Source: Antedon mediterranea (Eukaryota; Echinodermata; Crinoidea; Comatulida; Antedonidae). From it: 64,000 bases of DNA. The stretch lies in assembly GCF_964355755.1 (NCBI RefSeq), contig NC_092674.1, forward strand, positions 29,934,001-29,998,000. Direction: 5' to 3'. The translations under genes were made by a program, and so were the position numbers. The notes beneath the pieces were generated by a model, which was not told the DNA's origin, did no database searches, and saw only the letters and a program-made list of their open reading frames with translations. Numbering within the stretch: the stretch's first letter is position 1; each line of letters opens with the position of its first letter. Shown here piece after piece: positions 1 to 64,000 of the stretch.

Positions 1-440
1 TTTTGATATCCGATGATAATACGTATTTACAAAGTACAATGAAACAATAATGGTTTTTGTTATTTTTATTTGGAAAATTACCCAACTAGTTCTCGATACG
101 ACTCTATCATCAATAGGTTGGCCTAGTTTTTTTAAACAGGCCTTTTTGCATTCAACTGTGTCAAAGGTCAATGCTTATGCAATAATGTGTGCCGATCAAG
201 TTTTTTTTATCGTTTTTGAGCACACGACGAGAAGAATAATAACCTAAATGTAATACAAGTTATGTCAGTAGTTTGTCAAGTAAATATATTACTTATTGTT
301 TAATATGGTGAGTAATTATATTGTATGTGTTATTTATAAGATCCTAGGCCTACCTAGGCCTATTAGTAAATCACATTTCAGCGCTAGCCTAGGCCCATGC
401 ATGGAATAACATGTGGGCATACAAAAAAGTTACAGCATCG
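1..440. other. AT-rich flank with candidate PAM16 first exon
   Basis: No coding region is recognisable. The only point of note is ATG at 305-307 abutting a consensus donor GTGAGT (308-313), which would supply the missing initiator Met of PAM16. Several TAGGCCTA motifs occur around 345-395. Confidence 0.35.
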
Positions 441-3400
441 CCATGAGAGGGCTTAGTTTAGGTCCATCTCGGCCGCCGACAACCTCGGCCGCCGGTTACA
501 GAACGCGATATTGTATGGAGCGCCAAAAGTGCCTGTTATGATAGTGTAATAGTGACGACGTGGAATTACAGTCGAAGCGGCCGCCAACAAAAGCGGCTGC
601 TAGTTCAATAACGGTAATCTGTATGGAACGCCCTGCCTGTGCGCTTTGATTGTCGTTGTTTTGTAATCTTAGATATATAATGCAATACTGTAGAAAGATT
701 CGATAGTATGTAAATGAGATATAAAGATTCGGCAATACCGTACGTAAATTATTAATGCAATACTGTATAAAGATTCGATAGTATGTAAATGAGATATTAA
801 GATTCGGCAATACCGTACGTAAATTATTAATGCAATACTGCATAAAGATTCGATAGTATGTAAATGAGATATAAAGATTCGGCAATACCGTACGTGAATT
901 ATTAATACAATACTGTATAAAGATTCGATAGTATGTAAATGAGATATTAAGATTCGGCAATACCACCGTACGTACCGCTGACGGGGTTTCCCCTTTTTAA
1001 AAAAAACGCACTTATTAGTGTGTCAAATCATGGACAGGTAAAGATGACATCTATTACTAATAACCATACGTTTGAAACGTCTATAGGAGGCTTCTTGCAC
1101 GTGTTTTTGTGAAACGATCCAATGAGCTATGCTCGACGCGATTATGAGATCATGTTCCGAATATGAGCACTGTTTCTATAATTTGACAGTAGGATTTATA
1201 TATAATTTACGTATATACGTCGACGATACTATAGATTTTAATTTGAAAAATCTTTTATTTCTTCATTTATAATAATCATTTAATGTAAATAATTAAGTGC
1301 AACTTAGTGTCTCACATTCATACGCCGTTCGTAAATCTAAATGTTTAAATATCAGTACAGATTACCTCTTTGAGAATCGTGTCCACCTTATCCATACATT
1401 ATTCTCACGTCTATCATTAATTGTACATCATAGTCCTACTATAGGGCCGGTAGATTGATTTATAACGGCATAGTATCTACATATTTTATTATTATCCCAA
1501 AACCATGCTCACTTCAGAGTGGCGGATATCGAATGCAAAAATCATCATCCATGCATCATCTTCCTTTATTGCATAAACCTCCTAAGCCACCCCTAAGCTG
1601 GTATAGAACGAGTTTCGTAATTAACTGTGATTAAAAAATACGCAATAGGCGCGTCTACTTGTTTAACTATTACATTATTATTTATTATTTTCAAAACTTT
1701 AAATAGTGGCATGCCAATCTTTTCAAAAACTTGCACAATATTCAATAAAACAAAAACAAAACATTTTTAAAACAATTTTCTAAAAGAACACATTACACTT
1801 CATTAAAACCTGTAAGATAAAATGAAAACACAAATTATTTATAAATAATGAGATAATATTTATATTTACTGTACTTAAAAAATAACGATCGAGGTTAAAA
1901 ATAATGTCAAATAGTAGGCCTATTATTAGAAATTCTAATATTCAAAATTAACTGAAAACATAATGAGCGTTTTCATTAAAAATTTATCTAATGCGCCATA
2001 TACAAATTAGCGCGACCAAAATAAAACGCGACCGATATCAAACGTAACTAATATGATAAAAAGCGTATCTAGCGGCGCTCCATACAAAATACCGGATGTT
2101 GATTTTATCGCGACCGATTTCAAGCGCGACCGATTTCATCTGACACCTTTAGGGGTATCACAAATAATATTTTTTTAAAGTTAGCCAGCTTTAGATATAA
2201 AATAAATCGAATAATAAAATATATTGATATTGATTGATATCACTACTACTAATTTATTAATCTGAAAATTTTAGAAAAAAAGCATTTATTAAAACAATAA
2301 TTAAAAGTTAATTAATTAATTAGTATACATGTAGAATATGTGCGTATGCGCTGCATTACATTTTAATTACTCACAATACAAGCATCGGTGGCGTGCCATA
2401 CAATTCAGCTTTTTAATCTGGCGGCCGAGATTGTCGGCGGCCGAGATGGATCTAACCCCATGAGAGGCCTATCTAGTCTACTGGCTCTACGCTCACACTA
2501 CTTAGCTGGTGTAGCCTGTGTGACCAACACATACGCCCGTATTCTTAAACCGGACTTTAGTCGTAGTTTGAAGTTCGACTTGGAAAAGTCGTAGTTCGAG
2601 CTATTACTTCAAATTAAATTCAAAAACGAAGTAGTCGAAGTTTGCAGTTCGACTTAATGAAGTCGAACTTTTAGTCGAGTTGCACACGTCTGGGTAACAA
2701 AGGCTATACATTGGCCAATGACAAGAGAGTATTTGAGGAGCAGACAAAATTTTGCACATTGATATCACTTTCCATTTCTTACAACACTTTTTACGCATCA
2801 GGACTATATACATGAAAAATAATTTTAATCGTTAATTATTAGAACAATATCAGTATTAATTTAACAGTGAAGTATATTTGATTAACAACAAATAAAATCT
2901 TAAAAATATATTTAGGAACCATGGCGGTACGGTAACTTTTATATTTTCTAGGACCCCAACAAAGTATGATCGCCACGAACCACGCACTTCATAGCGTGAC
3001 AAGAAAGCGCTAGGCCCCCTAAACATTCCATCGCGTGGTGAATTGCCGCATCTCCCATTGTCGCTATGGCGTGACGTAGCTCAAGTCGGACTTGCGCGAA
3101 GAAAATAATGTAATTTGTATACAGTTGTAAATAAAGATGATTTTCATTATTATAATTTATACCAATGTATATTTAATTAAGCTAATATAAATATAGATAT
3201 TTCATTCTTCAATATCTGGCCAATATAACAACTCAATGACTGTTACGTTTTTTATAAACATCGTTTAAAAACCATTTAGTCGACCATTTAGTCTGCCCCC
3301 TCCAGGACTAAAAAAATCGATCAAAATCCGTCTCGATTTAGTCGAGGTTGACCTGATTTAGTCGGTGATTTAGTTGAAGTTCGGTTTATGAATTAAAATG

Positions 3401-5483
3401 ACGTCATTTTTTTAGTTTTAGCTCGAACTACGACTAAAGTCCGGTTTAAGAATACGGGCGATAATATTATTACAATTTCACTCAATAATTCATCAACTCA
3501 TTAATAAATTAAAATATTCCTATGCCTAAAAAGTATTATTGGTGAATGAAGAAACAAATTCAACACATGTTTATCAATATTTTATTTTTTTTGTACTTTT
3601 GTTTCTTCCTAATTTAAAAGGCAAAATACCTTGCTCAAATAATAGTGCTAGGAGCTCAAGTTGTTGGACGTGCATTTACTAAAGCTTTGCAACAAGAAAT
3701 ACAGGGTTAGTATACAGTACATTTAAATTTGAAATAAATACAATTTTTTCTTATAAATTGTTCACTGTCTAAAAATTTTTTACAAATTGTTTTGTTTTGT
3801 CAGTTTTTTAATCAAGTGGTATTTTTGACTGACATCGTTATGTGAATTGTTACAATTTTTCATCTATACAGTAGCTGGTACATCACAGATAGTTTATCGT
3901 TATTTAACAAAATTTGTACATTGTTTTACATTACAGCGAGTCAAGCAGCAGCAAGATCAGCTGGAGGGGGGAAACGAGGCGCCAAAGCGGCTGCTGCAAA
4001 CAGCCTCACAGGAATGACAGCAGAGGAAGCACAGAAAATACTCAACGTTTCCAAAATTGATGAAGAGGCTATTAATAAACAATATGAACATTTATTTAAA
4101 GTTAATGATAAAGCGAAAGGAGGATCTTTTTATTTACAATCTAAGGTATTTAACTTTTCATATTTTTATTTTACAAATGTACATGATTTTTTTTTAGATT
4201 CTAACTACTCTGAATTTTTAACTTTTTTACAATCAGAATTTTTAACTTTTATACAATAAGGATTTTTAACTTTTATACAATCAGAATTTTTAACTTTTAT
4301 ACCATCAGAATTTCCAACGTTTATACAATCATAATGTTTAAAGACCCCTTCCCTGCAATTTTGGACGTTTTTTGGAAAATAATACATATATATCACTTTA
4401 AAAACATTAAACCATGTCATTCCTTGTCTTAAATGTACGTTTTATGGTAAATTATGATAAAAAGTGAGAAACAATGCACTACCTAAGTAGCTCGCGGCGA
4501 TCGACCTCTTGTGGACGGTCTTAGGCCTAGCCTAGCTAGGCTTAGTTTTGTAGGCCTAGCTGGTAAACATCGATAACGTACGAACATCGTACGCTAGCTA
4601 TATACCTAGCCTGACGTTGTATAGTTGCTGCATTAATTGTCTTTCTATTTTTGCCAGACTCCGTTGATACAAATTGGGGAAAACCCGGTATTTTCGCTGA
4701 AAAGTTAGGAGTCTTCCATTTGTTTTGGCTTCACGATCGATCGAAAAGTGGGCGAATTACAGGTGAAAAACAAAAATATCAATCCGCGCGCAATGCATTT
4801 TGGGATTTATAGCGGGCCGCTATAATTATTAGAATCGATTTATTTTTCACATTTTTAACCGTTTAAAGACGAAAAAAGTTATCGCAATAGGACCATATAG
4901 TATTATTTTTACATTAAATATAGTTTGTGATCTTAAATTAGATCTAAAAAACGTAGGGAATGGGGCTTTAACTTTTATACAATTAGAATTTTTAACTTTT
5001 AGACAATTAGAATGTTCAGATAGCAATTGTATTTTTAGAACACTTTATTAACATTTTATTATAGCATATTTTTCTATGTAATTTTCTAAATTTGTTAAAT
5101 CTTGGTATTATTTAATCCTAGTTGGCTGGTCAAGCACATCACAAGATGTCAGTTTTATTACTTTTACGTTATACTTGTGTTATTTTTTGTTATGTAGAAA
5201 GATTAAAAATAAATAAATTATTTGTTATTATTATTAAACCTTTCTTGATGAGGTTTCGCCCTACAGATTCAACAATAGTAAGTTCATCAAGTTTTCAACA
5301 CATACCTTCTAGTATCCATTTCATGCTATTTAGTTAAGACTAAGAGTTTTCAGTATTCAGCTTAACTTTGTTTCGTTTCAGATTGTAAGGGCAAAAGAAA
5401 GATTAGACCAAGAAATAGAGGAAGTAAATGAAGCAGCATCACGTAAAAAGATAAAAGATGGAACAGAGAAACAAGGAACATGA
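305..5483 (+). CDS. PAM16: PAM16 / Magmas, TIM23 import-motor J-like subunit (4 exons, first exon tentative)
   Basis: PAM16 is a mitochondrial inner-membrane-associated J-like protein. It pairs with the J-protein PAM18 and restrains stimulation of mtHsp70 in the presequence translocase motor. Coding exons seen: 3621-3705, 3937-4145 and 5382-5483 (TGA). Splice phases agree throughout, with donors GTTAGT and GTATTT. The product starts [19 protein letters not shown], continues through a small-residue/basic linker, then the J-like part [11 protein letters not shown] (about residues 55-65) and [21 protein letters not shown]. The DK pair replaces the HPD of true J-proteins, as is normal in this family. 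Length is about 132 aa; human PAM16 is about 125. The first full exon begins at GCA (Ala2), so the Met must lie in an upstream exon ending exactly after ATG. The best in-window candidate is ATG at 305-307 directly followed by GTGAGT; this one assignment is weak. Gene identity is very secure. It converges on GLIS2. Confidence 0.93.
441..2470. mobile_element. Putative ~2 kb inverted-repeat DNA element, no transposase seen
   Basis: The segment 441-525 (core CATCTCGGCCGCCGACAA at 465-482) reappears in reverse complement at about 2393-2467, including the doubled CGGCCGCC block and a shared TTGTATGG/GCGCC stretch. The arms are imperfect but long (about 75-85 bp) and GC-rich against AT-rich surroundings. 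The interior holds a 75-bp tandem array and AT-rich DNA but no recognisable transposase. Exact ends and target duplication are not clear. If PAM16 starts at 305, the element lies in its first intron. Confidence 0.5.
681..965. repeat. Tandem array, ~75-bp unit, about 4 copies
   Basis: Four copies start near 681, 755, 831 and 905. Each carries CAATACTG, AAAGATTCGATAGTATGTAA and GATTCGGCAATACCGTACGT. Divergence between copies is a few bases. Because 75 is a multiple of three, the minus strand gives a spurious repetitive reading frame, which is not a gene. Confidence 0.85.
2534..3460. mobile_element. MITE-like element with ~33-bp terminal inverted repeats
   Basis: The left end at 2534 begins CGCCCGTATTCTTAAACCGG and continues through ACTTTAGTCGTAGTT. 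Its exact reverse complement ends at 3460. The flanks read ATA on both sides (2531-2533 and 3461-3463), consistent with a 3-bp target duplication. That, with the ends, resembles PIF/Harbinger-type non-autonomous elements, but the superfamily is inferred. There is no transposase. Subterminal AAGTTCGACTT/AAGTCGAA motifs recur inside. It lies just upstream of the first full PAM16 exon. Confidence 0.75.
4195..4330. repeat. Short tandem array (~21-25 bp unit) in PAM16 intron
   Basis: About five copies of TTTTTAACTTTTATACAATC-like units lie just downstream of the 3937-4145 exon. Two more diverged copies at 4968-5012 lie beyond the inverted-repeat element at 4339-4970. This suggests the array was once continuous and was interrupted by that insertion. 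Confidence 0.7.
4339..4970. mobile_element. TTAA-flanked inverted-repeat element (piggyBac-like MITE?)
   Basis: The left end reads TTTAAAGACCCCTTCCCTGC. The right end reads GTAGGGAATGGGGCTTTAA, giving imperfect terminal inverted repeats AG-N-CCC-N-TTCCCT next to TTAA on both sides. Total length is about 630 bp with no transposase frame. The TTAA target and CCC-rich ends fit piggyBac-type insertion, but the family is inferred. It is nested in a tandem array inside the last intron of PAM16. Confidence 0.55.
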
Positions 5484-5564
5484 CAGAAAAAAAAAGAACA
5501 ATAGGACTATTCAGTCATAAAGAAAAATAAATTTGGACCATCTGTATGTAATATGAAGAAATGG

Positions 5565-5640
5565 TAGTGGTCGAATGACATAGTGCACTGCTTACAATGC
5601 TGTGATCCTAGGTTCAAATCGTATGATTTGAATGTTGTAT
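5565..5640 (+). mobile_element. tRNA-derived SINE head (fragment)
   Basis: The stretch has a box-A-like TGGTCGAATGACATAGTG followed at tRNA spacing by a good box B, AGGTTCAAATCG. It does not fold as a complete tRNA and has no clean acceptor stem, so it is read as a SINE fragment rather than a tRNA gene. Confidence 0.4.
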
Positions 5641-5763
5641 CTTCATTAATCAGAGAATTATCTCTATCTTTTGGAACCAGGAGTGTCACATGATGTGTAA
5701 TTCACAGTGTGAAATAATTCTTCTGGTATTTATAGTCTCTCACATTCTAGAGGATTTAATTCT

Positions 5764-5799
5764 ATCATAGAGATATTATTACTATAATATCTCTATGAT
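5764..5799. repeat. Perfect hairpin, 16-bp arms, 4-nt loop
   Basis: The arm ATCATAGAGATATTAT (5764-5779) is followed after TACT by its exact reverse complement (5784-5799). A shorter relative with GAGATATTATA arms lies at 10390-10420. Confidence 0.8.
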
Positions 5800-6602
5800 T
5801 CTATTCAGTATAAAGATGAATTTTAATAACTCCCCATCACAGCACCATTTTAGAACTAGAAAGATGTAACTGAATGAGAGTATAGTTTCTCGCTGTTCAA
5901 ATACAATTTTGCAATTATTAAAAATGTATTTCTTTGCTTTTCAAACAATTTCACAGGCGACGCAAGGTTTTGCTTCATTCAGCAAATTTGACTTGAATTA
6001 TACAATAGTGCCAAATTGTATACTATAATTATATTTCAGCAATAAATTGATTCATCAGTTTTCAACTTTTAATTATACTTTATGGTGTATGTATGTTGCA
6101 GACTCATGATATCTCCCACTACAGTATAATAATATGGCTCTCTGTCTGACAATGTTATAGCACCCTCTATAGTTTGGATATGCTATTAAAACAACTTCCC
6201 AAAATGTTATTTTCCCAAGTCTGGAGGTCTGTATGTCATGTAATACATATTGATCAAACTCCCTGATATAACATTACAATTACTGTACTCTTGACATCCT
6301 CTTCCTTTTATTGAGAAATATAGTATTCAAACACACAATTGAAAGGAATTGTAAAAACACAATGTTTTAAGTTTATTATTTTAAAATATTTACTTTTTGT
6401 ACATCAATGTACTGGTACCCCCTGCCATCTATTGCCATGGCAATAAGGACAGTAAGATGCATTTTTAATACTGTGTTTATACTCACTATGTATCATTTTA
6501 GATTAACAAAACAAAATCATTTTGGGTTATGTTGTAAATTTTGACAAAAATAAAGGTTATAAACATGCACATTTTACATTGAATAAATATCTTCACTGAT
6601 TT

Positions 6603-7215
6603 TTAACACATTGACTGCCAAGGCATTTTCCGTAATTTCTGTCCCAGTGCCAAGTCCCGTTTACATATTAAATTACAGTTTGAAAGTGTAACATCTGGTC
6701 ACAGACTATCATGATGTCATTCAAAATACGATGGCGGGAAAAACCGTTGAGACGTATAAATACGTCACTGGCAATGGTCCAACAATTTTATTGACTTTGC
6801 CAGGAACGTAAATATACGTCGGGGATTTTCCGCGCTAAAATCGGTCAAACCTATCATCGAGAGATAAAAACAGTAAACCACACTGAATCATTTCATCCTT
6901 TATTATTTTTATTTACTATTAGCGCAATTTATGACATGTTTGAGATGATTATATTGAGTGTGAGGGCGCCATCGTATCAACCATATTCAATGCATGAGGG
7001 AATAAACACAAACAAACATATGACATTTATTTTTAGATTATCGTTTACGTACATCATTCATAAACTGCCATGCGATAATTCCTGTTCCAATCACCACTGC
7101 CAGCGATTCTACATACAATACAAAAGTGCTACGATTTTGACGTAGTATTACGTCTTGGCAAGTAGCGACACGCAATTTTTGACGTATAAATACGCCGTGG
7201 CAGTGAACGTGTTAA
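6603..7215. mobile_element. piggyBac-type MITE with TTAA ends
   Basis: The left end is TTAACACATTGACTGCCAAGG at 6603. The right end, in reverse complement, is TTAACACGTTCACTGCCACGG, ending at 7215. TTAA on both sides and the ACACRTTGACTGCCA-type ends are typical of piggyBac-derived non-autonomous elements. The interior repeats ACGTATAAATACG palindromes and holds only a chance 69-codon frame. It lies between the convergent PAM16 and GLIS2 genes. Confidence 0.8.
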
Positions 7216-7678
7216 GGCCATTGCTTTTTTTTTTCAAAAATTTTGCCTGAGGCATTAAAAACTTTAAACACTATTTACAAATACATTAATAATATAAAAA
7301 TACATTTAATAATATAAAAAATGTAATTTACCAAGTTGGAATTAAAAAAAATTGCACCAATTCTATAAAAATGTAGTCTCCGTCAACAGCAGATACAGTA
7401 CAGTAATTATGGGGTTGCTGAAGGTACTCATCCCCATCCCTTTCCACCAAACAAGCACTTATAATAATAACTGTGTTTTGTATAGTGTCTAACCAAAACA
7501 AATTTTCTCTAAAGCGCTACGACCAAAATAAATTTCAAGGCTTGAACTAGGTAGAAATTACGTCATTTCATATGCTATGAAAAAGAGATGGGTTTTCAGC
7601 AACTGTTTGAAGATGTCAATAGAATTGGCATTCTTGAATGATGGTGGAAGAGTATTATCTCATGTTAACATAAGCTGT

Positions 7679-14658
<6,980 letters not shown>

Positions 14659-15104
14659 ACTGCTGCTGGTGGAGATTAAACTATTAATATTTAATTTACT
14701 CAAAGGTTAAGATTAAAATAAAATGTAATACTGTAACATTTTTGTGAGAAATCTATACTCTTCGGCAAGTTTGTGTAAGTTATCTTATCTTTTTTTTAAA
14801 GCATGTGTACGAAATATATTGATGAAGGTTTTTGTGTGTTCCTAGCCTATGTGTTTGTTATTATTATAGAAGGGTGTTCGTAAAACTTTTATTATTAACT
14901 TCAGGCTGTGAGTTTATTCAAGCTATCATCTTTTTTTTAGGTCGTTTAATTTTTTCATTATTCGAATGATGATGGCTCAAGTAAGGGTGGTAAGGACCAA
15001 GGTAGACATTCAAATATGAACTTGAACTATATGACCAACTGAATTGGAGAGAGGAAGGTACACTTACACTGCTACCGTACTATCCAACACTAGAGTTTAC
15101 TGCT

Positions 15105-15188
15105 ACTACTACTACTAGGCCTACTACTACTACTAGGCCTACAGGCTACACTCTAGGCCTACTACTATACTTATACTACTACTACTAC

Positions 15189-15219
<31 letters not shown>

Positions 15220-15220
15220 G
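15105..15220. repeat. (TAC)n microsatellite with AGGCCTAC interruptions
   Basis: Runs of ACTACTACT are interrupted by AGGCCT. It lies in the GLIS2/TFAP4 intergenic region. Confidence 0.9.
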
Positions 15221-16589
15221 TAAAACCAAGCCGGGACCTCCTCGTTTCGCTCCACGCACACCCATACTGGCTACTTATTTAGGCTAGGCCTACTTTTAAT
15301 ACTATCTGGGGGAGGGAGCGAGAGGCCATTTGTTGTAGCCTGGCCCTAGTAGCTAGTAGTAGTATTGTCTATATAGGCCTTATAAGTATAGTGTATTAGA
15401 TTTAGAAGTTAGGCCTAGAGAGTTATTTAGCGCGTTTTTTAAAGCTGTTGAACAAAAAGACTAAACAAATCATTAACATTATTCTCTAATATTTCATGGA
15501 TCGTCCTGTTTTACTTTACCTGGTCGACCAATTGGGAAATTGGTTGAAACATAGAGAAATTAATTAATTAAATTCTCCCTTTCGTGGTTTGAAAAAAAAA
15601 AACCACAATCGTGTATTATTGTAGTTTCCACAACCAGACGTCTAAGCGTATCTAACTAAAAAAAACACAAACTCATCATCGTGTCGCCTATAGATGGCGA
15701 CGTTTCATTTTTTGGTAACAACTGCAAATAAAATACGGTGAGGATAAAACTTTATTTTTTTAGTGGAGAAATATAAATCTATACTTAGATTTCATTAATT
15801 TAATTGTTTGGTAGCTCCGCCGATTGTGCAAAACGATACTATAATGAATAAACATGTGTAAATTATTTAATTAAATGACCATGTATTAATCAAATGGTAA
15901 ATTCTACTCAAAAGTGAAATGATTTAGAAGATGTTTGTTTATTCATATCTCATACTCATTTGACATTTTCTTTACCAACAGCCAAAGGTAATACAAAAAA
16001 AAAAAGATAAGGAACGGTAATAATAATAAAACAAACAGAAAAAAATAAATTTGGGTGTATCCATAGTCACAGGGTGTATGATGTCTATGGAGTATTTTGG
16101 GGCTTCATGTTTCATAACAGTTACATTAAATCCTTAAAAAGGCAGTTGACAGAAAGCGTGTGAAATTCGTGCTTCGCTGCTAACATGGAATCCCAAAATA
16201 AGCAGATAGGTAATGTCTAACAATAACGCGCGAAATTGTGCCTGGTCGCGCGAAAATAATCTTTGTTTTGAATTACATCACTCTTATATTTAGATTTTTA
16301 CAACGAATTCTTACGAATGCTGCAATCTCATTGGCCACATCAAAAATTCCTGACGTAAAATGTAGCGTTCTATGACAGTAGGAAGAATATACATTTGATC
16401 ATCACAACATCAGTTTATTTTTTCCAAACCACAATACATTCAAGATGATATATAATATCAAAACAGCAACACAATTCGTAGAAAAAATTATGCACGCATA
16501 TGATAGTATATATTTCGCTTTATTCTATTTAATAATTGCCACTAGACACACATTTGAATTATTATTCATTGAACACAGGTCGTAATATA

Positions 16590-16920
16590 CAGCTGGTGGT
16601 ACACGTTTACCTTACTCTCTCGCCATGCCAACTGATCAGCTGATTACCGTAGTAGGAAACCGCATAACAAGGGTGTGTATTGGATTATTTTAGTGTGTGA
16701 AACAAATAGTTCCATAATGCATTTACGATTTTAAACACGTCGACGCATTTACATTCGTTACAATTGTACAAATAAATAAAAATAATTATAAAGTATGTAA
16801 TAACAGTAAAAAATTGGATCTCGCTGAACACATTGTTAAAATATGATTCTTTGTTTATGTCTGGTTTGTGCGGCTGAACATAACGGTGCGCCGTCTCGCA
16901 GCTGACTCTTTGACCAGCTG
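16590..16920. promoter_or_regulatory. Cluster of four CAGCTG E-boxes upstream of TFAP4
   Basis: CAGCTG occurs at 16590-16595, 16637-16642, 16899-16904 and 16915-16920, the last two 16 bp apart and about 120-140 bp before the TFAP4 start codon. CAGCTG is the established AP-4 recognition core, so autoregulation is a reasonable inference. Four more lie in intron 1 at 18688, 19989, 21868 and 22097. Confidence 0.5.
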
Positions 16921-17037
16921 TTTCCCGCCAATGATATACTTACTACGCTACAACACCACGCCGATCGGAAATATATCAACTGCGGTTTTCTATTATATTT
17001 TGCTTTCTTGGAGTTTTACACTAAAAATTGCAAGTAC

Positions 17038-20000
17038 ATGGCGTACTTTATGAAACGAATGGAAAAAGAAGAGAAGGAGCTGCTCTCTTCAACAATCAAG
17101 GCAAAAACTGTAGTCGTTCCGCCGTACAATCATCATGGGAACAGGTTTGGTTTTTTAAATTTCGTTTTTGCATGAAAAATAAAATACACAAACTTAACAT
17201 TGCAATTTTCTAACCGCAACTTACCGAGCCGACATATTTTCCATTAAACTATATAGAAAATATATTAGAGTTATTATGTTGGTATTTTACTGGTTCTGAA
17301 ATATTGCATTTTCGTTAAAAAATAGGAGATCAACGAGTAGCTAATTTACCCGGTTTGTTGTGATGTGTGAGAGTACCACGTGCTAGAGAGCGCGTCGCAT
17401 TTCATTCATGAAATTGAGTGAATGTTTACTAAAATAAATAGGGGATAAAAACAATAACATTGTTTGTTTATGTGGTTATTAATATTCTACACTAATGCAT
17501 TAAACCACAGAGTGCGTAGATACGTTGATTTACGAAGTTTAGTATTTTTAAGTAATTTTTCTTTGATTGCAATTCTGCTGTTTGTCGGCGTGCTCGATGA
17601 GAGGACTCGCCCACCACGCTGGATTTTAGCTGAGTTGAGCATGATGAATGTGCGAGGCGGCGGTGTGATGATTTGCTCTCTGTGCTGCGGCAACGATTTT
17701 GCTTTGTCATCTTTCACAAAGATGGCTAGCTTTTAGCATCTATGCTCAGTGATTTAGGCTAATGTAGTTTAGTCGGTGCAGTATATTTTAACATTCAGTG
17801 GATGTCGTATTGAGTACAACATGCACTGTAAGTAAGCATATTTTAGTGTAAATAAAATCATGACAAAATATAGGTGTGGTGGGTGGGTTTATGTTGTTCT
17901 CTGTAAGTAGTGTCACCAGGACTCAGGAGGGAGGCAGGCCTATTATGTCAGTGTCAGCCTATTATTATTAAATGAGGCTATGGTGGTTTTAGGTATTTGA
18001 GGTTCTAGATAGAAAAGAGGCCTAAAAAAGAGCAGTATCTACTGTATAAACTTTTGATTGAAATACTGTACTGGTGGTGGTATTGACATTTTTTTATTTT
18101 GAATTTGATGAAAACTTCCCAACCAAAAATACTGGTGGTATTACAGTACTTGCTTGATATTGGTAAATAATACTGATTATGGGTAGGTTGGTTTTATGTT
18201 CATAAGAATTAATCTAGGATAGGAGGAGGCTAGACCTAGTCCACAAGGATAGATATTATCTTAAAATAATATTATTATACTATTCTATAGTTTAGTATAA
18301 TAATATAAAAATTAAAAATGTATCAATTCAAACTCGTACTCTATAGACTACAGTAGGGCCTATTTTGAAAAAATAAATTTTCAAAACAATTTACAATTAA
18401 TGACATTGAATGTTGAATGTAAACATTAAAAGTAGTAAATTATGTTTTTAAACTGTGTCCTTTATTGACATGAATGCTAAATAAATTTTAATGTACAGTA
18501 CCTGTAAATTGCGTGGGTGGTTTATAATTTATTATAATATATTTATGCTTCATTGTTGGGTTAGTGTCCAGAGAGGAACAAACGTCTTATAACAGAAATT
18601 TTTTCTTCTATATCAATGGGATTAACCATGGATTAAAATTGATTAACAAAGAATAATTAGAAATGAAAAAAAAAAAAAAAAATTCTGCAGCTGACGAACT
18701 AGTTAGAACAAGTACTACTACTAGAGCAATGTTACTCACTGTATTTTTATTTGCCATGTATGATGCATTTAATTTAAAAATATTATAAATTATAGTATAT
18801 ACTAAGATAATGTAAAATTATTTTATTCTTATGACAGTGATAATTAGTTAATTCAGTCCAGCAATTTATAAAATAATTTAAAAATAGGTCATTATTAATT
18901 TAATATCTACAGTACACCACCATAGTGCCAAATCTGGCTCAGTGCCAAATTGGATTGTACCATTATTGAATAGGGAAGGATTAATATTAATCTGCAAAGA
19001 CATAACATATATAAACTGCTAGAATTGTGAAATGGTAATTTTACTGAAAAAGTATGTTACCTCCTCTAACTATTCTGTAATTATAACTTTTATCTATTGC
19101 AAATAAAACAATAATTCAGTACTTTTTTTCATAAAATTGTTATACAATAAGGATGGTTTTAAAGAATAATGGGATATTAACAATGATGAAACTAGAATAT
19201 TACATAATGAAATAAAATGGATTCTTCGGATTATTATAGATTTGTTTAAAACAATTTTAAGCCAAAGGTTTTTATTTGACCTTGCACATGACCATATTAG
19301 GTATTTTAGAATTTACATTTTTTTGCCATTTTTGCTTGTTTCCTGTAGGCAGGTGGGTCTGTGTCAAGTAGTAATTGTAAAGTGTGCCATGATTGATGAT
19401 GTAGCTATGAGTAAAGAATATTTCCTCTGCTGTAGCTAAGCTGACATTTCCGCCAATTGCTCTTTCTCGTTCGATATAAATATAAATTTTACCAAAGACA
19501 TTTTTTTTCCAAATGTTAGGAAAATGTGTAGCTTTCTATTGTAAATATTATTCATTTTCAATGTATTATAAGAAATAAAATATTTATTTGTCATCAAACA
19601 TTTAATTTACTTTTAATTCAAGTATTATTTTACAAAGATTGTTTATTATCTTTTTGAAATCACAATTATTTGTGTGTTTTAATTGGTCGTTAATTGCAAT
19701 ACCTCTTAACTGTCCTGAAAAGTTCCCCCGTGAATTGTTATGCTTACAATCTCAAGGCTGAGGCAGTATTCTATCTACTGTATTACTAGAGAATCAGTAG
19801 TAGTAACGTTAATTTGTTGATGAGTAAAAAGAATTAATTAAGTATGCCAGCAGCAATGACCATTTCACAGTATTGGTAAACAAGACGGATATCCCTTTGT
19901 CTTCATGGCTTTTGTGTTGTTCTAGCGGGTATCACTAACAGATATTATTATTACAATCTCGTGCAATCACAATACAGCTTTTTTTAGTCAGCTGTTTTTC

Positions 20001-23000
20001 ACCTGTCTCGACGCGACGCCTTCTAATTAGATTGATTCTGAAGCTGAATCAGTTCGTTAATTAATCAATTGTCTTCTACTGTATCATCAGTAATAATAAT
20101 AAAGTTGGCAGTCGTATGGTTTATAGTCGTTTTGCATATCGTGACTTCATAGAATTTATTTTGAAATTGAATAATAAACTTAACTCTAATAATACATTTT
20201 TTAAATTAATAAAACTAATTTTTTTAACGATTAATTTTTTTTATGATTCAGTTAATATGTTGTTAATACATTTTTTAAATTAATAAAACTTTTATTTTTT
20301 TGTTTACAATTTATTTTTTTTATGATTCAGTATACAGTATTACTGTGTACTGTACCCTTTTCTGGTTTTCGGAAAGTTTCTGATAGTAATTAATTAATAG
20401 AAAGAACGATTTGTATGGCGATCAGTTTCTAAAAAGCGGAAAAGGAAACTTAAATGCAAAGCAAACAAATGCTTTTTCAAATGATCTTTTTTCTTTCCAC
20501 ACAAAACAGATAAGTTTGATGACATTCCATGCATATTTTAGGTCCTCTTTGCCCTCGTTTTTTTGTGTCAAGTTCTTTCATTTTTATTCCTGCTTTGTGT
20601 ACATTGCATTGTCAGTGCTTCAAACAAAAACAGTGAATTACAATTACATAAAGTGGGATGAGGACAAAAATAAATATTATGCTGTGTAAATTATTCACAA
20701 ATAAATCAATTTAATTAAAAAAATTTCATTTAAAATTATTTTCCTTTTATCTATTTTGTTGTGTAATGTTTGGAATGCGAAGTGGATTAAAATCCTGTAT
20801 ATTTTGTTCACCCCTACTCCAAAAATGAAAGTACCCAAAAACTTTTAATAGACATTTTTAGAGTTCTTTGGATACCATTTGCCACCTTCAGATGCCTCAA
20901 GCAAAGGAGAGGCTTTTGTCCCCTAGACCTTGGGACAGAAGTTCATAAACTGCTGCATCATCACACCATCTGATCAGCTTAGGAAGTCCAGGGTCAGACC
21001 AAAGGTCACATTATTTGGTTACATGACAATACAGTATAAATTAATAGGTTAATAAATACTACCATGGAGGTATTGTAGATCTGGTTATCAGCTTTACCTT
21101 GGGTTATCCCCCTCCTTCAGGACACTGGTTGAGAGTGGTGGTGGGGAGGGGTCTTTTGTGTGTTTGTGTCTATTTAAATTTAACCAATTTATCCCACTTT
21201 AGGCCTCAAAATCATGTAATCTTTATTTTGGAAGTATGCCAGAATAGGCTGAGAACTTTACCTGGGCAACTTTTCCTTATTCTCATTGGTGGGATAGAAA
21301 TTTAACGACAGACGAAGAATTTTTCCCAAGTCGAGGAATGTAACCAGTCTGGCCCACCTAGCGTAGTTTGTGAACTGTTTACTTTCCACCATCCCATCGT
21401 GAGAGTACGTACTGTCGGATTTTTTTTTGCTTTATTGCCAACCTAGATTTAAAAAAAAGATGATTTCCGTTTCATGTGTCTGCTCATGTTAGTGAGTCAC
21501 TAGTTTCACTTTAGTTTTGAAACATAGATTATGTTTTAAAATGTATGTTGCCCTGATTTTAAGTTTTATTTGACCTGATGATAGTATTTTGGTTTCAACG
21601 TCGAACACTAATCTAGTCTCTTCCAGTCTATGTTAAGTTCTTGCTTAGTCAGATTTTGTAAACTGTTCCCACTCCAACCAACCTGGGGTATATGTCTTGG
21701 GAAATTGACATACCTTTTTTGATTGCACTGTCAAGGGTCATTTAAACATTTTTGGTCTTGGGTACTGATCAGAACCCCCCACTAATATTTGATTATTTGA
21801 ACTGTATTTCAACTGTGCTTTAGAATTGATTTTATTTTCATTTGTGTTCATTGAACCGTTGCAACAGCAGCTGACCCAGCCAACCACCTATCACTGACCA
21901 TAAAATGAACTCTGTGATCACATTACAGTGTAGACATTACAGCAAGCACTCTCTATTGAACTTTAAGAGATTACCATTCTCTGCCTTCTAAGCTTGTTCT
22001 GTCTGCTTAAAAATCTTATGGCCTAGCTTACTGTAACATTCTAATTGGGAGGTTAATATAATAAGGTTGTGTTTTGATTGGCTAGGTCAAGCAAGACAGC
22101 TGTTATAGAGCTGGCCAGACATGGAATTTAATTTGGTGATGAGCCTATAGTACATGTGTGATACCAGAACACCTAGTCGCTTTGTTATCGTCAGATAGAT
22201 CAATATTATAATATTGCATGAGCATGTGAAATGGTGTAATGGTGTTGGAACATGTTGTAAATAATTGCATTAATTGTGTCCTTGTTTGGTGTGAAGTCAA
22301 ATTAAGTCAATCAGGATAGTAATAATAGCTAAAGTAGCATACATCATACATAGTTTGTATGCTAGCCACATTTGTATCTAAGACTGTGGTTACAAAATGT
22401 TAAGTACTTTAAAACTGAGTATAAATTGTGCAACACCTGAATACAGGTACAGCACCTCAAAATTGCCACCCATTTAAAATTATTTTTGCTGCTGACTTAC
22501 AAATTTCTATAAATATCCCAAGTTTTTTTCAACATTTTAATGACATGCACAGTACTGTAGCATATTTTGTAAACAGTGTCGTCTCAATGCGCTGTGGACT
22601 TGTTTATTTACTCCATTTTAATGATCACTGACACCTGAACTAGTTAACTTACTATAGGGTTATTTTCCAAATTTATAATGCAATTAACTTATGATAATTT
22701 GATATATTCAATTTAAATTAAATTAAAAACCCCACAAGTACTTCAGAAATGATTCATCATCATCCAATATAATTTGATTAAATTTCAACAAGTGAGTCAG
22801 TCACTTGTTCGCGGTTTTCCTTCAAAATTTGCAACAGTTTGGTTGCAGTTTTATAAGTCTGTTTTAAACGTTTCTGTCTGTTCTAACATCATTTAAAGTC
22901 TGTGCTAGCGATTTGATCTCTATATTTAGTATCATTTCAACAGATGGACTAGCTACTTTTGCCATATGGACAATTCATGCTTAATTACACTGGAAAAAAG

Positions 23001-26000
23001 GGTTGTTTAGTAATTAGACAAGTATTAATACTGAATAGTAAAGCCGGTAATTAATGTTTGTATGTAGAGTCAACAATTTATTTTTTAGTAAATAAAAAAA
23101 AAATTTCTGTATTTCCAACCCCTGCTGATAATTCACTTATTGTACAACTTTACAATTTCATTTAGCTTTTTTTATGCTTTTTTATTTATTTTTTATTATC
23201 TCCATTGAAATCCAGGCTAATACCTATAGCATTGTACGTTTTCTGTAATTCGGATTTATAAAATTAAATCAAATTTTATTTTAGAATTTGATTAAATAAA
23301 AAGAACTGTTCGAACATACTGTACTTTATATATTAAAATTAAACTACAATTGGTTTAATCACCTTATTTAAAATTAATTTATTAATTAAAAATGACTCGA
23401 TTTGCCAAGTGCTGTATTATATAGGTTAATGTGTATTGACTTTTTTTCTCTTTTAACAGCAGTCCTGTTCACAAAGATTCAGAGAAGCGGGTACGAAGAG
23501 AGATTGCCAATAGCAACGAGAGACGACGGATGCAGAGTATTAACGCAGGGTTCCAATCGTTGAAGACCCTCATACCACATAGCGATGGCGAAAAGCTTAG
23601 TAAAGTAAGTAATACAAGTATGATTGAATATTAGATTGGATGCTTGCTAACAAGATTAAAGTACCGTAGGCAAAAAAAAACGTTTCAAAACACAAACTAC
23701 TCTAGTTAGTAAAATAAAAAACAAGTTTAAATTAGCTTTTAATTGGTAATCCCACCAACTTGAACATTGGACAAAATGTATAATTTCATGTTCCTAAAGA
23801 CACCCACTCCAAATATCACCTGGCTTAAGATTTCTAAGAAACTTGTATTATAAACTTTATGTACAGTGTTATACCATTTGTGTCATATTTAAAATTCTAA
23901 TAAACCACCACCACACTGTAAGTAAACAAACCACAAAATAACTTCCTCAAGTGCAATGTTGATGTTGTATTTGAGATATGTGTTTCATTGTTGTTGGCAC
24001 ATACTCTCTGGATCTGATCTATTAGTATTAATAGCACAAATGCAATTGAATTCCGTTTTGTAAACAATACCGATTTTGTGTGGGAAAAACCCAGATATGC
24101 AGAATTGTCACACAAGGTTTGCTTTTAGGAAGTAGGCTTTATTTAATACTTGTATTATTGCACATGATGGCATTCATATGATTTAATCTAATTTATGCAA
24201 TAAGTTATCTGAGGTCTTGTTGAATGTTTGATTATAATATAATGTGTTTTTGATAACCATTTCCTTGTTAGTATTGTACAGTATAAAACTTGTTTGTTGG
24301 TAAAATCTTATCATTTTAACAGTAGTTGTGGGAGGCGTTGTCTGTCTGATAAATGTTTCATCCAACCCATTTTGGAAATTAAGCTCTGTCTACACAATTA
24401 AACTGTATGTGTAAAAAAATGATGTGCTCATATATGGACATGATGATGTCATGTCATCACTACCATATTTGGGCATATCACTACCATATTTGGGCACATC
24501 ACACTAAATATGTCAAACAAGTTGTTTGATAGTGTAGAAATTGAGATTTAGAATGCCTATTAGTCTATATGGCCTATTGCCTATAAGTATTTTAATTTAT
24601 ATTCAATAACATTAACACTGTATTAAAATCAGAATGTTATTTTTTATTTGAAATTTGACCAGAAAAGAAATAGGAAAATCTAATTAGCGTACTTAAATTT
24701 TATACCGAGCGGTGGTATACGACTATTACCATTGTACCAATGTCACATGGTTGCTTAGCATGTGACAGAAGTCGTCGCATTCTCAAATATACGCAGGTAG
24801 TTTTAATGACGACACTAAGAATCACATGATTTGACCGAGATTGGTTGCCAAGTCACAATCTTGGTTTAAGTGTTTGTTCTGGCATAAGTCCAGTAAACCA
24901 AACAGTTGGTAGACATTTAATAAATCCAACAAAACATTGAGCATTTTATGAACTATTATTGCAAAACTATTAATATCTCATTTACCTACTGTACTAGATA
25001 CATCTGCTGTACCCCTACGACGATCACCATGGTCATGGGACAACTAACTAACTAACGAGATATAATTATTCTATCAATCCCTACGAAAGGGGTCAATACA
25101 TTCGCTATCACAACATGCTTTGAATTAAACTTGTATTAAGGCCGTTTATTTTAATCTATAGTTTTTTCAAAGTTACAGTATATAATCTTTATAGTTAAGT
25201 TAGTTAGTTTTAACAGGGAATAATTTCGCCAGTGTAGCATAGCAAAAAGCTATACAAAACAACCTTCTTGCTACACATTTCTACAATTGTGTAGCAAAAA
25301 ATACGATAGAAAACTATGTTTCTTGACTCAAAAATCAGTTTGATTAGCAATATTGCTAAACAAAATTTTAAAATGAAATTTTTCCCGGAGTTATATTTAA
25401 AAAGCCATACAGTATTCTGTGAACAAATTGATTTACAATTAAAACAGTGGTACAGAATGATATATGACCCTCATTTATGGACCACATCCAGGTAAATAGC
25501 TATACCTGGAATCCATATACCCAAGGTCTTGTTATACAATACAAGATCAAAGTATTACATTATATTGATTATGTAATAATGTATTGTGCAATGTGAAATC
25601 CAATCGCAAACGTACATAAAGTACTCTCACCATTTTTAAAAAAAATATCTTTTTTAAAGAAATATACATCTCAACTCTCATCCATCACCTAAACACAAAT
25701 ACTTTATTTTTTATTGTACTCGGAAAATTAAAAACTTAAACAATACAATACTTCAAAAATATGACATCCTTGGCATACCAGACATGGTCATGTGATGATA
25801 TTGTTTACTCTACATGTGTGTTTTTCATGCTTCGTTTGATAATCCTTCAATACCATTCACAGACAGTCAGATCAAAGTTCCCATGGCTGCCATGTAAACA
25901 AAATGAGATAGATGGTCAAAGGAAATATTATAGTATTATAAAATGTTACTGTTTTATGAACATAGGTACAAATTGTATAAGATTAAATGGGTTATGTGTT

Positions 26001-27505
26001 CACCCTACTCTGAGTACATATGAGAATACTCATCAAACCAATGACCTCCAAATCACTAGCCTGGTGTTCATACCTCTAGACCATTGAGCTACGTTAGGGT
26101 TAGATTCAAGCCTAAGTCAGCACTGGGTACTGTACCAACCGGATGATAATTAACTTGACCCTTTGACGCAAAGTAACCTCAGAAATGCCTAATTAGTAAT
26201 ACAGTAGTACAAACATAAGTTTTTTATATAAAGAAAATAACAATTGATTTATCGTTTATTTGTTGTTAGGCTGCTATTCTTCAACAAACTGCTGAGCATA
26301 TCTCACGAATGGAGCAGGAAAAAACGCAATTATTGCGAGAAAATGTACAGTTAAAGAGATTGGTAGCAAGATACGAACGAGGAGAAATTGATTCTCCCTC
26401 ACCGAAGAAAAGACAGAGATACGACAGTATGACGGACGAAGGGATTGGTAGTCCGGAATCTGAAGATGTGTCAGCCACTGTAAGTTTAATTTCAAAATTC
26501 TAACATCACTTTTTAAGTCCTAAGCTCATGTTATGGTTTTTCAAATAAACATTTCAAATTCAAATTTATTTTCTTTCTTTAATCATTTGTTTAAGAGTAT
26601 AAACGTAACCAAATCTGCTAGACAGGTGGTTTTTTATTACTACTGTATTTATTTAACTCTGTGGTGTTGTTAGTGGTTAAACCATCTTTAGAAAAGGATG
26701 TGCTGAATTATACAGTTGTTTTTTATTTCTCTTATGTAGATTGACGATTTGCGAAAAGAAATGTTAGAACTGCGTTGCCAGTTAGATCGAGAACGGAGAT
26801 TTCGCCTTCTTCTTGAGGATCAAAACAGAGGACTTGAATCGCAACTCTACCCAGAAAAACTTAAAGAATTGACAAAACAGGTAAAAGATATTACAGTTCA
26901 CTAACAGCAGGTTCCATGGGGAGAGCCAAAATTATACTAGAAAAATATAGATCATTCCTTTCAGCACTTTTTTAAGCTTTGGGCCTGCGTTCAAAATAAT
27001 GCATATGCCAATGCATCCTCGCTTTTTTTCCTAAAAACTTATTTTTATTTTTCAAGTGTGAATTTACACTCATGGGTGCAACAATAGCCGCTTGTCTTTT
27101 CATGTAAATTGATTGTGTCAATTTGGTTTTGTTTAGGTGCACTCAAGGAACCCATACCAACAGCAGCATACAGAACTTTCAGTATTACAACAAGTTCCAA
27201 TGGGCCTACCTGTCATGTCTGTTCCAATGTCATCATCATCGACCTCTCAGCAAAACCTTGAGACGATTGTTAAAGCTATTCGACATCTAGAGGGCGACAG
27301 ATGTACACCAGGAAATACACCTCTACATACTCCGACGCCGGACCAGCAACAAGCTATGGATAGTGAAACGGAGAGCGATAAAGATCTCATTATCGAAAAT
27401 CACATATACTCAAATGAAGCTAGGTCCAATGTCAAAGTTGAGGTCATTGAACCAGTGCCGTACCAAACATTTCAATACTCTCGCCCTGGGATTTATGTGT
27501 CGTGA
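17038..27505 (+). CDS. TFAP4: TFAP4 / AP-4 bHLH-leucine zipper transcription factor (5 exons)
   Basis: AP-4 is a nuclear homodimeric bHLH factor that binds CAGCTG E-boxes. Exons: 17038-17144, 23460-23604, 26270-26479, 26740-26880 and 27137-27505. All phases match (323 aa; human 338). Exon 1 starts MAYFM, comparable with MEYFM in the vertebrate protein. Its donor GTTTGG is weak, so the first exon is less certain than the rest. The basic region and helix-loop-helix span about residues 46-97 (KRVRREIANSNERRRMQSIN, GFQSLKTLIPHSDGEKLSKA, ILQQTAEHI) with Glu56/Arg59 DNA contacts. A first leucine zipper follows (MEQEKTQLLRENVQLKRLV), then the SPKKRQRYDSMTDEGIGSPE basic/acidic linker and a second zipper in exon 4. 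The last exon keeps QQNLETIVKAIRHLEG, a family signature. A sumoylation-like VKVEV follows near the C-terminus. Intron 1 is 6.3 kb. Confidence 0.93.
17145..23459 (+). other. TFAP4 intron 1 (6.3 kb)
   Basis: AT-rich intron. Seen in it: a GC-richer segment at 17560-17720, four CAGCTG sites, an ACCCCCCAC-like GLI/GLIS-type site near 21774, and a protein-like minus-strand stretch at 20897-21008. No additional exon of known family was recognised. An exon equivalent to the vertebrate LANIPLTPE segment was not found. Confidence 0.5.
24383..24540. mobile_element. MITE family A, copy 2 (diverged)
   Basis: The left end is GCTCTGTCTACACAATTAAAC and the right end TTGTTTGATAGTGTAGAA. The interior CACTACCATATTTGGGCA unit is duplicated in tandem in this copy. 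The right terminal bases are lost. Confidence 0.8.
26015..26105 (-). mobile_element. tRNA-derived SINE head (fragment)
   Basis: The reverse complement reads GTAGCTCAATGGTCTAGAG (box A) and then ACCAGGCTAGTGATTTGGAG and TCATTGGTTTGATGAG (weak box B). The layout is that of a tRNA-derived SINE promoter, not an intact tRNA. Confidence 0.45.
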
Positions 27506-28954
27506 TTTCTGTCCGCTGAGGGCAGTGTTTATTAACTGTCCCTCAGATGTCGAGAGTGGGAATTAAAAATGAGATGGTTGGTTTAGTCATCATCGATTTA
27601 ATGTCTCATGTCAAAGACCACCCAATATTTGTTTTTGTCTCATTGAATAAGTAAATTTGGATCCATTTATATGTTGGATACCAGGGTTTTTGCAATAGTC
27701 CAACTGTATTTAGTCATGAATGGTAATTGATTCTCAAAAACATAAACACTATTTTTTATTAACTTTGTTTTCCTTATCTTGTGCTTATATATCGTAAATT
27801 TTACAAACAAAAACTTCCTAAAACTGTATTTTGAATTTAAAAAAAATAAATTAAAGGCCTGAAATTCTATTTTTTTTTATGTAGTTACTTAAGTCTGTGA
27901 TCTTTTGTGATTATAAATCAATCAAATTACTGTACTGTATATTCTAAGATTATATTCCACAAATGTGTTGGCCTTTTTATCTAAATTTTACTTATATAAT
28001 AAATACTATTTTTTTGTCTTTTGTGATTCTAAATCGGTCTATCAAAAGCTGTGTGTATTGTTTTGAATGTGTAAATGAATAATATATTATAAGGAGTACA
28101 CAGAGGGATATTATATTTATATCATAAGCCTGCGTTCACACTACAAACATTCTCTATATATGGCCATTTTTTAATTAACTTACTGTAGTATTATTATACT
28201 GTAATACACTTTGTAGACTTTTTTCTTGTCAAAAGTATTTAAAAATATTTACAAATGAAATTGTATAAAAGGGTATTTATAAAACAACAAATTGTTTGGG
28301 TATTCAATTTTGTAGTGTGAACAGGATTTATGAATCAAAATTCCAGATGGACGTAACAAAGATTTACATTTGTATAATTATTTATAAAAATCGAGATGCA
28401 AGCTAAGTTTAAGAATGTTTTTATGATAAACAAAAAATAATTAGCCAGAATAGGTGTATAGAAAATTCACATACTAGTGGCATTTCACTTGTAATGCTAA
28501 TTAACTTAATTTGAGTAATTGAAGATTTCCCTTTATAGGAATGGAAGAGTCCTAATTTAATATTCCAAATAAGGTTGCGTTGCCACGTGAATATTAGTAA
28601 TAATAAATGATAAACAGCAGTATAGATGATTGCGTTTAACAACCCTGATCGATGATAGGTATAGAATAGATTACATTTTTTTTCTAAGAAGGGTTATTCC
28701 ATTACACCACGAGGTTGAAATGCGTACGCCCCAGACGTTTCAGCGACGGTAAAGAATGTAGACCCTGGCCAAGTTGTCTGAGGCCGGGTTTTCGCTTGGT
28801 TTGGCGTGCTGCCAGTTGCAAAGGAAATTAAACTTTGGCGCGATTGGTCATTATGGTTCCGTTAGGAAGCGTTGCATTTCCTTGCCATTAAAAGATCAGT
28901 GATTCATGCAACTTTGAATTCCCACGAGGCATTGCTTTATAGACAAGTCATCGG

Positions 28955-29175
28955 AGGCTAGCAAAGTGGTAATATCATTGCCTCAAACATACAGACATAA
29001 CGGCAATATGTTACTTTCTGTAACATTAAATTCAGGTCACAATAAACCAATAAATGTGACGCATTATAACTTGCTTTTGGCTAAACTTACCAATCTCAAG
29101 GGGTTCCGTGTTCAAATCCACATGAGGATGTTTCTTGTTGCCATATCGGTGCCACTATCTGAGCCTCAAGAATAA
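28955..29175 (+). mobile_element. Possible tRNA-type SINE head interrupted by ~110-bp insert
   Basis: GGCTAGCAAAGTGGTAATATC (box-A-like) at about 28956 is separated by roughly 110 bp from GGTTCCGTGTTCAAATCC (box-B-like) at 29101. Removing the middle would give normal tRNA spacing. The reading is tentative. Confidence 0.3.
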
Positions 29176-29438
29176 TTTTAAAATCCTCATGCACACACAT
29201 CCTGCAATGGGAAAGAATAAATAAAATTAATCTGAACTATATTTGATAACAAATCCAAATTATTTAAAATTAAGAATCTGTATATTTTAACCATTTTGCG
29301 ATAGTAATTGTTGTTTGTTTGTTCATTTATTTGTTTTTTATACGAGAATGGAGATATACAGTAGAATTCTCCAGTAATATTGTGTTAATGTTGATGCATC
29401 AGATGCTATTGTATAAATTGTATATAAAGTGAGAGAGC

Positions 29439-29462
29439 GGGATGGGAGGGTTTGTGGGTGGG
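29439..29462 (+). other. G-quadruplex-forming motif
   Basis: Five GGG runs are separated by 2, 1, 5 and 1 bases (GGGATGGGAGGG then TTTGTGGGTGGG) in otherwise AT-rich intergenic DNA between TFAP4 and Cdx. It meets the usual G3+N1-7 rule. Confidence 0.8.
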
Positions 29463-29785
29463 TCAGGGAAGAGTGTGCCGATGGTCAATTTAATAAGAAA
29501 GGTTTATAAAACAGTTTCATTATAAGTAGATATTTATTGTGTCTAGTCAGCGAAAACTAATACGTAGGATATTTAAAAATACTGTATGAATTAAGACGCA
29601 TTCTAATGGTTGTAATTTTGCGAAGCGTAAGGTTCTGTAATTGCGAGTCCTAAAAGAAACATGTTTTAGTACTGTAGATGAATAGATAATTCTCAGGTAC
29701 ACTAGTTCACTGAATTCAGTGAAAAGATCCAGGATTTCGATATAAGGGGATGCCTAAAAACTGTAAAATAAAGTGCTCAACCTAA

Positions 29786-29936
29786 AGCTCTGTTTACATT
29801 ATCAAACATCAAACTAGTTTGATGAAAAAAAGTGTGATGTACCCAAATATGGTAATGATATGACATCATCATGTCCATATATGGGCACATCACATTTTTT
29901 TTGTCACAAAAAGTTTCGATACTGTAAACAGAGCTT
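29786..29936. mobile_element. MITE family A, copy 3
   Basis: The ends are AGCTCTGTTTACATTATCAAAC and TCGATACTGTAAACAGAGCTT. The interior is in the opposite orientation to copies 1 and 4, with the ATATGGGCACATCACATTTT block nearer the right end. Confidence 0.85.
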
Positions 29937-32900
29937 AACATCCCTTATATTGTATTTAGGTGGAACCTGGATCAAATGGCTCCCCTTGGGTATGCCTATG
30001 GAATTTGTTTCGTGCTTGGATTCTAGCAATTATTCAGAACATTTTATACTTCTTGCAAGTTCAACTCATATGTGTATAGGTTTTGATTGTTTTATGTCTA
30101 CAGGTTATGTAACGCTAAAAGACAGTGGCCGCATGGCTTGCTTTTGCCTTACAACAATACAGGGAGAAATAGTGGTGTATATTCTAAGGGGTTGATAGGT
30201 TGGGGTGGATAATTAGGTTACACTAAAAAAGGGACATTAATTGGGGAAACAATGAACTGGAAACCATTGGGGTTTTTTCTTCTTGAAATGACATATTTCT
30301 GGATTTAAAAAAAAAATTCAAATTTGTACTGGTTCAATGTGTTCAATATATTTTATTATTTGGCAGTTTACGATTATAACAAGTAGAATCCCCTGCCACC
30401 ACCCCCACTATCAAACACCCCCCCCCCCACACCTTTTTTATGGTTACACCACTGTCAACAGTAGTATGTTTAACAATGCAATTTTACATTTCCTTGCTTT
30501 AGTTTGGTATTTAACAATGCAACTTTTATTTATTGTCATTTTCATATTAAATCACACAAAACAAATTGGTTAAATTCCACCATGTTGTGTTTTTAAGGTT
30601 TTTAACAGCGCCTGTATATCAAATAGTTAAACGAATTAAACAAGAAGTTATATTATTCTTATCACTTGATTAAAATGAATGACAAAATAAGTTGAATACA
30701 TGATCTTCCAACATTTTAAGAGTTCACTTAGTTTTAAGTAACTTGATTAATACTCATGTTGTATGGATGTTGCTTTACAACACCTGATTGACACAAAACC
30801 TAATTTAAGTAAATGCACCATGTTAGGGACTTTTTCAAAATGATTGAACTGTAGTTACTATATTTAGTACTCTTTAAAATGTTTTTTTTGGATATAATTT
30901 ACTTTCACACTGTTTATTGAACTTCAACAATTAAGACAAACTAAAATCATGCGTTACTGCAGTAATAACATGTAGTTACTGCAGTAACTGAAGTTGAATA
31001 ATTTTGACTAAGTACACATAATCCTTATCATTGACTAATCCCTGGATTCTGCTACATAATTATCTGTTAATCCTCTATTATATATCACATTAATCTCTAT
31101 AATCCATATTGATAATCTCTTGATATTTTTCTGAAATGTTTACTGTAGCATGACAGGCATTGCTTTGACGTTGCCGTCGTCGTTTACTAGTGTTGTTAAA
31201 TTTGATGTCTTGTGTAATGGTTGTCAAATAAATCAGTCTAAATTATATTGATATATATACACAGAAATACTGTCTTTGTTTTTGTTAATAGATATTAAAT
31301 GCTATATATTATTAAGAGCATTTAACATTCAGAATTGAATACACTGAAGCTGATTCTATTAATGCCCCACCCTTTATCTTGTTTTCAGGGAAATACGAGG
31401 GGAATCCCCTTTGCCGCGTCAACCAATCATAAGGTAGAATTTTATTTCAAATCACATTCCACGACTCTTTCCACGACGCAAACCTATCGCGTTGTGAGAT
31501 TATAAAATTGATTCTAAACTCTGCTAAAATATCAGTAACAGACAAATATGGTTAATACTGTTTTGATATTAACAACTTGAATTCCAATCCAAGCCTATCA
31601 CTGCAGACGACTAATATGTATTTGATTATAATATTATCAGTACAGTACTGTAGTAGGATAATACAAATACTAATAATAGGGGCCTACCGTATTCTGTTGT
31701 TTAGTAAGCATAGTTGTAGTACAATACTATGCACAATATAGTATTAATTAGTAGATTTATTTATTATGAATTATTTAGTTTGGCTGAGAATGGGGGCGAC
31801 ATTGCTTTTTATAAAGTTATTACATCCGTAATGCAACACATGGGGGCGGTCTTACGTTTTTACATTGTGTCACAGATCATGGATCTGGATCTCGCCTATA
31901 AATTAATTAATTTATATGTCCATGGTCAGATGATAGATATGGTCAGATAGTGACTCTAAAACCACGTAGCTTATCCTTATTTCCGGTTTCTTTATTCTCC
32001 GTTTTGTTTTGGTTCTAAATTCTAAATCACGACGTTTATTTATACTTGGCGTTTTGAGCAATAGCCAACCCATAGAGGGCGGTAATGTCTTTTTCCCTAT
32101 AAAATACACCCAAACGTAGAGGGCACTTTTTAGTATGGGTAATGAAAAAAGGTAAAGCAATGAACTGGAAACACTGACCAGATGCATTGAAAATAATAGT
32201 TTTTTTTTAATATGAAAATTTATTAGGCACATGGCCAAGGAGAATCAGTAGTAAATATTTATTTAAATCAGATAGACAATGAAAATTCTTTCTCTGTAGT
32301 GATAATTATATTTTGAAATATTGTTTATTTCATACTTTAAAAATAACAATATAGTACTTAATTAAAGAATACAGCAGTTGCGTCCAAAAGTAGGAACAAA
32401 GATTTAGGTTCCTTTCATTGTATGTTTTATTTTTATTTATAAATGTTTTAATTTTTGGTGTAGTTGAAAACGGTTGTTGACATTATGATTAAGTGTGCTT
32501 CCACTCTGCACTAGTTCAAAAGTCACAATCAATACAATTATTTTTAATTTTAAAAATATTTTCATGTGTTACGCTATACAATAGTGTCCGGAGATTGTGG
32601 TTTGATCGACTCGACTGTGTGTCACAAAATAGGTGAAATGTCAGTCTAGTATACCATTCATTCATAACAAAATGTATTTTGAATTAGGCCTAATGGTACT
32701 TATTCAAATAAACCGAGAGCGACCTTTCGAATAGTAGCCACAATTAGTAAAATTAATATAAATTATTAATGATAATGACATTTATTTTCTTGGCAATGAT
32801 TCCGATAAAACCCTACTGAAATCACTCAACCGGAACAAATCTCTCAACCGGAATCAATCGTGCGTCGTGATATCATATCCCGTATCTCCGCTAAAGGGAT

Positions 32901-33251
32901 AGTTTATTTACTAAGCGGCGAATTTCAAACGATGCACTTGTGTGTTGTTCACTGATTGTTGACAAACAATGGCGGGGTCTTATATTTTTGAAATTTCTTG
33001 ACTGTGGTGTGTAAGAAGTTCTTACAAATTCTATTTTGTTTCTACGTTTGTGTCGTCGCCAAAGCGTCGGTCTGTAAGAGCAACGCAAACAATTATACAG
33101 TGGTCAGCTTCATGTTCTTAGATGACATATTAATTAAAACAATTCGTAGAATTCGGGCAGAAATAGATATATTTGTAGTAGCTATTAATATACTCCGTGG
33201 TAACTGGTTAGAGAGTGAGGAAGAAAAATACTTCCGAATTAGAAGGTGCGA

Positions 33252-33259
33252 TATAAAAG
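33252..33259 (+). promoter_or_regulatory. TATA box of Cdx (candidate)
   Basis: TATAAAAG is followed about 30 bp later by GTTGGTGTCGGCGGCGAACA, and the Cdx ATG lies 527 bp downstream of the box. This is the only strong TATA motif near the expected 5' end. Transcription start would be around 33285. The intervening 5' leader holds no upstream exon that can be seen. Confidence 0.45.
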
Positions 33260-33785
33260 CAGAGACATAAAAAGTTGGTGTCGGCGGCGAACACACCGGA
33301 TTTCGGCATAAACAACAACCAAATAACCACGCTGGACCGACGTTTGTTTACTTTTCTCTTTACTATTGATGCTAATTAGTTGATGATAGTGTGCTTAGTA
33401 GTTCTATCAGCGGCGTCTTTGATCTCCTACATCTTCTTTTGTAAGTAAATACAACTAATTTGCATAATTCCCCTAATAAGGGAACCGATAAACACGCGCT
33501 AGGATCTGGAAAGAAAATCAGCACACATTTTGTGTCTTTGTCGCAAAGAGGGAAGTTCAAAATTGTCACGACAGAACAAGAGTAGTTGCTGATCGAATGT
33601 TTGAGTTGTAATTTTACGATTTTCCAAGCAAACACTTGTAAAAGACTGTGCAGGGGCCGACTAACACACTATTGCTTGCTAACCGGTCGTTAAAGTCATC
33701 GTCCAAGTATTATTACAGTCATAACTGAATTGATACTGCCGCTAACCCACTCGCAACATTTTATTCGTTTAACACCGGGGACACT

Positions 33786-36700
33786 ATGTTATTAGACTAC
33801 TCCGCCATTGAAGACGAGTCTCACGCGTATTATTTTGACGACGAAGACGATATGTACAGATCTCAGGCCAATTTCTGCCCTACGACAGGCAGCTACAACA
33901 TTGCTCAACAACAGGCTCAGTACCCCGGATCCGATTTTTATTACACTGAACCCAGAACGTCTCAGGAGCAACTGATGAGTACATCGACTTGGACCCCGAC
34001 TCCTTCTAGCACACGTGGAATGACAGACTGGCAAGGACAAGTGACGATGGGGTCATACATAAACCCGATGGACCAACAGACAAACAGTGTGGCACAGTAC
34101 AGTGAATCGGACAATTATTCAGGTCTTTGCGCCGTTGCCCAGGCAATCAATCGCACGCCAACCATGAGCTATCACCACCAATGGATGCGTTCTTCAACCT
34201 ACAGATTTAATCCATCCACAGGTTAGTACACCTTTATCAAATTAAGGCTTAACAGTATATACACGCGATTAACAGTGCTTAACGCGCGCAGTTAGTTATC
34301 ATCACGCGCGCGTTAAATTTGACAAACGGTTAAAACCACGTGTGAATGATTTTATTGCTAATTAAAACCCCGAATAGCTTCTATAGTAGTAAAACCAACC
34401 ATAACTTAATACAGATTGTAAATCTTATGGTTATACGAATGATGCATATAAAATGTTAGGTAAGTACGTAGTATAATTCAGAAGAAGTACCTCTCATGTG
34501 TATTTAAGGGCGCATGAAATTAGTCTTGCGGCATTTATACCACAACTTACGACAACAATGGTTTCTGTTTCGCCTTACCTCCGATCTGATTCTCTGCCCT
34601 TGTGGATTTACAATAGTGTAACATGAATGTATTGGAATACGTACCAATTTTCATCAAGATAGGCATTTAATAGACTTTGGATCTTACAATATTACATTTT
34701 TGGTGCATACGTTGTTGGGATATATTTCCTCCAGTCATCAAAGGTAAACTTTAGAGGCTTTATTAGAATGTATTACATCTCTGTCTAATATTGAATAACA
34801 GGGTGATTACCCCTGTAATATCTAGAGCTAGATGAAAAAGTTTTTAGTACCGTAGTTCTTAGTATTATATTTTAGACCAGGAAATGGTGATATTTTCAAG
34901 AGATAACAGAGTAAAGACATTTACTCTTATCTATGGTGTGAGCCAGGCAACCGATAGACAATTAATACTTATAGACAGATCATTCATTGGATTTAAGTGA
35001 CAATCAAAATCATTTAAAATAATTCTCAAACTTACCATAAGGTTTACAAATAAGAAAATACTTTACTTATAGTTTTTATTTCTATACGATTGGAAAACAT
35101 AAACATTTTGACACATATGGCGTGTCATACTTTAGCTGGGTACGGACAACAATAACAAAAAAAGAAATAACCATGGAGAATTCTGTGGGATAATAATAAT
35201 AATAATAATAATTTATTTGGAAGCTACACTTTTGAAACAGTGGCACACTTGAATGAAGGTGCGTCCAGAGTAATTAAAATAAAAGGGTAAAACAAATTAT
35301 ATAACAATAGACCTATTTACAAGGAAACTTAAACTAAATTATGTAGAAAATATAAAAAAATAACATTAACAAAAAATTTCAGTAATACAGGATTTAAAAA
35401 ACACAGAACTAAGCATTTTCATTGATAAAGATTTGATGTAATATTGTGAACGCTTCTACAATATTCCAGATGATTGACGCCAAATATTTATTTATCTTCC
35501 TATTCTAACACAGATTTTATTATTTTATTGTGTCATCATAATAGTGTTATGGTCTCATAATTACATCTCCTTATTTACTGACTTTCAACTTTTCAACTAT
35601 GGACATTCCACGCTATTGTTTTCAGGAATGGGGACCCGGATGGGGACCAGCTATAGTTTGATCATGGAGAAATAAACTTATTTTTTTCCATGGTTTGATC
35701 GAAGTCGATTCGGGTAGATTCTGCCATGGTGGAGAAATAAGTTATTTCTCCATGATTCTGCAGAGAGTTGTGCATTTTTATTTATATAATTATTGTTATT
35801 ATAACTTTTTACTACATTGTCATGGAGGAATTTACTATTTTGTTTGTTGTTATTAATCATTAAAATTTAATGAGGCAATTTACTCTTATTCTTAAATAAA
35901 TTTTAAGTTCAGTATGCCTGTTATTGTCAGTTTTTGTTATAGTTTAAGATTAATATGTTTTTAGAATGTCTTCCTTAAGAAGTTTTACAGTTCTAGTTTG
36001 ACGACTATACCGAAAAGTGTGCTGCCACTGATAAAATTCTGAATATTCTTTATTTTTGAACACAGAAATTATATTATATTATAATATTAGAATATTAAAA
36101 TTCATAACAATAGAAATATTAAATTAAATACCTAACATATTAAAATACCTAACAATATAATTTAAAAAAAAGTAAAGTACAACAAAAGTGTGAAAAACAG
36201 GATCACTAAAAACAAGCAAAAGTTTGTGATCTGTGGCCCCTTAACTCTCACCCTGACATACTAATAAATATTAATAATAGGGCTGTTATTAAAATAAAAT
36301 TTGGTAAAATGAACATCATGATGAAACAGCCTGATAACGTTGAAACTGCCGCCTTGTTGTGATGTGGTAGTTTCTTACTTACACTAAAGTTGTTTATTTA
36401 TTTTATTGAACAGTGCCGCTAACGTTGTTTACTAATTAATTAACATAAACTGACTTATCTTGCTTCATTAAAGCCTTAGGCGGCGCACTTTGATCAATTT
36501 AAAAAAGAGTTGATTAGGAAAGAAGAAGACTGGTAAATGTTTGTTTTAAAATATATAAATTGGTCGGCTACTTGAATGTACATGTCGGCAAGTCTTTGAT
36601 GTCAATTCTCAATTTAGTTATAAGACTTACTTATTACAACATATAAATTAAGTACAGGTAATAAGAATATTAAAACTAACCACTATTGTCATCATCAATA

Positions 36701-37826
36701 TCATCAACATATCATCATCATCAACATATCATCATCATCAACATATCATCATCATCAACATATCATCATCATCAACATATCATCATCGTCAACATATCAT
36801 CATCATCAACATATCATCATCATCAACATATTATCATCATCAACATATTATCATCATCAACATATCATCATCATCAACATATCATCATCATCAACATATC
36901 ATCATCAACATATCATCATCATCAACATATCATCATCATCAACATATCATCATCATCAACATATCATCATCATCATCAAAATATCATCGTCATCATCACC
37001 TTATCATCATCACCAACATATCATCATTAACATATCATCATCATCATCATCAAAATATCATCGTCATCATCACCTTATCATCATTAACATCGTCATCATC
37101 AACAATGTTTGGACTTATTATTATTATTATTTTTAATATTATCATTATTATTTTTATTTTTTCCAGGTAAAACAAGAACAAAAGATAAATACCGTGTGGT
37201 TTACACGGATCATCAACGTCTGGAGTTAGAGAAAGAGTTTCGATTTAGTCGCTACATCACCATCCGTCGCAAGTCCGAGTTAGCTACTTCACTTGGATTG
37301 TCAGAACGACAGGTAATATATGATAAATTTGTATTTAGTAATTTTTTTAACACTTGCACACTTTCCATTTTTTCCCTAAAACTGGTATTCCCACACACAG
37401 TGTAGGCCTAACATGGTAAACTTTGGTTAAGTCCGCACTCACGATAGCTCTGATGACAGCAGTCGTCCCTGCATCTACTCAACTGTTAATATGGCTTGGC
37501 ATTTAAAGCTATATTTTCTAAATTAGATTAGATAAATTTACTCATTTTGATTTTATTCAAAGGTTAAAATATGGTTTCAAAACAGAAGAGCAAAGGATAG
37601 AAAACAAGCTAAAAAGCAAGGAGTCCAATTGGATGAAACTGAAGGACCAAAACAGACCAATCAGAGAACAGGTTTTATTGAAGGAGTAGAAGACTATTCA
37701 AATCAAAAAGAATTGATGAGAAACATTCCAGCGTCTTACAGAATTACTGACCAACCAGCAACTGTTTTAATAAAAGAGGAACCCATTTCTAGCCAATCAC
37801 AAACGTCGTGTCTCAAGTCTTTATAA
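33786..37826 (+). CDS. Cdx: Cdx / caudal ParaHox homeodomain protein (3 exons)
   Basis: Cdx is a posterior ParaHox transcription factor that patterns hindgut and posterior body in bilaterians. Exons: 33786-34221, 37167-37312 and 37563-37826 (281 aa), all in phase. The N-terminal part is acidic then Gln/Ser/Tyr-rich. A hexapeptide-like HHQWMRS (caudal-type YxWMR) lies about 15 residues before the exon 1 junction. The homeodomain covers residues 151-210 ([60 protein letters not shown]). The intron between Q44 and V45 is the position typical of caudal genes. The C-terminus has an IKEEP sumoylation-type motif. Minor differences from the usual caudal sequence: FRF instead of FHY at 20-22 and AKDRK instead of AKERK. 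It runs towards Xlox. Confidence 0.96.
34222..37166 (+). other. Cdx intron 1
   Basis: AT-rich, with an (ATA)n tract at 35191-35212 that looks like the tail of a minus-strand non-LTR element, several CATGGAGAAATAA inverted pairs near 35665-35755 (perfect hairpin GGAGAAATAA-G-TTATTTCTCC at about 35732), and the ATC-rich array at 36690-37100 that ends some 65 bp before the exon 2 acceptor. Confidence 0.5.
36690..37105. repeat. CATATCATCATCATCAA-type minisatellite next to Cdx exon 2
   Basis: About 25 near-perfect CATATCATCATCATCAA units (15-18 bp) grade into CATCGTCATCATCACC variants. The array ends about 65 bp upstream of the exon 2 acceptor. The open frame across it is an artefact of the trinucleotide repeat. 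Confidence 0.92.
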
Positions 37827-38889
37827 ATCTTGACGATATTTGATCAAAACATTTCAAAGTTGACAGAAAGAAAGAGAGAGAGAGAGAGAGATTGATAATT
37901 GAGAACGAGGTTTTTTAAGCTAAAACCACCTGAAATAAGTGTTTGTAAATAATATACATATTTACTTTTATAAGTATTTTTATAGTTTAATATGTTTTGA
38001 GTATATAACATAAAAATACTAAAGTATCTCATTCCATTCTTGCCTAGTTTAGTATAACTTAAAACTATATTATTCCATGTCTTTTTCAGTTCTTTCAATA
38101 GCAATATTTTTAAAAGTAATGTAGACCTAACCATCTTTTTAAACAAAAGTCGTATCGTACCTTTTAAATTACGCTTTTCTTCGGAGTATTGCGTTAATTT
38201 TAACAGAAAGTCGTTGGAAACGCACATGTTTGACGCATTATATTATTATGTACTGTCTTATATTTTGTTTTATTTTACCGGTACACAGAAAGTTACAATA
38301 TTAAATTGTTAAATATGAAGTTTATTTATTATTGAACCACTAACACGTTTAATTTTTTGGAAAGTTTCTACACATGTACCGTATTGTATTGTACCTATTG
38401 TTCGTATTGTACGTGAAAATCAGGAATGCACGCACGCGCGCATGACTTTAAATAGTTTAAAATATTTTAATCGTGTGACTATGGCGTTGGTTTTAAACTA
38501 ATGTATCAATTTAGATTGTCGTTCTATGATCAACACCGACATTTATATTTGCTCTGCAAATAGACCTTTCGTCTGGGACACGATGTTAAGCTGATAATAC
38601 ATCCGATTATGGTCAGATAGTGACTCTCATAGAAGCTAGTTACATTAAACTTATCAATATTCTATTGTTCAATATTGTGTTAGGGCTGTCGATTTGTGTG
38701 AAGTGGTCCGACCTCCTCACAATAGAAACCACAGTTCTTGAACTTTGCTGATAAGCGGGGCCTACTAAAAATTAAGGGACTCGATCGAGTGCGCTTGTTA
38801 ATACGTACGACAGGATCAATTGCACGATTTCATAAATTGTTATGTATTATTATATTATGACTGGCCCAGATGATTGATACGGTTGTTAT

Positions 38890-39026
38890 GCTCTGTCTAC
38901 ACTATCAAACTTTATATGACAAAAAAATGTGATGTGCCCATATATGGACATGATGATGTCATATCACTACCATCTTTGGGCACATCATACTTTTTGTCAA
39001 ACTAGTTTGATAGTGTAGACAGAGCT
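38890..39026. mobile_element. MITE family A, copy 4
   Basis: It has intact perfect ends GCTCTGTCTACACTATCAAA at both termini and a central GGACATGATGATGTCATATC. It is the best-preserved copy along with copy 1. Confidence 0.9.
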
Positions 39027-39904
39027 TTAGAGAATGTTGAACATACACACAATAAAGATTTGTATTAACATAACCTTTCCTTTCAGTAACACATTTTACT
39101 TTTGTATGGTACATACGTATTATTATTCCTAATCATTTTGGGTGGTTTTTACACATTACCTATTCGTGGTATGAAACATGTAGTTAAACCTATATTTAGT
39201 TTCTCTACGTCAAACGTTGTAGGCCTATTATTAAGGACGTACGGTAATAACCTAAATATAATGATAACAATTCGAATGATACATAATGCCCATATTTAAA
39301 TAGGCCTAGTTCTTAGTGGCAATTTATTCTTTGTTTTCTTGCACGATTGTTTCTAAGCCTACTGTGTGGTAACAATTGTGTTTTATCCAACTTCAATGTG
39401 TATATTGCTGTTTACCATTCTTTGCCATTGTTAATGTAATTTTATATATTGTATTGTGTTTTTTTTAACGTTCGCTCAGAAGCACCTTTGTTCTAGTAGA
39501 ACATATATTTAAAGTCAACTGAAAAAATCTGGTTAAAAATCGACTCTATTATTTAGTTTCGAATAGTTTGTTATCTCCATAAATTGAAATATGATGCGCG
39601 CGAAATTTAAATGCTTCGAATAATAATTCTTGACGTAAGGTGAGGTCTATGTCATTACGGTCTGAACGACTTCGACAATAATTTCACTGTAGGGCTTTCT
39701 AGTTTTTTACTTCAGAAAACAATATATGAAATTATTTTTAATGTGATTTGAATGTTTATGTTTAATAAACCGGTAAAACAAACGCAGAAATGTGTTTATA
39801 CGACGTATCTAGCCTATCTACTAGGCTAGGTAACGTCAGTGTCCAGTCCGGTCCTCCTCACGTTTAAAATCAATTAAAGATGTAGAATAGAATACGAGAA
39901 ACTT

Positions 39905-40115
39905 CATTTCATAGGCCTAATATAATTTACTTCAATTCATAGGCCTAATATAATTTACTTCAACTCATAGGCCTAATCATAGCTGTGAGTAGAATAGGAT
40001 GTACTTCAATTCATAGGCCTAATAGAATTTACTTCAATTCATAGGCCTAATAGAATTTACTTCAATTCATAGGCCTAATAGAATTTACTTCAACTCATAG
40101 GCCTAATCATAGCTG
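39905..40115. repeat. 28-bp tandem array with AGGCCT core
   Basis: About seven copies of CATAGGCCTAATAGAATTTA plus CTTCAATT. Two interspersed copies carry a CATAGCTGTGA segment, at 39975 and 40107, hinting at a duplicated higher-order block. Confidence 0.85.
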
Positions 40116-41210
40116 TGAATATTAAATTACAACATAAATTTCCAATAATCAGTTTAATTTTATAAATCATTGCTGCATTTGTGTCCAAATGAACAAGCTT
40201 CGCTTACTTGCTGAATTTGTAATTTATAATTGTTTTACCTTGATTTAAACAGTCTCACAGCACAAATAACTGTATATCTATTGTATTATATATTTATATG
40301 ACTGTACGAAATTAAAAATTAGATATTATATCCAAAAGTCAGTTTGTTTGTCATGATTATGCTACATAAGGCCATACCGTACTAAAACAGATAAACATTA
40401 GTTGATAGATATTGAATTAGCGCCCTCTATTGGTTTCTAGTCTAACAGCTTATGCAAATTTTGCATAGCAAGATGCGCGCCCATGCGTAGTATCTATATT
40501 ATGTAAATTAACCCAAGAACTGAAAGACGAATGGGTCTGTGTATCTTCATGCTTTGTACCATGGAGAAATAATCTCCATGTTTGTACTTATTCAATACAA
40601 ATAGTGTATATTGCGAAAATAGTGACACATTTAAATGCTTTTAATAGGGTAAGTTATTTCAAGCCCAATAACATAATAATAGCAATGATAGTTTTAAAAT
40701 AATAACGACATTTTTTTGTCGCAAAGATAATTTACCAACATACGGACAGAAATTCCGCAAGGTGTCTCCATAACTTGCCCTTTGGGCGCCAAAGTTAGAT
40801 AGGCTACTGGTATGACGAAAAAGGAGGAGAGTTGATATAAATTTACACTGATAATAATTCTCTGAGATAATTCCATATGGACAAAAACACCACTATTGAC
40901 GTATGTGAGTCCGGCAAATTCCTATAACAGCCTACGCATGAAATAGCTACATCGGTCGTTCAGGTGCAGTTAATATGAAAGGCGCAGAAAAATAAGGAAG
41001 AACATAACTTTTTACATTTTTGACAAATAGAGTAAAATGTCTGTCTAATATTCTGCTCAGATGTTCTGCATAAATCTAGTACCGACTCCACCTTCGTAAA
41101 AACTCCGGAGTTGTATTGGTGTGAGTTAGCGATCTGAAAGAAGGTGTATTACATTGTCTGACCAGATTATTCCATGATCTGACAATGTAACATAGAAAAT
41201 GAACAGTAAT

Positions 41211-41345
41211 GCTTGGTTGCCACTACAGACGCAACACAACGACGTAACGCAACGTAAGGGATTTGACCAATCACAAGCGATGGATTTATTCGACTGTCGC
41301 TTGTCATTGGTCTGCGTCTACGTCATTGCGTTGCGTCCCAGTTTG
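41211..41345. mobile_element. MITE family B, copy 1
   Basis: It starts GCTTGGTTGCCACTACAGACG. The interior has GATTTGACCAATCACAAGCG and TGTCGCTTGTCATTGGTC as opposed arms, with ACGCAACGACGTAACGCAACG and its complement nearer the ends. Confidence 0.7.
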
Positions 41346-42454
41346 AACTAAAATTGAACTTGGTTCAAGTGACAGTTCGGATGATCCCAGCGGTGCCCGT
41401 ACGTCCTTGTGCTTCCAAGTGGAACCAAGAACACCCTTGGTGAATGTACCTAATCAAATGCATTATGATAGATTTAAATATTTATTTTTTATTTTTTAAT
41501 GAGTTTAAATAATGGTACAGAAATAACGACATAAAATAAAGTAAAACACATAACAAGTTTATCGTTAGAACGTTTAAACGCCAACTATACTCGTCATTAT
41601 AATACTACACATGTAGTGACGTACACAAAATATAACTATATATATATATATTTACATCAAAGAAAACGCCGCACAAACTGTACACAATCAAAACGCGATA
41701 ATACACGCGTTGTGTCAATATTTAAATAAGACGGGTCAAAGTTCATATATATACAAATGATAATATTAATGGCCAATAGTTGTATGAAAGTATAGAAATA
41801 CATTAGTTATAGTGTTAAAAATAAACAAATGGTTACGTATTTATGGATAACGAATTCTACAAAATATCTGGTTATCTTTGACATTTCGAAACATTTTACA
41901 GATAATTGAAAAAAAAACAAATGTTCTCAATGATGACGAATTCAATTTTAGTTAATACAGTGCAAGGGCCCACAATTGAGGCGACTTACAGTGGGTTGCC
42001 GCAACCACATTACGTTGTTATGCTAATTTGTTGCTGCTTATACAGTTCCACAGAGTACATACTTTAGTCAATGCAGTATACCACAAAAGCAGAATAAAAT
42101 TAAGTAACCCCATGACCAGGTCTGTAAATGAGTTTAGGTGTTGGTTATGTTGATATGAATACTCTACTACCTGCTAAAGTAACTCTTTCTTATCGTAGTT
42201 ATTTTAAAGAAAATATTTTAACGGTAAAATCTAAATTAATATAATCTTAGTTAAATAGTTCAAATGAAAGTTTATAATAATAATAATAATAATACACAAA
42301 ACAAAGAATGAAATCACAAAATATGCTATACGGTGTGCGTTATATACAAATGCACGAAACGGTTTTAAATTATGGCAAGTTGTATCAATCCGCAGCTTTG
42401 TGATTCGGTTCATGCGAATGGTGTTATGGGGCCATTTTTACGTGTATTAATACT

Positions 42455-45400
42455 TTAATATATCGATTTTTGTATAATGTTTTCAGGATACAACATTGGC
42501 GGTGAAGTTGACGAGGACGTTGACGTAGATAAAGGAAAAGTGTCTGTTATTGGTGAATTTAATAACGGAGACGTTGCACACGCAACCGGTGACGTAATTT
42601 TAGTAGGTGATGACGTTTCTGTTGGTGACGACGAAGTGGCAGACAATGGTGAGGTTGGTAGTTCAGTTTTTGCGTTTGCATTTTCGTCCAATGAAATTTT
42701 CTGTTCGTTTTCATTCTCATTCGGTTTTTTCTTGGCTTCCTCCTTTTTCCACTTCATTCGTCGATTTTGGAACCATATTTTGATGTGCCGTTCAGTCAGA
42801 TTGAGCAAGGCGGCCAGTTCTATGCGCCTAGGCCTAGAGATGTATTTATTATAATGAAATTCCTTCTCAAGCTCAAGTAGTTGTCCACGTGTATATGCCG
42901 TCCGTGTGCGTTTGTTCTCGTCGAAATCTGTAAACGATGCGCCTAGAAAATACAAACAATTAATAATGTTAAGGTTACGATTCATTACGTACTTCATTAA
43001 AAGATCATCGCTAACACCTCAATACGAAGAAACCATGTATAGATCTTGTGAAACTTAATAAGTTAATAGCATTAGTTCTTTAAGGAAATGACAACAATGC
43101 GAAAACCAATTATCCTGCACACAGTGATAGAGAGAATAAAATAAAAATAATGTCTCTCCGCGGTTACTTCTTGTCATCAAAAGTTAATCTCTTATTATCA
43201 AAAGTTAATCACAAATTAACAAAGTTCGAAATCATTGACATAATAATTATATATAATAAATAATATAAACAGGCAAAGAACATTAATTCCAAACCGCTCT
43301 CGGTGATATACTGTAATTTAATTAATTTGAAACAATATGAGGAAATCTGTGAGAATGAGAACAATTCACAATCGTCGATAGGGTTTGGGAAATATATCAA
43401 TTTAATACAGTAGTACGGTAGTTAATAAAAAAAACGGCAAGCGTGTGTTTAGTTATTTACTGTTATTTTTGTCTTTTGTGAGAAGCATGTCGTCTGATAT
43501 CACTTTTTATAACATAATTAATGTTAGCTATTAGCACGCGCCGCACCTGGGTTTGTAATATCTATGACTAATGTGTAAAAGGTGCTGCACACACAATACA
43601 GGCAGCATTTGTAAAGTAAAAAAAAAAGGTAAAGGTGAGTCCCGTGTTCTCTGAACGTAGGGGAATGAGCTGTTAGGAGCTCATTGTACTAAGCCTCGGC
43701 ATTATGTGGTAGGGTGGCCAGTTCCTTTCAACACCGCCTTATTTCTCCCTAGTATTTTTCAACCAAGTACTCATTTATTTTTAGTTGTCGGGAATTGAAC
43801 CCGGGTCTATCTGTATGACAGTCAAGTGTCCTAACCACACGGCTATCCAACTCCTTTGTTACAGGATCTATTATAATCGGGTATGAGAACAAATGTTATT
43901 AGGACAAGTTTCTATTTTATATCTTCACGTACACATAGCTAATTACACAAGACTAATTGAATAAACTAGCATTGTTTTAGATTGAATCCTGTCATTGACG
44001 ATATGTGTACGCTCCCATGATTCCCAAGAAAAATAGCACAGTATATAGGCGGCAAAATGTGATATTTATTTAAAATAAACGGCTGATTTACATAGCTACG
44101 TTTGTTAACGTTTTGCGTCGGATCTGTCCACGCTAAAAGAAAGGCCATAAAAGCGCACTCGGCGCGGCTTCTTTTTATCTGAAAAACAGATTCCAATATC
44201 GATTTAATATACAACAACTTTGTTCAGTCGCAACTTATATTATTTGCAATTCCTAAGTAACGGTGTCCGCAGCTGCGCAGGCTATATATTTTACTCGCTA
44301 GGTACACCGTCCAAAGGTCCAGTGTAGCGGCTGCGAGGCAAATACTACTACTTGCGCTAGAGTGTTTTCGCTTCTTTGAAGTTTACCGGAAAACGTCCTC
44401 CAGTTTTCTGTGTGTATACAGACGAAGAAATGATATTTGAACGTATCCAATCACAATGATGAGGAGGTCGGCTCGCCGATAAAACATTAACCCGGTAATT
44501 AAGTGCCGAACGATATGAAATTGAATTGTATGTTAGGCCTACAGACTGCGTGTGTACCAAGCCATTTTGACATTTCAAAACAAAACATGCGAACATATAA
44601 ACACAATTCAATATACTTTTTAACGTGTTTACGTTTAAATAAAGCTTAGTGTATCACAGTTTCAAACATTGAGTTTTATTCAATAGTTATACAGTTACTA
44701 GGATTAAATACATATCACGTAATTAGTATATATAAACACAACAAGCACAGAACATTAATTCTAAACCGGTGATATACTGAAAATGTTTTAATTAATTTAA
44801 AACGATAAGATGAGGAAATCTTGTGAGAATACAGTGTTATACAGTAGTACATTTGAGTATTTTCGTATTGAATTTCTCAATTTTGCCGATCATTGTATCG
44901 TTATAATATTGCAAAAATAATTAGTTTCTTTAACTTCTATTTTATTTCTCTTTCCATATTTTCCTTGAAAAGTGTGTTCCGTTATTCTCTTAGTTTTTAG
45001 TTTTTTCTATGTAAGCCTATCTTCCCTCAATTGTTATTTATTTTTGACAGTATATTGATCGTTTACCTCTTTTTGCAGACCCATGTATGTTATGAACTAT
45101 TTTTCAATAAAACGGAAATAATCATTTTTTAAATATATATTATTATATTATCAAATATTACTAGGATAACGATTAAACCAGCGACGAATAGAAATTGTCA
45201 CAGTAAATAATTTGCGATTATAACACTGATTCTCAACTGGTCATTGGATCTGTAAAGCTTTGTTCACACTCGGTACGTAAGCACATCGCAAGCGAGTTGA
45301 CCAATGACAAGCGACATTTTGAATAATCCATCTCTTGTGATTTGTCAAATTACATTGCGCTTATTACGTCCTTGCGTTGCGTCATATAGGAACAACCAAG

Positions 45401-47857
45401 CTTAAAGTAAGATTAGGAATTAAAAACGACGGTATCGGTAATGTTTTTTAATATATCGTGTTCCGTAAATGCATGCTGACGATGATATACGTTTTATGCC
45501 TATATAATCGTTTTTATTTTATTTGAGTCTCGTTCCAGGATTTAGCCTTATATCAGTAGGCCTATTTGCCCTTACTTTTTTTCTCGTTAGGGTAGCCTTA
45601 ATATTCTATATGACTCTGTATTTTAAACTAAATTTACTCCAACGATGTCAGCCTGAGAAAAAAACTAGGCCAATCTCTACCATTATTTAACGATTAGGCC
45701 TATGATCGTTTGTGATATAATAATACTTTTAGTCTTATACCGCGGTATACCATGCGTTATTCTTATATCGCAGTATACCATACTACTGCGTTGTCTTATA
45801 CCGCGGTATACCATGCGTTATTCTTATACCGCGGTATACCGTACTACTGCGTTAGTCTTATACCGCGGTATACCATGCGTTATTCTTATATCGCAGTATA
45901 CCATACCGTACTACTGCGTTAGTCTTATACCGCGGTATACCGTACTACTGCGTTAGTCTTATACCGCGGTATACCATGCGCTATTCTTATATCGCAGTAT
46001 ACCGTACTACTGCGTTAGTCTTATACCGCGGTATACCATGCGCTATTCTTATATCGCAGTATACCATACCGTACTACTGCGTTAGTCTTATACCGCGGTA
46101 TACCATGCGCTATTCTTATATCGCAGTATACCATACCGTACTACTGCGTTAGTCTTATACCGCGGTATACCGTACTACTGCGTTAGTCTTATACCGCGGT
46201 ATACCATGCGCTATTCTTATATCGCAGTATACCGTACTACTGCGTTAGTCTTAAATCGCGGTATACCATGCGCTATTCTTAAATCGCGGTATACCGTACT
46301 ACTGCGTTAGTCTTATACCGCGGTATACCATGCGCTATTCTTAAATCGCGGTATACCATACTACTGCGTTAGTCTTATACCGCGGTATACCATAATATGC
46401 GGTACTCTTTAGTTATTCTGTATACTATTACCATATTTTTACTTTTGCCTTATCTGCGTCATAATGCCTTATGAGTTTTTTGTGCATATATTACTGTAAA
46501 TACTCTCTAATAATATGTTTATAATGTAGCATTCTTTATATGGTAACTGACAACAGACTCATTTTTCAATCAATAACTTATTTTACACTACTACTGTGGT
46601 GGTTGTACCGAAGAGAACTTTTAGGTTGCAGTTGTTATTGGGGATTGTATTATAATTATTGAATATACCCGACTATTTCACTATTACTTAGTTTAGATTT
46701 GTCCATTTTCCTATAAAATACAAGACTGCATAGATAGCCCTATAAAACAATTGGTATATATAAGACAATGACTACAAAGCATTAAACCAATTAATCTTGT
46801 AACCTAGTGTCATGCTACAAACAACAATACAGTCCAAATCTTGTAACCTAGTGTCATGCTACAAACAATAATACAGTCCAAATCTTCTTAAACACAATTT
46901 GATAGAGGTACAGTTTCCTAGATTAACTTTCTTTTTTCTTTCTTTACATTCGGCAAAAGTTTTATAATTATCCGCAAAATATATATGCCTTTAATAATCT
47001 GTAAAAGTTTGAAAACTTGTTTCCAAAAAGTTGGTCAAATAAATATCTGGGAGACAAAATTTACAATGTTCTTCTAAGAGTTTGAGAGAACTATTAAAAT
47101 AGAATTGATTAATTACAACAATTATCAATTTGTATAGTTATTTATAATTTCGGAAATCAATACATTATACAAATTTAGACCTAAATTAAAATGGGAAATG
47201 TGGAAGTTAGAACAGTAAACTTTGTCACAATTTGTTTGTTGTTATTACGAACCTTTTCGACGTACCAGGTCTTTGTTAAGTAATCACTTTACTTACTAGC
47301 ACATTTTATTGTATGTGCTGCCAAGAAACGAACATTTTATTTGGCACACTAAGAAATGTTTATGTTTTAATGCCACTGAGGCCTCCCTCTGAAGGGAGTT
47401 GAACTTGTATAATTAGCGGTTTTTTTTATGACAGTTTGAACATACCTTGCCAGTTTGCTTTCCACATGTGTGCGTGTGACTTTGTCTGTTTCATCCAGGG
47501 GTAGGCTTGGTACCGTTCATTTTGGCTCGTCTGCTGCTGCAACTTCATCATCAGGGTTGCCGTGTCGGTTTGCATCTGCGAAGTCTGGTTTTGCATCTGA
47601 CAAGAAGCCGCATACTGACTTAATAAATTGTCTTCCAACTGCTGGTCTACTACGGCCATTGACGACCCTCCTCCACTACCCCCACCGCTGCCACTATACC
47701 CCCCATTTGGTAAAGTCTGCCGATTAGCGTAAATACAAGCTGGAGGCGATCCCCCATAACCCACACTTTGATTTTGACATGTTGGTTGCGTCGGTAAGTA
47801 ATGTTCCTTGTTAGTAGATGTATATAAACTGTTATAATACTGATTATTACCATCCAT
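42455..47857 (-). CDS. Xlox: Xlox / Pdx ParaHox homeodomain protein (2 exons)
   Basis: Xlox is the central ParaHox factor; it acts in mid-gut/pancreatic-type endoderm in deuterostomes (family knowledge). Exon 1 is 47857-47446 and exon 2 is 42942-42455 (299 aa), joined in phase 1 with donor GTATGT. The start is fixed by an in-frame stop at 47884-47882. The N-terminus [12 protein letters not shown] and [11 protein letters not shown] match the Pdx N-terminal pattern. A Gly/Ser stretch follows, then the hexapeptide YPWMK at 119-123. The homeodomain is 147-206 ([20 protein letters not shown] ... [20 protein letters not shown]) with His at homeodomain position 44, the diagnostic Xlox/Pdx residue. 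The C-terminal tail is Ser/Thr/Pro-rich. Intron 1 is 4.5 kb. It converges with Cdx, and its neighbour upstream is an ASIC-like gene rather than Gsx. Confidence 0.97.
43618..43856 (-). mobile_element. tRNA-Asp-derived SINE
   Basis: Read on the minus strand, the 5' end gives GTTGGATAGCCGTGTGGTTA, GGACACTTGACTGTCATACA and GACCCGGGTTCAATTCCCGA. That is box A, a CTGTCAT anticodon-loop-like segment and a near-perfect box B, closely resembling tRNA-Asp(GTC), with GTTG/CAAC acceptor-like pairing. A body of about 165 bp follows (AACTGGCCACCCTACCACAT and AATGAGCTCCTAACAGCTCA are recognisable landmarks). It is not a functional tRNA: the acceptor stem is degenerate and the tail continues. Confidence 0.75.
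45254..45404. mobile_element. MITE family B, copy 2
   Basis: The ends are AAAGCTTTGTTCACACT and AGGAACAACCAAGCTT. The interior CGAGTTGACCAATGACAAGC and TCTTGTGATTTGTCAAATTA arms match the family layout. Confidence 0.75.
45715..46395. repeat. Tandem array of palindromic TATACCGCGGTATA units
   Basis: Over about 680 bp, half-units of about 28-33 bp alternate between TTATACCGCGGTATACCATG and TTATATCGCAGTATACCGTA, joined by CTACTGCGTTAGTC or CGCTATTC. TATACCGCGGTATA is a perfect 14-bp palindrome occurring about a dozen times. It lies in the Xlox intron. Confidence 0.92.
46793..46888. repeat. Direct duplication, ~47 bp x2
   Basis: AATCTTGTAACCTAGTGTCA through ACAGTCC is repeated once in tandem with a single base difference. 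Confidence 0.8.
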
Positions 47858-48036
47858 AATGTTAAGTGTCGATAATTTCAATTAAGTGCAATAACACGGC
47901 AGTAAAAATCTTCCAATGTGTACTCTTGTAGTCCGTCGTTAATTTGCCAGATCCCGTTATGGTGCGGAGTCCGCTAAACGTTTCACAACACAAACAGATC
48001 AAACAAACTGAACACGTGTGTGCGGACGCAGACTCA

Positions 48037-48043
48037 TTTATAT
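48037..48043 (-). promoter_or_regulatory. Candidate TATA box of Xlox
   Basis: On the minus strand, ATATAAATG lies about 180 bp upstream of the Xlox ATG. It is plausible as a core promoter but unsupported otherwise. Confidence 0.3.
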
Positions 48044-51000
48044 GTCAGGGAGACCAGTTTGTATGCAGTGGTCAAACTCCAAACTTGTTCGAACGTAGCG
48101 TTATCAAAGAAATAACAACACAACTGGAATATGTGCTCTATCGTTATGTACAGGTTTTTGTCTTCAAACGAATTAACTGTAACTGTCAGCGAATGAATAA
48201 CCATACAACACTGAGTCCTGGTGATGAATATTCCACGGCCAATATTGACTCATCATCTCTATAGGCCTATGAATGGCAGAGAAAAGGACATTCAGTACTA
48301 TGATTAGAATTCAATAAATAGTTTTGCCGCTCAATCAATCGAAAAACAATTGTATAAGAATGGCCATTGTGAAAGAGAATTGTCCAAAAAGTCTAAATAA
48401 GATTACAAGGATTAACAACACAAAGTGAGCCGCAATGGAACCACAAATTAGAAGTATAAAGTCACAATAAGACAAAGTAGACATACTAATTTGAACAATT
48501 ATTTATCTTGAGACACTTTGATACCTAATTATTGTTAATATTTAGAACCAATTTCCATTAATTCGGCAAGGTGTTACCTTTATAGTACGCCGCGTGTCTT
48601 GGACCAGGACCTACACATTTTAATATAAACAAGATGTTTTCCCATTGATGACACCTTAAACAATTTATGATTCAGAAACTAGAGGCAAACAAATTGGTAT
48701 TATTAATGTTTTGTAGGTTTGCATGATTAGAAAAGTAATAATGTTTTGCAGCAATTCACCAAGTTACTAGATAGAGAAATGTCTTCATTCTCCAAATTAC
48801 CGTCAAAGCAAAATTACATTTTTCTTTAAAAAAGAATTATTAAATGTGTTCGTGAATAAGCATTAACTTCAATGTATGCATTTCACATTACTCTTTAAAT
48901 TATTAAGAGTTACAGGTAACTCGGCCTCCTACCGGTATATTGATTTTGTTCTTAAAAGAAATTAGAAAAACGTCGATGTCTCCGAGAATGAAAGAACAAG
49001 TATTTGACGTATAATAATATAATAGTTTTAGTTTAGGTAATGATACACTGTACGACCTATTATGATTGTCAAGGATTTTCTTAAAATCTATGTGTTTATT
49101 AACTATCATATATCGAAAGTGAAACAAGTGCTATTGTTAACTTCAGAATAAACCGATCGTCACGCTTCTACTAGAATATGCGATCGAAAAAAAGGCATAT
49201 AGGCCTCCTCTACTACAATGAGTACATAAGCAAGTTATTAACCATTCCACGAGATTTTAAAACAACCGGATTATTTAATTAAAAATATGAATGTTGGCAT
49301 ATTCGAAGATTCGCCAAAACTCGACAAATGCAGATAATAACACAGAATAATGCAGAAACCAGCAACTAATTAATCGTTGTACATTATTATAACTAGATAA
49401 GACAGGTAATGTAAACACACTGACGAAACGATACTTGATAAACTAAGCAAATAAAATGTCGTCTTTGCATGATACCAGAAGAAGAGGAACAGGTTTTATA
49501 ACTTGGCTGCTATCTTGTTTTGCAGGATGTAGAGTCGCCTTAATGACTGAATTTTAAACTGTATTTATCCTCCCGATACATTTTATCATAAAAAAACAAA
49601 AATACATAACAACGGTTATTACTTCAAAAATTGTAATTGTAAAAAATAGGCAAATCTTAAAGGCAATCTTAAAGTAAGGGGCGTGGTCATCAGCCAATGA
49701 AGCATATGAGGTTCTCAACTGATCTAACATTCTTCTTATTAGTGGTGGTAAAATATTAGCAACTTAAAACTGAAGTCTGATGAATGAGATGACCTACAAT
49801 AGCCAAACTTATCTTATTTTCGTGCGTTTTTAATAATTTTGTACAAACAGAAAAAATCTCACCAAAATTGTATTTAAAATTCAATACTAGTAGTTGATAC
49901 GCTAACGAAATGGAACCATTCCGTGGAAAGGGAAGCGGAACACGAAAGTCAGTCGCAGTTTATTGACAAACATTTTGCATTTATATTGGTCAGCATGCAA
50001 TCTTACCAGTTTAGTTTTGGAATTTATTTAATACTGTATTGAATTTTCAATAGTGTCAATAACTTACTATAACCAACCTGAAACCAACTGTCTTCTTATG
50101 CATGATTTCTGGCGAATTTTGCCAAACTGCCTTACTTTCTTCTGCAAGCTTCCTGATTCTTCTTAATCATTCTCCAAATTCCACAACAATCTTAAATTTC
50201 ACCTTTTAAACTTATAATTTTGCTTTTCTTTGTTCTTTAAATACTGGAAACATCGTATATATATAGGCCTAAATTATAATTTTCTTCAACCGGAGATAAG
50301 TATCACAGACTGATTTTAGTTATTTCCAATCTGTATTATCAAATGATAACATTTGTGTTCATCTTCGAGTAATAAGTCTCAGGATCCTTGTTTTAATTAA
50401 TATGAAGATATAATAAGTTGTGTATTCATCAGAGAGGACACAATAGGAAGGGTATTTAGCGTGATTTATACTCAGTTAAAAACTTTTTCATTCAGAAACT
50501 TCTTCATCGTTATTTTCTGCAAACCTTTTGTGATTTTAAGTTCTGCAAACTTTTTGCAAAGTGATACTTGTTTCCATAAAAGCGACAATATCAATATCGA
50601 TATCAGTAAATATATTTAATCTAGACCAGCAGCCTAAACTAACTACGGTAGTGTTATCAAGATATTTTACACAGTTCAATATTTTATCAGATATTTTAAC
50701 AGTGTCATCAAACACTTTGGTATCTTTATTCCCTGCTATAAATGGGGTTGTTCATGATCTGTTATCATAACACAAAATGATACCTAAAATAGCAAATAAC
50801 CGGATTTAGAAGTGTATATAGTTCGCCTATCACATAATATAGGAGAGAGGTGATAGGAAGTGTGAAAAGTAAGTTATGATGTGTAGGTAGGTGACGTGTA
50901 GTGTTTAGGCCAAGTTGCACACACTACCTGGTCTGGTATCGTTTGCATTGATGTATGTGCGTAGCGTTATCATGTGCAAATGCAAGAGAGTGTTAGGTCT

Positions 51001-52983
51001 TTTGTTGTTATTTTATCTTATTATTAACATTATTGCATTCAAGCATCCTGTTCAATATTTTTCAAGTGCGTATTCTACCTATTGGATTTTTGAAAGTTAC
51101 GTTTATTTAACCTATTTATCTCACAAGACCGTCACAAGTACACACATCGGCAAGATGACACGTAGTGCGCGTACCTTTTGAACTGGAACTTATCGTACAA
51201 TAGGCCAAGTAAATATTGCTTACGATTTCTTTGTCGGTACGTTTGATGTTGCCGCTATTTTGGTGAGATACACTTTGTTACGTCTTCGTAAGATACCGTA
51301 CATGAAAACTGGTTAATCATTAATCCAGACCTTTGTGCCTTCGTTATCTTGGTATATGGATGTTCATGTAGCCAACAGAAACACACGTTGACAGCGAATG
51401 GGCGGGGTTTTGTAATTCCAGCCAATCCCTATAAATTCTGTGTTAATGATTTTATGAAATAAATGAAATGACATATAGCTTAGATAACGGCAATTTGGCG
51501 ACATCCCTTATTGTATAGAATATTATATATTTCTAGCCACCACAAAGTTATCTAAATGAGGGCGCTATATCACCAAGTTAAAATAGTGTTTTACAAGCAG
51601 CACGTATTACACAATAACAGTAATGACAGATTAGCAGTGACATGCGCACATTAGTCACAAACCAATCTTCCTTGTGATCAAATGATATTTGCCTTGAATA
51701 GGACGAATTTTTGCGCGTGCACAAATTCAATTTTCTTTTACAAACTTAACAAACCAACAAAAATCACTTGATTGACAGAGAATTGCGGACGTGCACACTG
51801 ACTGGACACTTCGAAACAAAGTCTCGCCAACTTCGATTTAGATTCTGAGTCTATCAAAAGAACAAAATCAACATTGAATATTATTATGCAACAAATTGAA
51901 TTGGTTTGATATCGTAGATCACGCGAGAGTACTTGTAGAGTACTTGTAAACAAACACACTTGAGCCGGCGAGGACTTGTTTAGGTGAAACGGCAGGATTA
52001 ATTTAACTGAACGAGTATTTGATTAGATATTGAAAATATTTAATTTCAATATTCAAGAGCTAGAAAAAAAAGTTATATTAAGTGAGCACATCTAATAATA
52101 GGTCACTGTACTCTGTGTGCTTGAAACGATAGATTAAGGAAAAACTCTTTGTAACCACCACAATGATTTGGGATTTATACAATTTGTAACATTTTGTAAT
52201 GTACGTCTGATTTATAGTATTTACTATACTGTAACTTAAAATATAGTTCTGAATGTTGAGGGCGGCATTCAGATAGAAGTGTTTCCTTTTAAATTGTACC
52301 ATCATAGACATTCTCATGTATTCCATGTTGTCTTAAAACGATGATGTAGAAACGTTTCTCTGGGCACTCGGTTGAACAATAATTTCTGTTTGGTAAAAAT
52401 AAACTGCAGCAAAGTAATCATTTTAAACAAATTCAGGACAAATTAGGCACATAGACCTTCACCTTGTTGTTAATTGCCCCGATGGACCGAATTGTGGAAA
52501 TAGTTCATCAGGACTATTAGAGAATCCTGTAGTTTTGTATTATATTATTTGATTATAGCATGGGGGAAAAATTACATAATTCCTCCATGATTTTAATATA
52601 GTAAACCAAGTGCTTCCAAAAGTTTGTTGATAGAGGTATCGATAGAGGGCGGTAATGTAAACATAATTCCTACCGTTTGGTTGCATTTGGAACCACTGAT
52701 CACTCTCGTGTAAAATTGAAAATATATATCGCCCTCTATATAAACACAGAATAAACACTTCCTCTGTTGAATTCTGTGAACTTTCACAATAGAATAACAC
52801 AATTGATCTTTCATCTAGTTTTATTTTCTCATCATCGATTTTGAAAATCGTTACTTTTTTTGCTAGCTTGTTATTAATATGCAATTAAATTAACAACCAC
52901 CAGCAGTTATGAATAAGCAATAAACACGTTTCAATTCTCTTTTCATAAATCAGCTAAATTTAAAAGAAAAATCATTATCAGAA

Positions 52984-53014
<31 letters not shown>

Positions 53015-53270
53015 CGTTTGTTTTTTTATTATATAGCAGGAAATACCACAGGGATAATTCTTTGTTTATTTTGTCTTTTAGGAAAAAATCCATTTTACTT
53101 ATCACGTTAAGAACAATTATTGTTTTACTTTCTCCTCATTTAGATGTTTTATGTTCCCATTAAATACACTGAATCCATGTAATATATCTCTCATAATAAT
53201 AACAGTTTTAGTAAACAAACTACATCATAGCAAATCAATCTGTAAGGTATAGTCCCCCTGCGCAGTTGTA

Positions 53271-53430
53271 AAGCTTGGTTCCCACCAATACTTGGTTCCC
53301 ACGCGTAAGTGATTTGACCAATCACAAGCGATGGTTTATTCGAACTGTCGCCTGTCATTGGTCAACTCGCTTGCGCTGAGTTTCTAGTGAAACTTTAGAC
53401 GCAACGCAACGACGTACGAGGCCCAACGTG
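53271..53430. mobile_element. MITE family B, copy 3
   Basis: It starts AAGCTTGGTTCCCACC, followed by TGATTTGACCAATCACAAGC, TGTCGCCTGTCATTGGTCAA and ACGCAACGCAACGACG. The right terminus is eroded. Confidence 0.65.
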
Positions 53431-53450
53431 AGTGATTACAAACGATATTT

Positions 53451-53517
53451 GCGGTGCGTTTACGTCCCTGCGGTGCGTTTACGTCCCTGCGGTGCGTTTA
53501 CGTCCCTGCGGTGCGTA
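53451..53517. repeat. 19-bp tandem repeat, ~3.5 copies
   Basis: GCGGTGCGTTTACGTCCCT is repeated without mismatch at the end of MITE B copy 3. It is GC-rich compared with its surroundings. Confidence 0.9.
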
Positions 53518-53620
53518 CAAGTTACGTGTCCTCTTAATAGATGTTCTACTGCATACGTTTGTTTGTAGTAAAACTACCACGTATTTATTAAAATTACGTC
53601 GATACTTAATATTATGTAAA

Positions 53621-53984
53621 GCGCTGTCTACACTATCAAACCTTATGTGACAAAACAATGTGATTTGCCCATATATGGACATAATGATGTCATATCACCA
53701 CCATATATGGGCATATATTTATATTGACACTGTTGATTCGTCTATTTGTTATTTAAATATTTTTATATAGTTTATTTTATATCACTGTTGTTACTTTGGG
53801 AGTACGGAACCTGAACTCTTGTTATAGTGATTAGGTTCACTTTTAGTTCCTGCCTACTCCCTTAGTTTCTGTGTTTTTGTTTGTTTGTAACTGGTTTTTG
53901 GCAATAAATAATAATAATAATAATAATATCACTACCATATTTGGGCACATCATGTCAAACTAGTTTGATAGTGTAGACAGAGCT
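53621..53984. mobile_element. MITE family A, copy 5, split by a nested insertion
   Basis: The left half (53621-53716) and right half (about 53929-53984) together make a normal family-A element ending TAGTGTAGACAGAGC. They are separated by about 212 bp ending in AATAAATAATAATAATAATA. Confidence 0.85.
53717..53928 (+). mobile_element. Nested non-LTR-like insertion with (AAT)n tail
   Basis: About 212 bp interrupts the MITE and ends in a (AAT)n tail, the form of a 5'-truncated non-LTR retrotransposon or SINE. It contains TTTGGGAGTACGGAACCTGA and a reverse-like CCTACTCCC, and no coding frame. The family is not recognised. Confidence 0.6.
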
Positions 53985-54564
53985 TTAGAAACATGTATTA
54001 TAAGTATGCTATTATTATATATTAATTTATATAATTGAGATCGATATTTTTGAGAACAGAAGACAACAGAAGAAGAGCGTTTCCGAGTTGTTGCCACGCG
54101 TTTTGAAAACATGCCTTTGGCCATTTGGCTATTTCTCAGGTGATGCGTTGTTTTTATGTACTAAACATCAATCAATTTTATCGTCATATTTTTATTGCGT
54201 TGTTTATGTACACACTTCTGATGAGTCAATTATATATTGTTTTTTTGTTTTCTTGTGTGAGTTAATCACACTTTTATATTTCAATTCTCTGTTATGAATA
54301 TTGTATACATGTTCAAATATATAAATCCAAAGGCAATTAAATTACTAAAAATAATGAAAATGCTGTGAGTATCAGTGGCTGAATCTCAATGGAGATACAA
54401 AATAAATAAGCAAAAAGCTAAATCAAAACGATAAAGTAAAACAGCCCTTCATTAGTGCAACTATAATTATAATTATCTACCGGTAAGCCATCCGTGCCTC
54501 TGAGTGACGTCATCGATTATCGCGTAATCTCCACTTAGTTCTGGTATTCTCCCAACACTGTGCC

Positions 54565-57500
54565 TCAATTCATTTCCAGTCCGTTGTTATCTACTCCAAT
54601 TCTCTGTTTGCTGATTGATCTCAGTTTGCTTGTTCTCCTTGAACCGTTTTGTTGGAATATAGATTGTACTTTCAGTACGAAAAACTGACCAAGCTCAGCA
54701 AATGTTATGACACTAGCACCAATGAAAAGACCTAACTGGCCACCGATATCACCTACAGAATAGAAAAAACAAGCCCTATTAATTGCTTTATTTTCGTCTT
54801 TATCATGATTACAAATAAAATTTAAAAAAAAAAATGCTTTGTCCACTAGCGTTGTTAATTTGAGTTTAATAACCAGAGTTCTGGATATCCCTACCCTTTT
54901 ATTTCTCTTTCAGTATACACACCGTATAGTTGTCTCGATTTTTTTCAATTTCTTTGTAGACTTTTACGTCAAACAAAATATGTATTCTATGTATAACTTT
55001 GGGCATTAAAACAATTAAAATCAGCGATACTTACTAAGAAGGGCTGAGAATGTCATGGCTGCATTCTGTTTATACTCCTGAAAGTTAAGTTCTTCGTAGT
55101 ACACGTCCAGTAAGATAAAGTTTTCCCTGTTAAGATGAAAACATTTAAATCTAACCAGTAAACTAATAATTCAACTAAAATATTTTAATTTAACAGAGTT
55201 ATTATATTAGTATAGCCGCACATCAAAAAGCACTTTTATTGTTTGTACTTTTTAACGTTTCTTAAGCTTGGTTCCCATTAGGACGCAACGCAAGCGTGTT
55301 GACCAATGATAAAAGCGGCAGTTTGAATAATCCATCGCTTGTGATTGGTCAGCTCACTTACATTGCGTTTCGTTCTTCTCTAGTGTGAACCAAGCATAAG
55401 CCAATCAATAACAAATTATGGAGTTATTAGAAATTATTTCTTGAACGCTCTGATATAGACTTAAACGCGTTTGCGTCGAACGTTTGACGCTTTATATCAT
55501 CATTGAGTTTTTCCACTCACTTGATATATTCTGATTCGGAGCCATAGAGTGTTTTCAGGTCAGCTTCGACGTTTTTATTCGGTATTGATGCGTAGTTTAC
55601 CGATGTGTCAAATGTTGTGTATTTGCAGGGTACTGGACAGTCGCATTCTGGTAATTTGCCACTCTTTAACCTCTCTGGAAATCAAAATGAAATAGTGATT
55701 GAGCATAACCTGATAAATTATTGTTATAAACTACAAACAAATTAGCACAACCAGAAATTTACACGCACCCTGAAACACTACTATTTGTCATTTCTACAGT
55801 TGTAAAGGAAGTCTGTTATTAGGTAAATCAACTGTCTGGCTTTGTTGATGATGGCGAAAAATGTAGCGCAATGAAGTGCCACCGACTGGACACATAGTAA
55901 ACGTAAGTAAAACGCACTTAACTTGAAGAATTTTGTGACCTCACGATGTGCCGCTTGATAACATTTAGTCTGCGCACGCTCATAAACGTGAGCATGCGTA
56001 ATCACATAGCGCGTCGTGACGACAACGAAATGTCGCTTTTGTCAGAATGGAGAGAGATTAGTAAATTATAAGTTGCCTATTTCTTCATTACAGATTCTAT
56101 GTGGTACAAGCTACCGCTTGTCTGTGTAAATTGTCCTTTAGACTACAGAACATGGCCCATTGGCGCTTACCTAGTACATCTTTTGCGCATGAGTTCGTTT
56201 GTTTCGGCGTACACTCTGTTGCGTTACCAGGATATCTAAAAACCAATAATGACAATAATTCGTCTTATAATGTTTAATATTCTACAGAATTATAGACAAA
56301 ATGCATACAGTGTATATATGCATTCTTATTAATTAAATAAGGATACTTAAGATAATATTCTAGGACGCCCTCTATATCGTCACACAAACATGTTTCCATA
56401 GTCGCTCTCGTTAAACTAGTGGAATAAAGATCTGTTCAGGCCAACGGCTTTGTGTAAGAGGATTTATCACGATCAAGTGCGCAAGTACCGACTGGCCAGC
56501 TTATACGCATGCGTAGAGAAGGATTTAGAAGAAGAAAACATGAATACGCATATACGTATCAACTTGACGCTTTCAATTCGCGCGAACAAATTCGCCTAGG
56601 CGAAATCGGCGCGCCTACGGTTGTTTTTCCATCCGTTGAATCATAGATTAGTGTGAATGTGTATTCACTTACCTGATTGGACGGCATTGACATTCGGTAA
56701 ATATCCTGTCCAGACGACATTCAATATAACAACCAGACAGTGTATACTGGTCATAGTACGTTAGTTTGCGTGAAGGCTGGCATTTTCCATGAGGAGGATC
56801 TAAGTTTGTAACCTTCAAATAAAAACAAAATAAGCTACTTTTTAAGCTGTACGTACGGGGGTGTTGGTGGGGAGAGGGAGGCGGATGGATATATGGAGGG
56901 GCAGGGCGATGGAGATATGGTGGGGGATTGGTTTAGGGTGCGTATATTTCTTCACTTACCTGGATACGTTTAGTAGACGTAAAGGCGTGGTAGCCTGGAG
57001 GAATTGAGATGCCTTTTGATTCTATAAGAGGCGGCTCGTTCTGATCGTGTACCAGTACCTTCAATCCTGCCTCGATGTTCCCGTCCTTAGTCTCTGTATA
57101 TTCATCCTTTAATAAAACAACAATAACATTAAATATACGGAAAATGTTTTTTGTGGGACCTCATAGAAATTATTATTACATACACAACATAGTATCATAC
57201 ATATGTGTTTTGATTGTTGTTATATATGCCAAAATTGTTTTCTTTTAGGAATACCGTGACAAATCGCCTATTCATTAAGTTGAATTGATTGGATTGATTG
57301 ATTAAATGATTGATTAAATGATTGATTAAATGATTAATTAAATGATTGATTGATTAAATGATTGATTAAATGATTGATTAAATGATTAATTAAATGATTG
57401 ATTAAATGATTGATTTATTGATTGATTGGCATAGTTAAAATATAAGGTGCTCTATATTCAAATACTATACGTTCAAATTCACTGTTAAAATAATACGTCC

Positions 57501-60500
57501 AGTAAGATTGAATTACGAAATATTATTGGCTACAGAGTAAAACTAATTAAGTTTCATTGTATCGAAATCAATAATCAATAAATCTAGATTTAATGTCATT
57601 ATAATACTGCCGTACCCTTAATTAAGTTTTATTGGTTAATCCAGCGAGTCTAATATGTCATTAGCCTCCGATATAAATATTGATTTCGCAGTTACATTCA
57701 GGTACATTAACGAATCCATTATTCAACGGTTTGACTATCAAACCGAATCAATATGATATAATTTAAAATAACTTATTGACTCAAATACACCCATTTCGCA
57801 TAACAGATCGTGAAAGCTCTTAAACACAGGTAAACATGAGACATTTCCCTAAGTAGATCACCTTTGTCTAACAACAATGACAATGTTAAGGACCCCGTTG
57901 TATAGAATGCGTCACAGACGGACGCCAAGGCAATACGTTGAAAGCCTATTAACTATCTATGCGCATAAATCAAGTTTTGAATCGTATAGTAGATATGCGC
58001 GTCGTTAAACGAAATCGCACCATTTTAGTTTGCACACTTTCATCATTCATTTTTTTGCTCTTTTTTGTTGTTGATTGTTCAGCGCTTAGAGGCGCCCTGC
58101 ATTTTACGCTATCAAATTGAACATTATCATTAGTAATTATTGATATTCAATACGTCGTAATCAAAATCATAACTATGTTCTTACCTGGAGTATGTTTATC
58201 ATTATTTGTAAGCCATTTCCAGCTCCTGGTTGTTTTACCTTTAATATTGCGTTATCGCTTTCACCAGAATTAAATGTGTAACAATTCCCATACGATGTGA
58301 AAATGTGAGTGAAATTCTGGAAGAATAATATAAAGTGAGATAAAATACACTGACACTTTTGCTGCTTATGGCGCCCCATAGCCACTTGCTTGAAAGTCTG
58401 CATTTCTGTTTTTTGGTTAAACAATTCAGAAATTAACTCTAGTAAATAGATGCATACATTGACCGACGCTGTTGTGGATTTATTCTAGTAAAAATCTGTA
58501 TTGCTCAAATGTAAGTAGGGGAGAGGAAAAGGGAGTACTTTTAGCAACATCTCAAAATTTCCTCGTCACCGAGTCATCTTATTAGCAAACCTCTCAAGAT
58601 TTGAGGAGGGAGAATACTTGACTGACATTTCAATGTCAGTCGAATAGCCGTCATCATGTAAAGTGTCTTATATTAAACAATCCAAGTGAAGGACTTTCAC
58701 AATCAAATATTTTAATAACAAAAGAATGGTTGTCGTCACAGTCTTTATCATTAAACATTAATACAAAGATCTTCTGCACGTTTTTCTTAAATACAGTTTG
58801 TGTGCTGGTATGTTAGCTTTTTGTCATACCCGTCAGGTATGTTCCCGACATCATCATTTCTCGTGGTGCCACTCCCCTATGCCTAGTTTATATGCCTAGT
58901 TTATATGCCTATTTCAATGATACGTTGTTTTTCTGACAATAATATGCCGAATGTATCTATATGACAGGTCTTTAGGCGTCTCAGGTCCACGGTTATGGAA
59001 CGATCTTCCAGTGTCAATTCGGTCTGAAGCTAGCTTTGATAGCATTCAGCGAAAAGTAAAACGTTTCTTTTATGGAACATAATTTCGATGTACAGCGTGT
59101 TTGATAATGATTTCATTCTAAGAGCGCTATATATATTGAGTAATGTAATGTAAAAGTAATGAATGTATCTATATGATTATTATTCTATATTCTAATTTAA
59201 CTTATCAAAGATTATTATATTATCATCTAAATGAAATATACATACAAACTGTGGTTTGCTTATTATTAGGACATTTGAAATTCGTCACTTAATAAATACA
59301 CGAATTGTGTAAGGTATAGGCTATAATGCAAGAATGATGGAGTTGATTGAATCGTAACAACTACACCCACATTTCTTTCTTCTTGTTTAAGACCAGTTTA
59401 AGTAATTAAAGTACAATTTATTTTGTTTTCTGGTTGGATTTACTCGTTAGCTATAATTTGAGAGCAAGTAATTGGTACTGTACTTATTTTGATTAGAGTG
59501 AGTAAGTAAGTAACATGGTTAGCAGATCCTGAATAAAAGAATCTCTGACAAATTTATTATGATTGAGCTGTAAGAAAATACCAGCTGGTTTGTTTATTAT
59601 TTTTCCCACAATATAATACCCATGTGTAATTAATTATGAATTTGTAACACAAACATGTCACAGGAATTGTTTTATACTTGTAAATTTCAGACAATCGTTA
59701 TCTTATATTATGAATATGATATAGTAAGTTTGCTAGATATATACAAACCCATAGACAGGATTGTTACAGGCGGCTATCTACCAACTAACTAACTATATAG
59801 CCTAGTATAGATGAGAATAGAATGCTCGGCTATAGCTTGGTAGGATTACCCAAAACATTTTCATGAGTTGACCTATTCACCAGCACTTTAGTTTGAAAAG
59901 GGCACTTTAGGAAAAAGGGTTTCTTTCGAGCTCTACGAACCCCCTGGCAACAGTCCATGAGTAATGCAATGGAACTCTACAGACCTGTATTTTATCTGGT
60001 GAACGTTGGGAAAGACAAAAACAATGACGTAAACAAGTCGAGCGTAGCTACTTACTGTAGCAGAGCATGTCTGGTCCAGCCATTGACAGGACTCCACCGT
60101 TTCATCGTCCAGTTGAAAGCCCACCCTCCTCGTGAATTCCGATGTGTTGAACGGTTCGCTTCCGAAGATATCAGAATAGTTCTCAAGTTCTGATTCCGAG
60201 TAATAATCGTAATCTTCCGCTTCCCATAAATATTCGATGATCTTTCGTTCGTCTTCTGTCAGAGATGAATTGCGGTACCTGTAATGAAAACAGTTTTTTA
60301 CATATTGATTCTACAGTTATTGCAGTATATGTACTTTACCAACTTTTAGCATAGGCATAGCTGACGGTCTATATCCAAATGTGATATGCCCATATATGGA
60401 CATGATGTCTTATCACTACCCTATTTGGGAATATGATATTCCCAAATAGGGTAGTGATAAGACATCATATAGATATTATCACTACAGTATTTTGGGCACA

Positions 60501-60824
60501 TCACACTTTTTGTCAAACTAGTTTAAGGTCTAATTAAAGTACGTTACGTTAAATAATATACCTGTTAAAATTACATATCGTGACTGCTGGGAAGTCCATT
60601 TCAGTTAGGAAGGATAACTTGATCTCTGTGTTTACATTGAATTGAATATATTCATCAATGCGTAGTACAATCTGCCAGGTGCATACGCCAAGCCCGCCTA
60701 GGAACACCATCAACCATAGCACCTTAACGATAAATGCTTTACTTGTTGCAATGTACTGTACCCCATGTAGGGTGGTTGTGGTAGCAAACTCTTCCTCAAC
60801 TGTAGTCTGCTCCTTTCCCGCCAT
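54565..60824 (-). CDS. ASIC/DEG-ENaC family sodium channel (9 exons)
   Basis: A trimeric plasma-membrane cation channel subunit. Exons: 60824-60562, 60278-60056, 58316-58185, 57106-56960, 56812-56673, 56235-56171, 55674-55521, 55126-55035 and 54752-54565. All nine join in phase (1404 nt, 467 aa). The cytoplasmic N-terminus carries the conserved gating His-Gly at 20-21 (TTLHGVQYIA). TM1 is about 33-54 and is followed by FPAVTICNFNR. The large ectodomain has family cysteines (SCQWLDQTCSAT, YGNCYTFNSG, AGLKVLVHDQNEPP, GCYIECR, CQCRP, CDCPVPC). Pre-TM2/TM2 has DIGGQLGLFIGASVITFAEL with the GAS selectivity filter at 417-419. It is somewhat shorter than vertebrate ASICs (~510-530). The subfamily (ASIC versus other deuterostome DEG/ENaC, including peptide-gated) cannot be settled by eye. 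A TTTTTCTTCGTGCAG acceptor just before the ATG permits a further 5' exon. Confidence 0.94.
55264..55398. mobile_element. MITE family B, copy 4 (in ASIC-like intron)
   Basis: The ends are AAGCTTGGTTCCCATTAGG and CTAGTGTGAACCAAGC. The interior GTGTTGACCAATGATAAAAG and CGCTTGTGATTGGTCAGCTC are opposed. It is the clearest copy of the family. Confidence 0.85.
57288..57425. repeat. 12-bp tandem array (ATTGATTAAATG)n
   Basis: About 11 units of ATTGATTAAATG with an ATTAATTAAATG variant, in intron 3 of the channel gene. Confidence 0.9.
58966..59160 (+). pseudogene. LINE (L2/CR1-type) ORF2 C-terminus and 3' end, remnant
   Basis: A frame from 58966 to the stop at 59080-59082 reads RSLGVSGPRLWNDLPVSIRS and continues EASFDSIQRKVKRFFYGT. 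It matches the GPRLWNSLP...F+..LK..LF end found in L2/CR1-clade reverse-transcriptase proteins (family knowledge). The 3' end has AAGAGCGCTATATATATTGA, as L2-like tails often do. The rest of the element is absent. It lies in intron 2 of the ASIC-like gene, in the opposite direction to it. Confidence 0.75.
60365..60525. mobile_element. MITE family A, copy 6, with internal inverted duplication
   Basis: Internal family-A motifs (GTGATATGCCCATATATGGA, GGGCACATCACACTTTTTGT, CAAACTAGTTT) are present, but both terminal repeats are degraded. Its centre is a perfect inverted repeat at 60402-60468 (31-bp arms, 5-nt spacer). The element fills most of the 283-bp first intron of the ASIC-like gene. Confidence 0.75.
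60402..60468. repeat. Perfect 31-bp-arm palindrome in ASIC-like intron 1
   Basis: The arm from ATGATGTCTTATCACTACCC (60402-60432) is repeated exactly in reverse complement at 60438-60468, separated by ATGAT. Confidence 0.9.
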
Positions 60825-61484
60825 TTCAATACAACTCGTGGGCTGCACGAAGAAAAATCAACTCTCTAGTCTCAACAAACTTTTCTGCAAGTTTGGGATG
60901 TTTCGCATTAAAATGTGTACAATAGGCACATGCCTGTCAGTACCTTAGTTTACACATTCCCTTCTGTTATTGATATCTACTAATGTCCTTCTTAAATATT
61001 TTATTTCAAACTCCAATTAATAATCCGTCGGTAAACATCATTACTGCACTTCTTGAGTATCGATACACCACCACCACCTCACTTAATAATATTTAACAAC
61101 TGAGACACAGTCAACAAAACTGAATCGCAAGAATCGATTGAACTCATGACGTCTCTTGATGCGGTTTCTAATAATGTCTGAAAGGGTAACGAATTTGTAT
61201 GTGTGCAATAAGAATACTGAATGTCACCCTGAACGTATCTTGGCAATAGCCAAACAATACAATAGAGTTTGTAATTGTGTGTTTCAAGCTTCATTGATTT
61301 TCTTCATAAAAGGATGTTTTGAAATCTAAAATAATGAGGCTATAGTAGATTTGTCTTCCCTTGGGGGCTAGTCTTTAGTTCAAGCAGAGTGAAGCGTAAT
61401 TAATCTCACTTTATGTGTTTCTTGATAATTTGCTTGTGTTAATCAGTGTCAATTGATACTATATCGTATTCAATATCAATCAGC

Positions 61485-61645
61485 GTTGGTTCTCACTTTG
61501 GACGCAACGTATTTGGATCATCCGAACTGGCGCTTGTGATTGGTCAACTCAATTGCGTAGTGCTACGTTTTAGGACGCGATGGGTCATCCAAACTTTCGC
61601 GTGTGATTGGTCAACTCAACATTGCGTTGTGCCTACGTCATTTTA
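61485..61645. mobile_element. MITE family B, copy 5 (interior duplicated)
   Basis: It begins GTTGGTTCTCACTTTGGACG. The block TTGTGATTGGTCAACTCAA-ATTGCGT occurs twice in the same orientation (near 61534 and 61604), unlike the single opposed arms of other copies. Confidence 0.65.
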
Positions 61646-61649
61646 GAAC

Positions 61650-62995
61650 ATTCATAACATATTCATATCATAACATGTTCATTTATAACATATCCATTTT
61701 ATAACATATTCATATCATAACATATCCATTTTATAACATATTCATTTTATAACATATCCATTTTATAACATATCCATTTTATAACATATTCATTTTATAA
61801 CATATTTATTTTATAACATATTCATTTTATAACATATCCATTTTATAACATATCCATTTTATAACATATCCATTTTATAACATATCCATTTTATAACATA
61901 TCCATTTCATAACATTAACATATTCATATCATAACATGTTCATTTATAACATATCCATTTTATAACATATCCATTTTATAACATATCCATTTTATAACAT
62001 ATCCATTTTATAACATATCCATTTTATAACATATTCATTTTATAACATATCCATTTTATAACATATCCATTTTATAACATATTCATTTTATAACATATCC
62101 ATTTGATAACATATCCATTTGATAACATATCCATTTTATAACATATCCATTTTATAACATATTCATTTTATAACATATCCATTTTATAACATATCCATTT
62201 TATAACATATCCATTTTATAACATATCCATTTTATAACATATTCATTTCATAACATATTCATATCATAACATGTTCATTTTTAACATATCCATTTTATAA
62301 CATATCCATTTTATAACATATCCATTTTATAACATATCCATTTTATAACATATTCATTTTATAACATATCCATTTTATAACATATCCATTTTATAACATA
62401 TTCATTTTATAACATATCCATTTTATAACATATCCATTTTATAACATATCCATTTTATAACATATTCATTTTATAACATATCCATTTTATAACATATCCA
62501 TTTTATAACATATCCATTTTATAACATATCCATTTTATAACATATCCATTTTATAACATATTCATTTTATAACATATCCATTTTATAACATATCCATTTG
62601 ATAACATATCCATTTTATAACATATTCATTTTATAACATATCCATTTTATAACATATCCATTTTATAACATATCCATTTTATAACATATCCATTTTATAA
62701 CATATTCATTTTATAACATATCCATTTTATAACATATCCATTTTATAACATATCCATTTTATAACATATCCATTTTATAACATATCCATTTTATAACATA
62801 TTCATTTTATAACATATCCATTTTATAACATATCCATTTTATAACATATCCATTTTATAACATATCCATTTTATAACATATCCATTTTATAACATATCCA
62901 TTTTATAACATATTCATTTTATAACATATCCATTTTATAACATATCCATTTTATAACATATTCATTTTATAACATATTCATATCATAACATTATT
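61650..62995. repeat. 1.35-kb array of ATAACATATCCATTTT (16 bp), ~84 copies
   Basis: Near-identical 16-bp units occur with ATTC/ATCC variants. A boundary motif, CATATTCATATCATAACATG, interrupts the array near 61655, 61918 and 62250. A truncated form at 62970 closes it. This marks longer higher-order blocks. Confidence 0.95.
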
Positions 62996-63029
62996 CTTAT
63001 TAAGATCATACATATTTGATTAGAGAAAT

Positions 63030-63390
63030 TATATTACGTCTACATGATATTGAAAGGCAAAATCTTATCGAGGAAATTAAACTTTCTCCAAGGTTGAAAC
63101 AAAGAAATGAAGACAGATCATGAATGTAAATGAGTTAAAATTAGGAATTTTAGATCTTGAAAATAAAAATGGAAGATGGTCAGGAATTAAAAGGGAAAAA
63201 AAAACGAATCATAAAGTCTGTAAAGTTTGTAAATCTAACGAGGTTGCAAATGAATACCACTGTTTTAGTATGTCCATACAAAGGAATAAGTTTTTTTCAA
63301 AACCTTATTATTTTAATCAACCAACAAATGAAAGGTTTATTTTATTAATGAAAAACAAAAAGTAATCAATAACCTTGCATCGTGTGCGCG
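63030..63390 (+). pseudogene. Non-LTR reverse-transcriptase C-terminal fragment, frameshifted
   Basis: Pieces in different frames read RLHDIERQNLIEEIKLSPRL (about 63036), then KVCKVCKSNEVANEYHCF (63210-63263), VCPYKGI in the next frame (about 63270) and KVINNLA (about 63359). Together they follow the order of the C-terminal part of many invertebrate LINE proteins (CKFC...EDEFHFL..CP.Y...). At least two frameshifts and stops disable it. Family knowledge is from memory. Confidence 0.6.
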
Positions 63391-63404
63391 CGTGCACACG
63401 ATGC
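63377..63404. repeat. GC-rich hairpin with alternating purine-pyrimidine core
   Basis: The arms are GCATCGTGTGC and GCACACGATGC around a 6-nt GCGCGT spacer. Bases 63381-63400 alternate pyrimidine-purine without a break, a Z-DNA-prone pattern. Confidence 0.8.
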
Positions 63405-64000
63405 GTTAACACATGATTATTGTCTCTGCTCCATTTGGTATAATAATGAGCTAGTTACATTCTCCCAATCCTAGCTGAATTCATACCGTCGTATGTATAC
63501 CCTGCAGTTTTGCGGACTGAACCTAGTCGCCTGTGAACGTATCTTTAAAGATATATTTTCCCCCAAAAACATGAAAAATGTAGATTAATTAAATCAGACT
63601 TTGAATAGGTTATTTTGTAGTTTTAATAAAGTAAATCACTTCCGTAGAAAAAAAACGGGGAAAAATAATGTTTTCACTTATAAAATAACATGATAAATGG
63701 TTAAGTTCAACCAAAAATCCATTGGCTGGCCATTTTTTGCTTTGAATTACAGTTTTTCAGGTAAATAATTTTTGTTTCGATCCAATTTTTGGTTGAAGTC
63801 AATAACTATTATGTGACATTAAAATGGCATATTCAACAACAAAAATTGTAAAAAATTATTTTTCAGTTGGACAATACATCTTTAAGTTGTTGTTTACACA
63901 ATGGGGACCTATTTCAATAATTGCAACAGTTCCAGACTGTCAATCGATAATGTTGAAAGTCAGGGTATTATTAAAAAACGTTGTGAAGAATCGATATCTA
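63405..64000. other. Terminal AT-rich segment, nothing recognised
   Basis: No coding frame, repeat array or known element is visible. Confidence 0.6.

Follow-up and report, generated by a model that had tools for sequence, protein, structure and literature searches.

A probable crinoid ParaHox locus with convergent Cdx and Xlox and a reversed, partitioned Gsx

Background

When a ParaHox cluster begins to come apart, which of its genes stay together? Among echinoderms the cluster is described as intact in the sea star and the sea cucumber, partly broken in the brittle star and dispersed in the sea urchin, and crinoids are given as the earliest-diverged class of echinoderms. The integrity of ParaHox clusters has been argued to be maintained by temporal colinearity (PMC3694477). 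The organisation of Hox and ParaHox genes is stated to be documented for every echinoderm class but the brittle stars, in a paper whose figure 2d covers the ParaHox genes (PMC11310086), so the crinoid locus has probably been drawn already, and a supplementary figure covering seven echinoderms accompanies PMC8913654. No printed account of the arrangement described below was found for a crinoid in the portions of the literature covered.

The window analysed here is a 64-kb stretch of DNA in which Cdx and Xlox were originally predicted to be linked, convergent and compact. Is this a pair that was retained alone? Or, is it the remaining core of a longer locus? Here we investigate the two genes, the sequence between them and the surrounding contig.

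Results

The Cdx-Xlox pair

Cdx and Xlox lie on opposite strands in the following order (window coordinates):

33786..34221, + strand: Cdx exon 1, with the ATG at 33786 and the donor GTTAGT
37167..37312, + strand: Cdx exon 2, with the first part of the homeodomain, ending SERQ
37563..37826, + strand: Cdx exon 3, running to the stop; the intron splits the homeobox
37827..42454, unstranded: Cdx-Xlox intergenic stretch, 4,628 bp, a common 3' flank with no N
42455..42942, - strand: Xlox exon 2, with the entire homeodomain including ERHIKIWF, running to the stop
47446..47857, - strand: Xlox exon 1, with the ATG at 47857 and the YPWMK hexapeptide

Cdx (33786-37826, +) is complete, with three exons, GT/AG introns and 281 aa. 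Its best PDB match is CDX1 7q3o (E 1e-32; 57/65 aligned homeodomain residues identical), while the first match from another class is 6m3d (engrailed, named twice, with two matched stretches) at 1.6e-24, followed by fushi tarazu at 1.3e-18. The closest homeodomain, the class motif and the split homeobox all place this gene in the Cdx class. Xlox (47857-42455, -) is likewise complete, with two exons, a GT/AG intron and 299 aa, and is closest to PDX1 2h1k (E 1.4e-32; 54/60 identical), with Scr next at 1e-25. It carries both the histidine of ERHIKIWF and the YPWMK hexapeptide, which together with the PDX1-like homeodomain assign it to the Xlox/Pdx class. The homeodomains and class signatures are thus intact, as had been predicted. 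Across the 354-Mb genome the Cdx homeodomain has 42 matches and the Xlox homeodomain 45, all except the genes themselves being at most 63% and 75% identical, respectively, and no second copy of either gene was found.

The two genes stand tail to tail, with 4,628 bp between their stop codons, and the predicted linkage, convergence and compactness are therefore borne out. A 28-bp tandem repeat occupies 39901-40140 within the intergenic stretch. Rfam at gathering scores returned nothing within the 64-kb window. Gap-free sequence, with a complete gene on either side, makes a misassembly at 38-42 kb less probable.

Gsx and the three-gene locus

Gsx, which had been proposed as something to look for beyond the window, is present 83.6 kb to the right of Xlox. 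The features on this side of the pair are:

56660..60788 of the window, - strand: DEG/ENaC (ASC family) channel locus 1, a putative gene with three exon-wise matches
C5:30003827-30007365, + strand: DEG/ENaC locus 2, between Xlox and Gsx
C5:30019185-30019451, - strand: DEG/ENaC locus 3, between Xlox and Gsx
C5:30031903-30038536, + strand: BRCA2, between Xlox and Gsx, with a weak TR2 match further right
C5:30065484-30066599, + strand: Gsx, right of the window, two exons
C5:30102101-30102430, - strand: VEGFR-like kinase exon, 35.5 kb past Gsx

The best PDB match for Gsx is GSX2 8eml (E 7e-32; 55/60 identical), followed by 6m3d at 1.1e-28 (two stretches) and PDX1 at 3.3e-20. Besides this GSX-closest homeodomain, the gene has an N-terminal SRSFYVDSLI, which we take to be the N-terminal motif of the Gsx class. 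No second Gsx copy was found. In a homeodomain tree of 24 rows, in which only 6/21 inner branches have good support and some branches are flagged as long, each ParaHox gene joins its own class (Cdx with CDX1 at 100/100, Xlox with PDX1 at 97/91, Gsx with GSX2 at 100/99), but the three ParaHox genes do not form one clade (3 changes).

All three genes lie within 98.8 kb of gap-free sequence, and N is absent from all 174.5 kb between the left end of the window and a point past the kinase exon. Under a crude uniform-placement model, the probability of finding both Xlox and Gsx within 99 kb of Cdx is ~3e-7. The prediction of a retained compact pair accordingly holds for the compactness and falls short for the pair, as Gsx belongs to the same gap-free stretch.

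In chordates Xlox and Cdx point their 3' ends at each other, and the original prediction likened the present arrangement to that of chordate clusters. The likeness extends to the opposite strands of Cdx and Xlox and ends at Gsx. On the contig Cdx is +, Xlox - and Gsx +, which puts Gsx head to head with Xlox, whereas the canonical deuterostome cluster has these two co-oriented and Cdx opposite. Nor is the interval free of non-homeobox genes, since the three ASC loci and BRCA2 separate Xlox from Gsx. This BRCA2 gene has 14 BRC stretches, and two exons match the BRCA2 helical model at this locus and none elsewhere (3/3 candidates scored).

Three further genes were sought as neighbours. The profile PF09349, which we take to be PRHOXNB, has no match in the genome, and the sole match to PF10256, presumably CHIC-like, sits on a different contig (C4). 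Both were rejected as flanking genes, although searches of this kind can overlook genes split by introns. A search with PF14222 for FRY, a neighbour of BRCA2 in human, placed its matches on this contig at a distance of 6.5 Mb, and a tight BRCA2-FRY block was rejected.

Hox complement and the host

The original prediction was framed for the case that the host is an echinoderm, and the Hox complement supports this, with a crinoid, probably a feather star, as the most likely host. With names assigned here from order and residues, the pattern is compatible with that of a crinoid, for which an ordered series of ten Hox genes with Hox4 and Hox6 among them, a face-to-face posterior pair and additional posterior genes would be expected. 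Two posterior genes are convergent (+ then -), which fits the face-to-face posterior pair described for the feather star Anneissia; the distance to the next Hox gene is 47 kb here and >360 kb there. A further posterior gene with a split homeobox is detached at C2:8.83 Mb. By our naming there are five posterior Hox genes, compared with four described for Ptychodera. Might the host instead be a hemichordate or another deuterostome? The shorter distance of the posterior pair speaks for this, as does the spread of the 104 homeobox matches over 11 contigs, the diploid chromosome number of most echinoderms being given as 36-46. COX1, sought as a test of the mitochondrial code, was not found in the genome. 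The convergent posterior pair, the detached posterior gene and the count of five against four in Ptychodera speak for a crinoid, and we regard another host as unlikely.

Discussion

A proposed working locus with Gsx set apart

We consider it probable (about 0.85) that this is an echinoderm, most likely crinoid, ParaHox locus, still a working one, that keeps Xlox and Cdx together and in which Gsx was inverted and partitioned off. On the likeliest reading of the anatomy, Xlox and Cdx would be regulated as a single unit through cis elements common to both, in and around the joint 3' flank. Gsx would be under its own regulation and would tolerate relocation. The three proteins are predicted to act as homeodomain transcription factors much as they do elsewhere. 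From the gene families and from the sea star and sea urchin papers, Xlox and Cdx may be expected in nested gut domains, whereas the roles of Gsx would be chiefly neural or maternal.

That Gsx was inverted in this lineage is suggested by comparison with published clusters. Co-oriented Gsx and Xlox are reported for amphioxus, Xenopus, mouse, human, Ptychodera and Patiria (PMC3710244, PMC3698058). The cluster of the sea cucumber reportedly matches that of the sea star, which makes one or two inversions in the present lineage the simpler account. More than one rearrangement would be needed, however, to place a VEGFR-like exon past Gsx here when FLT1 lies beside Cdx in Ptychodera (PMC3698058). Self-comparison at E 1e-20 gave four inverted pairs of at least 200 bp, two of them self-palindromes; 0/4 bracket the Gsx segment, and an inversion mediated by such repeats was therefore rejected.

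Might the reversed Gsx be an artefact of a misoriented or wrongly joined segment? Tandem repeats do occur in the 33-49 kb that were scanned for them. Against this, a sequence of 174.5 kb without N leaves no scaffold gap flanking Gsx, each of the three genes is complete, and the lack of bracketing inverted repeats applies here as well; we regard an artefact as very unlikely. The head-to-head orientation is not unheard of, since Platynereis dumerilii has its Gsx head to head with Xlox on one contig, 42 kb apart (PMC2723086). This could mean that the orientation is ancestral for bilaterians and that co-orientation was gained separately in chordates and in the other ambulacrarians. Such a history sits poorly with the shared co-orientation of the intact chordate clusters, Ptychodera, Patiria and, by report, the sea cucumber, and in Platynereis the interval between the two genes is free of non-homeobox genes (PMC2723086). 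We regard it as very unlikely.

A more ambitious form of the inverted-Gsx reading is that a crinoid cluster has been caught mid-break-up, with Gsx turned round and cut off behind BRCA2 and the channel genes while Xlox-Cdx is held at 4.6 kb, and that Xlox-Cdx, rather than the cluster of three, is the unit under regulatory constraint in most ambulacrarians. The crinoid and brittle star patterns taken together point this way, with sea urchins as the exception. Two observations count against the constraint: all three genes are dispersed in the sea urchin (PMC11310086, PMC3710244), and Platynereis retains Gsx-Xlox and has moved Cdx, to the opposite end of the chromosome arm (PMC2723086). We advance this form tentatively, at a little under even odds. 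If it is true, the timing of Gsx activation becomes testable against cluster breakage in the earliest-branching echinoderm class. A crinoid in which the genes are linked but Gsx is reversed and set apart would supply an intermediate state, would show which ParaHox pair stays together, and would put BRCA2 and a VEGFR-type kinase in the ParaHox neighbourhood of an echinoderm.

Comparison with known clusters

The sea star Patiria miniata shares with this locus the three genes, adjacent Xlox and Cdx on opposite strands, a two-exon Gsx and a three-exon Cdx whose homeobox is also split, although the exact intron position may differ (PMC3710244). The total span is similar, at 87 kb there and 98.8 kb here, while Xlox and Cdx are 13 kb apart rather than 4.6 kb. 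Patiria differs in that Gsx is co-oriented with Lox, intervening ORFs are reported as absent, and PmLox has three exons where two were found in Xlox here (PMC3710244). In Ptychodera flava, Xlox and Cdx are on opposite strands 6.2 kb apart (the paper's term is "head-to-head") and the span is a comparable 106.8 kb. Both loci have a VEGFR-related neighbour, FLT1 adjoining Cdx in the one and the VEGFR-like exon lying past Gsx in the other; unlike here, Gsx of Ptychodera is described as co-oriented with Xlox, with no genes inside the cluster (PMC3698058). Saccoglossus also has Xlox adjoining Cdx, with Gsx on a different scaffold (PMC3698058). In Ciona, Xlox and Cdx are 240 kb apart and Gsx is on a different chromosome (PMC3710244). 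The brittle star Amphiura filiformis comes close in pattern, keeping Xlox and Cdx together with Gsx decoupled, but there Gsx is duplicated and >5 Mb away, whereas the one copy found here is still within 83.6 kb (PMC11310086).

The Cdx-Xlox pair

The original prediction, that Cdx and Xlox form a convergent pair 4.6 kb apart, is confirmed, since both genes are complete, their stop codons are separated by 4,628 bp, and neither the window nor the 110.5 kb read rightward from it contains any N. The genome analysed comprises 354 Mb in 18 contigs, and the window corresponds to C5:29934001-29998000. Both genes were read from the DNA (window positions):

33786-34221, 37167-37312, 37563-37826, + strand: Cdx exons, complete, 281 aa, GT/AG introns
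47857-47446, 42942-42455, - strand: Xlox exons, complete, 299 aa, GT/AG introns

The Xlox intron contains a tandem array (window 45729-46409) with the palindrome TATACCGCGGTATA as its building unit. To the left of Cdx are PAM16 (window 3846-4256, + strand), an AT-rich long tandem array in which three + strand frames are open and encode repeated peptide units (window 12159-13623), and a C2H2 zinc finger gene (window 7682-9876, - strand). The latter was read as GLI/GLIS type, but among its PDB matches PRDM9 ranks first and GLI fifth.

Gsx and the genes around it

Rightward extension, for which the original prediction had called, located Gsx on the same contig, C5, 83,626 bp from Xlox (ATG to ATG). 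The order along C5 is Cdx(+), Xlox(-), Gsx(+), and the three genes together cover 98,814 bp. The features from Xlox rightward are as follows (C5 positions); those between Xlox and Gsx are a minimum, as further small or intron-rich genes may be missed.

29990660-29994788, - strand: DEG/ENaC channel locus (PF00858), Xlox-Gsx interval
30003827-30007365, + strand: DEG/ENaC channel locus (PF00858), Xlox-Gsx interval
30019185-30019451, - strand: DEG/ENaC channel locus (PF00858), Xlox-Gsx interval
30031903-30038536 or longer, + strand: BRCA2, with 14 BRC stretches and the OB1 and helical domains, between Xlox and Gsx
30065484-30066599, + strand: Gsx, two exons, 274 aa, homeobox at 30066294-30066464 (+)
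Right of Gsx: trefoil-domain gene
Right of Gsx: KH-domain exon, which we take to be RPS3
30102101-30102430, - strand: kinase exon, 35.5 kb right of Gsx, best PDB match VEGFR1 (E 7.8e-16)

Many other DEG/ENaC (PF00858) matches are clustered at C5:26.05-26.48 Mb and at 4.32-4.45 Mb of another contig, C8. The BRCA2 helical model matched at the BRCA2 locus and nowhere else in the genome (3/3 candidates scored). The proximity of BRCA2 to the ParaHox genes may be an old linkage, now tightened, because human BRCA2 lies a few Mb from the chromosome 13 ParaHox cluster. FLT1 adjoins Cdx in the hemichordate Ptychodera and is near the cluster in mouse (PMC3698058). With a VEGFR1-like kinase beyond Gsx, the neighbourhood therefore looks like a reshuffled ParaHox one.

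Homeodomain class and the Hox complement

The best PDB matches of the homeodomains agree with their classes: Cdx with CDX1 (7q3o, 57/65 identical, E 1e-32), Xlox with PDX1 (2h1k, 54/60, E 1.4e-32) and Gsx with GSX2 (8eml, 55/60, E 7e-32). Against the whole genome, the Cdx, Xlox and Gsx homeodomains gave 42, 45 and 47 matches in all; elsewhere identity was at most 63%, 75% and 67%, the Cdx and Xlox matches being to other homeoboxes including Hox. In a 24-row tree, Cdx (100/100) and Xlox (97/91) grouped with their own classes, and the three ParaHox pairs formed no single common clade. Four posterior Hox genes also grouped (95/98), with little else resolved.

The Hox region is at C2:7793581-8206132. 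Among the 150 of 163 homeobox candidates scored, there is a row of ten on one strand (7.896-8.206 Mb) and two convergent posterior homeoboxes at 7.828 Mb (+) and 7.848 Mb (-); an Evx-like homeobox is at 7.794 Mb. Hox names were assigned by order and residues. A detached posterior gene at C2:8834000-8836400 (8.834 Mb), left out of the tree, has an intron splitting its homeobox and is possibly Hox11/13d or e. As described for the feather star Anneissia, ten clustered Hox genes accompany two face-to-face posterior genes, and a crinoid is the likely host. Against this, the Anneissia pair is >360 kb away, rather than 47 kb, that genome is estimated at 553 Mb versus 354 Mb here, a fifth posterior Hox gene is also described for the hemichordate Saccoglossus, and the search for a mitochondrial marker yielded none.

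Arrangement compared with published clusters

The ParaHox genes and their linkage here are of a known kind. A crinoid locus may already have been drawn in print, because according to PMC11310086 the organisation of Hox and ParaHox genes has been documented for every echinoderm class but brittle stars, that paper includes a figure of several echinoderms' ParaHox genes, and a supplement to PMC8913654 covers the ParaHox clusters of seven echinoderms. A reversed, partitioned Gsx has no match in the published ParaHox descriptions examined, as far as these extend.

Gsx and Xlox are described as sharing one strand, and Cdx as lying on the other, in amphioxus, Xenopus, mouse, human and Ptychodera (PMC3698058) and in the sea star Patiria (PMC3710244), which the sea cucumber is said to match in gene composition and orientation. 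Against this co-orientation, the order Cdx(+), Xlox(-), Gsx(+) indicates that Gsx is reversed here, as judged from the Gsx-Xlox relation alone, since, among the descriptions consulted, only that of Ptychodera gives the facing ends of Xlox and Cdx, in the wording 'head-to-head' (PMC3698058). Gsx and Xlox are likewise reported head to head in the annelid Platynereis (PMC2723086), which we read as a convergent likeness. The occupied Xlox-Gsx interval also differs from Patiria and Ptychodera, whose clusters are reported without other genes inside (PMC3710244, PMC3698058). The Xlox-Cdx spacing of 4.6 kb is near the 6.2 kb given for Ptychodera (PMC3698058) and shorter than the 13 kb given for Patiria (PMC3710244), and is therefore compact, though not unique; the entire amphioxus cluster is said to fit within 35 kb.

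With Xlox set left to right, the order becomes kinase, Gsx reversed, BRCA2 reversed, channel genes, Xlox, Cdx. If one breakpoint fell between Gsx and Xlox, inversion of a segment containing Gsx, BRCA2 and the channel genes would give this order. For the kinase to have moved from the Cdx end of the cluster to the Gsx end, an additional whole-cluster inversion or another move would be required. Inverted repeats bracketing the Gsx segment were looked for and none were found.

Intact coding sequences and gene positions are what the analysis shows directly. By analogy with sea urchin and sea star, as described in PMC3710244, Xlox and Cdx would be gut-patterning factors acting in nested domains. They may have a regulatory neighbourhood in common, with Gsx under its own separate regulation. 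The brittle star Amphiura filiformis, reported to keep Xlox-Cdx linkage with Gsx >5 Mb away (PMC11310086), is in line with such an Xlox-Cdx unit, whereas the dispersed ParaHox genes described for sea urchin (PMC11310086, PMC3710244) and the reported retention of Gsx-Xlox with a moved Cdx in Platynereis (PMC2723086) are out of line with it.
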